The translations under genes and the position numbers were made by a program. From Elusimicrobiota bacterium (GTDB lineage Bacteria; Elusimicrobiota; Elusimicrobia; F11), in the NCBI GenBank assembly GCA_022072025.1, contig JAJVIP010000027.1:149846-213845 (forward strand): a DNA stretch of 64,000 bases. The letters run 5' to 3'. The notes beneath the pieces are model-generated. The model had not been told where the DNA came from, searched no databases, and worked only from the letters and a program-made list of their open reading frames with translations. The stretch's first letter is position 1. Each line of letters opens with the position of its first letter. This document shows positions 1-64,000 of the stretch, one piece after another.

Positions 1-1331
1 TTTTCCCGCGCGCTTAAAGTGAGGGATTCAAAAAACTTTTCAACGTCTTTCACATCTTTGGCGCAAAGCCCCGCGATGGACTCCCCCCCCACTTTCACAG
101 CGAGCGCCTCATTTTTTAGTCGCGCCCCATGGCACCCCGGACATTCGCGTCTCGACATAAATCGGTCTTGGATTTCTTCTTTCACAAATTCGGATTCCGT
201 TTCCCGGTAGCGCCGCTCCAAATTGCCAATAACCCCTTCGAATTCGCCGTCCCCCCACAAAAGCATCTTGCGTTGCTGCTTGGAGAGATCTTTCCAGGGC
301 ACATGAATCGGAATCCCGTTTCTTTTGGCCACGCCGGCCAAGATATCTTCATAATAGGATGCCCAGGAATTTTTCCACCGATTGGTCCGGGTGGTCACCG
401 GATCCGACCACGCCGTCAACGCGCCTTCGGCAATCGACCTGCTGGAATCCTGAACCACCAAATCTTCGGTGACTTTGACTTGGGCCCCCAAACCGTCGCA
501 ATCTGGGCATGCTCCATAGGGACTGTTGAAGGAAAACAAACGCGGCTCAATTTCCGGCAAAGAGAGGCCGCAGGTGGGACAAGAGTGATGTTCACTGTAA
601 AGCTTTGTGCCTTCTTTCGGTGTCTCTACCATGAGGAGTCCCCGCCCTTCGCGAAGAGCCGTTTCGACCGAATCCGCCAAACGATCGCGGTTCTCTTTGT
701 TGATGAGAATGCGATCCACCACGAGTTCAATGTCATGTTTTTTATAGCGGTCCAATGGAATCTTTTCTTCCAATCGGTGAATTTTTCCATTCACCCGAAC
801 ACGGACATAGCCATTTTGGGCATAACGTTTAAAGAGTTCCTCATACGTGCCTTTTCGGCCGCGAATCAAAGGAGCCATCAGGGTAACCTGATCTCCCTCC
901 GACAGCGTGGATATATCCTGAATAATTTGAGCCGCTGATTGGGGCCGAATCACCTTCCCACAACTGGGACAATGAGGCGTTCCCACGCGAGCAAACAAAA
1001 GTCTCAGATAATCATAGATTTCGGTAACGGTTCCAACGGTCGATCGTGGGTTGTGACTGGGGGTCCGCTGTTCAATCGCAATCGCGGGAGAGAGGCCTTC
1101 AATGACGTCGACATCGGGCTTGTCCATGACGTCTAAAAATTGGCGCGCGTAAGCTGACAAAGATTCCACGTAGCGGCGTTGGCCTTCAGCATAAAGTGTG
1201 TCAAAGGCCAAAGACGATTTCCCGGAACCGGAAAGGCCCGTGATAACAACCATTTTATTGCGGGGGAGCCGGAGGGTTAGGTTTTTGAGGTTGTGCGTCC
1301 GCGCCCCACGTACGACGATGAAATCTTCCAT
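1..1331 (-). CDS. uvrA: UvrA, excinuclease ABC subunit A (N-terminal part)
   Basis: UvrA is the DNA-damage recognition ATPase of UvrABC nucleotide excision repair. The gene runs off the left edge, leaving about 443 of the usual ~940 residues. The ATG at 1329-1331 gives the standard opening [18 protein letters not shown]. Walker [10 protein letters not shown] follows near residue 32, then the UvrA-typical [25 protein letters not shown] appears near residue 120, and the zinc-module pairs CPTCG and CPDCDGLG lie further in (about 480-590). I chose this start because residues beginning at MEDF align with the family start; no clear Shine-Dalgarno sequence is visible upstream. The C-terminal signature and second ATPase are outside the window. 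No gene precedes it closely, so it is probably transcribed from the 441-bp gap to its right. Confidence 0.97.
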
Positions 1332-1772
1332 GGAGGTGGCGAGTGTATCAAATCATCAGAAAGGGGTCTCAGCTGAAGTCTTATCCAATACACGATGTCC
1401 TTTCGGCACGCATGCGGAGACCAATCTTTTAAACCCTGATTTTGCAATGAGACAGTATTCTCGACGAACTCTGTTAAACAAAAATGTCCCGGCCGTCATT
1501 CCCGAAATTCCCAATTGGGAATCCATTTTTCTTCTAGGATGGCCCCCCGTTTCATTCAATAAGTTCATGAATGCTGGAACTGGTCCGGCATTGTTATTAT
1601 TGTCGAACAGTACTGAAAGAGGCATTCGGGGGTGACGACCTTTTTCCATTGCAAAATCCGGGATCCTGCGAAGAATTAACAGTTCAATACCGGTACGTGA
1701 TCTGGGTTCACCGTACCGCAAAATAAGTCTAGTTATACTTTATGATTTACTATAGACTATCAACTATAAACA
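1332..1772. other. Intergenic gap with palindromic repeat
   Basis: This 441-bp stretch separates divergent uvrA and the HTH-GHKL gene. It holds a perfect 16-bp palindrome ATTCCCAATTGGGAAT (1507-1522) inside a GTCATTCCCG...GGGAATCC context, which looks like a dispersed intergenic repeat. A minus-strand open frame here (1356-1721) has repeat-like composition and no recognisable domain, so I do not call it a gene. Confidence 0.6.
1734..1769 (+). promoter_or_regulatory. Putative promoter/operator with three heptad repeats
   Basis: A TATACT -10-like hexamer (1734-1739) is followed by three direct heptads, ACTATAG ACTATCA ACTATAA (1749-1769), ending three bases before the ATG at 1773. The regular 7-bp spacing suggests a protein-binding site, plausibly for the HTH protein encoded next to it. 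No good -35 box is seen at normal spacing and no Shine-Dalgarno is present. Confidence 0.4.
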
Positions 1773-2549
1773 ATGAAGACACAAACCCGTGCAAGAATAA
1801 TCGAGTTAATTAAGCAACAGGGGAAAATGCGACCGGAAGGATTACGAGAGTCTTTGAAAATTTCCTCCCAAGCCATTCATCGCCATTTGCGTAGTCTTGT
1901 CAAAGAAGGAATTTTGGAAGCTGTGGGATCAGCGCCATTTACACAATATGCGTTGGCCGGAATTCCGGACCTTGAAGGGGTGTCTGGTTGGATCAATGCG
2001 GAGAAGCTGACCCAAAGCCCTCAATCATCGGTGTGTGAAACGCGAGACGTTTTGGCGGCTCGATTGCCGCATCTCAAATCCTTCCTCGCCAATGGATTGC
2101 CGCCGGATCTTTTGCCCATGGTTATTTCCATGACTGGTGAAATCGGAAACAACTCATTTGATCACAATTCAGGACAATGGCGAGATGTGCCGGGGTGCTG
2201 GTTCCAGTCCCAGGTCACCGGCGGGCATTTCTGGATCTGTATTGCGGACAGAGGGCAGGGCGTTTTCCAATCGTTGGTAAGGGTTCATCCTCATCTGACC
2301 GACGATCAAGCCGCGCTGACGGCCGCGTTCGAAACAATCATCTCAGGCCGGGCGCCGGAGCAACGTGGTAATGGATTGAAGTTTGTGAGGCAAAACATTG
2401 CGACAACGCCGGGCGCGGGACTTGCGTGCATGTCGGGAAAGGGGCGTGTTTTCTATGGAGAACAAAAAGAGAAATGCCTTGCTCTTTTGGACAAATACTT
2501 CACTGAAGTGAAAGGCACCATCACCCTTATGGTTTGGAAACTTCAATGA
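1773..2549 (+). CDS. Winged-HTH / GHKL-type ATP-binding protein
   Basis: The 258-residue protein starts with a DNA-binding winged helix-turn-helix of ArsR/DeoR type (about residues 1-60, containing LKISSQAIHRHLRSLVKEG). A GHKL ATPase fold follows: N-box EIGNNSFDHN near residue 130, G1 box DRGQGVF near 160 and G2 box RGNGLKFVR near 200. No histidine-phosphotransfer domain or sensor is present, so it resembles an anti-sigma/SpoIIAB-like ATPase fused to a DNA-binding domain rather than a full sensor kinase. Its stop overlaps the ATG of the next gene (ATGA), a STAS-like DUF4325 protein. That overlap suggests a kinase/antagonist pair controlling transcription. The ligand and target are unknown. 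Confidence 0.75.
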   Translation: MKTQTRARIIELIKQQGKMRPEGLRESLKISSQAIHRHLRSLVKEGILEAVGSAPFTQYALAGIPDLEGVSGWINAEKLTQSPQSSVCETRDVLAARLPHLKSFLANGLPPDLLPMVISMTGEIGNNSFDHNSGQWRDVPGCWFQSQVTGGHFWICIADRGQGVFQSLVRVHPHLTDDQAALTAAFETIISGRAPEQRGNGLKFVRQNIATTPGAGLACMSGKGRVFYGEQKEKCLALLDKYFTEVKGTITLMVWKLQ

Positions 2550-2803
2550 AAGTTGAGATAAAGAAATTTGGAGAAATCCTGACTTCCCGGCCTGCCGGAC
2601 GAGAAGCGGGACTGGCCATCAAAGCCTATTTCAAACCGGAACCGGGCGACCGCATCGAACTTGACTTCAGCGATGTTCTCGCCGTGGGTCCTTCCTGGCT
2701 TGATGAAGTACTTACGATCCTGCGGGAGACATACGGAAAAGACCGCGTGGTGTGCCTCCCGAGCAACAACGCCTCCGTCATCGAGTCGTTGAGAATCATA
2801 TGA
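2546..2803 (+). CDS. STAS-like DUF4325 protein
   Basis: A small protein of 85 residues whose body (IELDFSDVLAVGPSWLDEV in the middle, VCLPSNNASVIESL at the end) fits the STAS-like DUF4325 family. These are often found beside HTH-GHKL proteins. I chose the ATG at 2546, which overlaps the upstream TGA as ATGA; an upstream in-frame TTG at 2534 would add only four residues. By analogy with SpoIIAA/SpoIIAB, it may be the phosphorylatable or binding partner of the upstream ATPase, with Ser residues near the loop as candidate sites. That role is inferred from family and operon layout only. Confidence 0.7.
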   Translation: MKVEIKKFGEILTSRPAGREAGLAIKAYFKPEPGDRIELDFSDVLAVGPSWLDEVLTILRETYGKDRVVCLPSNNASVIESLRII

Positions 2804-3033
2804 AGGTATATAAGGCATGCAACCATTATCCCTTTCACAACGGTGCCTCATCGGTATGAACGGTGCTAAGAGGGACTTTAATTGAAAGAACTCGACGCAA
2901 CAAAGGCAGACCATCAAGGAATGAATAAATTTTCCAATGGATCTTTAACAGAACAGAACCAATAATAGGAGCAAAGGGTAAGAAAATAATGAATTTCAAA
3001 ATGCGGGGAACTGCGGAGGGCTTTTTCTGCAGC

Positions 3034-3366
3034 CTCGTTAGGCGTAAAGAGGGGATTCAATGAGTGAAATAGACGGACACATAGAAAGGTCCAAAGTGAT
3101 TCGGATTATTTGCGGAATCCTTTGGTTTATCCCGATTTACCTTGTGGTGCAAATTATCGCCGGTGCGATCATTGGTGGCATAGCAGGAGCTGATACGAAA
3201 TCCTTTGAAACTGGTTATGTTGCCGGTCATTCGGCTTCGACTAATTTCTTTCAGAAGTATGGTGTGTTTTTCCTTCTTGGTGAACTTGCACTGACTCTTT
3301 GTCTATCTGTAGCGGGAATCTTGCCTGGTACAAGCAAATGGAAAAAGTCTTAACGCCTAATCGAGG
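3034..3366. repeat. Inverted TTAGGCG/CGCCTAA repeats bracketing a small gene
   Basis: CCTCGTTAGGCGT (3034-3046) lies about 14 bases before the ATG of the small membrane protein. Its near reverse complement AACGCCTAATCGAGG overlaps and follows the stop codon (3352-3366). GTTAGGC fits the GTTRRRY core of integron attC sites. The arrangement resembles an integron cassette, but no complete attC pair or integrase is visible. Confidence 0.45.
3060..3353 (+). CDS. Small two-helix membrane protein, unknown function
   Basis: A 97-residue protein with two predicted transmembrane helices, IICGILWFIPIYLVVQIIAG (about 16-35) continuing into a Gly/Ala-rich turn, and FFLLGELALTLCLSVAGI (about 70-87). The loop between them carries Gly/Ser/Thr residues. 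GAGGGG about five bases before the ATG is a good ribosome-binding site, which supports expression. I do not recognise the family. It is bracketed by inverted TTAGGCG-type repeats and followed by GC-rich hairpins, so it may be a recently acquired unit (integron-cassette-like), which is inference. Confidence 0.6.
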   Translation: MSEIDGHIERSKVIRIICGILWFIPIYLVVQIIAGAIIGGIAGADTKSFETGYVAGHSASTNFFQKYGVFFLLGELALTLCLSVAGILPGTSKWKKS

Positions 3367-3426
3367 AGCTGGGAGCCGCGGTAAATAACCGCACCCCCCA
3401 GCTCTCGAACCATCCGCCGCGGCGGA
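3361..3426. repeat. Nested GC-rich hairpins after the small membrane gene
   Basis: GAGCTGGG (3366-3373) pairs with CCCAGCTC (3397-3404) around an inner GCGGT/ACCGC stem. It is followed by a perfect 14-bp palindrome TCCGCCGCGGCGGA (3413-3426). There is no T-run, so it is not a classical intrinsic terminator; it could be a recombination-site structure or a repeat. The rest of 3427-3524 shows nothing further. Confidence 0.5.
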
Positions 3427-3524
3427 CGGCTCAAGAAGAACCAGCCAAGTTCAACCGACGATGTTCTCCAAGAGAAATGAGAGAAATGGGTGACCTCTTT
3501 CCTTGTCCTTCCTTGGAAAAAAAC

Positions 3525-3788
3525 CTATTCATAGTGGGTCCACATGCGAATCACTTTTACCGTTCTGATCTCTTTTAACACCTGGTACACAAGACGATGC
3601 TGAATGTTGATTCGCCTTGAATAAGCCCCTTCCAAATCACCCACCAGTTTTTCAAAGGGAGATGGAATTTGGAACGGGTTCTCACCGATAACCTTCAAGA
3701 GGATTTCTGCCTTGGATTTAAGGCCGAATGATTTGAGTTTTTTGGCGTCCTTTTGAGCCTGCTTGGTATAGACGACCTTCCAACTCAC
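3525..3788 (-). CDS. YoeB/Txe-type toxin of a toxin-antitoxin pair
   Basis: The 87-residue protein matches the RelE-fold YoeB/Txe family: an N-terminal WKVVYTKQAQKDAKKL, a central PFEKLVGDLEGAYSRRI, then QHRLVYQV and a C-terminal MWTHYE. The Glu of the PFEKL region, the Arg of SRRI and the terminal His correspond in position to the catalytic residues of YoeB, a ribosome-dependent mRNA endonuclease. The gene overlaps the upstream antitoxin by 4 bp, the usual antitoxin-first layout. Length is normal for the family and no damage is visible, so it is probably a functional type II system. The assignment to YoeB rather than another RelE subgroup is likely but not proven. Confidence 0.88.
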   Translation of the reverse strand: MSWKVVYTKQAQKDAKKLKSFGLKSKAEILLKVIGENPFQIPSPFEKLVGDLEGAYSRRINIQHRLVYQVLKEIRTVKVIRMWTHYE

Positions 3789-4027
3789 CAGCGCAATTCC
3801 CGGGATGTTTTTTTGATGGGGGTTTTAAGTCCTTTTCGAATTGAATCACGCATACCGGGTATGGACAACAGATAAAGCGTCTCTTGAATAGCTCTCCAAT
3901 CTTCTTCTGAAACAAGTACGGCATTGGTCCGTTTACCTGTAATTTGAATTGGATCATGGGAATGAGCTGTCAGATCAAGCAGTTTATAAAGGGACGCCCG
4001 CGCCTGACTTGCTGTTAAAGTGGTCAT
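3785..4027 (-). CDS. Phd/YefM-type antitoxin
   Basis: The 80-residue protein begins with MTTLTASQARASLYKLLD, the characteristic Phd/YefM N-terminal DNA-binding segment, followed by ITGKRTNAVLVSEEDWRAIQETLYL. The C-terminus (SIRKGLKTPIKK) would wrap and inhibit the toxin. It is the first gene of a two-gene operon, overlapping the toxin start by 4 bp. A strong GGAGGTG ribosome-binding site precedes the ATG at 4025-4027. Members of this family repress their own promoter, together with the toxin, by binding palindromic sites. ACGT-rich repeats lie just upstream. Confidence 0.9.
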   Translation of the reverse strand: MTTLTASQARASLYKLLDLTAHSHDPIQITGKRTNAVLVSEEDWRAIQETLYLLSIPGMRDSIRKGLKTPIKKTSRELRW

Positions 4028-4076
4028 AGTTCACCTCCGCAAGAAACGTACCAGATAACGTACGTATTTACAAGGC
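4028..4076 (-). promoter_or_regulatory. Toxin-antitoxin promoter/operator
   Basis: On the minus strand TTGTAA and TACGTT are separated by 17 bases, a plausible sigma-70-type promoter. Repeated TACGT units, including the self-complementary ACGTACGT, overlap it and are candidate YefM operators. The antitoxin ribosome-binding site GGAGGTG follows. Confidence 0.5.
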
Positions 4077-4082
4077 CACGGG

Positions 4083-7000
4083 CTAAGCACTCCCCATTCT
4101 TTTCCGTTCATCCCTTTTCTTGGAAAAAAAAGGATTCAGCCAATGTCCTTGAATAGAAGATCCCCTGGTGGGCAGAGGTGGGTCATCGTCTGATTTTTCT
4201 GACGGGCGTGAAGTCGTTCGACCCACCCCCAAATCCAACGGGGAACCATTTACCACTTCTCCTAAATCGCCTCTGGTCCGTGGCCCATGGACATCGGGTG
4301 AAAGAAGGCCTTCTTCCATGACTTCATACGCCGCAATGTTCGGGTGGATTTGAGGTGATGATTCTCCCACCCCTTTTTTCAAAGGAACAGGGATCAACGC
4401 CGCTCGACCGTCCTCACCAAGCAATACTAGAGCTCTCCCAGCATTGATGTGATCAATGGCCCAATATCGGTTCAGAAAGGGTGGCGCCCCCGTTAAAAAA
4501 AGGTTGGGAATCTTCCGTAAATATTTTCCATCCCCAAAACGTAAATACGCAAGGCTCTCTTCAAGCCCCAAGATCACAAATGGCAGTAAAATATCCGCGA
4601 CCTGATATTGTGATACATGACGTGCCAGCTTCAGCAAAGGGTCCATATGCCTATCCAAGGGAGTGGTCATAGAATGAGCGCTAGTAAATAATGAATCAAA
4701 ATCCACCCCGCTATTGCGCAAAACCATAAGAACATCACGCAACCTCACCTCTCCTCCCGGGCGTGAATCAACCATCAAACGAACCAAAACCTCTTCGGCA
4801 ATATGGGACAGGGGATAATGTCCGTTTGAAGCAATGGAAAAGAACCGATCGCCGATGAATTTTTGTGTCGGTACAAGGGAGGCCAGCGCCCTCAAATATT
4901 TCCCTACGTTTGGAAAGCCCAGAAAGTGATGACACCATTCATGCATGATTGTTTTTTGAAACTCCAACAAATCCATACGGGCCTCAACTGCCACCGCCAC
5001 GGCAGGTCCAAAAATAGGGGCCAATAACATGTCAATGGCCCCTTGATTAATCGGAGCCAACTCAAAACGGCGTCGAATCACAGCATTTTCCTTCATACTT
5101 GATGAAGGGGCGTAAAACCCGCCCAAGGACCGTGTTCGTGTATCCAGCAGAGGAAGAGCCCAAAAAGGAAATATATAGGTGGGGACAAACCAATGGCGAT
5201 AACGTCCAAATTGGACATCCGATGTTCTTGGTCCTAAACGCCGCCTTCCTAAAACAAGAGTTTGGGCGACAGATTGATTGGGAAACGCGGGACGAAGACT
5301 ATCCAACCTATCGGGCTCCGGCGCGAATTTCTCCTGAATTTGAGATTCCGTCAACTCCGGTTCACGACCTTTTAATTCCCATTCCATTATTTGGATACTT
5401 CTATTGATTTCGAGGTTGACTGAATCCCAAGGGGTTACCGACCTCGAGGTTATTTGTTCCAGGTCCTTTACCAAGGATTCCGCTTGAAAATATCCCCTTG
5501 ATGGATATGAATAATTCCGCGATATGGACGTCTCAATGGCACGCTCCAATGCCAAATAATTTTTTTGAGCGGCAAGCTGCTTCTTTTTAAGGCGTCCCCC
5601 TTCCTCGCCCAGTCCAGAAATGCGGCGGGAGATAATCGGTGAGATTATTGACCAATATTTGTCTGGAGGACCGACAAAAATGTGTCCGCCCTTATCAGGG
5701 GATACCATCTGCCCTGCAGAGAGGTCCACAGCAATGGCCAAGTGATCATCATCATTCGGAAACAAGATCGAATATACATGCGCAACCCCATGTTGATTGT
5801 TATGAAAATACTCTGAATTTACTTTGAGATTGGACAAGCCGGCCAATTGGACCGCTCTTTCAAATGCTTTTTGACTTTGTTGGCATATTCCGCAATCAGG
5901 AGATGGGTAACACATTAAAGTGACGAACTCGTCTTCTCTCCCATTGAGAAGAGCCAATCCTGCTCTCAAAAGTTTGAACCGGTTATGCAAATTGAAAATT
6001 TCGTTTTTCTTTTTGGAGAGAACTTCTCTGAGGGTCTTTTCAGAAAAGTTTTCTGCCGAAAGTTCTTGCAATCCCCCCTTAAGTTCCAAAACCAATTTCC
6101 ACCAATAAAGATAAATAAGAGTGTTGATTCGATTACGATTGGTCATGTGAGTGTCATTTAAACGGATTCCAAAATCAGTCCAATCAAGAGATTTGGCACC
6201 TCTCCATATCACGCCCACATCCCTCGATAGATGCAAGTCAGCCCCCAAAACAAACAACGTGACTTGAATCAGATGTAAAACCGTGGGGAGAGGCTGTGCG
6301 TGAAAAGCAGGCAGGAAAATCGCGATCAGGTAAGCGGAAACCATGAGCAGATATGAAACGTCCGGCGAACCGCGCACTTTGTTCGCGCGCGCGCCTGTCC
6401 AAGCATCTGCGACAACCAAAACAACAAACAGCGCCCGCCACCCCAAATCCACGTCTGGTGCAAACGCTAGCCATCCTATGCAAATTATTTCAATGGTGAA
6501 TCCGATTGTTCCCGCCGATTTCACCCATTGCTCATCGGGATCAAACCCGAGAAGAATCAGGGTGTTGTAAACCAGGGAGGCTGCTGGCGCTGGGTCGGCA
6601 GAGGGCCAGTCATTTTCATCCTCCGCGTCCTCATCAGAGATATCCATAGAAAATAAAACATCGCTTAACTGGTTCCTGGCCAGTGGGTTTCGACCATAAA
6701 ATCCTGCGAGATATTTATTCCAGATTTTATTATCAAGTAAAAATCTATATGTACCTATTTGAAAGCCGCTGTCATTTGAATTAAGTAAATAAATCAAGCC
6801 ATCAACAACCTGCATCGGAAACTGATTGGCAAGGCCGACCAACTCAAGAGCCGCCGGCTGGGAATCTTCATTGTTTGAGTTTGCGCGGATGATAAGGTCG
6901 CCGATTTTTCCTGAATTTGGAGCGTCTGATGAGGGTGTTGAAGAGCGAGTTGTATTTTCCAAATGTACGTTTTTCCCTTGATTGGGTTCTTGCGCGTCCT

Positions 7001-10000
7001 GCTCAACCGGCGTAAAGCTCGGTTGCCATGCTTCATTAAAGATTCCTGGCATTCCACGCATGGTGTCCGTGATCGCAGCGTAAGCCTCCAACGCAACCAC
7101 CCATTTCTTTAATTTCGCCAAATGCGCTGTTTGAGATTTGCTGCGAGAAGATCGTTCAGAAACATTAATTAATCCTCGAACACGCTTAATTTCATCTCCA
7201 GGATCAAAATCGATATCAAAGGATTCGCATGTTTTATTCGCGTTCGGATGTTCAAGAAAGTCAACCAACCGGTCCAGGTGGCTCGAGGTATCTTTATATT
7301 GCTTCTGGCTGAATTGCTTGGCTCCTTCTTTCAATTTTTGCAGGTTTGAATCATAAATTGCCCCGTCCATTACAAAGCCGACTGAATTTAAAATCTCAAC
7401 CACCGTGCTGGGACTCCGATCTCTTTTGCGGTAATGGTGTTGATACAACCCATATAAATTACGCCCAAGTATGGGAATATTCACAAACTGGAAATTCTGT
7501 CGAGAAAGTTCATTAACAGGTTTTTGCACTTGTTTTGACAAAGCCAGCACAGCCAACCGCTGAACCCTTGTGGGCAATTGAGAATAAAGTTGTTCGCCAG
7601 TGTAGTTCACCCCATTCGCCCAGTCTTCCAAACTAGATATCCGATTCGTCGGAAGAACCGCCGCGGCCGTAGGGGATTCGAACGCTTTCGGCATCCATTC
7701 CTGTGTGTCGACCAGAGCCGAATAAGCATTGAGGGCTCCCAGCCACGCCTCTAGGTCTTTTTTCCTGACGCTCGTTTTATCCTGCTTTTCAATTTCTTCC
7801 GTTATTGCAGCGAGCATTGGATCCAAATCGATTTCCGAGTCTAACCGCGTAGGCTGATGGTTGTGTTCCTCCTTCAAAAAATTGGAAATCGATCGAACGA
7901 CAGCGGCATACCTGTTTGATTTTGCAACGTTTGTGTTAAGCCCTTCTTGAAGTGTTCGGATGGCCAGAGCACGCCCGGCAATATCCATGATGAATCCCGC
8001 CGATCGAAGAATATGCAGCCGGGTGACGACTCCCGATCTATTCTTCTGAAAATGAACATACAGGCCACCCAAAGTGCATTCGAGAACAGGCAATACTTTT
8101 CCTAAGTAATCATCTTCAACAAGCTTATCAATGGGCTTTTGTGCCACAATTGACAATTCGTGAAGCAAAAGGCGAATTGTTCTGCTTGGGATCTTTCCCC
8201 AAAACTCATTGCCCAATCCATTGATGGCTACCGCCTCCTGAAGGGCCTCCCTTCCATAGATCGCCGACGGTTTTCTGACTCGCACAGAAAACAATCTACC
8301 GATGACTATATTTGCCGTTTCACCTTGCTGTAAATGGTGCTGAATATAAGACAGGACAGGCCCAATATTCCGTCCCAATCCTGGCAATGGGTTATTTTCA
8401 TAATCACCGCGCACCATGCCTGTGATGTTTGGCAATGTAACATTCAGGACGCGCTGTTCAACTTCTTCCTCTGTTTGGGCTCCATAAACAACGACAGCAG
8501 CCAACTCTTTAAGCAAGCGCGCAATAAACTCAGGATTACATTCGAACACGGTCTCCCATGGGATTTCCCCAACCGCTATAGCCTGGCAATCCAGAAGCTT
8601 TTTTAAATCTTGTGAGCGGGCCAAACGGTTGAGTGGCGGCAGATCCCGAGGCAAATAACCGATATCCTCAAAGAGCAACCATTTGGCGGTTTTGATATTT
8701 TTCATCTTTTTCGCTCTGAGAGAATAACGATTTAGCAAACCGCCCAGTTTCTGATTGATGGACGGGACAACGCATCTTTCAATGTCGCCAGTTGTCAACT
8801 CCAACACATGCCGCTTTTTTTCTTCAAGAGTTAAAGCGCGAAATGCAACAAGAGGCATGCCAATTTTCGCAGCTGTCATATCTTCCACAAGTTCTCGAAT
8901 GACATTGATTCGAAGTTGCCCCCAAGGAAGAGCTATCTCCCCGCCGTTCTTGCTGAATTGGCCAGCTCTCACACATGCAACCAGCTCATTCAATGAACGA
9001 ATTCGGTTCGCTGGCTTTTGTTTTTCAATTAATCCAACTTCGGAGAGCAGAAAAATAATGGTGGTCAAACCAGAATCATTAATTCGATCGTAGTAGTTAT
9101 AAAGTCCACCCAATGTTTTCCCAAGAGCCGGGATCGTTGTCTGAGAAAAATAAGGCCTTGATAATCGTTGGATATCATCCAGTTCTACATCGGATTTTCG
9201 AACGATCTCAAACAATAAAGCAATGAGTTCTTTCTGAATCCATTTTTCAACCCTACTCCAATTCGTTTTTCCTTCTAATCTGCGCAACACATCCTCCGGA
9301 AGATCTCGAACAAACGCGGGATCAACCAAATCGTAAAGACCAGACGGGCTTCCAGGTTCTCGTGGCTTTCCAGTGGCGAAAATCATCTTGGGTATCGGAA
9401 TGAAAATACCTAAAGGCTGAGGTCGGAAAGTAACCGTCTCTTCAATGGTCGATATTACGCCCGGCAAATAGAAAGGATTTGGAACAGACATGGACACCCA
9501 GTCAACGTGACGATTCAACCAATTGATCGGATCTCCCCAAATCACATCCCAATCCCGAAGAACGTGATATCCGGCCGCCAAAACAAACAACGTGACTTGA
9601 ATCAGATGTAAAACCGTGGGGAGAAGCTGTGCGTGAAAAGCAGGCAGGAAAATCGCGATCAGGTAAGCGGAAACCATGAAGAGATATGAAACGTCCGGCG
9701 AACCGCGCACTTTGTTCGCGCGCGCGCCCAACCATGAGTCTAAAATAACCAATACAATAAAGAGAGCGTACCATCCGGAGTTAAGGTCCGGCATCAACAC
9801 AAGCCAAGCGATACCGAGGATCTCCCCTACAAACCCAGCGGTCCCCGCCGCTTTCACCCAGGAATTCTCAGGAGAAAATCCACACCAAACCAGCGCGTTG
9901 AAAAGCAGAGAGGCGGGATTTCCATTAGATAAATCCTGCTGAGCCTGAATCCCGCTTGAATCCCCGCGAGAGGCGGTTTTTTTCTTTATCAAATAGGCCC

Positions 10001-13000
10001 TCACCTCAGAGATGCGAGCAGAAATCTCTGATTCTCCTTGAGGGGACAGGGTCCATTCCCAGGTCTGAGTCGACTCGAGTTCGTATGCTTCGCGAATATT
10101 CCTCTCCAAGTCATACCCCTCAGGCAAGTGTTCAATTCGGACCTTCTGACCGTCCTGGTTCGTAAGAGAAGTGGTATCCGCTGAAAAATAGGCGCGGGAA
10201 TCAGAAGACTTCATCAAATGCCCCAGCAACTCCACATGATGTGAAAAAACCTGTCTAACCATTTCATCTCGTCCATGAATATAGTTGGTTAAATCCCTGT
10301 TCATTGTATAGACAGAGCCAAACCGGCCTTGAAATGCAACTTCAATTTCGTGAAGAACAGCCCAAACCAATTGTGACACCAAAACAGAAGAGACAACATA
10401 GGACGATTTCAGTTCATTGATGCTGTGCGTAACAAAGTCCAGTTGAGTTAAAGCGAACAATTGCACCAGTCGATCAAGAACCGTTTTAGAATTTGGTCCT
10501 TTCTCGATTAGATCAAGCCCCGGTGTTAATATTTTCTCCAACACTCCCCCCGATATATCCCAAACAACCAGATCGATTTTTTGTTGCAATTCTTCCGAAA
10601 GTGCCCCTTTAGCGCGATTCATGGATTGAATATCAATATCCACCAAGGTTATCCGCTGAAATTTTTGGGCCAAATCATCCAAGAACCCTTCTTTGACATC
10701 ACTCGAACCAAGAATGACTGCCCGGTCAAGGGAGACCCCATCTGCCCCCTCCAATATCATTCTTTTGCTGCTTAACAGGTGTGCTGCCCAAGAACCTCCG
10801 CTATTGGCATGCCGACGCGCATATCCATTTCCCCATTGCTCAGCGATTTTCTCTACAACTTCATTTCGGCTGACCTGAAAAATAGCTCCCAAAAATGCCC
10901 CAGAAAGGAGGGTGCGAAAAACCTCCGTTTCATTTCCGACAATCTGAGGAATGAAAAAAAGAAAAAGAATCGTCGCAACCAACAGCCCACAATTGAAGCC
11001 AATGGATATCAACAAGACTTGTGCCATCGCGATTTTGCTGAGACCGCCAGCCACAGCCAAAGATTGGATGTGATTGTTTTGGTCATAGGCCAAGACGAAT
11101 CGGAATAAACTTGCGCCGGATGAAACAGTGACTTGGATGCCGTTGATCAATGATTGATATCCCTTCACGCTCCAATCTGAAATTCCCCTGAGGACGGCGC
11201 GGAACCAGTCGGACACGAGCTTTGGGTCAAGGCCTGCGCGCAAACCATCCGCGGCCATCAGAACAGCCGTTTGCCTGCGGAACGAAGGGTTTGCAACCGG
11301 CAATGAGAGGAACAGTTTTTCCCCGGCAAACAATGTGTCGAGCGGGGTTTTCTGTTGGGTAAAAACACTTAAATACACAGGGCCCTCGCTCATCTCGATT
11401 TGTGTGATTTTGGGGACGAAGGTGATGACGGTGTGCCCCGCTTCAACGAGGCGCCGGTCGATGCCACGGGAGTGGAAACCACCGGTGACCAGAACAGCCA
11501 GTGAGTGATCAACCTCCATTCCCTCACCGCTTGCCGGTGATACAGAATTTACAACAGGGAGCTGGGGAAGGGCCCCTCCCAGCCTCCCCACTGAGAAACG
11601 TGGGGAGGAGTCGGAGTGTGACAATTGCTTTAATAAATTGATCGCCATTTTCACGTCGCGGATTTCCGCTTCACGGTAAAAGTCCTCAAATGCTCCCAGT
11701 GCCTGATTACCAGAAACCGTCTTTTTGTATGCCTCCCACTCGTCTCTCGTCAATGAAAAATCCACCAATTTCTCCATGAGACTCAGCCGCTTTGATGCCG
11801 CCACCAGTTCGCGTTCTTGCGGCGTTTTACAGAGAAGGTTGTAAACGGTTGTTTCCAGGCTCGCCATATTTGTCATCAGCGCATCCACGTCAACACTGTC
11901 CGCTAGAAGAATATATCGGAAGTAATCATCCATTGCTTTGTAACGGGCGAGGGGCCATCCCTGCTCGTGGCAAAGATCTTTCAGGTATTGATAGAAAGTT
12001 GCGTGATTAATGGCCCCTGTTCGAAAGGCCGCGCCGGCCTTGGCAAGGTCAGCGGCCTCCTTCGTACTTAATTTTTTCGACAAATCATTGAGAAGAAGAG
12101 ATCGTTCATGTTCCACCTGGGTGAAATTGAGGGACCTCTCCAGCCTGATTGCTTCTAGGAATGTGGACACCACAAAGGGCAAATCAACAAGATGGCGACT
12201 CACGAGTTCAACATACACGCCCATCTCGATTTTCCCTTCGCTATACAGCTCAATCTTTCCATCAAAATCCAGAAGCGTCTGATTAAAAGTTTTCCTTTTC
12301 TCCTGGCGGATGAATTGCTTGGCCCCATCCAATCTCCGGCGGACCTCTCCCTTCAACCGGCTGCTCTCCCGCACCGCGCGCACGTTGGCTTGATAGTGCG
12401 CTTTATCGTCGATCCCCGTAACGAAAGGCAAAAACTTTTCAAGTTTAGAGTTTGAGATTTGTGATATCGAGCTTGCCGTCAATACCGCGTACAGGGGTCC
12501 CGCAATTTTATTTTCACGAAGCAGATAATCCGCCACGGTGCGCACGGTTTCCGGGCGTGGAAATGTTCGAAATGCGTCCATGTCGATGGGTCCGAAAGCC
12601 CCTTCCAAGGCCAAACAACTCAGTTGGTTTTTGGTAATTAATTCCCGAATCGCCGCCGCGATATTTTTCTGCGCTTCGGCATCCATATGGATATCTTGGA
12701 TGTGAATGATAGTTCGAGGTTGAGAATTTGGTGATCGGGGTTTCCTGATTTTCCGAATGGTTCCGTATCGGAGGAGGGGCTGCATATTTTCAATATTCAA
12801 CTGATCAATCGACTCGGGGACGAGTTTTTGATTTTCATTTAACTCCCATTTTTTCAATGACTGCTCGTTGGAATTATCGAATTTTGAAAATTTATTGAAA
12901 GCGGAGGCGGCCTGTCGTTCCTTCCAGAAATTGGTTTCGAGGGCGTGCGCCAACAAGCCATTGGTGCTTGCATAAACAAGACACACAACCACAGACAGTA

Positions 13001-13043
13001 ATGAACGTAAAAAATGATTTGGTTTCAAATATCCATTCCTCAA
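4083..13043 (-). CDS. Giant exported multidomain protein 1 (2,986 residues)
   Basis: Unrecognised as a whole. The first ~32 residues look like a signal peptide. Residues ~100-530 contain HIQDIH near 114, LALEGAFGPID and LVTGGFHSRGI near 519, a layout resembling the TraB/ChaN/EreA-type fold (inference). A hydrophobic helix lies near 670-700. A Rossmann, methyltransferase-like stretch (VILGSSDVKEG, ITLVDIDI) is near 775. A four-helix membrane module appears twice (about 1045-1165 and 2150-2285). Five LGGLY-type repeats lie between ~1295 and 1895. Near 2382 a CGICQQ, later HGVAHVY and AIAVDLS could be a Cys-His-Asp site, and HEWCHH near 2699 is a zinc-metallopeptidase HExxH motif. The listed start is a TTG; a TTG five codons in (13028) with GAGG eight bases upstream is better placed. 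No frameshift is evident. It is a paralogue of giant protein 2 over the N-terminal domain. Confidence 0.8.
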   Translation of the reverse strand: MRNGYLKPNHFLRSLLSVVVCLVYASTNGLLAHALETNFWKERQAASAFNKFSKFDNSNEQSLKKWELNENQKLVPESIDQLNIENMQPLLRYGTIRKIRKPRSPNSQPRTIIHIQDIHMDAEAQKNIAAAIRELITKNQLSCLALEGAFGPIDMDAFRTFPRPETVRTVADYLLRENKIAGPLYAVLTASSISQISNSKLEKFLPFVTGIDDKAHYQANVRAVRESSRLKGEVRRRLDGAKQFIRQEKRKTFNQTLLDFDGKIELYSEGKIEMGVYVELVSRHLVDLPFVVSTFLEAIRLERSLNFTQVEHERSLLLNDLSKKLSTKEAADLAKAGAAFRTGAINHATFYQYLKDLCHEQGWPLARYKAMDDYFRYILLADSVDVDALMTNMASLETTVYNLLCKTPQERELVAASKRLSLMEKLVDFSLTRDEWEAYKKTVSGNQALGAFEDFYREAEIRDVKMAINLLKQLSHSDSSPRFSVGRLGGALPQLPVVNSVSPASGEGMEVDHSLAVLVTGGFHSRGIDRRLVEAGHTVITFVPKITQIEMSEGPVYLSVFTQQKTPLDTLFAGEKLFLSLPVANPSFRRQTAVLMAADGLRAGLDPKLVSDWFRAVLRGISDWSVKGYQSLINGIQVTVSSGASLFRFVLAYDQNNHIQSLAVAGGLSKIAMAQVLLISIGFNCGLLVATILFLFFIPQIVGNETEVFRTLLSGAFLGAIFQVSRNEVVEKIAEQWGNGYARRHANSGGSWAAHLLSSKRMILEGADGVSLDRAVILGSSDVKEGFLDDLAQKFQRITLVDIDIQSMNRAKGALSEELQQKIDLVVWDISGGVLEKILTPGLDLIEKGPNSKTVLDRLVQLFALTQLDFVTHSINELKSSYVVSSVLVSQLVWAVLHEIEVAFQGRFGSVYTMNRDLTNYIHGRDEMVRQVFSHHVELLGHLMKSSDSRAYFSADTTSLTNQDGQKVRIEHLPEGYDLERNIREAYELESTQTWEWTLSPQGESEISARISEVRAYLIKKKTASRGDSSGIQAQQDLSNGNPASLLFNALVWCGFSPENSWVKAAGTAGFVGEILGIAWLVLMPDLNSGWYALFIVLVILDSWLGARANKVRGSPDVSYLFMVSAYLIAIFLPAFHAQLLPTVLHLIQVTLFVLAAGYHVLRDWDVIWGDPINWLNRHVDWVSMSVPNPFYLPGVISTIEETVTFRPQPLGIFIPIPKMIFATGKPREPGSPSGLYDLVDPAFVRDLPEDVLRRLEGKTNWSRVEKWIQKELIALLFEIVRKSDVELDDIQRLSRPYFSQTTIPALGKTLGGLYNYYDRINDSGLTTIIFLLSEVGLIEKQKPANRIRSLNELVACVRAGQFSKNGGEIALPWGQLRINVIRELVEDMTAAKIGMPLVAFRALTLEEKKRHVLELTTGDIERCVVPSINQKLGGLLNRYSLRAKKMKNIKTAKWLLFEDIGYLPRDLPPLNRLARSQDLKKLLDCQAIAVGEIPWETVFECNPEFIARLLKELAAVVVYGAQTEEEVEQRVLNVTLPNITGMVRGDYENNPLPGLGRNIGPVLSYIQHHLQQGETANIVIGRLFSVRVRKPSAIYGREALQEAVAINGLGNEFWGKIPSRTIRLLLHELSIVAQKPIDKLVEDDYLGKVLPVLECTLGGLYVHFQKNRSGVVTRLHILRSAGFIMDIAGRALAIRTLQEGLNTNVAKSNRYAAVVRSISNFLKEEHNHQPTRLDSEIDLDPMLAAITEEIEKQDKTSVRKKDLEAWLGALNAYSALVDTQEWMPKAFESPTAAAVLPTNRISSLEDWANGVNYTGEQLYSQLPTRVQRLAVLALSKQVQKPVNELSRQNFQFVNIPILGRNLYGLYQHHYRKRDRSPSTVVEILNSVGFVMDGAIYDSNLQKLKEGAKQFSQKQYKDTSSHLDRLVDFLEHPNANKTCESFDIDFDPGDEIKRVRGLINVSERSSRSKSQTAHLAKLKKWVVALEAYAAITDTMRGMPGIFNEAWQPSFTPVEQDAQEPNQGKNVHLENTTRSSTPSSDAPNSGKIGDLIIRANSNNEDSQPAALELVGLANQFPMQVVDGLIYLLNSNDSGFQIGTYRFLLDNKIWNKYLAGFYGRNPLARNQLSDVLFSMDISDEDAEDENDWPSADPAPAASLVYNTLILLGFDPDEQWVKSAGTIGFTIEIICIGWLAFAPDVDLGWRALFVVLVVADAWTGARANKVRGSPDVSYLLMVSAYLIAIFLPAFHAQPLPTVLHLIQVTLFVLGADLHLSRDVGVIWRGAKSLDWTDFGIRLNDTHMTNRNRINTLIYLYWWKLVLELKGGLQELSAENFSEKTLREVLSKKKNEIFNLHNRFKLLRAGLALLNGREDEFVTLMCYPSPDCGICQQSQKAFERAVQLAGLSNLKVNSEYFHNNQHGVAHVYSILFPNDDDHLAIAVDLSAGQMVSPDKGGHIFVGPPDKYWSIISPIISRRISGLGEEGGRLKKKQLAAQKNYLALERAIETSISRNYSYPSRGYFQAESLVKDLEQITSRSVTPWDSVNLEINRSIQIMEWELKGREPELTESQIQEKFAPEPDRLDSLRPAFPNQSVAQTLVLGRRRLGPRTSDVQFGRYRHWFVPTYIFPFWALPLLDTRTRSLGGFYAPSSSMKENAVIRRRFELAPINQGAIDMLLAPIFGPAVAVAVEARMDLLEFQKTIMHEWCHHFLGFPNVGKYLRALASLVPTQKFIGDRFFSIASNGHYPLSHIAEEVLVRLMVDSRPGGEVRLRDVLMVLRNSGVDFDSLFTSAHSMTTPLDRHMDPLLKLARHVSQYQVADILLPFVILGLEESLAYLRFGDGKYLRKIPNLFLTGAPPFLNRYWAIDHINAGRALVLLGEDGRAALIPVPLKKGVGESSPQIHPNIAAYEVMEEGLLSPDVHGPRTRGDLGEVVNGSPLDLGVGRTTSRPSEKSDDDPPLPTRGSSIQGHWLNPFFSKKRDERKRMGSA
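6245..6395. repeat. 151-bp internal repeat of giant gene 1, copy nearer the C-terminus
   Basis: This segment encodes part of the second membrane module. It is the same length as 9578-9728 and I count three base differences between them. Such identity within otherwise diverged modules points to recent duplication or gene conversion. Confidence 0.9.
9578..9728. repeat. 151-bp internal repeat of giant gene 1, copy nearer the N-terminus
   Basis: Direct repeat of 6245-6395 encoding the shared GARANKVRGSPDVSYL part of the membrane module. The flanking protein sequence is similar but far less conserved at the DNA level. Confidence 0.9.
11577..11614. repeat. REP-like palindrome inside giant gene 1
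   Basis: CCTCCCCAC (11583-11591) and GTGGGGAGG (11600-11608) form the same hairpin seen in intergenic copies near 21741, 22207, 22310 and 52655. Here it is translated in frame as SSPRFSVGRLGG, about 35 residues before GGFHS, without interrupting the gene. Confidence 0.8.
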
Positions 13044-13244
13044 ATGAAGGGAGGAATTATATTGAAGGCGTCTTAAATCTCTCTTAAGAAGTTGTAAATT
13101 TTTTGGCGGAAGATCCGGAAGGAGATGCCATTAAAATGGTTCATTTTCAATTATTTAAGACAGCTGATCTCAGCAGTTGTTACAATTCTTGGCCTCTGCC
13201 CGGGACGACGACAGTGCGATGTCACCTTACTTCCTGCGTTTGTT
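13044..13244. other. Gap between giant gene 1 and the FlgO-like gene
   Basis: A stretch of 201 bp with no coding signal that I trust. No strong terminator is visible, so giant gene 1 could be co-transcribed with the two FlgO-like genes upstream of it. Confidence 0.4.
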
Positions 13245-14111
13245 CTAGTAGCGGCGGAGGGGTTTTCGGGGTGCGTAATCTTCTTGGACGACTCCCACTT
13301 CAGTGGGGTGTTTGATGGTGGGTTCTTCGGCCTCTTTCTCTTGGATTTTCTTAGAAGAGTGGCTGAATTTTTCCGAAGTTGTTTCAAGGGGTCCATAGTC
13401 ATCATCCCTCTCTTGTTCGTTGTAATTTTTAGGGTGATTTAATTTTTTCTTGGGTCCCACTGTTTCTTTCCCGTGATAGATGCGACGACTGGGAGGGAAA
13501 CTTTCGTTGGACAATTTGAGAGGAACCTTCATTGGCAGGGGAAGTGAGGAATTCTCAATAACAGCGGCTTCAGCGGGTACCGCTTCTTTCGGTATTTGTG
13601 GGACTGGTTTCTCCGGCAATTTGGGAGTCACTGGGGAATCGCTCCAACTCCTCTCAATTATTTCCTGTCCGGCCGACAAAACCTCTCCTGAGTCCACTTG
13701 AATCAAACGGGCATTTATTTCAGTTTTGTCATTCTTCAAATCAATGAGGGTTCCTGTGATGATCGCTTCAACATCCAGGACGTTGCCAATCTTCCTTAAA
13801 TTTTCTTGATCGATGATTCCTGTTTCATTCAGTTTCTTTTCAGCCAATAATTGCTGAATGAGCCGCCGTTCGACCAAATGAACCCCTCTTTTCCCCACCA
13901 ACAACGTGGTCAATCGTTCGGAAACGATAGAAGACCCGCTGGAAACACGTCCATCATGATAAGGGAGCGCCAAAACGGCAATCTTTTTGGATTTTAGAGA
14001 GGAAGCTCCCTTCAGGAGAGATTTAGACAGTCCGTCCAGAGAAGTGGCGTGAAGCAGTTGAAAAACGGCGAGACAAGAAAGACCCAATAAGAAAATTTTC
14101 CGTTTTCCCAC
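13245..14111 (-). CDS. FlgO-like exported protein 1
   Basis: The 288-residue protein has an N-terminal signal-like segment (KIFLLGLSCLAVFQLLHA). A FlgO/CsgG-like fold follows at about residues 40-160: IAVLALPYHDGRVSSGSSIVSERLTT in shortened view, HLVERRLIQQLL, and VDVEAIITGTLIDL-type strand near 115. Proteins of this family are periplasmic or outer-membrane-associated and in vibrios relate to flagellar stability; the role here is unknown. The C-terminal ~125 residues are Pro/Glu/Lys-rich and look disordered. It starts at 14111, directly abutting the stop (14112) of a close paralogue, so the pair arose by tandem duplication. Signal-peptide presence and the paralogue's similarity make the call firm at family level. 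Confidence 0.75.
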   Translation of the reverse strand: MGKRKIFLLGLSCLAVFQLLHATSLDGLSKSLLKGASSLKSKKIAVLALPYHDGRVSSGSSIVSERLTTLLVGKRGVHLVERRLIQQLLAEKKLNETGIIDQENLRKIGNVLDVEAIITGTLIDLKNDKTEINARLIQVDSGEVLSAGQEIIERSWSDSPVTPKLPEKPVPQIPKEAVPAEAAVIENSSLPLPMKVPLKLSNESFPPSRRIYHGKETVGPKKKLNHPKNYNEQERDDDYGPLETTSEKFSHSSKKIQEKEAEEPTIKHPTEVGVVQEDYAPRKPLRRY

Positions 14112-14738
14112 TCAGCGACCCCAAGGTCCTCGTCCACCGCCACGTCCCCCAGGATATCCAATTCTAATGGCTTCGTTTTCGATGGGTTTTTCCTCAGCCT
14201 CTGGTTCCGACTTGGCCGGATGATCGTTTGGGGTGAGTGATCGCGGTTTATCTGACCACGAACGTTCCACCACCGCGCGATTGGCCGCCAACACTTCTCC
14301 GGTATCTGACCGAAGAACACGCGCATTCAATTCGGTTTGCTCTGATTCCAAATCGATGAGGGTACCGGTGATGATCAAATCCACGTCCAAAACTTTTCCG
14401 ATTTTTTTTGCCGAGGAGGAATCCACCACTCCTGAGTCAGAAAGATGCTGCTCTTCGAGAATTTTCTTAAGCAAGTTCCGCTCGATCACACGGACGCCTC
14501 TGGTTTCGGCCATGTAAGTGGTCAAGCGTTCGGACAATATTGAGGAGCCACTCGAAACCTTCCCATTGTGATAAGGGAAACTAAGAATCGCCACGCGAGG
14601 GCTTTTCATAGAGCGAGTCTTTTTGTGGAAATCTTTGGCGACTTTTCTTAAAGGGTCTCCTACGGCATAAGAGGGGACAAAAACGGATAGAGAAATGAAG
14701 GCGAAAATAAAACCGGAGACAAAATGGGATCGTTTCAT
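14112..14738 (-). CDS. FlgO-like exported protein 2
   Basis: A paralogue of the downstream gene: VAILSFPYHNGKVSSGSS, VRVIERNLLKKIL and VDLIITGTLIDLES match segment by segment. It has a signal peptide (FVSGFIFAFISLSVFVPSYA). I place the start at the ATG of 14736-14738 (MKRSHF), since longer frames begin with a GTG in a region without coding character. This gives 208 residues. The C-terminus ends in a Gly/Arg-rich tail (GGRGGGRGPWGR), unlike the Pro/charged tail of the other copy. It is the first gene of the FlgO1-FlgO2-giant 1 set on this strand. The biochemical function is not inferable beyond an exported CsgG/FlgO-like fold. Confidence 0.73.
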   Translation of the reverse strand: MKRSHFVSGFIFAFISLSVFVPSYAVGDPLRKVAKDFHKKTRSMKSPRVAILSFPYHNGKVSSGSSILSERLTTYMAETRGVRVIERNLLKKILEEQHLSDSGVVDSSSAKKIGKVLDVDLIITGTLIDLESEQTELNARVLRSDTGEVLAANRAVVERSWSDKPRSLTPNDHPAKSEPEAEEKPIENEAIRIGYPGGRGGGRGPWGR

Positions 14739-15111
14739 AAAGTGCAGTCTAAGGATGAACGAAACCTTCTTTAAATTCAAGACGAAATTAGTTGAAATTG
14801 TCCAGCTTCCAACCCCATTGACCTCATCTGGAGGCGGGGTCACCCATTAGAAGCCCCCAAGTCTGTGTTTTGTCGCCTAAACTAAATCAAGGATTACGTT
14901 GGAATCAGCTTATGCTTCCTGGTGGTGTATCTGAGGAACCGTGTGCGGAAAATCTGCACGTACGGGTCTGTGGGGAGCTGGGGCGGGCAACTGCCCTGGT
15001 TTACTCGGAAGTCATTTCCAGGTTCAATAGGGAAGAGTCCTGATAAAATATAAAAATTAGGATTGCCCACAGTCGACTCAAAACTCAGACTTGACCCCGC
15101 CTTCCTCCTTT
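14739..15111. other. Intergenic gap with intron remnant
   Basis: This 373-bp stretch between FlgO2 and nadB contains no gene. Its middle carries a group II intron domain V/VI signature on the plus strand (listed separately). The end next to nadB has a GGGGTCAAGTCTGAG motif (minus strand) of the type seen in dispersed repeats. The remainder shows nothing recognisable. Confidence 0.55.
14933..15010 (+). mobile_element. Group II intron 3'-end remnant (domain V/VI)
   Basis: Reading on the plus strand, GAACCGTGTGCGG, AAAA, then TGCACGTACGGGTC (14936-14968) matches the domain V hairpin of bacterial group II introns (GAGCCGTRTG...CACGTACGGTTC). It is followed by TGTGGGG and a second hairpin GGGGCGGGCAACTGCCCTGG with TTTACTCGG at the end (to about 15008), as in domain VI. 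No reverse transcriptase/maturase frame lies upstream, so this is a decayed remnant. Confidence 0.65.
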
Positions 15112-16758
15112 TTAAAATGAAATAAGCGGCGGCTGGCCGGGCAAGGGATTGACGGAAATATGGGAGGGTTTTTGCCAATGGCGGTCGTCTCGTTTCGGGT
15201 GGTCCCGGTTGTAATGGAGTCCTCGGCTTTCTTGTCTGGCCAGAGCGGAACGAATCACCAATTCCCCCACCAGAGCCAAATTCCGAAGTTCCAACAACTC
15301 TGCCGTTACATGGAAATCCCAATAATATTCCTGGATTTCTTGTTTGAGTAGTTCCACGCGGCGAAGCGCCCGGGCCAGGCGTTTATCGGAACGCTCAATG
15401 CCCACGTAATTCCACATAATGCGGCGAATTTCATCCCAATTTTGAGAAATGACAACCTGCTCATCGGGGTCGCGGGCTTGACCAGGGTTCCAGTCGGGGA
15501 TCGCGATGCGCGGGAGCGGAACTTGAGCGCGTTCAACGGCTTTCATGGCCGCGCGATGGGCGAACACCACACACTCCAACAAAGAATTCGACGCCAATCG
15601 GTTCGCGCCGTGAAGCCCGGTGTAAGCCACTTCACCGACCGCAAAAAGGCGTGGTAAATCGGTTTCGCCCCACTCGTCCACCTTCACTCCGCCGCAAAAA
15701 TAATGGGCCGCCGGAACCACGGGGATAGGAGATTTGGTGATATCAATTCCGAACTCCAAACATTTCTTATAAATGGCGGGAAAACGTTTCCGAATGAAGG
15801 AGGGCTTGCGGTGGCGAATATCCAAGAAGACGCAATCTTCTCCCCGCCTTTTTAGTTCCTTATCGATGGCCCGGGCCACCACATCGCGGGGAGCCAGTTC
15901 TCTCTCGAGACTGTAACGCTTCATGAATTCTTCGCCGGAGCGAAGCTTCAACAGCCCCCCCTCGCCTCGAACCGCTTCACTGATCAGAAACGACTTGGCA
16001 TAGGGGTGATACAGGCAAGTCGGATGAAATTGAACAAATTCCATATTGGAAAGCGGAACGCCCGCCCGAAAAGCCATGGCCATGCCATCGCCAGTGGCCA
16101 CATCGGGGTTGGAGGTGTACAAATAGGTTTTTCCGGCCCCTCCCGTGGCCAAAATGGTCACCCCCGCTAAAAGGGTGCGAACCTCGCGCGTTTTACGGTC
16201 GAGCACATAGGCGCCAAAACAGGCGTTCACCGAACCCAGGTTGTGATGCCGAGGAGAAAGCAAGTCCACCGCAAAATGGTTTTCGAATATTTTGATGCGA
16301 CGAGATTCTCTGACACGGGCAATCAGCGTTCGATGAATTTCTTTTCCCGTGCGGTCGGCCACATGCAAAATTCGCCTGTGAGAATGTCCGCCTTCCAGGC
16401 CCAAAGCGAAGGTTTCCGGTTCATCACCTGATTTTTCCCGAAGCGTGAAACGGACCCCATTCTCAACCAATTCATGTATTCTGGCGGGGCCTTCAGTCAC
16501 CACTCTCTCAACGGTTTTTGGGTCACACAAACCAGCCCCGGCCTTGAGAGTGTCTTTGATGTGGGAGTCGAAGCTGTCATCGGGGTGGGTCACCGCCGCG
16601 ATGCCGCCTTGGGCATATTCGGTGGCGCCTTCTTCAAGGGGACCTTTCGAGAGCAAAAATACGCGCCCGCTCGACTCTAATTTTAAGGCGGTCGACAACC
16701 CCGCCAGCCCGGACCCAATAACCAAATAATCACAGGAAAGAGTGGCCTTTGTTTTCAT
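15112..16758 (-). CDS. nadB: L-aspartate oxidase
   Basis: NadB oxidises L-aspartate to iminoaspartate with FAD, the first step of de novo NAD synthesis. At 548 residues it is full length. It has the N-terminal dinucleotide motif [13 protein letters not shown] (about 14-26) and the [13 protein letters not shown] segment that separates NadB from plain fumarate reductases. It also has [17 protein letters not shown], then [13 protein letters not shown] and the FAD-contacting [21 protein letters not shown] in shortened view. A helical C-terminal domain follows from about 420. It is the last gene of the minus-strand set crp/fnr-hisS-GAF/PAS-nadB, 14 bp after the GAF/PAS gene. nadA and nadC are not in the window. 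Confidence 0.96.
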
Positions 16759-16772
16759 AAGTAAAAGTGGGT

Positions 16773-17642
16773 TTACTTCTTTTTGAGGTGGGTGAGATCT
16801 TGAAAAAGAACGCCGGCGCCCAAGGTTTGATTGTCGCTGTTGATGATAAAAGTACTGTAACCAACCACCATTGAGGAGTTGTCGGGTTTAGAGAGTTCAA
16901 TTTCTTGTCGATTGACCGACGTTTGGTGTTTTAGTGTGACCTCCAAAATAGCAGCAAAAGCGGGGTAATGCGGCAGGGCCTTTAACAAGGGTTTCTTGAT
17001 GGCATCCGTCAAATTCACTCCTAAAATTCGGCAAGCCGCATTGTTGAATTGAGTCACAATCCCTTGTGTATCCGTGGAAATAAATCCGCCGCTTAAACTG
17101 TTGATAACCCCATTGGTGTACGCCAATAGATTGGCGGTTTCTTGGTACAGCCGACAACTCTCCAGAGCCACCGCCACTTGATTGGCCAAATGTTTAAGAA
17201 ACTCCAAATCGGCTTCACGGAACACACCGTCCACTCGGTTCACCAGTTCCACCACCCCCAGGAGTTTTTCCTTCCAGATGACCGGAACACACAAAAGGGA
17301 CCGGGTTCGTACTCCCGTAATAACGTCCACCGCGCGATTGAAACGCTCATCCACCTGGGCATTTTCAACCACCGCCGATTGTTTATTTGCGGCCACCCAA
17401 CCTGAAATCCCCAACTTGGCCTTAAATGGAATTTCTCGAATTAAATTGAGCGAAACACCTTTGGACGCTTCGGGTATCAACTCTCCGGTTTCTGGTTTGT
17501 AGGAAAAAAAAGTGCCGCCTTGGGCTTTGAGAACATCGCTGCACCGATTGAGAACGAACATATACAACTGAGACGGCTCGTGCATGTGGTGGAGATCCGA
17601 AAGCGCGTTGAGGAGCGCGTCCATGTGGTAAGTTCCAAGCAT
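16773..17642 (-). CDS. GAF-PAS sensory protein without output domain
   Basis: The 289-residue protein has a GAF domain (about 20-165; [20 protein letters not shown] and [20 protein letters not shown]). A PAS domain follows (about 180-285; [23 protein letters not shown] in shortened view). There is no kinase, cyclase or DNA-binding domain after the PAS, and the frame ends cleanly. It lies three bases after hisS and 14 bases before nadB, in the same operon. The GAF pattern resembles those in the histidine kinase at 45857-47413. It could act as a ligand- or redox-sensing partner to a separate kinase; which one is unknown. Confidence 0.8.
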
Positions 17643-17645
17643 GAA

Positions 17646-18899
17646 CTATCCCCGAATAAGAGAAATGGCTTTATCGACTGAAGTTTGGCTTTGCTCGCGT
17701 GTTGACAAGTTTTTCACCGTGACTTGATTGACTTTGAGTTCATCTTCGCCAATAAGGATAGCCCAGTTCGCGCCGAAGTCAACGGCGCTTGCCAATTGAT
17801 TCTTGAGTTTTTTTCCGAAAGTAACGGGCGGCACCGACACATCCACAGCTCGTAATTGTTGAGAAAGCGAAAAACATAAAGGGACGGCTTCCTCCGAAAG
17901 AGGAACCACCACAGCTACCGGGTGTTTTTTCCCTGAATTGGTTGGAAGATTTTTACGAGCCGTCACCACACGGTCCATGCCCAGCGCGAACCCCACCGCC
18001 GGCGTGGATATCCCCCCCAGATGCCCCACCAATTCGTCATAGCGCCCTCCAGCGGCCAAGGCATTTTGAGCCCCCAAATCCGGGGAAACAAATTCGAATA
18101 CGCTTCGTGTGTAATAATCAAGTCCACGCACCAACCGCGGGTTTTCTTCCAGCGGAATTTCATTTTCCTTTAGCAAAGTCACAAACTGCCTGTAATGCGA
18201 CCGACAATCCTCACACAAATAATCCGTGATGGCAGGCGCGTCAAGTAATTTGGGGCCATCTTCCTTGGAATCGAGCACCCGCAAGGGGTTCACCAGCATC
18301 CGCCGTTTGGATTCCTCATTCAAAATATTTTCTTTGGATTTAAGGTAGGTTAACAAGGCCTCTCGATGTCGAGGTCGACAAATCCGGCAACCCAGGGAAT
18401 TCACATGTACGCTGAATTTGGTGAGGCCAAAATCCCGCAGGATTTTGGCCACCATCACGACTGAATCAGCATCAACAGAGGCTTCAGAGGGGCCAAAGTG
18501 TTCGGCGCCGATCTGCCAGAACTGCCGGTACCGTCCCGCCGCTGGGCGTTCGGCCCGGAACATGGGCCCCATATAGAAAAATCGGTGAGGGCCCCCTTTC
18601 ACCGCCAACTTCTCCTCAATGAAATGACGCACCACCCCGGCGGTTCCTTCGGGCCGTAAGGCGAAGGGACGTTCGCCCCGGTCAACAAAGGTGAACATTT
18701 CTTTTTCCACCACGTCCGAAGTTTCACCCATGGAGCGAGAAAAGAGCGCCAATGATTCAAAAATAGGCGTGCGGATCTCCACAAACTGGAACAGTCCAAA
18801 CACACGCCTCGCCACCGATTCGAGTTCGGTGAAGTGAACCGCTTCTTGTCCGCTCAGGTCGCGCGTGCCTTTGGGGGCCTGCAAGTTCAAAAAATCCAC
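17646..18899 (-). CDS. hisS: Histidyl-tRNA synthetase
   Basis: Class II aminoacyl-tRNA synthetase charging tRNA-His; at 417 residues it has the normal length. Visible motifs are APKGTRDL at the start, ALRPEGTAGVVRHF, and motif 2 FRAERPAAGRYRQFWQIGAE. They are followed by the histidine-specific VRGLDYYTRSVFEF and GGRYDELVGHLGG, then motif 3 AVGFALGMDRVV. The C-terminal anticodon-binding domain occupies the last ~95 residues. The start ATG (18897-18899) overlaps the end of the upstream Crp/Fnr gene by 13 bp, which indicates translational coupling. The GAF/PAS gene follows three bases downstream. Nothing in it looks unusual. Confidence 0.97.
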   Translation of the reverse strand: MDFLNLQAPKGTRDLSGQEAVHFTELESVARRVFGLFQFVEIRTPIFESLALFSRSMGETSDVVEKEMFTFVDRGERPFALRPEGTAGVVRHFIEEKLAVKGGPHRFFYMGPMFRAERPAAGRYRQFWQIGAEHFGPSEASVDADSVVMVAKILRDFGLTKFSVHVNSLGCRICRPRHREALLTYLKSKENILNEESKRRMLVNPLRVLDSKEDGPKLLDAPAITDYLCEDCRSHYRQFVTLLKENEIPLEENPRLVRGLDYYTRSVFEFVSPDLGAQNALAAGGRYDELVGHLGGISTPAVGFALGMDRVVTARKNLPTNSGKKHPVAVVVPLSEEAVPLCFSLSQQLRAVDVSVPPVTFGKKLKNQLASAVDFGANWAILIGEDELKVNQVTVKNLSTREQSQTSVDKAISLIRG

Positions 18900-19603
18900 C
18901 CTTTAAGCTTTTCCTGATCGGTAACGATGATTTTCCCTTCCTGAAACGACACGCAGCCAATTTTCCGAAAACGTGAAATGACCCGGCTGATCACCTCGCG
19001 CGCGGTTCCAGCCATTTCGGAGAGCTCTTTGTGGGAAAGCTCCATATCGATTCGGATTCCGTGCTCTGTTTTTTTTCCGTAGCGCTCGGACAAATCAAGA
19101 AGAATTTGTGCGATTCGTCCCAAGACATTATTGAAGGAGAGCGCCTCAATTTCCTTGTTGGCCCGACGTAATCTCAACGCAAGCGTTTTAAGAACCGCCA
19201 TGGCCATCGAGGGTCGAGAAAGCATGAGTTTTTGATAATCCTCTCTTTTGAGCATGATGAGAACCGAATCTTGCAGAGCGGAGGCTGACGCGGAACGAAC
19301 AGCATCATCAATGAGAGACATTTCTCCAAAAAAATCGCCCGGCTCGAGATAAGCGAAGGTTTTGGATCGGCCTTGGGAGGAGGAACCGAAAATTTTGACC
19401 CGACCCGACATCACCACATATAAACATCCCCCCGGTTGATCTGCGGAAAAAATTCGCTCGGCCCGTTTAAATTTGACCAATTGACAGATCTCTGCCAGAC
19501 GGACCAAGTCCTCCGATGGGAGGGCATTGAGCAGTTCCACTCCTCTTAAAAAGGTGGAAAGCTGATGAACATCGACGGATTTGAAAGGTTTGGGTGTTTT
19601 CAT
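18887..19603 (-). CDS. Crp/Fnr-family transcriptional regulator
   Basis: The 238-residue protein combines a cyclic-nucleotide-binding-type beta-roll (about 20-140; GGCLYVVMSGRVKIFG, LEPGDFFGEMSLID) and a C-terminal winged HTH of Crp type (about 170-238; HKELSEMAGTAREVISRVISRF). No N-terminal cysteine cluster of the FNR iron-sulfur kind is seen, so it is more like Crp or a ligand-free member. FFGEMSLIDDAVRSASA resembles the phosphate-binding cassette region (R..SA) of cNMP binders, so cAMP or cGMP binding is possible. It heads the hisS operon and faces the patatin gene, which carries a similar cNMP fold. Confidence 0.9.
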   Translation of the reverse strand: MKTPKPFKSVDVHQLSTFLRGVELLNALPSEDLVRLAEICQLVKFKRAERIFSADQPGGCLYVVMSGRVKIFGSSSQGRSKTFAYLEPGDFFGEMSLIDDAVRSASASALQDSVLIMLKREDYQKLMLSRPSMAMAVLKTLALRLRRANKEIEALSFNNVLGRIAQILLDLSERYGKKTEHGIRIDMELSHKELSEMAGTAREVISRVISRFRKIGCVSFQEGKIIVTDQEKLKGWIF

Positions 19604-19679
19604 TCTCTTGAGTGTATCACTTTGTTTTTACGCTCCAAATTGACAAAACAAGCATACCGGGGTTAAGCTGCTCATTGCA
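19604..19679. promoter_or_regulatory. Divergent promoter region
   Basis: The 76-bp gap separates the Crp/Fnr gene (minus) and the patatin gene (plus). On the plus strand TTGACA (19640-19645) is 17 bases from TTAAGC (19663-19668). On the minus strand TTGGAG is 16 bases from TACACT, with AAGAGA before the ATG. Both are weak-to-fair sigma-70-type promoters. Confidence 0.45.
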
Positions 19680-21695
19680 ATGACTTCTTCAAACGATTGG
19701 CTCACACTCATTCGGAAAGTCTTTTTATTTTCAACCTTTACCGGGAACCAATTGGCCATCCTGGCCAAACGCATGAGTGTTGTTTCTTATCCCAAAGGCG
19801 CCGTTCTATTTCATGAAAACGATCCGGGAGATTCTCTTTACATCGTTCTCTCGGGCTCTGTCCGTGTGCTCAAATCAAAAGCTCCTCTCACCCATATTGA
19901 AATGAACACGTTGGCCTATCTCAACAGAGGAGACATTTTGGGAGAAATGGCCCTCTTGGCGGCTGAGCCACGAACGCACACCGCAGTCGTGGATTCAACC
20001 GCCGAACTTTTGGTCCTCACCAAACGCGACTTTGACTCCTTGCTGGAAAAAAATCCAACCATGGCTGTTCATCTTTCGAGAATCCTCTCAAGCCGTTTGG
20101 CCTCGATCCACCGAAGCGGAACCCCAGGCGCCAATCCCCCTTCAAGGGCGATTGCCTTAATTCCAACTCTTCCCGCTCCAGATCGAATGGTATTTACGGT
20201 GAATTTGGCCGTCTCGTTGGCAGAACAAACCAGAAGAAAAGTTCTCTTGTGTGTGGCGGACAGCAGCGATCATCTCATCGCGCGGGCGCTCGGATTACAA
20301 ACAACCACTGTATCCGACCAAGATTTCAGAGAAGGTTTGTTGCAGGACACGAAACGTTTCAACGACGCGCTCGTGGTTCACCCGTCTGGAATTGAGCTTT
20401 TGGAATTGGACTCCCGAATATTTACCGGGGTCATCAACAATGTCCTCTACTCGCTTTTTGCTTTGGTCAAAGATCTGTACGATATTTGTTTGTTCGTGCT
20501 TCCCCCCGAAAACAAAGAAAATATCACCATCCTCATGAGTGAATTCGACAAGGTGGTTTTGGTGGGAGGTCCGCAAGGATCGGCGTCCGACCAGGCCCAT
20601 CTTCAACAACTCTCCGAGGGTCCGCTCCCCAAAAAGCCTGAGCGCGTGTGGTTGTCTCTTCAAAGCGATTCGGCCCCCCCCAATTTTACGCCTGACAGCC
20701 GCATGAATTGGAATCCCGAATGGAGTCATCAATTCCTCTTCAAAGGGTCTCCCTTTTTTCCAACCGAGGCGGCAGAAGGTCAACGCGCCATGGACCGCTT
20801 GGCCAGAAAATTAACCGGCCTCAGCATCGGGTTCGCCATGGGGTCTGGAGCCGCCTTTGGCTACGCTCTTATCGGAATGTTGCGGGTGATGGAAAGGGAA
20901 GGGATTTTCCCCGATGTTCTCAGTGGCACCTCAATGGGAGCCTTGATTGGCGCCTTCTATGCCAATGGCATATCCCCTGATGATTTGGAGGTTATCGCAG
21001 CCTCCATCACTCGAAAGAAACTATTAACGATGCTGGATTTCAATTTTCCCTTTCGCACCGGCCTCATCCATGGAAACGGCGTGTTGAATTTTTTGCGTGA
21101 ACATCTCAATGACAAAACCTTCAACGAACTCCTGCTCCCCTTCGCTTGCGTGGCAACCGATATCCAAACCGGAAAAGAAATTATTCTTGATCATGGAAAT
21201 GTGGCGGAGGCGGTGAGGGCCAGTTTGTCATTGCCTTTCTTTTTCCAACCCTATTATCTCGAGGGTCGCTATTTGGTCGATGGTGGACTCGTGAACCCCG
21301 TCCCCACTTCCATCATTGTTTCCCAAGGCGCCAACATTTTGCTTTCTGCCAATCTCACCTCTCGCGCCAACGAACGGAAGGTCCCGCGGGTGATCGGCTG
21401 GTGGCGCCGCCAAATGCCGTCCATTCTCCGGGGCCCCAGCTTCCCTGAAACACTGCTTAAAACCATCTACATCATGCAATATGAGATTTCCCAGGCACGG
21501 TCGGAAATTGCCCATGTGGTCATGAACATCAAATCACATGACTTGTTGTGGTGGGATTTGGACAAGTCCAAAGAGATGATCAAAATGGGCGAAGCCACCG
21601 CCGAAGAAGTGTTGCCCAAAATAAAATCGCTGCTCCCCTTTTTCTCCAACTCCTGCCAAATCCACCTCACCCGCAAAGGCCGAAAAAACTACTGA
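19680..21695 (+). CDS. cNMP-binding patatin-like phospholipase (NTE-like)
   Basis: The 671-residue protein has three parts. Residues ~10-145 form a cyclic-nucleotide-binding fold (GDSLYIVLSGSVRVL, LNRGDILGEMALLAAEPR). Residues ~155-300 look like a MinD/ParA-type NTPase (FTVNLAVSLAEQTRRKVLLC, YDICLFVLPPE) whose Walker A is missing. Residues ~375-590 are a patatin lipase with oxyanion glycines GSGAAFG, nucleophile GTSMG (Ser ~418) and the DGG of the Ser-Asp dyad (~533). The layout matches bacterial neuropathy-target-esterase-like lysophospholipases. No transmembrane segment is obvious. It is transcribed alone, divergently from the Crp/Fnr gene, and is followed by REP-like hairpins. Phospholipid hydrolysis is inferred from the dyad. 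Confidence 0.9.
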   Translation: MTSSNDWLTLIRKVFLFSTFTGNQLAILAKRMSVVSYPKGAVLFHENDPGDSLYIVLSGSVRVLKSKAPLTHIEMNTLAYLNRGDILGEMALLAAEPRTHTAVVDSTAELLVLTKRDFDSLLEKNPTMAVHLSRILSSRLASIHRSGTPGANPPSRAIALIPTLPAPDRMVFTVNLAVSLAEQTRRKVLLCVADSSDHLIARALGLQTTTVSDQDFREGLLQDTKRFNDALVVHPSGIELLELDSRIFTGVINNVLYSLFALVKDLYDICLFVLPPENKENITILMSEFDKVVLVGGPQGSASDQAHLQQLSEGPLPKKPERVWLSLQSDSAPPNFTPDSRMNWNPEWSHQFLFKGSPFFPTEAAEGQRAMDRLARKLTGLSIGFAMGSGAAFGYALIGMLRVMEREGIFPDVLSGTSMGALIGAFYANGISPDDLEVIAASITRKKLLTMLDFNFPFRTGLIHGNGVLNFLREHLNDKTFNELLLPFACVATDIQTGKEIILDHGNVAEAVRASLSLPFFFQPYYLEGRYLVDGGLVNPVPTSIIVSQGANILLSANLTSRANERKVPRVIGWWRRQMPSILRGPSFPETLLKTIYIMQYEISQARSEIAHVVMNIKSHDLLWWDLDKSKEMIKMGEATAEEVLPKIKSLLPFFSNSCQIHLTRKGRKNY

Positions 21696-21697
21696 GG

Positions 21698-21776
21698 AAT
21701 TCCTCCCCACGCCGCCCCAAAGTCGAGAAATTTCTGAATTCCTCCCCACGCTTTACAGTGGGGAGGTTAGGAGGGG
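21698..21776. repeat. REP-like palindromes after the patatin gene
   Basis: Two copies of GAATTCCTCCCCAC (ending 21710 and 21749) are present. The second is paired with GTGGGGAGG at 21758-21766 to form a hairpin that may also terminate transcription. It belongs to the same family as 22200-22345, 52651-52684 and the coding copy at 11583-11608. Confidence 0.8.
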
Positions 21777-21852
21777 AAAAAACCCGCTATACTCATCTCC
21801 CCCCACAAATCATTGAATGATCCCCCCTCCTGATCACAATGTAGGAGGCCCC

Positions 21853-22179
21853 ATGCTTCATCATCAATATGCCCGTCAACTGCGACAATTTCCTTCAAAA
21901 GCGCAACAGGTACTCTGGTTTTATCTTCGACGGAAACAATTTAAGAATTCCAAATTCAGAAGAGAACATCCCCTGGGTCCTTACATTGTTGACTTTGTAT
22001 GCATACAAAAGAAATTGATCATTGAGATTGATGGGGGGCAACACGCCACGCAGGTTCAATACGATCACAACCGGACACAATGGCTCCAATCTCAAGGCTA
22101 TAAGGTCATACGATTCTGGAACAATGAAGTTTTGGTGAATACTGAAGAAGTTCTGAATATTATTCTAAAGCATTTATAG
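21853..22179 (+). CDS. DUF559 nuclease-like protein
   Basis: The 108-residue protein belongs to the DUF559 family, related to very-short-patch-repair endonucleases and the PD-(D/E)XK fold. PSKAQQVLWFYLR and FRREHPLGPYIVDFVC precede the core IIEIDGGQH, and YKVIRFWNNEVL ends the fold. Asp of IVDFVC and Glu/Asp of IEIDGGQH are candidate metal ligands. I chose the ATG at 21853, because AGGAGG lies six bases upstream, over an in-frame ATG 36 bases earlier. REP-like palindromes flank it on both sides (21741-21766 and 22207-22335). Family members of this type are common single genes; a role in mobile-element or repair biology is possible but unproven. Confidence 0.87.
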   Translation: MLHHQYARQLRQFPSKAQQVLWFYLRRKQFKNSKFRREHPLGPYIVDFVCIQKKLIIEIDGGQHATQVQYDHNRTQWLQSQGYKVIRFWNNEVLVNTEEVLNIILKHL

Positions 22180-22199
22180 GAATACCTATTTCATACCCC

Positions 22200-22345
22200 T
22201 CCCTACCCTCCCCACTGTAAAGCGTGGGGAGGGATTCAGAAATTTCTCAACGGTAAAGCGTGGGGAGGGAATACTGAGATTTCTTGACTGTGGAAAGTGG
22301 AGAGGAATTCCTCCCCACGTCGTCCAGTGGGGAGGTTAGGAGGGG
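22200..22345. repeat. Cluster of REP-like palindromes
   Basis: Contains CCTCCCCAC/GTGGGGAGG (22207-22215/22224-22232), a lone GTGGGGAGG (22260-22268) and a second hairpin (22310-22318/22327-22335). They fill the gap between the convergent DUF559 gene and giant gene 2, and may serve as terminators for both. Confidence 0.8.
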
Positions 22346-22353
22346 TTTCCTTA

Positions 22354-25300
22354 TCAGGCAGCCGAAATTCGACTTCGCAAGTGGCGCATATCCAAATGAT
22401 TTTTTCTGCTTCTCGGATCAGTGGAATCACGATCAGTTTTAAGACTGATTTCCGGCCGGGCCTGCCAAAATTGCCAGGGGAACACCTCTTTGAAATATTC
22501 ATTGGCGTTGTTTATTAAATGGAGGAACGCCACAGGAATCATGGCCAGTTGGAGGGCTGATTCGGTGGACACCCCGCCCCCCATCAATCCCCAAGCCGCG
22601 AAGAAATAAATGATCATGAGGAGGGCGAATAGTTGAAGGTCTTTGTGAAGGCTTCTTTCTGCTCTGGATTTTTCCGTAACGTGGTGCAAAAGCGGCAGCG
22701 CCAGAAGCTGGGTCAAAACTCCCACGATCAACAGAACCCTATTTCCATCGACCAAGCCGTATCCAATCATCCAGAAGGGGAGGACTGTTTCCAAAACCGG
22801 CAGGACCAAGAGATCCAAAACCGCATCCACCGCTTCATTCCCGGTTGAGAGGCCAAAGGCCTTGCGGAGGCTGGCCGTCTTGCTCTTGTGCTCAGGTGTG
22901 GAGAGAATTTTATCGGGCACATGTTCAAGCACCTCCCAAGGAACCCTTAAATCCGGCCTTAATCCAAGTTCTTGCATCGTTTCATGATCATCCAATTGGC
23001 GAGTTTCAGTGTTGAAACGACGATAATTATCCGTAACGGCTTCCTTGATTCGTCCAAATGGAGACCCCCCGAAGGTGTACCGGCCACCTTTGACCAATGT
23101 TTGAAAACATCCGATCAACACCATATTTTCCTGAGGTCTTGAGATCGCCACATTCACACGCTTGAGACCCTCCTCCTCTCCAAGGAACCCGATCCGACCC
23201 TCGCGGTTGCTGCGTGTGGTGGAGAAAATAACGACATCAGATTCCTGGCCTTGGGCAGCATCGACCGTGAGGAGTTTAAACACGGGTTGACCGCGCAATT
23301 CGACCGCCGATTCAGGTTCAATGTCTCGTTTGCGTTTTTCCTCATCTTCCAGAGTGGGCATCGCAGGCACATCCTTGACGCCCATCATGTTTTGTCCCCT
23401 AAAAACCAAAGAACCGAGTCCATAAAACCTTTCCATCAATTGCTGAAGGCCTTGTTTTGAATTCGATTGCCCATTTTTCCTAATTGTAGTGATAGACGCC
23501 CCAAATGAATTTTCAAATACCCTCCCGGCAATTTCCAAGGCTTCTAACCATTGCGCTTCTGGGACTTCTCTCTCCTCCCTCACATCATTGAAGACAGCCG
23601 TCATAAAAAGCAACTGGTGTATGAGTTTGTTCTGTCCTGTGTAGGGCGAAAGGATCAGAATATCCTCTGGCTTTTTGCCTTTCTTCAAGAAATACGCCGC
23701 GGCCTTCACAACCTCCTTGGCCTCCATGATATTCACCCATGAATCGTTGACCTTTTCTTCCCTTTGAACCGGCGCGTTTTCTTTCTTATCCAAATCAATG
23801 ATCATATATGTGTCCGGCTCTAAAACTTCCAAGGGTCCGTCAAAATTTCGATGACGCAGCAACCCGCCGTAAAACACTTGGTTGAAAACAGACAGGGCCC
23901 AATGTCCGCGTCTTAAAACTTTAAGAACGTAAATCGGCAGCCCGCCCCACCGTTGGGCATGGTTGAACGCATTTTCTAAAGGCGAGATCCGCTGGCCTCT
24001 TTTGGCTTCGGTGGAATATATTTCCTCCAAAGGCCAGACTGAATCAAAACCATACGTTTCCTCAACGTATATTTCATCAATCACATCGTCTTTCATTCCT
24101 GCGGCAGGAAGTTGCTTGGGGTCTCCGACAATCACCAGCTGCTTGGGTTCCAATTCATTGATGGGTATCAAGGTTTCAGCCGTGTCAGCCATGGAAGCTT
24201 CTTCCTGGATCACAATGGGTCTGATTCGGTCGAATGTTTGATTCCCAAACGCACCGGGACCCTTGCCGTCCTGCTTCGGTTGGCCATTCCCATTGGCGGA
24301 TTGGGACCGTTCGAGAGAATTCATGGTCCAACGGTCGTACAAAACGCGCGTTTCTGCCAGTGACCCGGATTCCAAGTAGCGCTTCAAAAGGGCGAAACAT
24401 TGTCGATCGCCGACCAAGCCATTGTTCGTGGCCAGATAGACAAAGCCCTGAGCAGTTTTCGAATGTTTTTCAATGAGCCGCATGAGCCGGTCCAAACGTT
24501 GCGCATGACTATGATACTGGGTCAAAACCGGATCAATCTTTCGATCGTCGGAGCCCGTGCGAATAAATGGAACCGGCCCGCGATCTGTTTTATTTTCCGG
24601 AAGGTCGCTCCCCATCAGCTTTTTCCCGACATTGTCCAGACCGAAATTGGATTGGTTCGTTACAATCACAATCTCCCCTCGTTTGACCGATTGCCTCACC
24701 ATTTCTTCTATCAGGGTGGTTTTCCCAGCTCCGGGAGGCCCTTGAACCAGACAGACCGACGGTTGACCGCTGACAATCGATTCCAACGTCTGTTTCTGCG
24801 CAGGATCCTTCTCCAGGTCAGTGTTTTCAAACTGAAAAGGCGTTACGGACGATGGAGGGGTTTCAGGTTTTAGATCAAACCCAAACAAGCGATTGAGAAG
24901 AGGCAATGTCAAGGGGTTGGACGAGAAATCACCCTTTCTTACGGGAGGCTCCAATTCTCGCGTGGCCGAGTTGAGCGCGTTCAATTGACGATGACTCTGG
25001 ATATCTTCTGAATAATTAACAGTGGCTTTTTGGGACTTCAGGTGTTTCATCGCTGGAGCAAACGAATCCGCTTCTCTTTTATCCATCGAAAATTCCAGAC
25101 CCTGACCGGAACGATACCCGCGATATTGAGCGTGAACCACCCAACGCTTTCCTTGGCCATCAGACCAGACAAACCGATATTCTGAGGGCGCACTCACCAT
25201 AGGAGCGTCGGCGATTCGAACTTTCTTATTGGTATCGTCCAAAGCCTCTGCGGTAGAGCCCCCCACCAGCGTCCATTGCCGCAACGTTTTCCATTGTTTT

Positions 25301-28300
25301 TTTGGCTGAGCTGGTTTTGAATTGGGTTTTCCTGATTTGACTTTTGTCGGGACCTGAAACAACTCCATTTGTTCAACACGCATGGAAGAAACAAGGAGCT
25401 GGTTTTTCTGATGATCAAAATCCCAATCCCCACCTTCCATGGTAAACACGACAGATTTGGGATCATATTGTTCGCTGGAGTCGGTCGATCGCTGTGTTCG
25501 ATGAAGGTCCGCGTCCAATTTTGTTGAGAGAATCCGCGCGTGTTGAATCAGAGAGCGATAAACTTCCAACCGTCTCGCTTGATCTCTCAATCCCATGGCC
25601 TTTTCGCGATAAGTTTTATTTTGGGCCTGCGCATAAACCACGTAGGCCAAGTCTTGGGCCTGCGCGAATCGGCCCTGCCCCCGGCCAAATTGATCCAGTT
25701 CCTTTCGACCTGTCGCGATAAACCCCTCAGCAGTGTTCAATAAAAAATTGCACAACGGGGTATTTTCGGAGTTTAACTCCAACGCTCGTCTAAACTCTTG
25801 AACAAGTTGATTCCACAAAAGGCCCATCTTCAGATTTTTATCCCTATTTCCAGAATCCTCCTTTCTTTTCCATGCGCGTGGCATGCTTTTCAAAATCTGT
25901 TCATGAGTGGTGAAATTCTCCCGAGCGGTATTCTCATGCTTCTTTGATTCAGCGATATCGGCCTCCGCTTTAACTTTCAATCGCGACAAAACCAAGTCAT
26001 GCGGATAATTTGAAAAGCTCTTCTTAATTTCATCAAGCAAAGAGAGGGGACCCATCTCACGTTGAAGGGACCGTGCTTGTAAACTTCTCACCGCCTCCAT
26101 ATGGATTTCCAGCGAACGGGCCTCTTTGTGCTGAGGCGACCTTTTGGCTTCCGATAAGGGATGGGCAACATCCTCCCAATTCCCCTCTTGGTAACTGATC
26201 CAAGCCTTTTCGAGCGCCTGCCGATAATCACCCGTCAAACGATCATAATCGGCGACCATCGCGCCTTGGGGATCAAGGGAGTTCAATTCATCTGGGTTCA
26301 TATCTTTTACTAGAGACTGCACAAGTTCAAAATCGAAACGCGACAGACCGCCCAATGCTCTCTTTAAAATCTCCTGAACCTTTGCCCTGCGTTCCGCCTT
26401 TCCCCTCCATTCGGCTATCACTCTCTCAAGTTTTGTTCGGTCCACCTCCTTCGCCATCGCCAAAAGCTCTACGGCCCGATCTGGATTCAAGGGGGCCATC
26501 ACCTCAATTCGATGTTCCCACTCTGCGCCCGTCAGAGGGGTTTGCATGGTCAACAGCAGCCCATCTTTGGCGTTAACGATCCTGTCGCGGATTCTCTGAG
26601 GGAATTTTGGGTTGAGGCAAGCTCGATCCAAAATTTCAATCACCTCAAGTCCAGGAAGGAGCGACGCCACGGTCACCATTTGGCCCAATTCTTCTGGTGA
26701 CAGGTTTTGATCGCTGGCGCCATACTCCACCAGACGTTCCTGCAACACCGCTAAAAACACTCCGAAAAAAATACTGGATTGAATCAATGATTTGGCGACA
26801 AATTCGGCCTTGTACCGAGCCGGCAAGTGTTCGGTTCGAAACATGACCAATTGGCGGACCGCGGAAGACCGAAGGCGTTTCAAGCGCACTTCATCTATTT
26901 CATGTCCATGGATCAAGGCCTGGTCGGCCACGATTATTTTCCAGGAAGCGGCTTCCTCGGTTGAAATCATCGGTGCGATTCGCTCAATGAGTTCCAGCGC
27001 TGGACCAAAATCTCCTGTTTGACGCGCCTTGAGGACCGCTATTGCAAAAGGCACCTGATGGGCATTGCGACCAAAATAATTGCTAAGCCTTTCGAGAACT
27101 GTAAAGACTTGGTTCATTATTTGGTGATCTGGGTTGAAGTCCGAGGCAATTTTCACGATCGTTAATCCATACCCTCTATTCATCAAATCACGGATATCCA
27201 CCTTGCCGGATTCATCGGATTCAGCCCACTGCAAGATCTCTCCCAATCTCGCCAATTTCCTATCAGATGGTCCCTCTTCGATAAACGCCAAAGGCATATA
27301 ATGAGATATTAATTGGAACCTCTCTTGAAGTGACTTCCCAGGCTGGACCAACCTCAATTCCGCCAAATGTTGTTGCACATCCCTGTCATCCGGTCGGTTT
27401 AATAGGGCTCGTTGAAATGATTTTTCTGCATCGGTATTCCGACCCAACATCCATTGAATGTTCCCTATGAGGGGCAAGAATTCATTTTCCCCTTGAGACA
27501 CGAATCGCGTCAAAATCTCTAAAATGGAATTCCCAACTGATTGCGATTCCTTTGGGTCTGTCCATTTGCCTTGCCTAAACAACTCGCAGGCCCACGCAAA
27601 ATTTCGGTGAAGATGGGTGTTTTTGGGTCCTCCCTCTCTCTGCAACAATGACACACCCGCCATAATCCCAGAACGAACATCATCCCGGCGTAGCGCCCCA
27701 TAAAGGGGCCATTGCTGCTCAAAAACCGTATAACTACCCGGAACGAAATTGTTAAACGGAACGCGCACAAGGGGCCAGGCTCTTTCCAAAGCCTCTCCCA
27801 TCCCCAAAGCATTGGCCAACTCCAAAAGGGGATTCAACCTGGTTGTAGAGTAATGATATTCAGTACCTATTTCTACTAATTGATCCTCCAACGCTTGAGG
27901 GTCCGCTTGGGGCCCACTTTTATATTTTGAGATTTCAGTTTTAATATTGGCATTGGCCTGATTGGAAATTCGCTCCAATTGATCCAAAGTATCCTGAATA
28001 CGAGGGCGAAGAGCTTGAATAATAGGAGAATGCTCCAAAGATACCAATCTTGAGGGTTCGAATTCCGGGATACAATGCTTCCACTGAGAAGGGAGATGTT
28101 TTTTCCACTCCGAACTACGAGAACGGTAAAAGTCGGGCGCCGCGCAGTAAACAAATCGAAAAAAAGAAAGACGTTGAAGAGGCGTCAATTTATCCCAATC
28201 TCTCCTTTTCATAAGTTGCTCAATAATGGGAAGAAGTATTTCCAACTGTTTCGGGTTGAAAGATTTAAGAATGCTGAGTTGATCCACTTCTCGAGGATCC

Positions 28301-31300
28301 AAGATTGTTACTTGGAAGGCCTGGAGCAAAAATCCTTTGGCCTCTTCGAGACGATGCTGAGTTGCGCAAACCAATGATTTCATAGCGAATCCCAATTGTT
28401 GATGTTCGGCTTGTTCGAGCCCTCCCCAATCCTCATCAGAAAGAGGGGTATTAATTAACCGATCTGCAATTTGGTCTGCTTGGTCATACTCTTTGAGAAA
28501 TAAAAGAGAAAAAAACCGGAGATTTTTAAGAGCGATGGCCAACCGAGGATGTATAACGCCATCAGTTTTTTGAAGGGCCAGACGCGCTAGAGGGGTTTGT
28601 TCTTCGGGGACCATATTCCCCCCCTCTCTTGTGGCCCTGATCAACTCAAGATTTCCTTCAGCCAAACTGATGGCATCAGAATGAGTCCTTGCCCTCCGAT
28701 AAAATTCAATCAGAAAATCATAATCAATCCGCCTATCACCATTTCTGAAAAGGATTTCCAAGAGGTCAAAGTACACCCAGCGATAGAATTCATAAGATTT
28801 TCTTTCATTTTCATTGCTCCAATTGTTGAGTTGGGTATAGATTAATTCGACCGCGGACAATTCCTGATCGGTTACCGGAATCCCATCGCGAACCTTAAAA
28901 TATAAATCTAAAAGGTCCAGCTTATTTCTCATTTCCGGACTTAACGCCACCTCAATGCCTGGATATCGTTCAATTATTTTTCGAATAAGTTCACGAACAA
29001 GGCGGGCATCGTCGATATTTCCATAGTCAATAATATTACCGACAAGGAAAACCATTTGCTGGAATAGACTTCCCCACTCCTCCGTTGTTCCGCCCAAATC
29101 TTTGAGTCGTTCGAAACTGAGATAAACAAAAGGTTCTTCGGCATGAAAAATTTTAGCCCGTTTCGATATTTTTGTTCTGAGAACTCTATAACGGATGGCA
29201 TAAGCACGTTCTAACACCTCAAATCTGACAGGAGTTACATGCGTTCGGCACACCAAATCAGCCAGATGAAGGGCCATAGAAGAGTTCCCGACCTCCCAAA
29301 AATCGTTTGCCATGTCCAGCAACAGTCCATAAACATCCTGCGGAAGAAAGGCAAACGCTCTTTCCGTTTCACCACGATTTAACCCCTTCATCAACCCACC
29401 ATCTATGGCGTCTGCCAAATGAGAATCGCCGTTTGTCCGGTGCTCCGTGGAAAGGATGCGATACATGGCAACCATCTCGCTAAAAAGCAAAAGGGCGGAA
29501 GGATCCAACGCCCCAGCCTTTTTGGGGAATCCATCGAGGGCAGTATAAATATCCTGTTCCACCACCAGGGACAGCTCTTCGGGAGTGAGTGAAAGAGAAG
29601 TCAGCGCCATTTTCAGGGTGGAGCGAAATGGGTCGGATAACTTCCCAACAGTTTCCAGAAGCCCAATAAATTTTCCCCACACCGTATTCAATCCGGAAAG
29701 GAGGGTTTTATCTGAAGCGGCTTTCCAAGCAGCTGCCTCTTGTTCGACGGACTTCTTAAGATCGAACCTTTCTTTGAAAAAGTCAAGAATCACTTGATGG
29801 GCAGGATTCGTCGCATCTTCTCCGGCCACTCGCACAAACGCTCGAATATACAGGGGCGACACATCGACTTCGCCATCCGTCAACAAGAAATCAGCGCTTT
29901 CAAAACAATACTCTAGAACAGCCATGAGATGCTCTGAACTCAATCCGGAATTCTGAATAGCTTCGACCAGTGCGCCTTCAACTGCGGAAGCCAAAGCTGG
30001 TTCCGTCTGAGATAAAAGCAAGAAATGTGCCGCAATAGTTGTTGATTCCCCAAGCACTTCGGAAGTTCCAGCATCGTTAGACTTGATCGCCTCTATCATC
30101 TTCGCAAAAGAGTTCCGAAATTTTTCTTTCATCACTGAACTTAAACCGCGGAGGGCAGCCTCTCGGCTGACCGGATCCGCAATCAGGGGAGAATGAACCA
30201 ACAACACCATTTGATGGAGGCAGCCATAAATGTGAGCCAGTCTTTCCTTCTCAGCCACCGGCGTATAATCATACGCATCAACGAGTATTTTTGCGTCCTC
30301 TCTTACATGATATTCCCATTCATCGGGGGAGAGAGAATGACGTTGATAGCTCATAAAAAGATCAGGCCACAATTCAACTGCATCAGGGTCAAACAGCAAA
30401 TATTCTGAAGGGCGAGTTGAATCTAAAACGCCTTCAACATTTTTTTGTTGATGTAAATCAACGGCCGTCTGGGCCAACAATTCAATGGCGACTTTTTTTC
30501 CTCTAACAAATGTTTGCTTGAACACATCGCTTTTATTTTCTGAAAGCCGCTTTATTCGAGGGAAAAACTCCCGCAAAGAAGAATAAGTCAATGAATAGGT
30601 AAGGACTCCTAAAACTTTGAATATTCTCTCCATTGGGATTGAACTTGCGTGATTCAAATTATTCTCTAATTGATCCAAAGCCATTTCATAGACTTTTTTG
30701 GTTATACGCGGATTTGATTCATTGTTGTCGGCTATAAATTTCCCTAGTGCCACATAGGCCCAGTAGCCAACTCCCATTTTAGAGGTCAAATAATTGGGAT
30801 TTTTCAAAACCAAATTAAAAAATGGGACAGCTTGCTCTTCTTTCAATTTTTCTAAGGCATTTAATGAAAAGCTCGCGGCAACTTGGCTGTTACCTTCAAT
30901 AATATCCTCATAAACATATTGCAGCGAAATGGATATCAGGAAGGCATGTACCTCATTAAAATGTTCAGATGTTTGAACTAGAAAATTTAACAATTGATCA
31001 ACAAGCAACGCCTTTTTTGTAAGTGGCAATTTATAGACATTTCCAATCAGTCCCTCGATTCCAATAAATTGGCTCTCTTCTCCATTATTTTTCTGCGCCA
31101 AAATACCCCATATCTTATCGACCCGGTCCACAAAAGTTTGCAGGGCCTCGACCTTGGCCTGTTCATCAAAAGTTTCCAATGCATTCATTAAATGCTCAAT
31201 CATGGTTCTGGCCATAAGGGCTTTTTCTTCAGGTGTGGAGTTAAGAATCAATTCTGTTTCAGGATTGGAATTGGCCATCCCAACCATCCATGGGAAAGGG

Positions 31301-34300
31301 ATAAACCACAAGGAAGGCTCGCGATAATCAAACGGCGCCCACATCCAAAAAAAGAATTCCACAGTCGCCAATAACGAAAGAACAATAAATACCCACGGTT
31401 TATCCATCACGCCCACAAGTCCCGCAGCAAACATTAACGGAAGGGCCGAGAGAAGCGGAGACCCGATGAGGTTCCGGACAAAATTCGTGAAATTTATGTT
31501 CTGATTTTGCACAGGGGGTCGAATCAATGACTCAGAAACCCCCAGAGACCGAACCTTGGGAAAAAATTTTGATGAGGATGGCTGTGCCGGCTGGAGAGAA
31601 CCCTTACCCATCTCCCGCGCGTCGAAGGCGGCGTGGAAGAGGATGGCCAAGGCAAAGGCGGTGAACAAGAGGGCCGTGGATATCAGCGGGAAAGGAAGGA
31701 CCAGAGCCAGGGCGGGGACGAACAAGGGGGCCAGGTAAAGGGAGAAACCCATCAAATGATGAGAAAAAGTCTCGAGGCCGTTAACAAAAGAGGGGTCCCC
31801 TCGCGGGAGACTGGATTTATCCAAGCGTTGATTCTTCCGGAACTGGTCGAGTAAGGTGTGCAGCCAAGACGCGGCGACCAACAAAAGTCCCATTGTGCCC
31901 ACCGCGGTCCAACTAAACGAGACGGCATACGGGTTCACCAACACTCCCATCCAGGACCCCGTCAAGAGATGCGACGCAAAAAACACCAACCCCAAGGCCT
32001 CAAGCCCCATCGAAACCCACCCCACCCCCACCGCGTGCCGCCGCCCCCAAGCCCCCCACAACCCCAACTGCGCCAAGGCAAAACCCAAGGAATTGGGTTT
32101 TCTACCTGCCTGAGTTTTCTTTGCGGGCCAGTGATCGGGCCGAGGTCCGACATTCACATGTTCTGGAAACTTTAATTTCTCAACAGCCTGATAATTCCCG
32201 GCCTGGTACCTTTTACCCCGTGGATCGGAGGCAATATTGCGCACAGCCCAGCGACAGGCATCTGCAACAATGGCGCTGATATTTTTGGGGTGTTTGACGT
32301 CCACCAAGGATTTCGCGCCAATTTTTTCTAAATCTGATTCAGAAAAATTTAGATATCGCAAAAGATGCTGGAGGATTAAAAATTCTATGGCATACGTGAG
32401 ATATTGATCTTGGTTTTGAACGTACTCTTTTAGAAACAAGGGGCGTGCAAGATTTTGAATAACTTTTAACTGTTGTTGATCGATCCATATTTTTCGATAG
32501 CAGGTATCAACAAAGGAAATGGGGTTTGACTGAATCCCTTGGGGGACGCTAATCAATTTAATTCTGAAATGATCCTCAGGGTAGACAAAATAGAGCCGCA
32601 GCATATCTCCGAGGATTTGCTCCATCTTTTTTTGGTCCTCGGCCGAACCTGGGGAAAATTCGACAATTTGCATCACATCATCCAGAAACTCCGGGTAACC
32701 TTTAACGAGATTTTGCAAAGCACTTGCCAATGAAGTGATCAGTTGGGAAATAACTATTTGATTCAATCGATCCGTTGAGAGTGAATTCTTTATTTGAATC
32801 AATTTGTTGGTTAGGGAATACATAGAAGGACGATAAAATTCGACGACATCTACAATTTCATTTATTTTTTTTATCGAATCCTCAGGCTTCCCCTCCGCTG
32901 CCGGCTTCAAGATGCAATGAGAAATTGTATTGAAGGGAACCCTTTCGGTCCACCCATTAAGATCAACTCCCCACCGATGGGCTGGTAAGTTATACAAGGC
33001 ATGGCCAACAAACTGCGCCACATACACCGGCCATACCACCAGTTTCCAAGACCAAGAAAGTGGTTGATGGGGGTTCGTTTGGGCCCAACGGAACACAAAA
33101 ATCAACGAGATCTGCCACCAAACGAACAGAACCGTCCAAAACCCCAGGAGAGGAACTGCCCAAACCCAGGCGAACCCCAACCCCATAAAAGGTGTTATCC
33201 ATAGAAATGCGTGGAGGCCCCAGAGCGCCGCCAAACGCACCTTCGTCTGCCAAGCCTGGCCTTTGTGCGCCCACATAAATTCATAGGGATGGGTGAGCCA
33301 ATAAAAAACCCTCAAAAACTCCTGGTCCGGCGCGTCGAACAAATGGCTTCCCACTGGTTTCTTCCAACGGCGCATTAATTCCCGGATAAAGGCTTTTTTC
33401 AGCAAGAAATCGGCAAAATCCTTTTCTTTTTCCCTTATGAATTCAGGGCTTCTCGTAATTTCACCTTTTCTTATTCGCTCAAAATAACGTTTTAATTGAA
33501 GGATAGGACTTAAACAACCCTTTAAAACGTGAAGAAGACGATCGCTATCGGAAGATAATTCATTCAAATATCGGCGCAATTTTGACGGAAGATTTTCATT
33601 ATTTGCGAGATAAGGTTGCAGTGAAGATGACTCTGAATCCCTCGCTATTTTCATAAAAACTGCGGCCAATTCATCCAAAGAATAAAACGTTAATTCCTGT
33701 TCGATTGTTTTCTCTTCGTCCTCCATCGGCCACTTTGAGGGTGGTTGGAGGCTGGGGTGGGACATTTCAACCCCATCCTTTACATGCCAGTCAATAACCT
33801 GGTTCCATTTTTGATCAAACGTTTCACCCCTGCTGTTCAGCAAATATCTGTCCGCGTTCATCTCCCGCGCGTCAAAGGCGGCGTGGAAGAGGATGGCCAA
33901 GGCAAAGGCGGTGAACAAGAGGGCCGTGAATATCAGCGGGGAGGGAAGGACCAGAGCCAGGGCGGGGACGAACAAGGGGGCCAGGTAAAGGGAGAAACCC
34001 ATCAAATGATGAGAAAAAGTCTCGAGGCCGTTAACAAAAGAGGGGTCCCCTCGCGGGAGACTGGATTTATCCAAGCGTTGATTCTTCCGGAACTGGTCGA
34101 GTAGGGTGTGCAGCCAAGACGCGGCGACCAACAATAGTCCCATTGTGCCCACCGCGGTCCAACTGAATGAGACGGCATAAGGGTTCACAAACACGGTCAT
34201 CCAAGATCCCGTCAAGAGGTGCGAGGAAAATAACACCAATCCCAAGGCCTCAAGTCCCATGGACAACCACCCCATCCCCACCGTGTGCCGCCGCCCCCAA

Positions 34301-37300
34301 GCCCCCCACAACCCCAACTGCGCCATCACATATCCTAGGGAATTGGGTTTGCCCTGCTGAATTATTTCAGTTTGGTTTGTATGGGGGCCTCCGTTGATAT
34401 CCCTTACTTGATTGGGAATCTTCCCCTCTAAATCGAGTTGGTTATGGGTTTGAATGATATTTTCTGAGGAGTTGGAGCGAATTTGAAACGAAAACGAAGA
34501 GGATCCAGATTGTTGGTCCAACATGGTTGAAAGAGGTTGGAAATCAAACGATCCCCCAAAATCATTTATCTGCGTTGGACTATAGGTAACATTAAAAAGC
34601 CGTAATAAATCGCGGACATTGTCCTGGGGCGACACAAAGGGATGACGGGTTCGAACTCCGGGAAATCTAAGAACAAAACAATGGGCAAGTTCTTCATAAA
34701 TTGGGAATTGATATTCGGGGGGGACCTCCACATGATATAAGGATATGCTTTTCTCTTCCAGCCTTGCATCGATGTTGATACCGAGCCCGATCTTTTTTTT
34801 GGGCGATATCTTGGATTCAGCGATCCTATGGAGAACTTTTTTGATGAAATCTCTGAAAATAAGTTCCAGGTTCAAGGCATTATTTGCAGGGTTTGAATTT
34901 CCATCAGATTTGGTGAGACGCAAATTCAAATCAAGAGGAATTTCTTTTTCTGGCTTTAAATTCAATTCCTCTACGAGATGGTTTTCATCTTCTTTCCGCG
35001 TCGTTATTACTTTTGAAAATATTGTATTTAGCTTTTGATTCAACGCTTGGTCTTGTGCAGCTGCAATTTGCACCTGCATAATTTGACCTGCTGGTTCAGT
35101 CTTCGCTGGTGAAGCGGCGCCGCGCCATCTCTTCTTTCCTTGCTTTCGATTGGATATCGGATTGTTTTGTTCTTCATCTCTTTCTATCGAATTTCTTCTC
35201 TGAAAGTCATTCATCAGTTGGGTAAATTCATTGTCCCCAATTCCCACGCCCGAGAGGGAAATGGATTTCAAAAGGGACATGACTTCGGATTGGTTAATTA
35301 AATTCAGAACAACATCTACTTCAATATTGTTCTCCCTAAGTAATTTTTTAAAATCTTGATTTCGATGCGCCATGTTTTGATCTGGGTTCTTTCTTGGATG
35401 CAACTTAATGGCTTCTAACGCCAAAGCATAAATCCGAATCGCCGAAGGAGTAAGGTTTGAATTCTCGGGGAAAAACCAAAGTTCGGACTGTTGATCAGAA
35501 AAATTTTTTTGGAAAGAGGGGATCAAATCAGGGTCACACCTCCCCAAGATCTCTTCAAATTTTTTTCTTGTTAAATTAAAACCATTTTTGACCTGGGCTT
35601 CACATTGAGACCATATATTTTTGATACGTTCTTTTGGGCCTTTGGTAAATTTATCCATGGATTTTTCTGAGGGGACGAAATCATTGGACCCTGTAATAAG
35701 GGTCGAAAAAACCATCATTTGAAAACCAAGAAATGAGAGAACCACCTCCCATGTTTCCACCGATCCCAGAGGGAGTCCCGCCCCCCAGCCTGCCAAAACC
35801 CCTCCCAACAACGTTCCCGCCACCACCGGGATAGACCCCTTCCCCAGAGGCGCCAACACAGTGCCGGTGAAAGCGCCTTTTTCCTGGGCCAACCGCGTGT
35901 AATCATGCCTCAACCACGGCCACATTCCTCCGCGAGGACTCAATTGATCTGCCCTTCGCCCCCCATCAACCCAAGTTCGTCCCAAGTTCAAATGACCCCA
36001 TTGTTTGGGAGAAAGATCAGCGCTGATCTTAAAGAAGTCAAGGGCTCCATACAACGGAGCCACTTTTCCGGGGCTTGAATCCCCGGAAAAGTACTGCGAA
36101 GAGGTAACCCCGGACTTACGTCCGGGGCTTCGGCTGCTGTCAAAAGTCAGGAGGGCGCCTTTTTTGACCCGTTGGGCTGAACGTAAAACAAGTCGGCGGG
36201 GGCCTTTCCAAAAAACCCACCCCCAAACCCAGAGGTATTCAAACAAAACCGTACCTTTGGCCGTGGCTTCCGCCAAGATCAAAATTAATCCGCGATTGAA
36301 AGCCGCAAAAGAAATACCGGGTTCCGCCAAGAAAAGTTTCTGACCCTCAAACAATTTGTCGAGCGGGGTTTTTTCTTGCGCGAAGGCGCTTAAATAGGCG
36401 GGGCCCGTTTCCCCTTCCACGCGCGTCACACGCGGAACAAAATCAACCACGGTCAAACCAGCCTTCTCAAGAAGCCGATTGATGCCGTCTGAGTGAAAAC
36501 CCCCTGTGACCAGAACGGCAATACTTTGTTCTTGGTGCTGAGAGCTCGGGACAAGGAATGCCTTAACCTTCTTCGTTCCAAGAGAGACTGTTGCGAAAGT
36601 AAGCTTTAAGCCGTCATCCCGGCAATCTTTTGGCCGGGATCCAGGTTCACCGTCGGAAGAAAACCTGGGCCCCGGCCAAAAACATGCCGGGGCGACAGCG
36701 TTTTTTACAGTACCTTTAGGTACGAATTTGTCCATTTCACAACTGTCCCCAAGAACAGCCTTTAGGAAGTTTTCCGCCATCTTTTGGTCGCGCCGTTCAG
36801 CCTCGTGGTAAAAATTTTCGTAATTGGCAGTTGGCGCAAGAAACGAATTGTTTTTCCTCGTGCCAGGGACTACCGCTTTGTATTCCTCCCACTCCTCTTT
36901 TGTCAGAGAAAAATCCACCAATTTCCCGACCAGATAAAGATACCGCGACTTTTGAATGAGCGTCTTTTCCTCTTCGGTTTTGATCAGAGCGGAATAAATT
37001 GATTCTTCTGTTTTTCTCATCTCCTCGAACAATTCTTCGGGATCGATTTTCCTCGATAGAAATAAGTAGCGAAGATAGGTCTCCATCATTTCCCATTTGG
37101 AATTGTTGACATGGTGGAGGGCGCAGATTTGTTGGAGGGTGGAATAAAAATCCGCCAGTCCCAAATGACCCAGGCGAACTCGAATACATTGATCCCTAAA
37201 CAAGCGGGATTCTTCAGCGGAAAGGCGGGACGCGAGGACCGACAACAATTCGTCACGTTCCCGCTCCACTTGTTTGAAATCCAATGTTGATTCAAGATGA

Positions 37301-38259
37301 ATAACCTCAAGAAAATTGTTGATTTGTTGTTGAGACGAACCCGCTGGTTCATTCGTAAACCCTTTCGCCAACTCTCGAACAAATGTCCCCAAAGGCATTT
37401 CCGCATTTCGAAAAGCCCCGACCGCACGGTCAAATTTCAACAATTCAGAATTTATCCGTTTTTCTTTTTCCAACTCTAACGCAGAAATCTTCTGCTCCAG
37501 ATCTTCTTTCAATTTTTTTTGAAGGGGGGCGGCGGCGAGATAGTTGGCCACGTTGGCGGCATGATGGGCCTCGTCGTCAATTCCCATTATTTTTGGAAAA
37601 GAAGAGTTCGACTTAATTACAGAATTTTCTTTGGAAGAATGGCGCCACGGACTGGGCAGAGTCATCAACGCGTGAATGGGCCCCGATATCCCTCCATTTT
37701 TCAACAAATAATCCGCTGTCTTCTTAACGATTACCTGGTCCGGGAAAATTCGGAAGGCCGTTAAATCAATCTCACCGGAAGATCCTTCAAGGGCCACCAA
37801 GGGGGTTTGATTATTTTCCACCAACGTCCGAATGGCTTTCCCAATATTGCTTTGCGCTTCGTGATTCTTGTGGATGTCTTGAATATGGAGGACCATTGGC
37901 AGATGAGGATGACCGGAAAGTCCCCGCCTCACTTTTCGGATGGTTCCATAGGGCAGGAGCGCCGCTAAATCCAACCCTTGCGATTGATCTAGAAAGAGGG
38001 AAGGGTTCGAATTATTTTCCGGTGACCCCGAAAGCGTCTGGAATTGCGAAGGGTTCACCTTCGAAGTGATATTTCCGAGAAAATGAACCGGCAAATGTGG
38101 AAGAGCCGCCATTTGAGAGGGGGCTTGACGCGTTGAACCCGAAGCTTTTTTTCGTTCGTTCCAAAAATTAATTTCAGCGGCGTGAATAAAGACGCAATGG
38201 GTCAAAAAATACAGGACCGTGAGCGCAGTGGGAATACCCTTTTTACAGATGAATGACAT
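22354..38259 (-). CDS. Giant exported membrane protein 2 with UPF1-like helicase (5,301 residues)
   Basis: An uninterrupted frame that I do not recognise as a whole. A signal-like segment (residues 8-27) leads to an N-terminal domain paralogous to giant 1: HIQDIH near 126, ALEGSSGEIDL, and LVTGGFHSDGI near 583. Hydrophobic helices lie near 820-860. A multi-helix membrane module occurs twice (about 1303-1467 and 2053-2217) from near-identical DNA. Residues ~2250-4300 are mainly helical, with TPR-like units such as GRNTDAEKSFQRALLNRPDD near 3590. A superfamily 1 helicase of UPF1 type follows: Walker A GPPGAGKTT ~4507, motif II QEEAS ~4682, GDPKQLPA ~4711, DAAQGQESDVVIF ~5000 and RVNVAISRP ~5036. 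Three or four membrane helices close the protein. No Shine-Dalgarno is visible before the ATG at 38257-38259. A nucleic-acid helicase in an apparently exported membrane protein is unexpected. Confidence 0.8.
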   Translation of the reverse strand: MSFICKKGIPTALTVLYFLTHCVFIHAAEINFWNERKKASGSTRQAPSQMAALPHLPVHFLGNITSKVNPSQFQTLSGSPENNSNPSLFLDQSQGLDLAALLPYGTIRKVRRGLSGHPHLPMVLHIQDIHKNHEAQSNIGKAIRTLVENNQTPLVALEGSSGEIDLTAFRIFPDQVIVKKTADYLLKNGGISGPIHALMTLPSPWRHSSKENSVIKSNSSFPKIMGIDDEAHHAANVANYLAAAPLQKKLKEDLEQKISALELEKEKRINSELLKFDRAVGAFRNAEMPLGTFVRELAKGFTNEPAGSSQQQINNFLEVIHLESTLDFKQVERERDELLSVLASRLSAEESRLFRDQCIRVRLGHLGLADFYSTLQQICALHHVNNSKWEMMETYLRYLFLSRKIDPEELFEEMRKTEESIYSALIKTEEEKTLIQKSRYLYLVGKLVDFSLTKEEWEEYKAVVPGTRKNNSFLAPTANYENFYHEAERRDQKMAENFLKAVLGDSCEMDKFVPKGTVKNAVAPACFWPGPRFSSDGEPGSRPKDCRDDGLKLTFATVSLGTKKVKAFLVPSSQHQEQSIAVLVTGGFHSDGINRLLEKAGLTVVDFVPRVTRVEGETGPAYLSAFAQEKTPLDKLFEGQKLFLAEPGISFAAFNRGLILILAEATAKGTVLFEYLWVWGWVFWKGPRRLVLRSAQRVKKGALLTFDSSRSPGRKSGVTSSQYFSGDSSPGKVAPLYGALDFFKISADLSPKQWGHLNLGRTWVDGGRRADQLSPRGGMWPWLRHDYTRLAQEKGAFTGTVLAPLGKGSIPVVAGTLLGGVLAGWGAGLPLGSVETWEVVLSFLGFQMMVFSTLITGSNDFVPSEKSMDKFTKGPKERIKNIWSQCEAQVKNGFNLTRKKFEEILGRCDPDLIPSFQKNFSDQQSELWFFPENSNLTPSAIRIYALALEAIKLHPRKNPDQNMAHRNQDFKKLLRENNIEVDVVLNLINQSEVMSLLKSISLSGVGIGDNEFTQLMNDFQRRNSIERDEEQNNPISNRKQGKKRWRGAASPAKTEPAGQIMQVQIAAAQDQALNQKLNTIFSKVITTRKEDENHLVEELNLKPEKEIPLDLNLRLTKSDGNSNPANNALNLELIFRDFIKKVLHRIAESKISPKKKIGLGINIDARLEEKSISLYHVEVPPEYQFPIYEELAHCFVLRFPGVRTRHPFVSPQDNVRDLLRLFNVTYSPTQINDFGGSFDFQPLSTMLDQQSGSSSFSFQIRSNSSENIIQTHNQLDLEGKIPNQVRDINGGPHTNQTEIIQQGKPNSLGYVMAQLGLWGAWGRRHTVGMGWLSMGLEALGLVLFSSHLLTGSWMTVFVNPYAVSFSWTAVGTMGLLLVAASWLHTLLDQFRKNQRLDKSSLPRGDPSFVNGLETFSHHLMGFSLYLAPLFVPALALVLPSPLIFTALLFTAFALAILFHAAFDAREMNADRYLLNSRGETFDQKWNQVIDWHVKDGVEMSHPSLQPPSKWPMEDEEKTIEQELTFYSLDELAAVFMKIARDSESSSLQPYLANNENLPSKLRRYLNELSSDSDRLLHVLKGCLSPILQLKRYFERIRKGEITRSPEFIREKEKDFADFLLKKAFIRELMRRWKKPVGSHLFDAPDQEFLRVFYWLTHPYEFMWAHKGQAWQTKVRLAALWGLHAFLWITPFMGLGFAWVWAVPLLGFWTVLFVWWQISLIFVFRWAQTNPHQPLSWSWKLVVWPVYVAQFVGHALYNLPAHRWGVDLNGWTERVPFNTISHCILKPAAEGKPEDSIKKINEIVDVVEFYRPSMYSLTNKLIQIKNSLSTDRLNQIVISQLITSLASALQNLVKGYPEFLDDVMQIVEFSPGSAEDQKKMEQILGDMLRLYFVYPEDHFRIKLISVPQGIQSNPISFVDTCYRKIWIDQQQLKVIQNLARPLFLKEYVQNQDQYLTYAIEFLILQHLLRYLNFSESDLEKIGAKSLVDVKHPKNISAIVADACRWAVRNIASDPRGKRYQAGNYQAVEKLKFPEHVNVGPRPDHWPAKKTQAGRKPNSLGFALAQLGLWGAWGRRHAVGVGWVSMGLEALGLVFFASHLLTGSWMGVLVNPYAVSFSWTAVGTMGLLLVAASWLHTLLDQFRKNQRLDKSSLPRGDPSFVNGLETFSHHLMGFSLYLAPLFVPALALVLPFPLISTALLFTAFALAILFHAAFDAREMGKGSLQPAQPSSSKFFPKVRSLGVSESLIRPPVQNQNINFTNFVRNLIGSPLLSALPLMFAAGLVGVMDKPWVFIVLSLLATVEFFFWMWAPFDYREPSLWFIPFPWMVGMANSNPETELILNSTPEEKALMARTMIEHLMNALETFDEQAKVEALQTFVDRVDKIWGILAQKNNGEESQFIGIEGLIGNVYKLPLTKKALLVDQLLNFLVQTSEHFNEVHAFLISISLQYVYEDIIEGNSQVAASFSLNALEKLKEEQAVPFFNLVLKNPNYLTSKMGVGYWAYVALGKFIADNNESNPRITKKVYEMALDQLENNLNHASSIPMERIFKVLGVLTYSLTYSSLREFFPRIKRLSENKSDVFKQTFVRGKKVAIELLAQTAVDLHQQKNVEGVLDSTRPSEYLLFDPDAVELWPDLFMSYQRHSLSPDEWEYHVREDAKILVDAYDYTPVAEKERLAHIYGCLHQMVLLVHSPLIADPVSREAALRGLSSVMKEKFRNSFAKMIEAIKSNDAGTSEVLGESTTIAAHFLLLSQTEPALASAVEGALVEAIQNSGLSSEHLMAVLEYCFESADFLLTDGEVDVSPLYIRAFVRVAGEDATNPAHQVILDFFKERFDLKKSVEQEAAAWKAASDKTLLSGLNTVWGKFIGLLETVGKLSDPFRSTLKMALTSLSLTPEELSLVVEQDIYTALDGFPKKAGALDPSALLLFSEMVAMYRILSTEHRTNGDSHLADAIDGGLMKGLNRGETERAFAFLPQDVYGLLLDMANDFWEVGNSSMALHLADLVCRTHVTPVRFEVLERAYAIRYRVLRTKISKRAKIFHAEEPFVYLSFERLKDLGGTTEEWGSLFQQMVFLVGNIIDYGNIDDARLVRELIRKIIERYPGIEVALSPEMRNKLDLLDLYFKVRDGIPVTDQELSAVELIYTQLNNWSNENERKSYEFYRWVYFDLLEILFRNGDRRIDYDFLIEFYRRARTHSDAISLAEGNLELIRATREGGNMVPEEQTPLARLALQKTDGVIHPRLAIALKNLRFFSLLFLKEYDQADQIADRLINTPLSDEDWGGLEQAEHQQLGFAMKSLVCATQHRLEEAKGFLLQAFQVTILDPREVDQLSILKSFNPKQLEILLPIIEQLMKRRDWDKLTPLQRLSFFRFVYCAAPDFYRSRSSEWKKHLPSQWKHCIPEFEPSRLVSLEHSPIIQALRPRIQDTLDQLERISNQANANIKTEISKYKSGPQADPQALEDQLVEIGTEYHYSTTRLNPLLELANALGMGEALERAWPLVRVPFNNFVPGSYTVFEQQWPLYGALRRDDVRSGIMAGVSLLQREGGPKNTHLHRNFAWACELFRQGKWTDPKESQSVGNSILEILTRFVSQGENEFLPLIGNIQWMLGRNTDAEKSFQRALLNRPDDRDVQQHLAELRLVQPGKSLQERFQLISHYMPLAFIEEGPSDRKLARLGEILQWAESDESGKVDIRDLMNRGYGLTIVKIASDFNPDHQIMNQVFTVLERLSNYFGRNAHQVPFAIAVLKARQTGDFGPALELIERIAPMISTEEAASWKIIVADQALIHGHEIDEVRLKRLRSSAVRQLVMFRTEHLPARYKAEFVAKSLIQSSIFFGVFLAVLQERLVEYGASDQNLSPEELGQMVTVASLLPGLEVIEILDRACLNPKFPQRIRDRIVNAKDGLLLTMQTPLTGAEWEHRIEVMAPLNPDRAVELLAMAKEVDRTKLERVIAEWRGKAERRAKVQEILKRALGGLSRFDFELVQSLVKDMNPDELNSLDPQGAMVADYDRLTGDYRQALEKAWISYQEGNWEDVAHPLSEAKRSPQHKEARSLEIHMEAVRSLQARSLQREMGPLSLLDEIKKSFSNYPHDLVLSRLKVKAEADIAESKKHENTARENFTTHEQILKSMPRAWKRKEDSGNRDKNLKMGLLWNQLVQEFRRALELNSENTPLCNFLLNTAEGFIATGRKELDQFGRGQGRFAQAQDLAYVVYAQAQNKTYREKAMGLRDQARRLEVYRSLIQHARILSTKLDADLHRTQRSTDSSEQYDPKSVVFTMEGGDWDFDHQKNQLLVSSMRVEQMELFQVPTKVKSGKPNSKPAQPKKQWKTLRQWTLVGGSTAEALDDTNKKVRIADAPMVSAPSEYRFVWSDGQGKRWVVHAQYRGYRSGQGLEFSMDKREADSFAPAMKHLKSQKATVNYSEDIQSHRQLNALNSATRELEPPVRKGDFSSNPLTLPLLNRLFGFDLKPETPPSSVTPFQFENTDLEKDPAQKQTLESIVSGQPSVCLVQGPPGAGKTTLIEEMVRQSVKRGEIVIVTNQSNFGLDNVGKKLMGSDLPENKTDRGPVPFIRTGSDDRKIDPVLTQYHSHAQRLDRLMRLIEKHSKTAQGFVYLATNNGLVGDRQCFALLKRYLESGSLAETRVLYDRWTMNSLERSQSANGNGQPKQDGKGPGAFGNQTFDRIRPIVIQEEASMADTAETLIPINELEPKQLVIVGDPKQLPAAGMKDDVIDEIYVEETYGFDSVWPLEEIYSTEAKRGQRISPLENAFNHAQRWGGLPIYVLKVLRRGHWALSVFNQVFYGGLLRHRNFDGPLEVLEPDTYMIIDLDKKENAPVQREEKVNDSWVNIMEAKEVVKAAAYFLKKGKKPEDILILSPYTGQNKLIHQLLFMTAVFNDVREEREVPEAQWLEALEIAGRVFENSFGASITTIRKNGQSNSKQGLQQLMERFYGLGSLVFRGQNMMGVKDVPAMPTLEDEEKRKRDIEPESAVELRGQPVFKLLTVDAAQGQESDVVIFSTTRSNREGRIGFLGEEEGLKRVNVAISRPQENMVLIGCFQTLVKGGRYTFGGSPFGRIKEAVTDNYRRFNTETRQLDDHETMQELGLRPDLRVPWEVLEHVPDKILSTPEHKSKTASLRKAFGLSTGNEAVDAVLDLLVLPVLETVLPFWMIGYGLVDGNRVLLIVGVLTQLLALPLLHHVTEKSRAERSLHKDLQLFALLMIIYFFAAWGLMGGGVSTESALQLAMIPVAFLHLINNANEYFKEVFPWQFWQARPEISLKTDRDSTDPRSRKNHLDMRHLRSRISAA
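31609..32100. repeat. 492-bp internal repeat of giant gene 2 (copy A)
   Basis: Direct repeat of 33859-34350 with identical length and only scattered substitutions by eye. It encodes the membrane module beginning KPNSLG, with SFSWTAVGTMGLLLVAASWL inside. Plus-strand open frames here are shadows of the GC-rich repeat. Confidence 0.9.
33859..34350. repeat. 492-bp internal repeat of giant gene 2 (copy B)
   Basis: Partner of 31609-32100. Both ends coincide with the boundaries of the membrane module (KPNSLG to FDAREM in protein), so the unit that was copied is a whole domain. Confidence 0.9.
36013..36127. repeat. Four consecutive perfect hairpins inside giant gene 2
   Basis: AAGATCAGCGCTGATCTT (36013-36030) is a perfect palindrome. 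GGCTCC/GGAGCC (36043-36048/36056-36061), ACTTTTCCGGGG/CCCCGGAAAAGT (36062-36073/36081-36092) and CCCCGGAC/GTCCGGGG (36108-36115/36120-36127) follow. All are translated in frame without a stop. Confidence 0.85.
36612..36697. repeat. Composite CCGGC palindrome inside giant gene 2
   Basis: Three perfect stems in a row: ATCCCGGC/GCCGGGAT (36616-36623/36633-36640), CCAGGTT/AACCTGG (36641-36647/36662-36668) and CCCCGGC/GCCGGGG (36670-36676/36686-36692). It is in frame, about 35 residues before GGFHS. A diverged relative lies upstream of the gene at 38300-38480. Confidence 0.85.
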
Positions 38260-38299
38260 AGCGCGGCTCAGCAGTAACCCAACAAAGGATCAAGCATTG

Positions 38300-38480
38300 C
38301 CGTCGTCCCGGCCCATTTTTTAAAGGATGTGTGCGTCGAGGAGAGTATAAGCCGGGACCCAGCCTCTCCGGAGAGGGAGGTGCGTTCATCGCACCTTCTT
38401 TTGGAACAACTGGGCCCCGGTTTATTCACTGGCCAACAATCACTCCACTTAAAAGCCAGGCCGGGGCGACGGCGTACTTC
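38300..38480. repeat. Intergenic relative of the CCGGC composite repeat
   Basis: The motif order GGGACCCAG, CTGGGCCCCGG, GCCAGGCCGGGGCGACGGCG follows the order in the coding copy at 36636-36697 (CTGGGCCCCGGCC, GCCGGGGCGACAGCG). GTCGTCCCGGCCCA also occurs at 38302-38315. Confidence 0.6.
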
Positions 38481-38586
38481 AAACATTACTTCATATAAAA
38501 ACAAGATCCACCGATGCCGTTTCATAGAGGGATCATTTAATAATTTCGATATTAAGATCCCCTTACGGACTTGTAAAAAAAATGTA

Positions 38587-38609
38587 AACGACCGACTTTT
38601 TTTACTGGC
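38587..38609. repeat. Direct repeat left of the pilin operon
   Basis: AACGACCGACTTTTTT plus TACTGGC recurs at 44473-44494 with one T fewer, in the same orientation. The right copy overlaps the tldD stop codon, so the left copy may be a duplicated scrap of the tldD end. Confidence 0.6.
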
Positions 38610-38639
38610 TCCAAGAAATCTGCCTCCGACAAGTGATAA

Positions 38640-38790
38640 CTACAACAGGACGAAATCAAAGCGCCCATCCTTGGTCAGCAATTTCCAGGACAATCGGTTG
38701 AGCTTTTCATAGGCCCGTCCCACTTTCCCCAATAGTTCCCGATTGGGAACCAGGACGGGTGAATCCGCCACAATAAACATTCCGCGCGAT
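38640..38790 (-). pseudogene. Possible gene-end remnant
   Basis: On the minus strand a short frame reads VADSPVLVPNRELLGKVGR, continuing as AYEKLNRLSWKLLTKDGR to a stop at 38640. It has protein-like composition but no start or complete domain, because the frame runs into the hairpin at 38779-38807. I do not recognise a family. It may be the 3' end of a lost gene. Confidence 0.25.
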
Positions 38791-38807
38791 CTCTGCCGCG
38801 CGGAATG
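38779..38807. terminator. Strong 11-bp hairpin upstream of the pilin operon
   Basis: CATTCCGCGCG (38779-38789) pairs perfectly with CGCGCGGAATG (38797-38807) around a seven-base loop. The plus side is followed by an A/T-rich, imperfect T-run. It could be a terminator or a leader structure for the pilin operon. Confidence 0.45.
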
Positions 38808-38867
38808 CTTATTATCAAGTATTTTCAAATAAAAAGGAGTGGCCAATACGTTGCATATTTGATGATT

Positions 38868-40109
38868 ATGAGAACTAAAACGAAAATAAAGGGCTATTTC
38901 ACCATCATGCTGGTGATGGGCATTACCGCCCTCATCTTCCTCTGGGGAGCATTTTCCTTGGTTAAATCTTTTTCCCAAAAGACCAATTTGGACTATCGTC
39001 TGTCAACTCAAGCCATGAACGTTTCCCGCTCCGGTGTTCAGGACGCCATCGGGTGGTTTCGTCGGCAAACCCTTCAGCCGGTGGCGGTCACCAACCGCGA
39101 CGCCAATGTGTTCACCTTCCCGGACTCTGTTTTCCAACCGTTGTACAACGTGTTGCCGTCGATGTCGGATACCATGACACCGGAAGACGAGGCCATCGGG
39201 TTGGTCAAAGAATTTGAGCTGTCGCCGGAAAGTAAGATTTGGGGCCGCTATGAAATCAAACGCCAGCACACCGCTTATCAAGATTCGCTGGATCCCTTGT
39301 ACATCCCCGATGCCGTGCATGATGTGACGGCCAGCCGGATTCCCGGTAGAAGCACAGGAGAAGGATTGGCTTGGCAGATTTTTTGTAAAGGTTACGTCTA
39401 CCGAAAAATTGATCCCCAGGCGCGGTTCAATGAGAAACCCAATAAAATTCTCTCCGTAGCGCAGTCGTCCGCTGAAATTCGCCGCATCGCTCTTTCAGTT
39501 CCGACCGCGGCGGTGATTCTGAACGATAGAAACCAACTGACACTTAAAAATGACGCGGACATTCAAGGAGGATCGGGAGCGGGGTTCGGCTTCTTCGACG
39601 ACAGTGGAAGTCCCACGTTAACCGGGTCGGGATTCGATATCAGCGGAGCCTTGGGAGCGGAAGTGGATTTGGTCGCACCCGGACCCATCTCTCCCGCCAA
39701 TTTTTTCGACGCCCCGGAAAGCGTTTTGCGATTGGTATCCGATCGGGTGGAACGGAATGTGGTTGATCTCGGCCCCTATCCAACCATGGCGTTGGTTTTC
39801 ATTAATGGAAACGCAATATTCAATGAGAGTGACCCCTTGGAAGGAGGAGGCCTGCTATATGTGAATGGGAATTTAACGATTTCGGAAGCAGCAAATTTTA
39901 ACGGCTTAATCTATGTCGCAGGAAACGCGGCCATTTATGGACCCGCGGTTATTCGCGGCGCCTTGGTGGTCGGTGGCACCCTCTTATTGGACGGCACGTC
40001 CGATAATGTGACCATCGAATATCAAGAACCGGTTTTGGATCAAATCCGCCGATCCCTTATGTCTTACCGTGAAATCAAATCAGTCGCCTTGGAAGGAAAA
40101 GTCCAATGA
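38868..40109 (+). CDS. PilX-like pilus-assembly protein
   Basis: The 413-residue protein has an N-terminal hydrophobic helix after KIKGYF (YFTIMLVMGITALIFLWGA), typical of PilX-type minor pilin components that lack the usual Glu at position five. The last ~100 residues alternate short strands with Gly-Asn turns (YVNGNLTISEAANFNGLIY, AIYGPAVIRGALVVGG), a beta-helix-like pattern often found at the end of such proteins. Start choice: the ATG at 38868 or an ATG at 38862. GGAG at 38836 is too far to decide, and a longer frame from 38805 begins inside a hairpin. Its stop overlaps the next gene by 4 bp. It is the first of three genes that probably assemble into or prime a type IV pilus or pseudopilus. 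Confidence 0.75.
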   Translation: MRTKTKIKGYFTIMLVMGITALIFLWGAFSLVKSFSQKTNLDYRLSTQAMNVSRSGVQDAIGWFRRQTLQPVAVTNRDANVFTFPDSVFQPLYNVLPSMSDTMTPEDEAIGLVKEFELSPESKIWGRYEIKRQHTAYQDSLDPLYIPDAVHDVTASRIPGRSTGEGLAWQIFCKGYVYRKIDPQARFNEKPNKILSVAQSSAEIRRIALSVPTAAVILNDRNQLTLKNDADIQGGSGAGFGFFDDSGSPTLTGSGFDISGALGAEVDLVAPGPISPANFFDAPESVLRLVSDRVERNVVDLGPYPTMALVFINGNAIFNESDPLEGGGLLYVNGNLTISEAANFNGLIYVAGNAAIYGPAVIRGALVVGGTLLLDGTSDNVTIEYQEPVLDQIRRSLMSYREIKSVALEGKVQ

Positions 40110-43100
40110 AGAATCATTATCGAACCGAAGGTTTTACTCTCACGGAAGCCATCATTGCCTCTGCCATCCTGCTTGTAGTCCTTACCGTTTTCCTGGGACA
40201 ATTCAATTTAGTCAACACACAGACGCGGCATGTGGAGATGAAGGCTTTTGCCGTTCAAAAGGCCGCACAGTTGATTGAAGAACTGAGAGGCGCGGTTGTC
40301 ACGACTCCTGATCTTGAATCTTATGATGACCAAGGAAATGACAATTTAATTTTGACCACACTGGCGGGGGTAACAACCCACGACCACAACCTCAGCGGAA
40401 ATGAACGCCGCCTTTACGCGCGTCGAATTCAGGTGGACACGGTTCCCAACGATCCTTCTCTTCGCAGAATCTCCGTTCAGGTTTTCAAGAGAAGCGATCA
40501 TTCCCTTTTGGCCGAAGCTATGAATATTCTTCGAATCACGGATGACGGTCGAGTGGATTCCCCTTCCAGCGAAGTATTCCATATCTACGCCATTGCCATC
40601 CAAAATATCCCCTCGATAAAAGAATCCATGGCGGACATCAAAACATCCTTCCAAACTGCTATTCAAGATTTGCAAAACCGGAACCCGGGACTCCAATTCC
40701 GAATTTCTTGGATCACCCGAACCGCCTACGGTCGTGACCCTTTCTATGCTCCTTATATTAATCGCGCTAAGCGCACCGACCAAGAAGCACCGCCATGGGT
40801 TTACTTTTATCCCGGCAAAACACGGACGGCGAGCAACGATGACACAACCTATTACGATCCCAATGAATTCGGGGGAAGAATCAATGTGGACGGTACCATT
40901 CAAAATCCCAATTCCTATTCCCTCGCGGATCAATTCAATCACGCCTTGCGCTACCCCGATGAAATCGAACGCTTCGACCAGGCCGTAGCGGCGGCTGATG
41001 CCGCAGGAGAACCCCGGCCGGAAATCAGTTTGGTTCAGTTAATGGAAGACTTAATTCCCGGAGATCCGAGTCCCAGCGGCGTCTCCAACAACTCTATTAT
41101 TGTTAATCTCCACTCGGAGTTAACACCCTTTCCTCCATTACGGTATTACTCCGACGCAGCCAAAGACCCGGTCAATCTTCCCAACATTCGAGTGGTGACC
41201 CATCCGGAATATTTGGGAATGACGCCGGGACAAGCAACGTATCTCCGAGTTTATCCGTATGCCATTGACCCTGAAAATTTTCCAACCAATACCGTTATTC
41301 CGACGGTAACAATTCGCCTTAACAAACATGTTCAATTTACTGCTGCTAATGCCGGAGATCTTCAAATTCGGAAAGTCAACGGTGCCCCCTTGCCCGCCTA
41401 CGCCTGGCAAGTTGCTAACCCTACTGACTTTGATGTCATTTATCCCGATGCCAACACCACTCTCATCAAACTTTACAATCTGCCGGTCCGCCACCCCTAT
41501 ATGGCTGGTTCTCAAACGGGCCTTTCCTCCAATCAGCGCGCCTACGGATTGGAATACATTCCATCCCCTCTGGGTTGCCACAACGATTGCGGAAGTTTCG
41601 ATCAGATTGATGGAATGTTGGAAGGAACCGCGGATTTAACCACCGTAGGTGATGTACAGAAGAATACGGCCCGGGTCCGTATAATCCTCCGGAATCTTCC
41701 CTTTTCCACTCTCAATGTGGAAACTTGGATTGGAGACACCGACACCCCACCCAACGCACCCATTACCAATTACTCGCGGACGTATGTTTATACAGTCGGA
41801 AGCATCCCCCGGACCGAGCTCTTCCAACATATGGGCGATCCGATCTTCTCCCCTTACATTTGGCCCGGAGACCAGAACAATATTTGTTTCCCGGGCTGGT
41901 CCCCCAACGGCGGGGCCGATGTTTCCCACGAATATATCCCGCAATTATTGGCGATGTATATGTGGACCATTTATCCCACCAGCAATCTTTACACCAATCT
42001 CATGGGCCAAAATCACTTCTATTACGGTTTGGGTGGTGAATTTGGCGCCACGGACAGCCGGTTTACAAATGGGTTGCCGTTTAAAACAGAACCCTGGGTT
42101 CCGGACGCCTCGAATGTGGCTTGGGTGGATGAGATTAGAGGTCTGGCGGATTTGGTGCCCTCTCCCACGCAGATTGCTTCTCCTAAACATATTGTTCGCT
42201 ACACCGGTGTGAACAATACCACGGATTGGACGGCTTTGAGCTGGATCGGAGAACTCTATCCGGATAACCAATACGACATTTGGTCGGACCCGGCTGGAGG
42301 GAATTTAATGACCACGGCCAATACCACGAATCCGGGCCGGGACAAATTCTTCCGAGCGCCGATGAACCTGCCGGTTCAAACTCCCGGAACCCCTGACTTC
42401 TCCTTTCCCCTTTCACCCAACCTGTCCCGCAAGCTTGAGAGGGAAGGGATGAATCTGTTTATGAACACGGCAAACGATCTTGAACATGTACCTGTTGCAT
42501 CGGTCCCCAACGGAACCACCGTAGATCTCACCGAGGGAGCGCAAGACTTGGCGCAATCGTTTAATTTCACTTTGGATCCGTCCCCCTTTGCCTCTGTCCC
42601 CTATATTGTGAACTCTATGGGAGGCGGGGCTCAACAAAGTTGGGGGGAAATTGATATTTATTACGGGACCAATGTTGGCGGATCTCGAGGCGCCAGCGCC
42701 TTATTTCACAGCCGCGACCCTGCTGGTGCGTGGGGACCTGGCTTCTTGTTGATCAATGGATTTCAAGCAGCGGATTTGTACGAACAAATTCGTTTTGGCC
42801 TGGCGGCTACAGTTCGGGGAATCATCATGGCTTCTCTTGTGGGAAATAAATCAGGGCCTTTTAGTGCCGGGCCCCTGCCACCCTATTTAAGAATCACTCA
42901 ACCGGCCGCGAATGCAAGAATTCCGAGCGGCACAACCTCCCTCACGATTGCTTGGACAACGGAAGGAAAACGATGGGGTGGCCAGCCCTACGCTACCAAA
43001 CATACCACCTATGACACAGGAGGATTGGGACTTGGTTATGTGACCAACACGCTGCCATCCAACGTTGCAGGTTCGGGAAGCCTCACTCAGATAAAATATT

Positions 43101-43336
43101 CCCGAGATGGAGGCCAAACTTGGTTCTTGGCAAATTCCAACCAGCCCGCCGTATCGGGCCGTCCTTATCTTGTGAGTGTTGGTTCTCCTTTCACCTGGAA
43201 CCTCAACGGACTTCCAGCCGGAAATTATCTTATTCGAGTTGAGTCTTTTGCCCATCCCACCGCATTGGCCACATTGGGCAATGCGACTGAACTCTCTTAC
43301 GGGTATTACGAGCGATGGATCACTATTCAAAACTAA
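40106..43336 (+). CDS. Very large PilV-like prepilin (1,076 residues)
   Basis: It starts with a class III prepilin signal: EGFTLTEAIIASAILLVV, with cleavage after Gly9 and Glu at position five of the mature chain. A pilin alpha-1 helix continues into VEMKAFAVQKAAQLIEELR. Ordinary PilV/GspI proteins are far shorter. The additional ~900 residues are Pro/Asn/Gly/Tyr-rich with beta-type segments. The last ~150 (YLRITQPAANARIPSGTTS, IKYSRDGGQTWFLANS, LPAGNYLIRVESF) resemble an Ig-like or fibronectin-like domain. This suggests a pilus-tip adhesin-like protein that would be anchored as a minor pilin. It overlaps its neighbours by 4 bp upstream and 22 bp downstream, so the three genes are coupled. 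No catalytic motif is seen. Confidence 0.85.
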   Translation: MKNHYRTEGFTLTEAIIASAILLVVLTVFLGQFNLVNTQTRHVEMKAFAVQKAAQLIEELRGAVVTTPDLESYDDQGNDNLILTTLAGVTTHDHNLSGNERRLYARRIQVDTVPNDPSLRRISVQVFKRSDHSLLAEAMNILRITDDGRVDSPSSEVFHIYAIAIQNIPSIKESMADIKTSFQTAIQDLQNRNPGLQFRISWITRTAYGRDPFYAPYINRAKRTDQEAPPWVYFYPGKTRTASNDDTTYYDPNEFGGRINVDGTIQNPNSYSLADQFNHALRYPDEIERFDQAVAAADAAGEPRPEISLVQLMEDLIPGDPSPSGVSNNSIIVNLHSELTPFPPLRYYSDAAKDPVNLPNIRVVTHPEYLGMTPGQATYLRVYPYAIDPENFPTNTVIPTVTIRLNKHVQFTAANAGDLQIRKVNGAPLPAYAWQVANPTDFDVIYPDANTTLIKLYNLPVRHPYMAGSQTGLSSNQRAYGLEYIPSPLGCHNDCGSFDQIDGMLEGTADLTTVGDVQKNTARVRIILRNLPFSTLNVETWIGDTDTPPNAPITNYSRTYVYTVGSIPRTELFQHMGDPIFSPYIWPGDQNNICFPGWSPNGGADVSHEYIPQLLAMYMWTIYPTSNLYTNLMGQNHFYYGLGGEFGATDSRFTNGLPFKTEPWVPDASNVAWVDEIRGLADLVPSPTQIASPKHIVRYTGVNNTTDWTALSWIGELYPDNQYDIWSDPAGGNLMTTANTTNPGRDKFFRAPMNLPVQTPGTPDFSFPLSPNLSRKLEREGMNLFMNTANDLEHVPVASVPNGTTVDLTEGAQDLAQSFNFTLDPSPFASVPYIVNSMGGGAQQSWGEIDIYYGTNVGGSRGASALFHSRDPAGAWGPGFLLINGFQAADLYEQIRFGLAATVRGIIMASLVGNKSGPFSAGPLPPYLRITQPAANARIPSGTTSLTIAWTTEGKRWGGQPYATKHTTYDTGGLGLGYVTNTLPSNVAGSGSLTQIKYSRDGGQTWFLANSNQPAVSGRPYLVSVGSPFTWNLNGLPAGNYLIRVESFAHPTALATLGNATELSYGYYERWITIQN

Positions 43337-44313
43337 ACTCCCAAGGTATCTCGATGGTTGAAGTCCTGGTGGCTTCGGCCCTAACCATTGTCATTGCTAC
43401 CGGAAGCGTCACCGCCATCCGACAACTGACGCGGTCTTCCACCTCAAATGAAACTCGGACTTCTCTCAATTCCATGGGACAGTCGGTTCTCAATGAAATC
43501 GGTAACCGACTGCTTGTTTCAAAACGGGTCTTTTTTGATTCCGATCCGCTTCTCGCTTTACTGGAAGACATCGAGACCCCTGTGCTTACAGGAAGCAAAC
43601 TTTCCCAATGGGACCGCTTCTCATCCCCTTCTTCTCCCGATGGAGCAAAAGTCGGAAACAGTCTCTTTTTCGCCCGCACTGGGAAGACCGAAAAGTTCGA
43701 CACCACCGGGGCTTGCATTGAAATTTTCCAATTCCACTATTATTATCTGGCTCCCGATCCCGCGACGAGTAAAAAAATTGCCGGGCATCCGCTTTTAAAC
43801 TTATACGAGTGGTCCAGTCTTTCCTACGCCGATTATTTGCAACTGATGGCCATCCCCAATATTGCGCCGGATTACCTAAGAGACAAAACCGTCCAGCAAC
43901 TTGTGGCCCGGAACATCACCTACGCCTGGGATCCCTCAGTGGAAGATGCCACCACGGCTTTCTACGAGTTGGATGGAGTGAATGGGTTCATCACCAGCAT
44001 CCCGTCCGGTTCACTTTTGGTACAAAAGAAAGAATCGCGGCCTTTGCTTACGTTAAAAACAGGAAGAGCCATGGGAGGGTTTCATTACGGCGTGTGCCCC
44101 AATACCACATTTTCGGTAACACAAACCCTTCACACCGTTCCGGAATTTGCTTTGGCATCGAATGATTTTCCCGGAGGGTTTGAAGTGGCCTCCATGGGAA
44201 ATAGCGGCGCGGTTCAATACTATTTACGGTTGGTTTTAGCTGCGGAAGGAAGCTTTAGTGGAACCATTTCCAAGGAGCAATTTCGGTTGGTTACCGTTCG
44301 CAACATCTGGTAA
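43315..44313 (+). CDS. PilW-like prepilin
   Basis: The 332-residue protein has the N-terminal prepilin pattern QGISMVEVLVASALTIVIA, with cleavage after Gly11 and Glu five residues on, then AIRQLTRSSTSNETRTSL. This is the PilW/GspJ-type minor pilin signature. The remainder is a mixed alpha/beta region without a recognised fold; FIPSG and LLTLKTGRAMGGFHYGVCP occur in it. Its start lies 22 bp inside the 1,076-residue gene, again pointing to translational coupling. Together with the two upstream genes it forms a PilX-PilV-PilW-type priming complex. Core pilus genes (pilB, pilC, pilD, pilQ) are not in this window. Confidence 0.83.
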   Translation: MDHYSKLNSQGISMVEVLVASALTIVIATGSVTAIRQLTRSSTSNETRTSLNSMGQSVLNEIGNRLLVSKRVFFDSDPLLALLEDIETPVLTGSKLSQWDRFSSPSSPDGAKVGNSLFFARTGKTEKFDTTGACIEIFQFHYYYLAPDPATSKKIAGHPLLNLYEWSSLSYADYLQLMAIPNIAPDYLRDKTVQQLVARNITYAWDPSVEDATTAFYELDGVNGFITSIPSGSLLVQKKESRPLLTLKTGRAMGGFHYGVCPNTTFSVTQTLHTVPEFALASNDFPGGFEVASMGNSGAVQYYLRLVLAAEGSFSGTISKEQFRLVTVRNIW

Positions 44314-44486
44314 CGAAGGAATTTATCTCGACCAGATTTTTAAAAGCGGTAGGGAAAATCCCAAATATACCGGGATTGGCGATGCAATAAGAGCATTTCT
44401 TGAACGGCAGGTAGGGCTTGTTCTCATTTCCCATACCGGCATGATCAACTCCGTGGTGTCGCCGCAATGGGAAACGACCGACTTTT
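44314..44486. other. Convergent gap between pilin operon and tldD
   Basis: A stretch of 173 bp without coding signal. It contains the right copy of the direct repeat AACGACCGACTTTTTT plus TACTGGC (44473-44494), which overlaps the tldD stop. The minus-strand A-run here could act as a weak terminator context. No hairpin was found that I would call a terminator. Confidence 0.45.
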
Positions 44487-44494
44487 TTACTGGC
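44473..44494. repeat. Direct repeat right of the pilin operon
   Basis: Copy of 38587-38609 with one T fewer, same orientation. It includes the end of tldD (CAG TAA on the minus strand). Confidence 0.6.
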
Positions 44495-45860
44495 CGCCGA
44501 CCACCATTTTTTTGATGTGCACGGTCGGTAGAGCGTCTGAGACTGGGACGCCTTGGCCTTCTTTTCCGCAGGTGCCAATGGCCCAACCGTGGTCAGAGCC
44601 CACCTTGTCGATTTCGAGCAGTGTTTTGGGCCCATTGCCGAGCAAGGTAGCGCCGCGCACCATCGTTCGAATCCCGTTTTTCACCTGAAATCCTTCTTCC
44701 ACCTCAAACACGAAATCTCCATTGGCCGTGTTCACTTGCCCACCGCCCATTTTGGTCACCAAGAGCCCATTTTTAAAATCGCGCAGAATGTCGGCCGGAT
44801 CATCGGGCCCGGGGGCCACAAAAGTATTGGACATGCGGGGAATGGGCCGATGAGCGTAGGACTCTCGGCGCCCATGCCCATTTGAGTTCCGCCCCGCTTT
44901 CCCTGCGGACAACCGGTCGTACAAATAGGTTTTCAAAACCCCATTTTCAATGAGCCTCGTGGGCTCGGAAGGAGTGCCTTCATCATCAAAATGGAAGGAC
45001 CCTCTTGCCCCCGGAACGGTGGGGTCGTCATACACCGTCAATTTCGGATGGGCCACCCGCGTCCCGATTTTTCCCACATAGGAAGGCGACGTTCCTTCCA
45101 ACACCGCGTCCGCCTCCAGGGAATGGCCAATCGCTTCATGAATCAAAGTTCCTCCAGCGGAGGAAGCAATCACCACTGGCATTTCCCCCACGGGCGCCTG
45201 CGGCGCGTCCAATTTCAGGTGGGCCCGTTTGCACACCTCCGCCGCCAAACGCTCCACTCGGTCCCCCTCGAACAATTCGAAACCCACCAATCCGCCCAAG
45301 GATTCATAGGCCGTTTGGGTGTCGCGCGCCCGTGCGGTGACCACGGTGAGACTGAAAACCGAATAGACCCTTTCTTCTCGATACGACTCCCCCAGTGAAT
45401 TGAGATAAAAAATATTCTTAATTTTCTCTCCATAATTCACATTGATTTGGCGAATGTGGGGCCCCGTGTTGGCTGCTTTATAGGCGCGCTCGAGAAGCGC
45501 AATTTTCTTTTCAAGAGCAACAGTGGTGGGCGACTGTCGAATGTTGTGTGTTTTAGAAATGACTCCCCGACTCGCGCCGCAAGGCTTGGGGGATAGACCT
45601 GAAATTAAAGAATTCTTTAGCCGTATTAACTTCGATTCATTCTCAACGGACCCCTTCCCCGAAACGGGTTGGTTAAGATCGGCATGCGCGAACCGGGTTT
45701 CGGCTCCGTTCAGATAACGAAGTCCCGCGCCTGAATCATCTGAACGCGTAATAGACTCTATTCGTCCTTCCTCCCAACGAAGCGACAGGGTGGAAGACTC
45801 TTCGGCAAAATAATCTGAAAAGTCACCATATCCCAACAATTCTTGAAAGAAGGGAATCAT
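44487..45860 (-). CDS. tldD: TldD metalloprotease
   Basis: TldD forms a complex with TldE (PmbA) that cleaves unfolded peptides and processes certain RiPPs and the CcdA antitoxin. The 457-residue length fits. The zinc motif HEAIGHSLEAD is clear, followed by TLTVYDDPTVPGARGSFHFDDEG-type sequence (TVYDDPTVPGARGSFHFDD is visible). The C-terminal part is MSNTFVAPGPDD and GGGQVNTANGDFVFEVEEGF. The start ATG (45858-45860) overlaps the stop of the histidine kinase gene by 4 bp, so it is the last gene of a four-gene minus-strand set. No tldE/pmbA partner lies in the window. The call rests on family-specific motifs. Confidence 0.96.
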   Translation of the reverse strand: MIPFFQELLGYGDFSDYFAEESSTLSLRWEEGRIESITRSDDSGAGLRYLNGAETRFAHADLNQPVSGKGSVENESKLIRLKNSLISGLSPKPCGASRGVISKTHNIRQSPTTVALEKKIALLERAYKAANTGPHIRQINVNYGEKIKNIFYLNSLGESYREERVYSVFSLTVVTARARDTQTAYESLGGLVGFELFEGDRVERLAAEVCKRAHLKLDAPQAPVGEMPVVIASSAGGTLIHEAIGHSLEADAVLEGTSPSYVGKIGTRVAHPKLTVYDDPTVPGARGSFHFDDEGTPSEPTRLIENGVLKTYLYDRLSAGKAGRNSNGHGRRESYAHRPIPRMSNTFVAPGPDDPADILRDFKNGLLVTKMGGGQVNTANGDFVFEVEEGFQVKNGIRTMVRGATLLGNGPKTLLEIDKVGSDHGWAIGTCGKEGQGVPVSDALPTVHIKKMVVGGQ

Positions 45861-47413
45861 GCTTTGGGAAATTTGAGTGTCACGCGGGTTCCTTTGCCAA
45901 TCTCAGATTCCAATAAAATACTTCCTCGCATCGCTTCCATCACTTTTTTACAAAAGGCCAGACCCAAGCCCGCGCCCGCCACCTGCCCCGTGAATGAATT
46001 CTCCACCTGATAAAACTTCTGAAACACTTTTTCCTGCTCCTCTGGTGGAATGCCGACGCCATTGTCTGTCACATGAAGGGTCACAAAATCCCCTTGTTCC
46101 TTCGCGTCAACGAGAATTTTTTTGTCGGGTTTGTCATTGAACTTAAAGGCATTTTCAAGCAAATTTTTGAACACTTCTCTTAACAAGGCCGGATCCGCGG
46201 AAATTTTTGGGAGAGATGCCAAAGAAACATCCACTTTAATTTTCTCCTCCAACCCTTCTTCCACTCCTGTTTTGATGGCTTCATGAAGGAGGGGTTCGAG
46301 CGAACAAGGCGCCATTTTCTTTTCAAAAGAATCCGATTCCACCAGCGTGAAACGCAACAACTTGTCAACCAATCCGCTCAAATGTTGTCCTTGCGCGCAT
46401 ATGGCATGAATGGCCTTTTTTTGGCCCTCCGTCATTTTGGACGTATCGGAAGACAAAAGGGGGCCATAACCCAGGATCACCGTGAGCGGCGTTCGAAGTT
46501 TGTGGGAGATGAGAGACAGAAAATTCCGTTTGAGCATCTCGCCGCGTTTTTCCTCGGTCACGTCTTGCATCATGATGAGCGTTCCCTGCTCGGTCCCTTT
46601 TTCGTCAGGTTCCAGATGAACAAAAAGGGCGGAAACAACCAAATCTTTTCCGGCGCGTCGAACCCACTCCACCTCGTGGAGATGGTCTTTTTTAGAAAAA
46701 ACCTCTTCCAATGGCGGCGTTGAATTAAAGTCAGGTAAAAGACCCGCTTGAAAAGTTTCACCCACCGTTTTTTCTGGAACCAATCCCAACAAACGAGTTG
46801 CTGAAGCGTTAATCAGCAAAATGCGGCGCTCGGCGTCCAACAACATCACCCCATCCGACATTTCAGAAAAAACAGTGTTTAATTTTTCTCTTTCCCGGGT
46901 CACTTCAGAAAACAAACGCGCGTTCTCAATGGCGATGGCCGCTTGACTCCCAAAAATTTCAAAAACCTCTTGGTCTTGGGAAGAAAATTGGCCGTCATGT
47001 TCCTTGTTCAGGGCCTCCACAACACCGATCAATTTCCCCTTGGCTTCCAAGGGCACCGCGAGGATGGATTTGGTTTGAAAACGCGTGGACTTGTCCACAC
47101 GAGAGGAGAATCTTGGATCGGCGGAAACATCGTTGACGATCAAGGGGCGCCTTTCTTTGGCCACCCATCCCGCGATGCCTTCTCCCACCTTCAAGCGAAT
47201 TTGTTTCACGGATGGACCGACGCTCCCCAAAGCCACATCGAAATACAATTCATTTTTAATTTCATCCAACAACAACAATGAAGAGGCTTCAGCCTTCACC
47301 ACTTTGGTGGCCAACTCCATCACCGCTTGCAACACATCGGTGGCATCCAGTTTTGAGGAAAGGATACGGTTGGCTTGCAGAAGAAGTTCGAAATCTGATT
47401 GAGAGAGACTCAT
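45857..47413 (-). CDS. GAF-PAS histidine kinase (soluble)
   Basis: The 518-residue sensor kinase lacks membrane helices. A GAF domain (about 25-170; GEGIAGWVAKERRPLIVNDV, SILAVPLEAKGKLIGVVEAL) and a PAS domain (about 180-290; SDGVMLLDAERRILLINASA) precede the kinase core. The phosphoacceptor His is in SHKLRTPLTVILG (about residue 303). The ATPase has N-box LLENAFKFND, G1 DNGVGIPPEE and G2 GAGLGLAFCKK. It overlaps mltG upstream and tldD downstream by 4 bp each. No response regulator gene is adjacent, so its partner is encoded elsewhere. The GAF resembles the one in the kinase-less protein at 16773-17642. Confidence 0.92.
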   Translation of the reverse strand: MSLSQSDFELLLQANRILSSKLDATDVLQAVMELATKVVKAEASSLLLLDEIKNELYFDVALGSVGPSVKQIRLKVGEGIAGWVAKERRPLIVNDVSADPRFSSRVDKSTRFQTKSILAVPLEAKGKLIGVVEALNKEHDGQFSSQDQEVFEIFGSQAAIAIENARLFSEVTREREKLNTVFSEMSDGVMLLDAERRILLINASATRLLGLVPEKTVGETFQAGLLPDFNSTPPLEEVFSKKDHLHEVEWVRRAGKDLVVSALFVHLEPDEKGTEQGTLIMMQDVTEEKRGEMLKRNFLSLISHKLRTPLTVILGYGPLLSSDTSKMTEGQKKAIHAICAQGQHLSGLVDKLLRFTLVESDSFEKKMAPCSLEPLLHEAIKTGVEEGLEEKIKVDVSLASLPKISADPALLREVFKNLLENAFKFNDKPDKKILVDAKEQGDFVTLHVTDNGVGIPPEEQEKVFQKFYQVENSFTGQVAGAGLGLAFCKKVMEAMRGSILLESEIGKGTRVTLKFPKA

Positions 47414-48342
47414 CGCCTCGACCGGTTTCGCTTGTTGACTTGGTTGGTGTGTTCTCGGTAGGTTTCGGAAAAAATATGCGTTCCATCTCCTTTGGCGAGA
47501 AAATAGAGGGCATTGGACTCAGCCGGCCAAAGGGCCGCGCGCAAAGCCGCTTCGCCTGGACTACAAATGGGTCCCGGCGGGAGTCCCGTATGCAAATAGG
47601 TGTTGTAGGGAGAGAGGGTGTTTCGATAATCCGAATACAGAAGACGCGATTTCCAATACCCCATTGCGAACTGGACCGTGGGGTCGGCCTCAAGACGCAT
47701 CTTTTTACGCAATCGGTTGTGATAAACCGCGGAAATAAGCGGCAACTCCTCTTTCATTTGGCCTTCTCTTTCAATGATCGAGGCCAACGTCACCACCTGG
47801 GATTGGGTCAGGCCCAACTCTTTCGCGCGAGCTTCGAATTCCGGTGTCCATCGCAAAGAAAATTGGGCGGTTAATTTTTGCGTCACACTTTTGGGAGTTA
47901 AGCCATTGGGCAAGTCATAGGTGGCGGGAAACAAATAGCCTTCCAGTTCTTCTTTTTTGACCCATTCTTTAAACGCCTCTTTTTCACAAATATCCAATTC
48001 ATCCAGCCGTTCGGCGATTTGCCAAGAAGCGAAGCCTTCAGGGATCACCACCCGCACCTTTTCCACGCGGCCCTGAATTAAATCATCAACGATCCAATAG
48101 GCCGATCGGCCAGCCCAAATCCGGTATCGGCCCACTTGTATTTTCTTTCCGGCATTGCGCAGTTTGACCCACCCCAAAAATGGAACACGCGTATGAATAA
48201 GACCCGTGGAGATCAGTTGCCGGGCCACATCATGAGAATTGTGACCTTCCAGCACATTGATCTCCACCCATTTTCGACCTGTTCCCGGCCAGAAAAGTCC
48301 GCTCATCATGAGAAGAACAACAATGAAAATTTTTATTTTCAT
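47410..48342 (-). CDS. mltG: Endolytic transglycosylase MltG
   Basis: MltG (YceG) cuts nascent peptidoglycan in the inner membrane and limits glycan strand length. The 310-residue protein has an N-terminal membrane anchor (IKIFIVVLLMMSGLFW). A LysM-like domain follows (NVLEGHNSHDVARQLISTGLI in shortened view). The catalytic region has the Glu of LASIIEREGQ near residue 188. LEADPTVQFAMG and YNTYLHTGLPPGPICSPGEAALRA (family-diagnostic) complete it. It starts at the ATG of 48340-48342, immediately after the stop of the deacetylase gene, and overlaps the histidine kinase gene by 4 bp. A link between cell-wall remodelling and the kinase is suggested by operon layout only. Confidence 0.96.
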   Translation of the reverse strand: MKIKIFIVVLLMMSGLFWPGTGRKWVEINVLEGHNSHDVARQLISTGLIHTRVPFLGWVKLRNAGKKIQVGRYRIWAGRSAYWIVDDLIQGRVEKVRVVIPEGFASWQIAERLDELDICEKEAFKEWVKKEELEGYLFPATYDLPNGLTPKSVTQKLTAQFSLRWTPEFEARAKELGLTQSQVVTLASIIEREGQMKEELPLISAVYHNRLRKKMRLEADPTVQFAMGYWKSRLLYSDYRNTLSPYNTYLHTGLPPGPICSPGEAALRAALWPAESNALYFLAKGDGTHIFSETYREHTNQVNKRNRSRR

Positions 48343-49083
48343 CTATCCACGCAAGAAAGAAATATCTCTTAACGAAACCTGGGCCTTTCGAATGCGAATT
48401 AATTCCGAAACCGTCACGAATTCATACCCTCTGGCTTGGAGCGTGGGGATGATGATCTCCAACGCTTCCCGGGTAGACCGCAACCCATTGTGCATCAAAA
48501 TAACATCTCCACTCTTAACATCAGAGAGAATACGGTCGGCAATTTGAACCGCGGAGACCCCTTCCTGGTCACGGCTGTGAACATCCCACAACACCAATTG
48601 ATATCCGTTTGGAACATGAAATTTCGTGCGCAAATACTTTTCGCTGCCGCCAGGAGTTCGAAACAGAAAGGTATTTTTTCCGGTCAAGCGAAGAATCAAT
48701 TGGCGTGTTCTCTCCAATTCCTGAAAAAACTGGACTGGAGAGATCCGGCGAATATCCGGATGAGACCAGGAATGATTGGCCACCTCATGTCCCGCCAAAA
48801 TCAATTGGTGAAGGACCTCTGGATATTGGGCCGCCACCTCTCCCACCACAAAAAAGGTGGAAGGCGCTTGATACCGGTCCAAAAGCTCGCATAAAAGAGA
48901 GGTCGGAGCGGGGCGAGGGCCATCGTCGAATGTCAAGGCAATTTTCGGGGAAGACTTCCAGGCAATCCACTCCAGGGGAATGGCCAATTGGCAGGCAAAA
49001 ATGACCAACAAGAAGAAGAGAGGAAAAAACCGATAAGGGTTCGATTTATTCGATTGCACGGGCGCGCAGTGTATCAAAAACAA
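48343..49083 (-). CDS. Polysaccharide deacetylase (NodB domain)
   Basis: The 246-residue protein has one N-terminal membrane helix (FFPLFFLLVIFACQLAIPLEW) and a carbohydrate-esterase-4 domain. Motif 1 TFDDGP is near residue 48-53, motif 2 HSWSHP near 105, then FRTPGGSEKY and the late DVILMHNG. Asp and the two His of these motifs would bind the metal, so it is likely active on N-acetylated glycan such as peptidoglycan or an envelope polysaccharide. The frame shown begins with TTG at 49081-49083. An in-frame GTG at 49059 is an alternative; no ATG lies before the membrane helix. It sits upstream of mltG, consistent with a cell-wall role. Confidence 0.88.
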   Translation of the reverse strand: MFLIHCAPVQSNKSNPYRFFPLFFLLVIFACQLAIPLEWIAWKSSPKIALTFDDGPRPAPTSLLCELLDRYQAPSTFFVVGEVAAQYPEVLHQLILAGHEVANHSWSHPDIRRISPVQFFQELERTRQLILRLTGKNTFLFRTPGGSEKYLRTKFHVPNGYQLVLWDVHSRDQEGVSAVQIADRILSDVKSGDVILMHNGLRSTREALEIIIPTLQARGYEFVTVSELIRIRKAQVSLRDISFLRG

Positions 49084-49135
49084 GTCTTTGTTTTGTCTCT
49101 TGAAACAGGGGCCCCAGAGGCTACACTTGAATCAC

Positions 49136-51298
49136 ATGTTCATGTTGAAATTACGCCTCTTTCCGCGATTTTTAATCATGCTTTTGTTGATCACGGTTAT
49201 CCCGGTGGCTTTGGTGGGAAAAATTGTGGTCGGTATCAACAGCGAAAGCCTTCAATTCGAGGTCCAACGCTACCACATGAAGTTGGCGCAATCGATGGCT
49301 GAAAGATTTGATGAACGCTTGTCCACCATCGTTTCTCAAATGGGAATCGCATTGGACGCCATTAAAAACCCCGCCGCCAGCTGGGAAGATCGTCAAAAAC
49401 TTCTCAGCGCTCTGATTGACTCCTCCTCCCATTTCGGGATTATCTCCGCCGTGGCCAACAACGGCAGCGAAGTGATCAAAGCCTACAACCCCCTTTTGGC
49501 CCCCGAGGTGGACAAAAACCCCGCCCTCATATCACACGCGCATCTGCCCTTGTTTCAAAAGTTTAAAGCCACGGGCGACCAAACGCGCAAAGTTACTCGA
49601 GAAAACAACTTCACAATGGCCGAACTGTACCTCCCTTTTGATTCTCCGATTGGAAAAAACGCGCTCTACATCAAAATGTCCATCAATGACCTCTGCGAGA
49701 TGATCGGCCAAGAAAATATCGGACGAACCGGTTTTGCGACCTATGTGGGACCGGAAGGCACCCTCCTCTCCCCTTCAAAGTTTATTGGATCGAGCGATAA
49801 AAGCCTGGATGAGTCCATGGTTAAAAATGCCCTCTCCGGAAATCTGGGAGCCAGGGAATTTGTCGACTTAAATGGAATCGCTTGGGTCGGGGCTTCGGCC
49901 CCCATCTCTCAATTGGGAGGCGTCATCTTCACCCAACAAATGAGAAAAGAGGCCTACCAAGCCAGTGCCAAAGGACAACGCCAAGCCGCCATTTTTATTG
50001 TGATCACCATTCTATTCGCCATCATCGCCGCCATCCTTTTGACCCGATCGTTGGTCAACCCCCTGCTCAAAATTTCTGAATTCGCCAAAAGCGTGGACCT
50101 GGGCAGTGGACGTTTTCCAGACCCCGTGGTCATCAAAAGCGGAGACGAAATTGAGGAATTGGCTCAAACCTTCAATGAAATGATGGTGAAGCTAAAGGGC
50201 TACGCGGAATTACAAGTAGAGAAACTCATCATCGAACAGAAGAAAACAGAAGCCATTATTTTCTCAATCAAAGACGGCATCATCATGACCGACTATCAAG
50301 GGAAAATTCAATTGATCAGTCGCATGGCCAAACAGATTCTCGGCATTGCGGAGGAAGAGCCGGTGCTGGGATATCCCTTGTGGAAATATCTCCCCTCTCC
50401 TGAACTCAAAACGGCCTGCATGGATTTACTCACCAACCCCAAGTCGAAAAGCGCCGTCGAAGTGAAATTGACTCAAAATGAAAATGAAAAATTTTACGCT
50501 CTTTCCGCGGAAGAAGTTCGAACCCCTGGAAAAGAAGAGTTATTGGGATTGGTGACAGTCATCCACGATATCACGCTTGAAAAAGAAATTGACTCCATGA
50601 AAGAAGAATTTTTGCATTCGATAACCCACGACTTAAGAAATCCGCTCACTGCCATTCGCGGATTCATTCGCCTATTTCAATCCGGGCAAACAGGCCCCAT
50701 GAACGAAATGCAAATCAAGATGCTTGAAACCATGGACAAAGCTTCCCTTCGTTTGACCAACATGGTCAACGACATTTTGGATCTGGCTCGACTTGAGTCC
50801 AACCGGCTCACCTTGCACATTGAGCCTTCCAGTTTGGAGCTGATCGCCGGTCGCGTGATTGAATTATTTATGCCCCAAGCGAAAGGAAGCCGCATCAAAC
50901 TCACGATGGACATTCCGAAATATATTCCCGAAACACCCCTTGATCCCAATCTCATTGAACGGGTTTTTGTGAACCTGGTCGGCAATGCCACCAAATTCAC
51001 GCCCGATCAAGGCAGCATTACGCTTCGAGTGAAAGAGGAGGCAGACCATCTCCGATGCTCTGTGGAGGATACGGGAGAAGGCATTCCGAAAGATTATTTG
51101 GAAAAAGTGTTCGACAAATTTAAGCAAGTCGAAGGTCATTTTAAAGGCGGGGCGGGGCTTGGACTCACTATCTGTAAACGAATCGTTGAAGCCCATATGG
51201 GGAAAATTTGGGTGGAATCAGAGGTCGGCAAAGGGGCCGCTTTTATTTTTACGCTGCCCAAAAACCTATCTGACCGTCAGGAGCAAAAGGCCGCATGA
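49136..51298 (+). CDS. Membrane histidine kinase (sensor-HAMP-PAS-HisKA-HATPase)
   Basis: About 720 residues. A first membrane helix (LIMLLLITVIPVALVGKIVVG) is followed by an extracytoplasmic sensor of ~250 residues, probably a Cache-like fold. A second helix (FIVITILFAIIAAILLT) and HAMP (VNPLLKISEFAKSV) come next. A PAS region (IIMTDYQGKIQLISRMAKQI) precedes the H-box HSITHDLRNPLTAIRGF (His near residue 496) and the ATPase (N-box NLVGNATKFTPDQ, G1 DTGEGIPKD, G2 GAGLGLTICKR). Two nearby ATGs, 49136 and 49142, are possible starts; an upstream one at 49088 lies in non-coding-looking sequence. Its stop overlaps the LysM gene by 4 bp. No response regulator is adjacent. Confidence 0.93.
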   Translation: MFMLKLRLFPRFLIMLLLITVIPVALVGKIVVGINSESLQFEVQRYHMKLAQSMAERFDERLSTIVSQMGIALDAIKNPAASWEDRQKLLSALIDSSSHFGIISAVANNGSEVIKAYNPLLAPEVDKNPALISHAHLPLFQKFKATGDQTRKVTRENNFTMAELYLPFDSPIGKNALYIKMSINDLCEMIGQENIGRTGFATYVGPEGTLLSPSKFIGSSDKSLDESMVKNALSGNLGAREFVDLNGIAWVGASAPISQLGGVIFTQQMRKEAYQASAKGQRQAAIFIVITILFAIIAAILLTRSLVNPLLKISEFAKSVDLGSGRFPDPVVIKSGDEIEELAQTFNEMMVKLKGYAELQVEKLIIEQKKTEAIIFSIKDGIIMTDYQGKIQLISRMAKQILGIAEEEPVLGYPLWKYLPSPELKTACMDLLTNPKSKSAVEVKLTQNENEKFYALSAEEVRTPGKEELLGLVTVIHDITLEKEIDSMKEEFLHSITHDLRNPLTAIRGFIRLFQSGQTGPMNEMQIKMLETMDKASLRLTNMVNDILDLARLESNRLTLHIEPSSLELIAGRVIELFMPQAKGSRIKLTMDIPKYIPETPLDPNLIERVFVNLVGNATKFTPDQGSITLRVKEEADHLRCSVEDTGEGIPKDYLEKVFDKFKQVEGHFKGGAGLGLTICKRIVEAHMGKIWVESEVGKGAAFIFTLPKNLSDRQEQKAA

Positions 51299-52635
51299 AG
51301 TTAATGCTCCTCTTTTCATTCTTATTAACCCTGCCCTTGGGCGGCGTGGCGGCCCAAGAAAGTTTACAGGAGGTGGTGGTCAGCCCTGGCGACACCATGT
51401 GGGACATCGCGAATAAATATTTGAAAGATCCTCAGAAATGGCCGGAGATCGTGAAAGTGAACAATCTTCCCACTGCGGATCCCACCATCGCATTGCCCGG
51501 ATCAAAAATAAGAATTCCGATCACCCTTATCAAAGAAGAATACCGAACAGCCCAACTGATAACGATGGTATCCGATGTCCGGTACAAAAGAAAAAATGAG
51601 TCGGAATTTAAACCCGCCACGGTCAATATGACCCTGAGATATGAAGATGGCCTTCGTACCATGAAAGAAAGTCAGGCCCGAGTTAAATTTCCTTCAAAGG
51701 AAGTGGTTCAGATCAATGAAAATTCCTATGTGGTTTTAAAACCCGAAAGAATTCTCCAAGAAGTCCAACTGCTCCAAGGGGATCTGCGAGCCTCCCGGGC
51801 CAAAGTTATCATGCCGGGGGGAACCGTGGTCAATCCCAGAGGAAACAATTCCGAATATCAAGCCAAAATTCGCGAAGATGAAACCGAAGTGGTGTTTGTG
51901 TACAAAGGAGAAGTGAACGTCACCGCCAAAGGAAAAACCGTTCGCGTTAAGGAGGGGTTTGGAACCCAAGTATTAAAATCAGCACCCCCCCTGGATCCCA
52001 TGCCCTTGACCAGCTTCAAAGATTTTGATCCCGCCAACCTCAAAACGCCGGAAACAAAAAAAATGTCCGTACAGGCTTCAAACAAACCGATCACTTTTTC
52101 ACCACCGACGATGCCACCGAAGGAAACGGAATCCAAATCCGGAAAATCAAAAGCATTGATGGCGCAAAATTTATTGGTCAGTTATCAGCTCCAATTGGCA
52201 AAGGATTCCAAATTCAGGTCCATCGTGTTCGAAAAAACCGCCGGGACCGATCAAGCCTTTGATATTTCAACCCAAAACATACCCGATGGAATCTATTTCA
52301 TGCGCGTGGCTTTCTTGGACGCTTTCGGAAATAAAAATGCCTTTTCCGAACCCGCCAAAATCGTCAAAGACACGCGCCCGCCCGAACTGCTCAATATTCA
52401 ACCCTTGGACGGGTTCAAACATATCGGCCCCAGCCCCGCCTGCGACATTTCCGGAAACGCCAAAGATGCCGTATTGGTATCGGTGGAGGGTCAGGTGGTT
52501 TTCTTGGGCCCCAACGGCTCTTTTTCCGCCGTGGTCCACCTCAAAGAAGGAATCAACAGCATCACCGTTCTCGCTCGAGACGGCAACGGCAACGAAACCA
52601 CCGTAACGAGAAAAATCACTTACACCAAAAAATAG
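51295..52635 (+). CDS. LysM-FecR domain exported protein
   Basis: The 446-residue protein starts with a signal peptide (LMLLFSFLLTLPLGGVAA). LysM (about 27-75; SPGDTMWDIANKYLKDPQKW) binds peptidoglycan glycan strands. A FecR-like beta domain follows (about 80-230; VNMTLRYEDG, VVQINENSYVVLKPER, GEVNVTAKGKTVRVKEG). The C-terminal part (FKHIGPSPACDISGNAKDA, INSITVLARDGNGNETTV) looks like an Ig-like repeat. It is probably periplasmic. The 4-bp overlap with the sensor kinase suggests functional coupling, with the protein possibly reporting the cell-wall state or assisting the sensor. That role is inferred. A bidirectional hairpin follows at 52651-52684. Confidence 0.86.
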   Translation: MKLMLLFSFLLTLPLGGVAAQESLQEVVVSPGDTMWDIANKYLKDPQKWPEIVKVNNLPTADPTIALPGSKIRIPITLIKEEYRTAQLITMVSDVRYKRKNESEFKPATVNMTLRYEDGLRTMKESQARVKFPSKEVVQINENSYVVLKPERILQEVQLLQGDLRASRAKVIMPGGTVVNPRGNNSEYQAKIREDETEVVFVYKGEVNVTAKGKTVRVKEGFGTQVLKSAPPLDPMPLTSFKDFDPANLKTPETKKMSVQASNKPITFSPPTMPPKETESKSGKSKALMAQNLLVSYQLQLAKDSKFRSIVFEKTAGTDQAFDISTQNIPDGIYFMRVAFLDAFGNKNAFSEPAKIVKDTRPPELLNIQPLDGFKHIGPSPACDISGNAKDAVLVSVEGQVVFLGPNGSFSAVVHLKEGINSITVLARDGNGNETTVTRKITYTKK

Positions 52636-52650
52636 TATTTAGAGTAAAGA

Positions 52651-52684
52651 AATTCCTCCCCACTGCACGACGTGGGGAGGAATT
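52651..52684. terminator. REP-like bidirectional hairpin
   Basis: AATTCCTCCCCAC (52651-52663) and GTGGGGAGGAATT (52672-52684) form a perfect 13-bp stem with an eight-base loop. It separates the convergent LysM and glycosyltransferase genes and is the same family as the 21741 and 22310 copies. It probably terminates both transcripts. Confidence 0.7.
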
Positions 52685-52728
52685 CTCTTGCTCGTCAGTA
52701 ATCCAATGTATCTTAGCGGCTATGGCCC

Positions 52729-53400
52729 TTAGTGGTATTTCCAGAGAGACCGGAGAATAATCACGCTGGCTTGAAGGGAACCGCGCAAGGTACCGGAAAT
52801 TTTGGATTGGCCGATCCGAGGTCGATAGCGGACTGGCACCTCTCCCACGCGAAACCCCATTTTAAGGGCCTTCAACTGCATTTCGACGTTCCATCCGAAA
52901 GTGGGTTCCTTCAGCTTTAAAGCTTCAATGGTGGAGCGCCGAAGAGCGCGAAACGGCCCCATGTCGGTAAAACGTTGGCCATACAATAACCGTATAAAAA
53001 AACAGGCCAGCCAATTGCCAAAGCGCTGTTGCGGCATGAGGGATCCCGGGAGAGCGGCTTCGGTTCGGCTCCCAATCACAAAATCCAACTCTCCGCGTTC
53101 GATGGGGTCCAACAACTTGGGGAGTTCTTCTGGGAAATCAGAATGATCGGCATCGAGAATGACCACCGTGTCGCATTCAGGCTTTAAATTTTTTAACCCG
53201 CATTGAACGGCGCGGCCATATCCCCGTTTGAGAACTTGAAAAACGCGGGCGCCGCCTTCGCGCGCCACCAGGGCCGTAGGGTCGGTTGAACCATTGTCCA
53301 CCACGATGATGTCATCCACGTGGGCCCGTGGAATTTCAGCCAACACCAACGGAAGCGCCCCCGCTTCATTTAACGCGGGGATGATGACGGTGACAACCAT
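52729..53400 (-). CDS. Family 2 glycosyltransferase (DPM1-like)
   Basis: The 223-residue protein is a single GT-A domain: VTVIIPALNEAGALPLVL at the start, VDNGSTD near residue 36, the metal-binding ILDADHSDFPE near 82, then GPFRALRRSTIEAL and FGWNVEMQLKA. It resembles dolichyl/polyprenyl-phosphate sugar synthases but lacks their C-terminal membrane helices. It may therefore transfer a sugar from a nucleotide donor to polyprenyl phosphate for the next enzyme. Its start (53400) lies 31 bp inside the upstream GT87-like gene, and it is the last gene of the long minus-strand run. Donor and acceptor are not known. Confidence 0.88.
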   Translation of the reverse strand: MVVTVIIPALNEAGALPLVLAEIPRAHVDDIIVVDNGSTDPTALVAREGGARVFQVLKRGYGRAVQCGLKNLKPECDTVVILDADHSDFPEELPKLLDPIERGELDFVIGSRTEAALPGSLMPQQRFGNWLACFFIRLLYGQRFTDMGPFRALRRSTIEALKLKEPTFGWNVEMQLKALKMGFRVGEVPVRYRPRIGQSKISGTLRGSLQASVIILRSLWKYH

Positions 53401-54494
53401 CGAAATAAATCCTTTGTTAAGAGACCATAGACAATTGAATATTCAACAACGCTCACCCACAGCGGCAATTGCCACACCCCTTCGCTTCGGTAGCGAATCA
53501 ACACCACATACGTTATCAACACCACTCCACTCCAAGCCAATCCGCTCCAAAGCGGATAAAAACAGAGAAATGGAACGATCCAAGTCACGTACCACGGGTG
53601 CACCACCGGCCCCAAGAGAAGAAGGGCCATCAAACATCCGAGAATATAAAGCAGCGGATTGTTGATTTGTTTAAACGCCCACCAAAGTGAAAAAGCGACC
53701 AATAAAAGCCCCAGGAAAATACGTCGATGGAGAGGATGAGGAAGAAACTCCCCCACCACGACGTACAAACTGGGATTGAAAACCCAATCTCGCGCGTAGG
53801 TGTGAAGGCCCGATACCGCCGGCGAAAGCGAAGGCAGCATGTCCCCCACCCCCTTAACGAAGGGCAAACATATCACGGCAAAGACCAAGCCATAGAGTCC
53901 CAAAAAACGCCAATCGCGGCGAACGACATACCAGGGGATCATAAAAACCGGGATCCATTTGGACAATGTGGCGGCCGCAAACCCCACCGCCGCCGCGCTT
54001 GATTTTCCCTTGGCGTAAAGGAAACAGGCCAACGTCAAGAAAAAAATCATCAAGCTGTCATTGTGTCCCGACCCGGAAAACTCGATAACAACGAGCGGGT
54101 TCCAAGCGTAGAGAGTGGCCCGTGAAAGCGGCATATTTTTAAATTTCAACAGCGCCAGCAAAAGAAAAATAGTGGCCACATCAAACAGCGTAAAAATAAT
54201 TTTTTGCATCCAAATCGTGGGATGAAAAAACGCGCCCCATCGATAGACCCACTGTGTTAAAGGCGGGTACACGGTTCGAAGGGTCGGATGATTGATTAAC
54301 GCATGTTCAGGGGTGCGCAAGGCGGAAAGTTCGGGTGCGGAAGGAGGATAGACATAGGGATTGATTCCCGCCAATTGAACCCGACCATCCCAAAGATAAC
54401 GGTAAATATCATCTGAAAGAATGGGTGGGGTGAAAAGCAGCGGCACGCGAAGAAAAATAGCCACCGTCACAATCAACGGTGCCGTTATTTTCAA
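53370..54494 (-). CDS. Multi-helix GT87/GT-C-type mannosyltransferase-like protein
   Basis: The 374-residue protein has ~9-10 hydrophobic helices. The N-terminal loop contains ILSDDIYRYLWDGRVQLAGINPYVYPP in shortened view (SDDIYRYLWDGR visible), the DD/acidic signature of polyprenol-phosphate-mannose-using GT-C enzymes. PPLTQWVYRWG follows. These enzymes use a lipid-linked sugar made by a DPM1-like synthase, and such a gene lies directly downstream, overlapping by 31 bp. It overlaps the upstream GT2/cellulose-synthase-like gene by 4 bp. Mannose as donor is inferred from the family; a different hexose is possible. Confidence 0.78.
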   Translation of the reverse strand: MKITAPLIVTVAIFLRVPLLFTPPILSDDIYRYLWDGRVQLAGINPYVYPPSAPELSALRTPEHALINHPTLRTVYPPLTQWVYRWGAFFHPTIWMQKIIFTLFDVATIFLLLALLKFKNMPLSRATLYAWNPLVVIEFSGSGHNDSLMIFFLTLACFLYAKGKSSAAAVGFAAATLSKWIPVFMIPWYVVRRDWRFLGLYGLVFAVICLPFVKGVGDMLPSLSPAVSGLHTYARDWVFNPSLYVVVGEFLPHPLHRRIFLGLLLVAFSLWWAFKQINNPLLYILGCLMALLLLGPVVHPWYVTWIVPFLCFYPLWSGLAWSGVVLITYVVLIRYRSEGVWQLPLWVSVVEYSIVYGLLTKDLFRWLSPSSSPR

Positions 54495-55957
54495 TGCCTG
54501 TTCCTATATTGAAAGGACAAGGTGGCGACATATGAAAACCCCAGGAAAAACAAACTCACGGTTGGAATCAACGACCAGTGCCCCGCTTTAATCGCGACGA
54601 TCCAGGTGAGCAAGGCGTAAACGCTAAAGAACAGAGGGGTCCATTTCACATTGGTCAATTCAGCCGCATAGGTTTTCATTTTCCATGAATCAGCCGGTGA
54701 TTGAATGTTGTACTTGGGAGTTCTAACGAATTCAGAGGATTTTCCCATCCAACCTTCAATGACCGCTTGTGTATTGACCAGACACATTCCAATTCCAAAC
54801 GACATCAAACCAGGGATGTATCGGACGCGCCGTTTCCAATCCGGATAGAGTTCTCTCAAGGTGACCGCGTAAAATAAACCAATCGAGAAAAAAGAGAAAA
54901 AAAACACTGTCCACTCCAAGGCCGCCATTGGCCAAGGGACAAACGGACGAAAAAATAGGCTTGGAAGTATGAGCAAAGCCGAAAGAACCGTCAACGGATA
55001 TCCCCCATTGGCAGTTAAATGGAAGGTGGCCTCCACCTTGTTGTGGAGAGGAATGGAGGACTTCCAAATATCTTTCAACATCTGGCGAGCCACCTGGATG
55101 GCTCCTTTCGTCCATCTTTTTTGTTGTGACTCAAAGGCGTGAAGGTCGACAGGAAGTTCAGAAGGACAAACAAAATCGGAGTCGTAAACAAAACGCCACC
55201 CGCGAATTTGAGCCCGATAGGACAAATCCAAATCTTCTGTTAAAGTGCGAGCGCTCCAGCCTCCAGCATCCACAATGGTTTCTTTGCGCCATATTCCCGC
55301 TGTACCGTTGAAGTTGAAGAAAGCGCCGCTTTTATAGCGGGCCGTGTGTTCCAGTTGAAAATGTCCATCCAAAAAAACGGCTTGTAGGCGGGTGAGCAAG
55401 GAGTAATCCGCGTTGGTGTATCCCCACCGCGTCTGGACCATGCCAACCCGATAATCAAGGAAATGAGGCAATGTGGCGGCTAAAAAATCGGAGGGAGGTA
55501 AAAAATCGGCATCAAAAATGGCGATGAATTCTCCCTTGGACTGAGCCAGCCCCCACGCCAAAGCGCCCGCCTTGAACCCTTCGCGATGGGACCGTTGGAG
55601 GTGCTTGATGTCATAACCCTTCTCCCGAAGAGCCTGAATTTTTCCCGATACAATCGCCGGGGTGTCATCCGTGGAATCATCCAGCACCTGAATTTCCAAC
55701 CGGTCTTTCGGATAGTCAAACCGAACCACCGAGTCAATCAAACGCTCTGCGACATACCGTTCATTGAACAAAGGCAATTGAATGGTAACGGAGGGCCGCC
55801 AAGCCTTCGGCAAGAGAGGGCGAACATGGGATCGACCAGGATTTTTATGATATCTCCAATAGAGAATCAGAATCCACAGACGATGAATCCCATAGGCCAT
55901 GAGCAGCAAAATAACAGCCACGTAAACCCAAGCGAGGGAATCAAGAATAAGATTCAT
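54491..55957 (-). CDS. Processive family 2 glycosyltransferase (CesA/CslA-like)
   Basis: The 488-residue protein has a first membrane helix (LAWVYVAVILLLMAYGIHRL). The GT-A domain carries the processive D,D,D,QxxRW signature: DDSTDDTPAI, FDADFLPP, TEDLDLSYR and QQKRWTKG. Three or more C-terminal helices form the channel. The sequence is closest in pattern to CslA-like mannan/glucomannan synthases. It follows the zinc anti-sigma gene by 8 bp and overlaps the next gene by 4 bp. No PilZ domain is visible, so regulation by c-di-GMP is not supported. The product may be an exported envelope polysaccharide. The substrate call is inference. Confidence 0.87.
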   Translation of the reverse strand: MNLILDSLAWVYVAVILLLMAYGIHRLWILILYWRYHKNPGRSHVRPLLPKAWRPSVTIQLPLFNERYVAERLIDSVVRFDYPKDRLEIQVLDDSTDDTPAIVSGKIQALREKGYDIKHLQRSHREGFKAGALAWGLAQSKGEFIAIFDADFLPPSDFLAATLPHFLDYRVGMVQTRWGYTNADYSLLTRLQAVFLDGHFQLEHTARYKSGAFFNFNGTAGIWRKETIVDAGGWSARTLTEDLDLSYRAQIRGWRFVYDSDFVCPSELPVDLHAFESQQKRWTKGAIQVARQMLKDIWKSSIPLHNKVEATFHLTANGGYPLTVLSALLILPSLFFRPFVPWPMAALEWTVFFFSFFSIGLFYAVTLRELYPDWKRRVRYIPGLMSFGIGMCLVNTQAVIEGWMGKSSEFVRTPKYNIQSPADSWKMKTYAAELTNVKWTPLFFSVYALLTWIVAIKAGHWSLIPTVSLFFLGFSYVATLSFQYRNRH

Positions 55958-55965
55958 GGAAAGAC

Positions 55966-56190
55966 TTAGTATTGATCGAGGATGTTTTTAATGCGGTCTT
56001 TGACTTTTTCGGGGCAACAATGGTTGGTTTTCTTTTTCATGGCTTGTCTCAAAAGTTGTTCAAACTCGACGCGGGAAAAGCAAGAACGGCAAAGATCCAA
56101 ATGTTTTTGAATGTTTTCGATATCGGACGCGCAAATCTCACGATCAAGATAGGCCCAAATGTCCTGTAATACTTGTTCACAGCTTTTCAT
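55966..56190 (-). CDS. Zinc-finger anti-sigma factor
   Basis: The 74-residue protein has the ZAS/zf-HC2 pattern: His30-x3-Cys34-x2-Cys37 (HLDLCRSC) plus Cys20 and upstream Cys4. In RsrA-like proteins these residues bind zinc and release the sigma factor on oxidation. The 4-bp overlap with the sigma gene (56190/56187) is the classic sigma/anti-sigma layout. There is no membrane helix, so it is a soluble redox-type anti-sigma factor. The glycosyltransferase follows 8 bp after its stop, so the same transcript probably continues into envelope genes. Confidence 0.87.
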
Positions 56191-56867
56191 GAAATCTTTT
56201 TCCCCCTCATGGACCTAAACAACTTATTTGACCATCGCTTCATGGGGTTCATTTCTTTGCCTGTGACATATCCAGACTTGACCGCTTCTTCCCATAACGC
56301 TTTTTGCATGTGGCGCCGACCCCGGTTCAATCGAGAACGAACCGTTCCAAGTGGAATATCGAGCGACTTCGCGATATCTTCATAGGACAATCCCTGTAAA
56401 TCCGACAAAATCACCGTTTCTCGATACCCCTCGGGCAATTGATCAATCGCATTCAAAATATCTTGCTCCGCAAATCTTTCAAGAATAATTTTGGCGGGAT
56501 CTTCGTTTTCAACGGCGGTGTTTTCGGCCACCTTGTTGTAAAAGTAGAACTCATCTTGACTATCGTATTTATCGATATCAACCGCGGTTCCCTGCCGGAC
56601 TTTCTTCCGGTAATGATTGATGTAGGTGTTGGTGAGAATCCGGTACAACCACGCCCGCATGTTGGTTCCCCGTTCGAATTGATGGAAGGACTTCCACGCC
56701 TTGGCATAAACCTCTGAAACCAAATCTTCCGCATTTTGAGGATTGCGCGTCATGCGCAGCGCTCCGGCATACATTTCGTCCATGTAGGGAAATGCCACCT
56801 GGGAGAACTCTTCTCGTGTTTTATCGTCGACGTTGTTCATAATTTCAAAAGAAAGGGCCGCGCTCAT
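56187..56867 (-). CDS. ECF sigma factor (SigR/RpoE-like)
   Basis: Group 4 sigma-70 protein of 226 residues. Region 2 holds [20 protein letters not shown] and [20 protein letters not shown], and region 4 [21 protein letters not shown]. It is paired with a zinc anti-sigma factor. The C-terminus extends about 35 residues beyond region 4 ([18 protein letters not shown]). The frame starts at 56867, but an ATG at 56840 (MNNVDD) is the better start because the promoter -10 (56875-56879) would put the transcript start next to the first ATG. An ECF-type promoter directly upstream suggests positive autoregulation. The downstream glycosyltransferases are likely in the regulon by position. Confidence 0.92.
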
Positions 56868-56874
56868 GCGCAGT

Positions 56875-56903
56875 ATAACAAAAAGGTCCCATTTCAGTTC
56901 CCC
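56875..56903 (-). promoter_or_regulatory. ECF-type promoter of the sigma/anti-sigma genes
   Basis: On the minus strand GGGGAAC (56897-56903) is followed, after 17 bases from GGAAC, by GTTAT (56875-56879). This fits the GGAAC-N16-18-GTT pattern of SigR/RpoE-type promoters. It lies in the 42-bp gap before the sigma gene, consistent with autoregulation. A TATACT -10-like hexamer overlaps the same site. Confidence 0.6.
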
Positions 56904-56909
56904 AACAAA

Positions 56910-57677
56910 TTAACGCAGGGTTTTTAGAAAATCACGGAAAAGGTCATTGAAAAGTTTTGGTTGTTCCAGATTGATCAAATGGCCGGCCGAGGGAATGGTT
57001 TGAAATTGACCCTTGGGAGCAAGGCGGGAAAAATTTTCCATTTCTGTGGAAGGAATGAAGGAGTCTTCCTCCCCGGCCAAAAACAAGGCGGGACAGGCGA
57101 GATGTCGAACGACCTCAGTTAAATCTCGTCGATCGGCCATTCCTCTGAGGGCGGCGGCAATCGCTTGGGGGCTGGCTTGAGCAATCTGTCGGGTCAAATG
57201 GTCAATTAATTGTTGACGGGAGGCCAAGCTTGTTTTACCAACCAAGTTGGGCAAGATTCGTTTTGCAAAAGCGGCGCTTCCTTCTCTCTCAACGAACTCA
57301 ATATTTTTAAATCTCTTTTCTCTTGCTTCAGAGGAATCAGCCTTGGCCCGAGTCGACAGGAATGCGGCGCCTTCAATTCGATCGGGGGCTTGAGAGATCA
57401 GTTCCAACATCACATACCCGCCCATGGACAAGCCCGCGACCACAAATTTCTCCACCCTTAAATGATCGAGGACGAGAAGAACTTGAGAAGCAACCGTCTT
57501 CATAGAAGACGCTGAACTTTTAAGCGGAGACTGACCAAAGCCCGGAAAGTCGAGGGTGATCAACCGGACCTCTTGAGATAAGTTATTCTTCTGATCCTCC
57601 CACATGGTGTGAGACAAAGGAAAGGCGTGGAGAAAAACCAGCGGAGGGCCGGTGCCCGTTGATTCAAAAGCCAACAT
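56910..57677 (-). CDS. Alpha/beta-hydrolase
   Basis: The 255-residue protein has a compact hydrolase fold: oxyanion region LVFLHAFPLSHTMW, nucleophile GLSMGGY (Ser84), acid region LFLAGEEDSFIP and the His in PSAGHLINLEQP. It falls with the MhpC/BioH-type hydrolases that cleave C-C or ester bonds; the substrate is not deducible. The start is the ATG at 57675-57677, which overlaps the cytochrome stop as TGATG; an upstream in-frame start would extend 42 bases into the cytochrome gene. The gene closes the prp-aspA-cytochrome series, but it is separated from the sigma factor by only 42 bp. Confidence 0.88.
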   Translation of the reverse strand: MLAFESTGTGPPLVFLHAFPLSHTMWEDQKNNLSQEVRLITLDFPGFGQSPLKSSASSMKTVASQVLLVLDHLRVEKFVVAGLSMGGYVMLELISQAPDRIEGAAFLSTRAKADSSEAREKRFKNIEFVEREGSAAFAKRILPNLVGKTSLASRQQLIDHLTRQIAQASPQAIAAALRGMADRRDLTEVVRHLACPALFLAGEEDSFIPSTEMENFSRLAPKGQFQTIPSAGHLINLEQPKLFNDLFRDFLKTLR

Positions 57678-59017
57678 CAGTGGCTTTCTTGAGACGCTCC
57701 CACATGAAGCCGGATCCATTGAGAGGAGGAATTTTTCAAACCACTTTCATTGTTTCGCCCATCCCAAGCGGAAAATCCAATCAAATGGCTCGTCCCATCA
57801 AGAGGACGGACGAACACAAGGCTCCAACGCCCGTCGACGAAAGTCGATGCGGCTTCATACGTCTGCGAATAGTTCCCATCGGAATTCACGAAAGAGCTCA
57901 AGGAAGATTTCTTGAAACCCACTCGTCCCGCGTTGGAGGCTTGCCAGATCATCAAATCCAATGCTGGCGCGCCCGGTTCATAGAGATTGAAGAGATTGCC
58001 TCGAATATCGCCGTCATAATCTTTGGGTTTAAACGCCAGCAGGAGAGCGTCACTCTTTCCACGGCCCCGATCTTCATTGGGATCATCCCAGGAAATTCGG
58101 AACGCAATCGATTGTTCATTTTTGACGGCTTGAACCGATACTGAGTTCACTGTTAAAGGAAGGCGCTGCCCGTTCGAGTAAAAATAATTTTGAAGATTGA
58201 TATCGACATGAGGGACTTTATCCCAAGAAGGGTCCTCCGCAGTTAAGGGCAGATTCCCCTTTATTGGTTGAGCGTGCAGATCTCCCGCCCAATTTGTTTT
58301 TAATTGCAAAGAGGCGACATAATTACACATGTGCCAAATATCTTCATGAGAAGCGGCGCCTTCATATGACGGCATGGGAGCGCCCTCTATCCCAGCCAGA
58401 ATTCGGTGATAGATATCAATCGGCTTGCTTCCGCCGCGGTAAGTCCACCCATGCGTGAGGTTGGCGGCCTTGATGGGTTTTCCCCAGGCATCAACCAATG
58501 TAGCGGCCGAAGGTCCGTTGGCGCGACCATTTTCACCGTGGCAAGAGGCGCATTGCATGGTCTTGAAAACCTCTTTTCCCTTCACAAGGTCCGGCTTGGC
58601 ACGCCGATTGGAAGGGTCGGGAATGGGTTCTGGTTTTTGGCCGCTTTGAAAAATTGGGGAAATGCTTTTTATATAGGCCACCACATCGGCTCGAGCGGCC
58701 TCGCTTAAATTTCCGAAACTCGGCATGCCGCTTCCGGCCAAACCGTGTCCCAACACGCCCTTGATTAAATCCTCATCGGAAGGAGGAGTGCCCCAGACCG
58801 TGCTTTTGAATTTGAACTTACCGGAAGTGAGGTCGCGTGGAGGAATCACCACTCGTTTCGCGTCCACTCCATTTCCTTTGCCATCCGCGCCATGGCAACG
58901 CGCGCAATGCAAGGTGTATATCGTCTGGCCTCGTCCCACCGCCCCCTCATCGGCTCTTCCCAAAACAGGAAAAGAAAAACTGAAAATTAATAGGGCAAGC
59001 CAAGGGACGCGTTTCAT
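57677..59017 (-). CDS. Exported diheme cytochrome c with ethylbenzene-dehydrogenase-like domain
   Basis: The 446-residue protein has a signal peptide (VPWLALLIFSFSFPVLGRA). It carries two heme c sites (CARCH at residues 38-42, CASCH near 154-158), with likely Met ligands in GSGMPSFGNL and GAPMPSYEGA. From residue ~240 it continues into a domain resembling the heme-binding gamma subunit of ethylbenzene dehydrogenase (PLTVNSVSVQAV, DALLLAFKPKDYDGD, DLMIWQASNAG, FVRPLDG). Such fusions sit in periplasmic electron-transfer chains. It overlaps aspA by 4 bp upstream and the hydrolase by one base downstream, an unexpected position in a methylcitrate operon. It may take electrons from propionate or dicarboxylate oxidation; that is inference. 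Confidence 0.82.
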   Translation of the reverse strand: MKRVPWLALLIFSFSFPVLGRADEGAVGRGQTIYTLHCARCHGADGKGNGVDAKRVVIPPRDLTSGKFKFKSTVWGTPPSDEDLIKGVLGHGLAGSGMPSFGNLSEAARADVVAYIKSISPIFQSGQKPEPIPDPSNRRAKPDLVKGKEVFKTMQCASCHGENGRANGPSAATLVDAWGKPIKAANLTHGWTYRGGSKPIDIYHRILAGIEGAPMPSYEGAASHEDIWHMCNYVASLQLKTNWAGDLHAQPIKGNLPLTAEDPSWDKVPHVDINLQNYFYSNGQRLPLTVNSVSVQAVKNEQSIAFRISWDDPNEDRGRGKSDALLLAFKPKDYDGDIRGNLFNLYEPGAPALDLMIWQASNAGRVGFKKSSLSSFVNSDGNYSQTYEAASTFVDGRWSLVFVRPLDGTSHLIGFSAWDGRNNESGLKNSSSQWIRLHVGASQESH

Positions 59018-60411
59018 TTGGGCACTCCAGGTTCGGTTAACGATTTCAGATTTAATACTTCCTCCAATTTTTCAGGAGACAAAATGTTTTTTTCCTTGAT
59101 GGTTTCAACAATGGTTTTTCCCGTTTTCATGGCTTCCTTCACAATCTCGGCGGCTTTCGCATACCCAATGATGGGGTTAAGAGCGGTGGCCAAGGACATA
59201 GACATTTCCGCGTACCGACGGCATTTGTCTTTATCGGCCGAAATGCCCTTCGCGCAGAGATCCGTGAAAACTTGCAACGCGTTTTTAAAAATTTCGATCG
59301 TGAACATCATGTCGTAGGCCATGAGCGGCATCATCACATTGAGTTCCAACTGACCGGCCTGCACCGCGAGCGAAATGGCCATGTCGTTTCCGATCACTTG
59401 ATAACAAACCATATTCATCATCTCGGGCATGGAGGGGTTCACCTTGCCCGGCATAATGGAAGAACCTGCGGCCAGCCCGGGAAGGAAAATTTCGGCAAAA
59501 CCCGTGGTGGGACCGGAGGACAAAAGTCTCAGATCATTTGAGATTCGCGTCATTTCCAAAGCCAGGTTTTTGATGGCCGAGGAAACCTCCGCCACCGAAC
59601 GTTGGCTTTGCATGGCTTCGCGCTTGTCTTCGGCGGGCCGAAACGTCGCCTTGGTATCTTTGGATAAAAGGTCGACCACGCGCTTCGCATAACTGGGGTG
59701 CGTGTTGAGTCCTGTTCCAGCCGCGCTCCCGCCAATGCCCAACTCTTCAATTTCAGAGGCGGATTGAAGGATTCTCTTCGCGCAACGTTTGATCGCCAAT
59801 CCGTAGGCGGAAAATTCTTGGCCAAGCCGAATGGGCACCGCATCTTGCAAATGTGTCCGGGCGGACTTGATGACATCGTCAAACTCTTTTCCCTTGTCGA
59901 GGAAAACATCGCCCAAATTATCAACCACCGGAATTAATTCATTCAAGAAAAGACGTGTGGCCACACGGATCGCGGTGGGGAACACGTCGTTGGTGGATTG
60001 GCCGAAATTCACATGGTCGTTGGGATTGACGCGCGAATAGTCTCCCTTCTTTCCCCCCAAAATTTCAACGGCCCGGTTCGCCAACACTTCATTCACATTC
60101 ATATGGAGCGCGGTACCCGCGCCCATTTGGAAGACATCGACAATAAATTGATCTCGGAATTTTCCCGCCAACACTTCCTCGCAGGCTTGCGAAATGGAAT
60201 CGGCTTGTTCAGGTTTGATCAGGCCCAACTCTTTGTTGGCTTGAGCGGCCGCTTTTTTGATGTACATGAAGGCATCGATAAAACGGGGATGCGCCGTCAA
60301 ACCAGAAATGGGAAAGTTTTCTTTGCCGCGCAGCGCATTGATACCGTAATAAGCGTCAGCCGGGATCTCTTTTATGCCGATAGAATCTTTTTCAGTTCGA
60401 GTGGTTGTCAT
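59014..60411 (-). CDS. aspA: Aspartate ammonia-lyase
   Basis: Aspartase deaminates L-aspartate to fumarate (reversibly). The 465-residue protein belongs to the aspartase/fumarase superfamily, with signature GSSIMPGKVNPSMPEMMN near residue 314. The N-terminus, IPADAYYGINALRGKENFPISG, shown here in part (ADAYYGINALRGKENFPI), is the aspartase-type opening rather than the fumarase one. I chose MTTTRTEK at 60411, 11 bp after the prpC stop; a longer frame from 60480 would overlap prpC. The stop overlaps the cytochrome start. Fumarate formed here could join the dicarboxylic acids made from methylcitrate cycling, giving a metabolic reason for the placement. Distinguishing aspartase from fumarase by sequence alone is good but not absolute. 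Confidence 0.88.
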   Translation of the reverse strand: MTTTRTEKDSIGIKEIPADAYYGINALRGKENFPISGLTAHPRFIDAFMYIKKAAAQANKELGLIKPEQADSISQACEEVLAGKFRDQFIVDVFQMGAGTALHMNVNEVLANRAVEILGGKKGDYSRVNPNDHVNFGQSTNDVFPTAIRVATRLFLNELIPVVDNLGDVFLDKGKEFDDVIKSARTHLQDAVPIRLGQEFSAYGLAIKRCAKRILQSASEIEELGIGGSAAGTGLNTHPSYAKRVVDLLSKDTKATFRPAEDKREAMQSQRSVAEVSSAIKNLALEMTRISNDLRLLSSGPTTGFAEIFLPGLAAGSSIMPGKVNPSMPEMMNMVCYQVIGNDMAISLAVQAGQLELNVMMPLMAYDMMFTIEIFKNALQVFTDLCAKGISADKDKCRRYAEMSMSLATALNPIIGYAKAAEIVKEAMKTGKTIVETIKEKNILSPEKLEEVLNLKSLTEPGVPK

Positions 60412-60422
60412 AGAGAGTTGGG

Positions 60423-61571
60423 TTAATTCCTTTTTTCGATGGTAACTAAAACTTGATTCCGTGGACCAGTATAAATACATTCGGGGCGAATCAACCGATT
60501 GGAAGCATATTGCTCAAGAATATGAGCTGTCCAACCCGACATACGCGCCATGGCAAAAATAGGCGTATATATCTCGATCGGAAGTCCCATCAGATAATAG
60601 GCCACAGCACAGTGGTAGTCCACATTCGGAAAAAGGTTTTTTTCAGCCTTCATGATGTCTTCAAGACGGCATGACATAGCGAATAATTTCGTATCTCCTA
60701 CCCGGTGAGCCATTTTTTCCGCTAAAACTTTCATAAAAGGCGCCCGAGAATCTTGTCTTTTGTAGACACGGTGCCCAAATCCCATAATTTTTTCTTTCCG
60801 GGCCAAGGCGGACTTGATCCAAGCCTCTGCTGTGGAGATATCGCCGATTTTAAGAAGCATTTCGATGGCGGCCTCATTGGCGCCGCCGTGGAGGGGGCCT
60901 TTGAGCGCGCCAATGGCCGAGATAACAGAAGAATGTAAATCGGAAAGCGTGGAGGCGGTCACGCGCGCCGCAAATGTGGAGGCGTTAAACCCATGATCTC
61001 CATAGAGAATATTGGAGGAATCGAAAATTTTTGACACCTCGGGGTCCTGTTCTTTTCCGAGCGTCATATAAAGAAAATTAGCGGCATGGCCCAAATTCGG
61101 GCTGGGTGGGAGCGGATCTTTCCCCTGACGCAAACGTGAGAGGGCTGCAATCACAGTGGGCGTTTTGGCCACAAGTCGGAGCGCTTTTCGTAGGTTGGCG
61201 TCCACATCGGATTTATCCGCGTCAACATCTTCGATCCCAATCAATTCGACCGCGTAACGCAAAAGCACCATGGGATGGGCTTTTTGGGAACATTTTTTGA
61301 GGGATTCGATAATAAAGGGAGAAAGGGATCTCTCTGAAGAAAGTTGGGATTGAAAAACGGTCAATTCTGATTTATTGGGAAGTTTGCCTTTGAGAAGCAA
61401 ATGGCTGACTTCTTCGTATGTGGCTTTTTCGGCCAGGTCGTGGGCGGGATATCCCCGGTAACTGAGCGCGTCTTTTTGGGCGTCGACTTCGGAGATAGAG
61501 CTGGTGCCGGCGACAATTCCCTCCAGGCCGGGTTTATATCCGTCGGGGAGGTTGACTTTCGTATCGATCAT
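60423..61571 (-). CDS. prpC: 2-methylcitrate synthase (citrate synthase family)
   Basis: The 382-residue enzyme condenses propionyl-CoA (or acetyl-CoA) with oxaloacetate. Catalytic landmarks are GPLHGGANEA near residue 224, GFGHRVYK near 265, the Asp of FPNVDYHCAVAYYLMGLP near 312 and ARMSGWTAHILEQ. It is the short citrate-synthase type to which both methylcitrate and citrate synthases belong. The methylcitrate assignment rests on its place directly after prpB, overlapping by 4 bp, and after prpD. It may have dual activity. aspA follows 11 bp downstream. Confidence 0.88.
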   Translation of the reverse strand: MIDTKVNLPDGYKPGLEGIVAGTSSISEVDAQKDALSYRGYPAHDLAEKATYEEVSHLLLKGKLPNKSELTVFQSQLSSERSLSPFIIESLKKCSQKAHPMVLLRYAVELIGIEDVDADKSDVDANLRKALRLVAKTPTVIAALSRLRQGKDPLPPSPNLGHAANFLYMTLGKEQDPEVSKIFDSSNILYGDHGFNASTFAARVTASTLSDLHSSVISAIGALKGPLHGGANEAAIEMLLKIGDISTAEAWIKSALARKEKIMGFGHRVYKRQDSRAPFMKVLAEKMAHRVGDTKLFAMSCRLEDIMKAEKNLFPNVDYHCAVAYYLMGLPIEIYTPIFAMARMSGWTAHILEQYASNRLIRPECIYTGPRNQVLVTIEKRN

Positions 61572-62467
61572 TTCTTCCTTTTATGGTTGATTTTTTTTGC
61601 CCTGACTGAAAACAACTTTTCTCTCTCAATAAATTCGTCGTATCGAATCAACGAATAGAGCTCCTGCCTGGTTTGCATCTGATTGAGAAGTGACTGGGTA
61701 CTGCCTGTCACCCGCAAGTGGTGGAGCGCTCTATCAATGGCGAAGGCCGCCACACGAAAAGCTGTCATGGGATACAACACCAAACGAAAACCCATGGAAG
61801 CCAGCTCATGAACCGACAACGCAGGAGAGCGGCCGAATTCTGTCATATTTGCCATAAGGACTCCAAGAGTCTTTTGTCGCCCAAAGATTCGGAATTCACC
61901 GACCGTTTGGAGCGCCTCAGGGAAAATAATGTCGGCCCCGGCCTCTTTATAGGCCTTGGCTCGAATTAAAGCCTCTTTGAGGCCCGACACTCCGCGCGCG
62001 TCGGTCCGCGCAACCACCACGAAATTTTTATCCTTTCGGGCCGCGCAAGCGGCGCGGACTTTGGCGACCATTTCTGGGATGCTCACCACCTTTTTCCCAT
62101 TAAGGTGCCCACATCTTTTCGGAAACTCCTGATCCTCAATTTGAATGCCCGCGGCGCCCGCGGCCTCCATTTCCTGGACCACCCGGGCCACGTTCGCCAC
62201 CCCGCCAAAGCCGGTATCGACGTCCACCAAAAAGGGAATATCCACCACGGCCGCCACATTTCTCACCACCGGCGCGATATCTTCCAAGGTCAAAAGGCCA
62301 ATATCGGGTTTTCCCAACAAACTCACCGATAATCCGGCCCCCGTAATGTAACCGGCTTTAAAACCAGAATTCTTGATGAGATGGGCGCTGATCCCATCGT
62401 AAGCTCCGGGCATGACCACCACGCCCGCTTTCAGAAGTTGCTTTAATTTTTTCCCTGCTGATTTCAT
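61568..62467 (-). CDS. prpB: 2-methylisocitrate lyase
   Basis: PrpB splits 2-methylisocitrate into pyruvate and succinate, the last step of the methylcitrate cycle. The 299-residue protein is a member of the isocitrate lyase/PEP mutase superfamily: GAYDGISAHLI near the start, the metal-binding VDVDTGFGG near 80, GIQIEDQEFPKRCGHLNGK with the catalytic Cys near 118, and RTDARG. KRCGH is the PrpB signature. It overlaps prpD upstream and prpC downstream by 4 bp each. No regulator PrpR is seen in the window, and no acnD/prpF. Confidence 0.94.
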   Translation of the reverse strand: MKSAGKKLKQLLKAGVVVMPGAYDGISAHLIKNSGFKAGYITGAGLSVSLLGKPDIGLLTLEDIAPVVRNVAAVVDIPFLVDVDTGFGGVANVARVVQEMEAAGAAGIQIEDQEFPKRCGHLNGKKVVSIPEMVAKVRAACAARKDKNFVVVARTDARGVSGLKEALIRAKAYKEAGADIIFPEALQTVGEFRIFGRQKTLGVLMANMTEFGRSPALSVHELASMGFRLVLYPMTAFRVAAFAIDRALHHLRVTGSTQSLLNQMQTRQELYSLIRYDEFIEREKLFSVRAKKINHKRKK

Positions 62468-63876
62468 GGGTCCACCTTTAAAACTCTCCCCATCAATGGC
62501 GACAAGTAGGAGATTTTCTCAAAGCGAGCGATTGTTTTCACCAAAGTTTTTCGTCGGCCCTCCGTTAGATGAGGGGAGGCCAAACGATGAAATTTATCTT
62601 CCACCTCCTCCCAACTCATCGGGCGCCCCGCATACCCTTTGGGGAGAAGAACCTCCGCGGACAGCGGCGGCCGCCCCTTCATCACCAAGGTCACTTTTGT
62701 GGGCATGCGGTGAGGATACATTTTGGAATAGCGCTGAGACCGACGAACCAGCACCTTTTTCATTAATGCGCGAATATCGGCGGAGAGAAACCGTTTCTGT
62801 TCGTATTGCTTTAAATTCACGTCCCCCTCTCTCAACGCCACCGCCACCAGATACGGCAGGCTGTGATCCGCGGTTTCTCGGGTGGTGGGGAGCCATTTTT
62901 CTTTTTCACTCCCAATGATATCCACCGCCACATCAAAGGTTTCGATGATAATCGACCGGATGTTGTTCATCACCGCAGGAACCAAATCCGTCGACCCGGC
63001 CAAAGGATTCCCGGGGCGACGGGTTTGGAGGGATTCTCTCAGTTGAATCGCCGCTTCGATGGCCGATTGGGCATGATGTTCGGCCGGGAAAAATTTGGTG
63101 TGAGTGGAGAGAATTCTCCACTTCTCGTGGGATCTTTTCCGGGGCCATGAGAACGCGCCTGAGACTTGATTAAAAAATCCATGACGGCCAGCAAAAATAT
63201 CGGAAGGCCCCGTGAAACCTTGGCCGGCCAATCGAGCAGCCCACAAGCCGGAACGGGCGGCATAGGCGGCACAGGAAGCCTTCCAATCGGATATGGTTCC
63301 CACCCGCGTCTGTCGAAGGGCATTGTTGCCCACCACCGCCAAGGAAATGGCGTGTCGGGTCTGCTCGGAATTCAAGTCCAATATATAGGAGCAACCCACC
63401 GCGCTCGCGATGGGCAAATAGGTGACATGGTCCCAGCCGCGAACACGAATAGAATGGGCGTCACACAACCGGCAGAGCACTTCATAGGCCAACACCAAGG
63501 CTCGGAGCAAGAGCGTCCCTTGTTGTCGAACTCCTGAAATTTCACAAGCGGCCCAAAGGGAAGCCAAAAGATCACTGGGATGGCAAGGCTCTTTGGAAAG
63601 GTAGGTGTCATTAAAATCCAAGGTTCGCACACAGGTGCCATTCGCCCAAGCCGCCAACTCAGCGGGAACTCGTTGCCCCGTGCCCCACAAGGTGACGTCG
63701 CCGGAAACTCCGGGCAGAAAGGTTGTCCGGAGCAAGCGGCCCGGTTTTTCATCAAACGCGCCATAAAAACAGGCAAGAGAATCAAGCACGCGTTTTTTCG
63801 CTTCCAGTAAGGTGGGATGATCGAGGCGATCATTTCTGAACTGCTCCGGCATAAGAGAGAGAGTGGATTCAAGCAT
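62464..63876 (-). CDS. prpD: 2-methylcitrate dehydratase (MmgE/PrpD family)
   Basis: PrpD dehydrates 2-methylcitrate toward 2-methyl-cis-aconitate. The 470-residue protein matches the MmgE/PrpD fold, with DFNDTYLSKEPCHPSDLLAS (substrate-site region; HPSD), GWDHVTYLPIASAVG near residue 150, and a C-terminal domain including YAGRPMSWEEVEDKFHRLA. The start ATG at 63874-63876 fits the family. It heads the prpD-prpB-prpC-aspA series. A group II intron 3' end abuts the start codon on its upstream side, so its natural promoter may have been displaced by the intron (inference). Confidence 0.92.
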   Translation of the reverse strand: MLESTLSLMPEQFRNDRLDHPTLLEAKKRVLDSLACFYGAFDEKPGRLLRTTFLPGVSGDVTLWGTGQRVPAELAAWANGTCVRTLDFNDTYLSKEPCHPSDLLASLWAACEISGVRQQGTLLLRALVLAYEVLCRLCDAHSIRVRGWDHVTYLPIASAVGCSYILDLNSEQTRHAISLAVVGNNALRQTRVGTISDWKASCAAYAARSGLWAARLAGQGFTGPSDIFAGRHGFFNQVSGAFSWPRKRSHEKWRILSTHTKFFPAEHHAQSAIEAAIQLRESLQTRRPGNPLAGSTDLVPAVMNNIRSIIIETFDVAVDIIGSEKEKWLPTTRETADHSLPYLVAVALREGDVNLKQYEQKRFLSADIRALMKKVLVRRSQRYSKMYPHRMPTKVTLVMKGRPPLSAEVLLPKGYAGRPMSWEEVEDKFHRLASPHLTEGRRKTLVKTIARFEKISYLSPLMGRVLKVDP

Positions 63877-63879
63877 TGG

Positions 63880-63975
63880 TAGAACTCAGGCGCCGGTGGC
63901 CATATAATATAGCGCCGGTTTCCTGAGTCCCCCTATCAAACCGTACGTGACCTTTCCGATCATACGGCTTACCAT
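63880..63975 (-). mobile_element. Group II intron 3' end (domain V/VI), runs off the right edge
   Basis: On the minus strand AAGCCGTATG, ATCGGAAAGGT, then CACGTACGGTT (63939-63971) matches domain V, with AGC at the base and a GAAA loop. It is followed by TGATAGGGGG and a second stem ACTCAGG...CCTGAGT (domain VI-like, to about 63885), ending TTCTACC next to the prpD start. The body of the intron, including any maturase gene, would lie beyond 64000. TTCAAGCATTGG occurs at 63868-63879 and again at 63982-63993. Confidence 0.7.
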
Positions 63976-64000
63976 GGACACTTCAAGCATTGGCTTTCAC

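Follow-up and report, generated by a model that had tools for sequence, protein, structure and literature searches.

Within the window, the 64,000-nucleotide stretch of an Elusimicrobiota genome analysed here, the gene P0001 encodes a giant protein in one frame: it begins with an N-terminal domain and ends with a conserved tail, both common to a family of giant proteins whose middles vary, and it carries the motifs of an SF1 helicase. The explanation that we tentatively favour is that P0001 is a membrane-tethered SF1 helicase, one of the cargoes borne by giants with a common head and a common tail, and that it acts on single-stranded nucleic acid on the cytoplasmic side. On the best reading, the shared ends would be an address that puts varied cargo at the cell envelope, the cargo here being a tethered helicase that probably faces the cytoplasm. 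P0001 is of wider interest in that other giants bear these two ends around unrelated enzyme domains.

A giant gene in one unbroken frame

Open-frame translation of the 64-kb window revealed zero internal stops over the 5,301 residues of P0001. The first-pass annotation had claimed such an unbroken frame, and it was present at exactly the positions given in Table 1; the strand, absent from that annotation, is minus. Chance does not credibly account for an open frame of this length (5,301 codons), and it is further disfavoured because homologues keep comparable frames open. The main features are collected in Table 1. The two hydrophobic modules that precede the long helical region are duplicated, nearly identical copies. 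A helical solenoid of ~2,000 residues had been described for the stretch that follows; the composition points to one, but the profile match was weak (TPR_1, E 0.025, below cut-off), so that the region may at best be regarded as TPR-like.

Table 1. Features of the giant genes in the window; positions are those of the window, and residue numbers are those of P0001
Feature	Position	Strand	Details
P0002, second giant gene, 2,986 aa	4083..13043	minus	same N-terminal domain as P0001; tail ...GSA
P0001, giant gene, 5,301 aa	22354..38259	minus	one open frame, ATG to TGA
Predicted signal-peptide-like segment, residues 1-27	38179..38259	minus	SPase-like site CVFIHA^AEINFW
Family N-terminal domain, predicted TIKI-superfamily fold, residues 104-665	36265..37950	minus	family alignment, profile, structure comparison
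Palindromic dispersed element, in frame inside the N-terminal domain	36610..36699		arms 38 nt, 79% complementary
Second short inverted repeat, in frame, residues ~723-733	36062..36092		similar peptide in a sister giant
Hydrophobic module copy 1, residues 1304-1467	33859..34350	minus	
Hydrophobic module copy 2, residues 2054-2217	31609..32100	minus	near-identical to copy 1 by eye
Putative helical region, TPR-like at best, residues ~2320-4330	25270..31302	minus	
SF1B (UPF1/SMUBP2-type) helicase, residues 4430-5115	22915..24972	minus	motifs I-VI
C-terminal hydrophobic module, residues 5128-5251	22507..22878	minus	common to P0003 and P0005
Family C-terminal tail, residues 5287-5301	22357..22401	minus	end ...ISAA

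In-frame palindromic elements are known from Rickettsia, and the element inside the N-terminal domain of P0001 resembles them. When the residues around it (~500-575) were searched in translation, dozens of matches were obtained genome-wide on both strands, while a plasmid collection searched with the element returned zero matches. A search of Rfam at the gathering threshold, covering window positions 21500-39000, also returned zero matches.

The helicase domain

The SF1 helicase reported near the C-terminus proved to be genuine: the profile search proposed for it gave AAA_12 (87.4 bits, E 1.2e-24) and AAA_11 (65.5 bits, E 8.4e-18), both above the curated Pfam cut-off of 27. Each of the motifs quoted earlier was recovered at most three residues from its reported place (GPPGAGKTT at 4507, QEEAS at 4685, GDPKQLPA at 4712 and RVNVAISRP at 5034). 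Under the motif names that we take to apply to these positions, the order along the chain is I (4507), II (4685), III (4712), IV (4870), V (4998) and VI (5034). In motif II of P0001 Glu replaces the usual Asp; the same is seen in the homologue P0003, while P0005 retains DE. The closest solved chains by sequence were those of SMUBP-2 (4b3g, 2.3e-19) and UPF1 (2xzo, 1.5e-15).

With the SF1B helicases UPF1 and IGHMBP2 (SMUBP-2), the domain thus has in common the ordered motifs I-VI and AAA_11/AAA_12 matches above the Pfam cut-offs. It differs from them in the EE of motif II and in being embedded in what is predicted to be a giant membrane protein; in addition, the helicase part scored 126.5 bits with the IGHMBP2 model (TIGR00376), under the NCBIfam cut-off of 348.9. 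In a helicase tree with very long branches, the fused helicases were separate from the class's solo helicases of ~640 aa. This tree, which was used solely for that separation, includes three rows (L034, L045 and L053) that repeat parts of fused proteins entered in full elsewhere in it, plus G042, and omits P0068 and the second frame of G023, in which the Walker A pattern was unmatched. An AlphaFold2 model of the helicase fold, built from just three aligned rows, had a pLDDT of 42 and was set aside.

Recurrence of the fusion

A helicase search of 98 genomes (the source and its class relatives) found giant helicase frames in genomes G002, G017, G023 (two frames) and G042, to which the protein database added P0003 (4,101 aa, the G002 protein), P0005 (4,295 aa) and P0068 (7,335 aa). 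When the profile of the N-terminal domain was run on the helicase-bearing giant frames, both domains were found in one frame in four cases besides P0001, namely P0003 (4,101 codons), P0005 (4,295), P0068 (7,335) and the G017 frame (12,444). The first-pass annotation had called for a search for homologues with the same fusion, and had considered that the helicase might prove to be a separate gene; these four further frames supply the homologues, and in all of them the N-terminal domain and the helicase are kept together.

Residues 3800-5252 of P0001 aligned with P0003 at 30.7% identity, and residues 3816-5265 with P0005 at 23.1%, each alignment running from the pre-helicase region across the helicase into the C-terminal hydrophobic module. 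Since the three proteins co-align from about residue 3800 through the C-terminal module, the arrangement looks to have been inherited as a unit. The close P0001 helicase type appears to be rare in the phylum, since a search of 294 of its genomes at E <= 1e-13 returned, besides the source, only G002 and one solo helicase of 655 codons.

Other candidates were not accepted as fusions. Frame C212 of G023 (4,242 codons) bears a helicase, but its start is unseen, the contig end cutting the frame, and no N-terminal domain was found in it; frame C135 of the same genome (4,001 codons, also contig-cut) gave a partial helicase match (9.4e-6), no Walker A by pattern and no match to the N-terminal profile. 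In the 2,680-codon frame G042:C51, a partly covered locus, the profile did not find the N-terminal domain. A protein search with the C-terminus of P0005 returned that protein alone and was judged too insensitive to speak for absence, since P0001 and P0003 are relatives.

The family and its N-terminal domain

The N-terminal domain of P0001 is common to 28 genes of the 3.64 Mb genome, most of them giant (884 to 7,527 aa); one of these, L086 (4,368 aa), runs off its contig. The window's second giant, P0002, has an N-terminal domain 33.6% identical to that of P0001 over 714 columns (2.3e-100). The earlier reading of P0001 had captured the frame, the helicase and the flanking hydrophobic segments, and missed the 28-gene family, its tail and its varied cargo. 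At E <= 1e-60 the domain was detected in 19 of 46 genomes, with 5 to 34 matches in each (27 in the source genome); at this threshold none was present in the genomes sampled from families f2, f3, f5, f7, f8, f9, f10 and f13, nor in one genome of family f4. In a search of named genomes, the best 80 of 103 matches fell into 79 loci, all of them from Elusimicrobia bacterium or Candidatus Obscuribacterium magneticum, which taxonomy places in the Elusimicrobiota. The protein database also holds family members named Omnitrophota.

Across the aligned family rows, residues D128, H130, E158 and H589 of P0001 are invariant. The D, H and E are invariant in 23 of the 23 rows of alignment A1, whose rows were chosen independently of the motif; they are also found in all 45 rows of alignment A3, of which 43 had been retrieved with a pattern in which D and H were fixed, and there a second His (H509) is invariant as well (45/45). 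The N-terminal domain has the His-Glu pair of the TIKI-superfamily active site, with a spacing of 28 residues, as given for H85/E113 of Bcr135 and H3902/E3930 of RRSP in part of PMC6254334. The full 2His/2Glu set of RRSP was not found, the family having Asp where RRSP has Glu 3900, and the family differs from the superfamily (ChaN, EreA/Bcr135, TIKI, RRSP) in a long helical insertion between the halves and in its weak scores. The ChaN profile matched 13 of 23 N-terminal domains at E <= 1 (best 4.8e-5), with the P0001 piece (residues 85-500) unmatched, and the PAH_ZNF598 profile matched 8 of 23 (best 2.6e-5). Comparison of a model of the domain with the PDB by Foldseek gave 93 matches at E <= 10 and none at E <= 1e-3, the rows listed being mainly long helices. 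A second look (VIA) had Bcr135 (3b55, 2rad) and RRSP chains as its best structural rows, the structural lead to TIKI coming solely from there. Taken with the invariant D-x-H...E...H set, the weak matches predict a resemblance of the N-terminal domain to the TIKI superfamily (ChaN/EreA/RRSP).

Cargo between the two ends

Pfam profiles were run on 25 of the 28 family members, namely P0001, P0002 and 23 sisters, of which 22 were scanned beyond residue ~500 and one (L089) whole; the 7,527-aa gene lay outside the scan. A domain above cut-off was found in 14 of the 23 sisters and none above cut-off in the other 9. The cargo kinds were: NUDIX; ResIII/Helicase_C; methyltransferase with FHA and PP2C; DUF4956 with a phytase-like domain; dockerin; protein kinase; AAA_5; glutamate dehydrogenase with PPDK_N; starch synthase; HEAT with cation efflux; adenylate kinase; nucleotidyltransferase; PALP with GNAT; and LMW phosphatase. 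The cargo of L063 and L067 was taken from database-listed accessions rather than from Pfam runs, and the accessions of other family members presumably stand for transketolase, sigma factor, SNF2, PEP synthase, hexokinase, SecA and more. One sister giant of 4,998 aa (L074, G000:C2:17500-34500) carries an unrelated SF2 (ResIII/DEAD) helicase, its motifs recognised by eye.

Two of the cargoes, adenylate kinase and transketolase, were tested for ordinary counterparts, and separate genes for both were found in the same genome; the giant-borne copies are therefore additional. By eye, the embedded adenylate kinase retains its nucleotide-binding and catalytic stretches. L063 holds only part of a transketolase (58.9 bits, positions 6-218 of 334). 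A transketolase N-terminal match at G000:C2:425845-426621 has a TGA inside the matched stretch.

The C-terminal tail

Although their middles are unrelated, the giants, P0002 included (window positions 4086-4130), have a conserved stretch of ~15 residues at their very end. In an enlarged set that includes a few database entries marked partial, 91 of 114 distinct tails end in Ala (91 of 113 if one frame that overruns its stretch is removed). The same ending was seen in 70 of 88 giants, comprising P0001, P0002, P0003, P0005 and 84 proteins found through their heads (P0010-P0093). Among the ORFs of the named-genome loci and the window, Ala ended 35 of the 40 that had at least 1,500 aa versus 20 of the 256 of 250-1,200 aa, these controls being mechanical ORFs rather than verified genes; the tail sets overlap and are not independent samples. 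Counted from the end, the preferences are A/S/Q at -2, I/V/L at -5, R/K/Q at -7, A at -9, and hydrophobic residues at -11 and -15, a pattern such as an amphipathic helix would give. The alanine codons at the tail ends vary, from which we infer selection on the protein rather than on a DNA motif.

Membrane segments and topology

Hydropathy analysis (19-residue window, KD >= 1.5) provided 17 candidate membrane segments in P0001. Those before the helical region lie at residues 12 and 839 and in clusters at 1369-1460, 1684-1722, 2077-2208 and 2264-2308; the candidate at 3821 is within the helical region and may be soluble, and three more follow the helicase. The earlier description of membrane modules before the helicase and helices after it agrees with the hydrophobic segments found on both sides, and the contrary outcome, a chain devoid of membrane segments, was not seen. 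In a comparison of the C-terminal module at one threshold, four hydrophobic segments were counted in P0001 and three each in P0003 and P0005. At E < 1e-3 the module was found in these three proteins alone among 116 searched, so that it was not retained as a feature common to all giants. A by-eye suspicion that it might be a CPBP-like protease was abandoned, the Pfam scan of the stretch listing no such family.

The signal-like N-terminus proposed for P0001 was supported by a hydrophobic start followed by an SPase-like site. A hydrophobic N-terminal segment is present in 25 of the 28 family members, compared to 22% of control windows. With a loose pattern, an SPase-like site preceding the conserved E-x-N-F-W stretch was detected in 21 of the 28; random anchors rendered a mean of 14 of 28, and 21 was attained in two of 500 draws. 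These features argue for export of the head. Evidence against an exported head comes from the hydrophobic segment that occurs within 160 residues after the head in 61 of 113 proteins (versus 24.5% of random windows), since K/R weigh more on its N-terminal flank in 40 cases and on its C-terminal flank in 17. For the C-terminal module of P0001, 19 K/R fall in surrounding loops assigned inside versus one outside, although the loops were hand-picked and of unequal length, and acidic residues are nearly as numerous; the excess would put the helicase and the tail in the cytoplasm. A cytoplasmic helicase was the placement chosen because the helicase needs ATP and because the C-terminal module is retained in the three homologues. 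The evidence on topology is therefore partly conflicting, and topology, tail function and helicase activity are inferred.

If P0001 is a membrane-tethered helicase, the TIKI-like domain would leave the cytoplasm by way of the signal-like start and would serve outside as a hydrolase or a folded plug, and hydrophobic hairpins would carry the remaining chain across the bilayer. The helicase would be kept beside the bilayer by the C-terminal hydrophobic module together with the tail, the tail perhaps being read by a single partner common to all giants. The helicase is predicted to spend cytoplasmic ATP in stripping or pulling RNA or DNA. A bolder version, which we regard as rather unlikely, is that the TIKI-like domain and the ~15-residue Ala tail form a two-ended address that marks dozens of unrelated giants for one envelope-bound assembly; the bacteria would thereby gain a second complement of cytosol-type enzymes, relocated and equipped with a helicase, organelle-like or delivered, and without described counterpart.

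Alternative explanations

Delivery of the cargo elsewhere has some appeal as an alternative to a membrane-held helicase. The giants would be exported whole, and their cargo would work outside or within a different cell, be it prey, host or neighbour, that offers ATP and NAD; the helicase would then be a delivered effector that handles nucleic acid. This would be consistent with the frequency of hydrophobic N-termini and SPase-like sites, with a conserved address at two ends, with the fact that both tested cargo enzymes duplicate ordinary genes, and with the link of Omnitrophota giant proteins to attachment and predation made in part of PMC10066038. However, the many hydrophobic segments between the ends would be expected to block whole export, the head is not seen at E <= 1e-60 in the sampled genomes of the eight families named above and, if the small f10 genomes are those of gut symbionts, as we guess, it does not track host association; delivery is given a low probability. 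Gene-fusion drift, in which a standard head gathers adjacent or captured genes in a lineage where stop codons turn over laxly, would leave the helicase without a dedicated membrane role. The high diversity of the cargo, the palindromic elements in frame, the duplication that produced two near-identical internal modules and the partial transketolase piece of L063 speak for it, but accretion at the end would erase the last ~15 residues, which are conserved across unrelated cargo, and the helicase arrangement is kept among P0001, P0003 and P0005 at 23-31% identity. We consider drift distinctly unlikely. Internal starts or proteolysis are compatible with the sequence, and through them the helicase might be a separate gene or be released as a polypeptide of its own; this seems very improbable given that there is no stop between the ends and that five head-bearing frames, of 4,101 to 12,444 codons, are open to the helicase.

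Defence had also been listed among the possible roles. Mokosh is defined by an MkoA-type helicase together with a partner gene, and the helicase part of P0001 matched MkoA (4.5e-53) and MkoC (6.7e-16) in a defence library; no Mokosh partner was matched by any of nine neighbours run against the same library, and the architecture of P0001 differs from that of Mokosh. If P0001 served in an anti-phage system, phage nucleic acid would be sensed or attacked by its membrane-located, COG1112/MkoA-like helicase. Besides the profile matches, the neighbouring gene at 19680-21695 would fit, since it has cyclic-nucleotide-binding and patatin phospholipase domains and matches Pycsar/TIR effector profiles (PycTIR, 9.8e-12, nucleotide-binding residues 28-141). 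Against this, the best-matched stretch of P0001 is a generic helicase end (residues 565-648 of the queried piece), the nameable neighbours include HisS-like, TldD-like, MltG and sensor kinase genes (three genes at 38805-44313 are without a name), and the sister giants carry metabolic enzymes. An anti-phage system seems quite improbable, and Mokosh-like defence is a weaker reading than either a membrane-held helicase or delivery. The gene at 19680-21695 adjoins a Crp-like regulator gene (18887-19603).

Comparison with published giants

Giant ORFs of Omnitrophota and Elusimicrobiota are already in print (PMC10066038; PMC11573180; PMC12057145), those of Omnitrophota being described, in part of PMC10066038, as poorly conserved and with few annotated domains. 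P0001 resembles the published giants in its thousands of residues, its multiple predicted transmembrane helices and the phyla concerned. It differs from them in content: the available text of the three reports tells of adhesion, carbohydrate and toxin-like domains, and mentions no TIKI-like head, tail or helicase. Its ORF, at 15.9 kb, is also below the >20 kb of the Omnitrophota type as given in part of PMC10066038. A literature search over titles and abstract starts, with preprints outside its scope, found neither the two-ended architecture nor a helicase cargo. Because the giants belong to a single family whose ends can be recognised and whose cargo can be read, questions about their function come within reach of testing: which partner reads the tail, where in the cell the chain lies, and why a bacterium should tie a helicase, adenylate kinase or glutamate dehydrogenase to its envelope.

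The longest sister giant has 7,527 aa. Frames with the same N-terminal domain in other genomes reach 10,906 (G006:C18), 12,118 (G001:C49), 12,444 (G017:C44) and 13,472 codons (G015:C16). What is seemingly the same giant was found twice, inverted, on one contig and with equal scores, in the pairs L096/L147 and L160/L161 (JAJAPZ010000001.1, JAJAPZ010000004.1); the same was noted for G001:C49 and C82. Such inverted duplicates on single contigs possibly reflect mirrored assembly.
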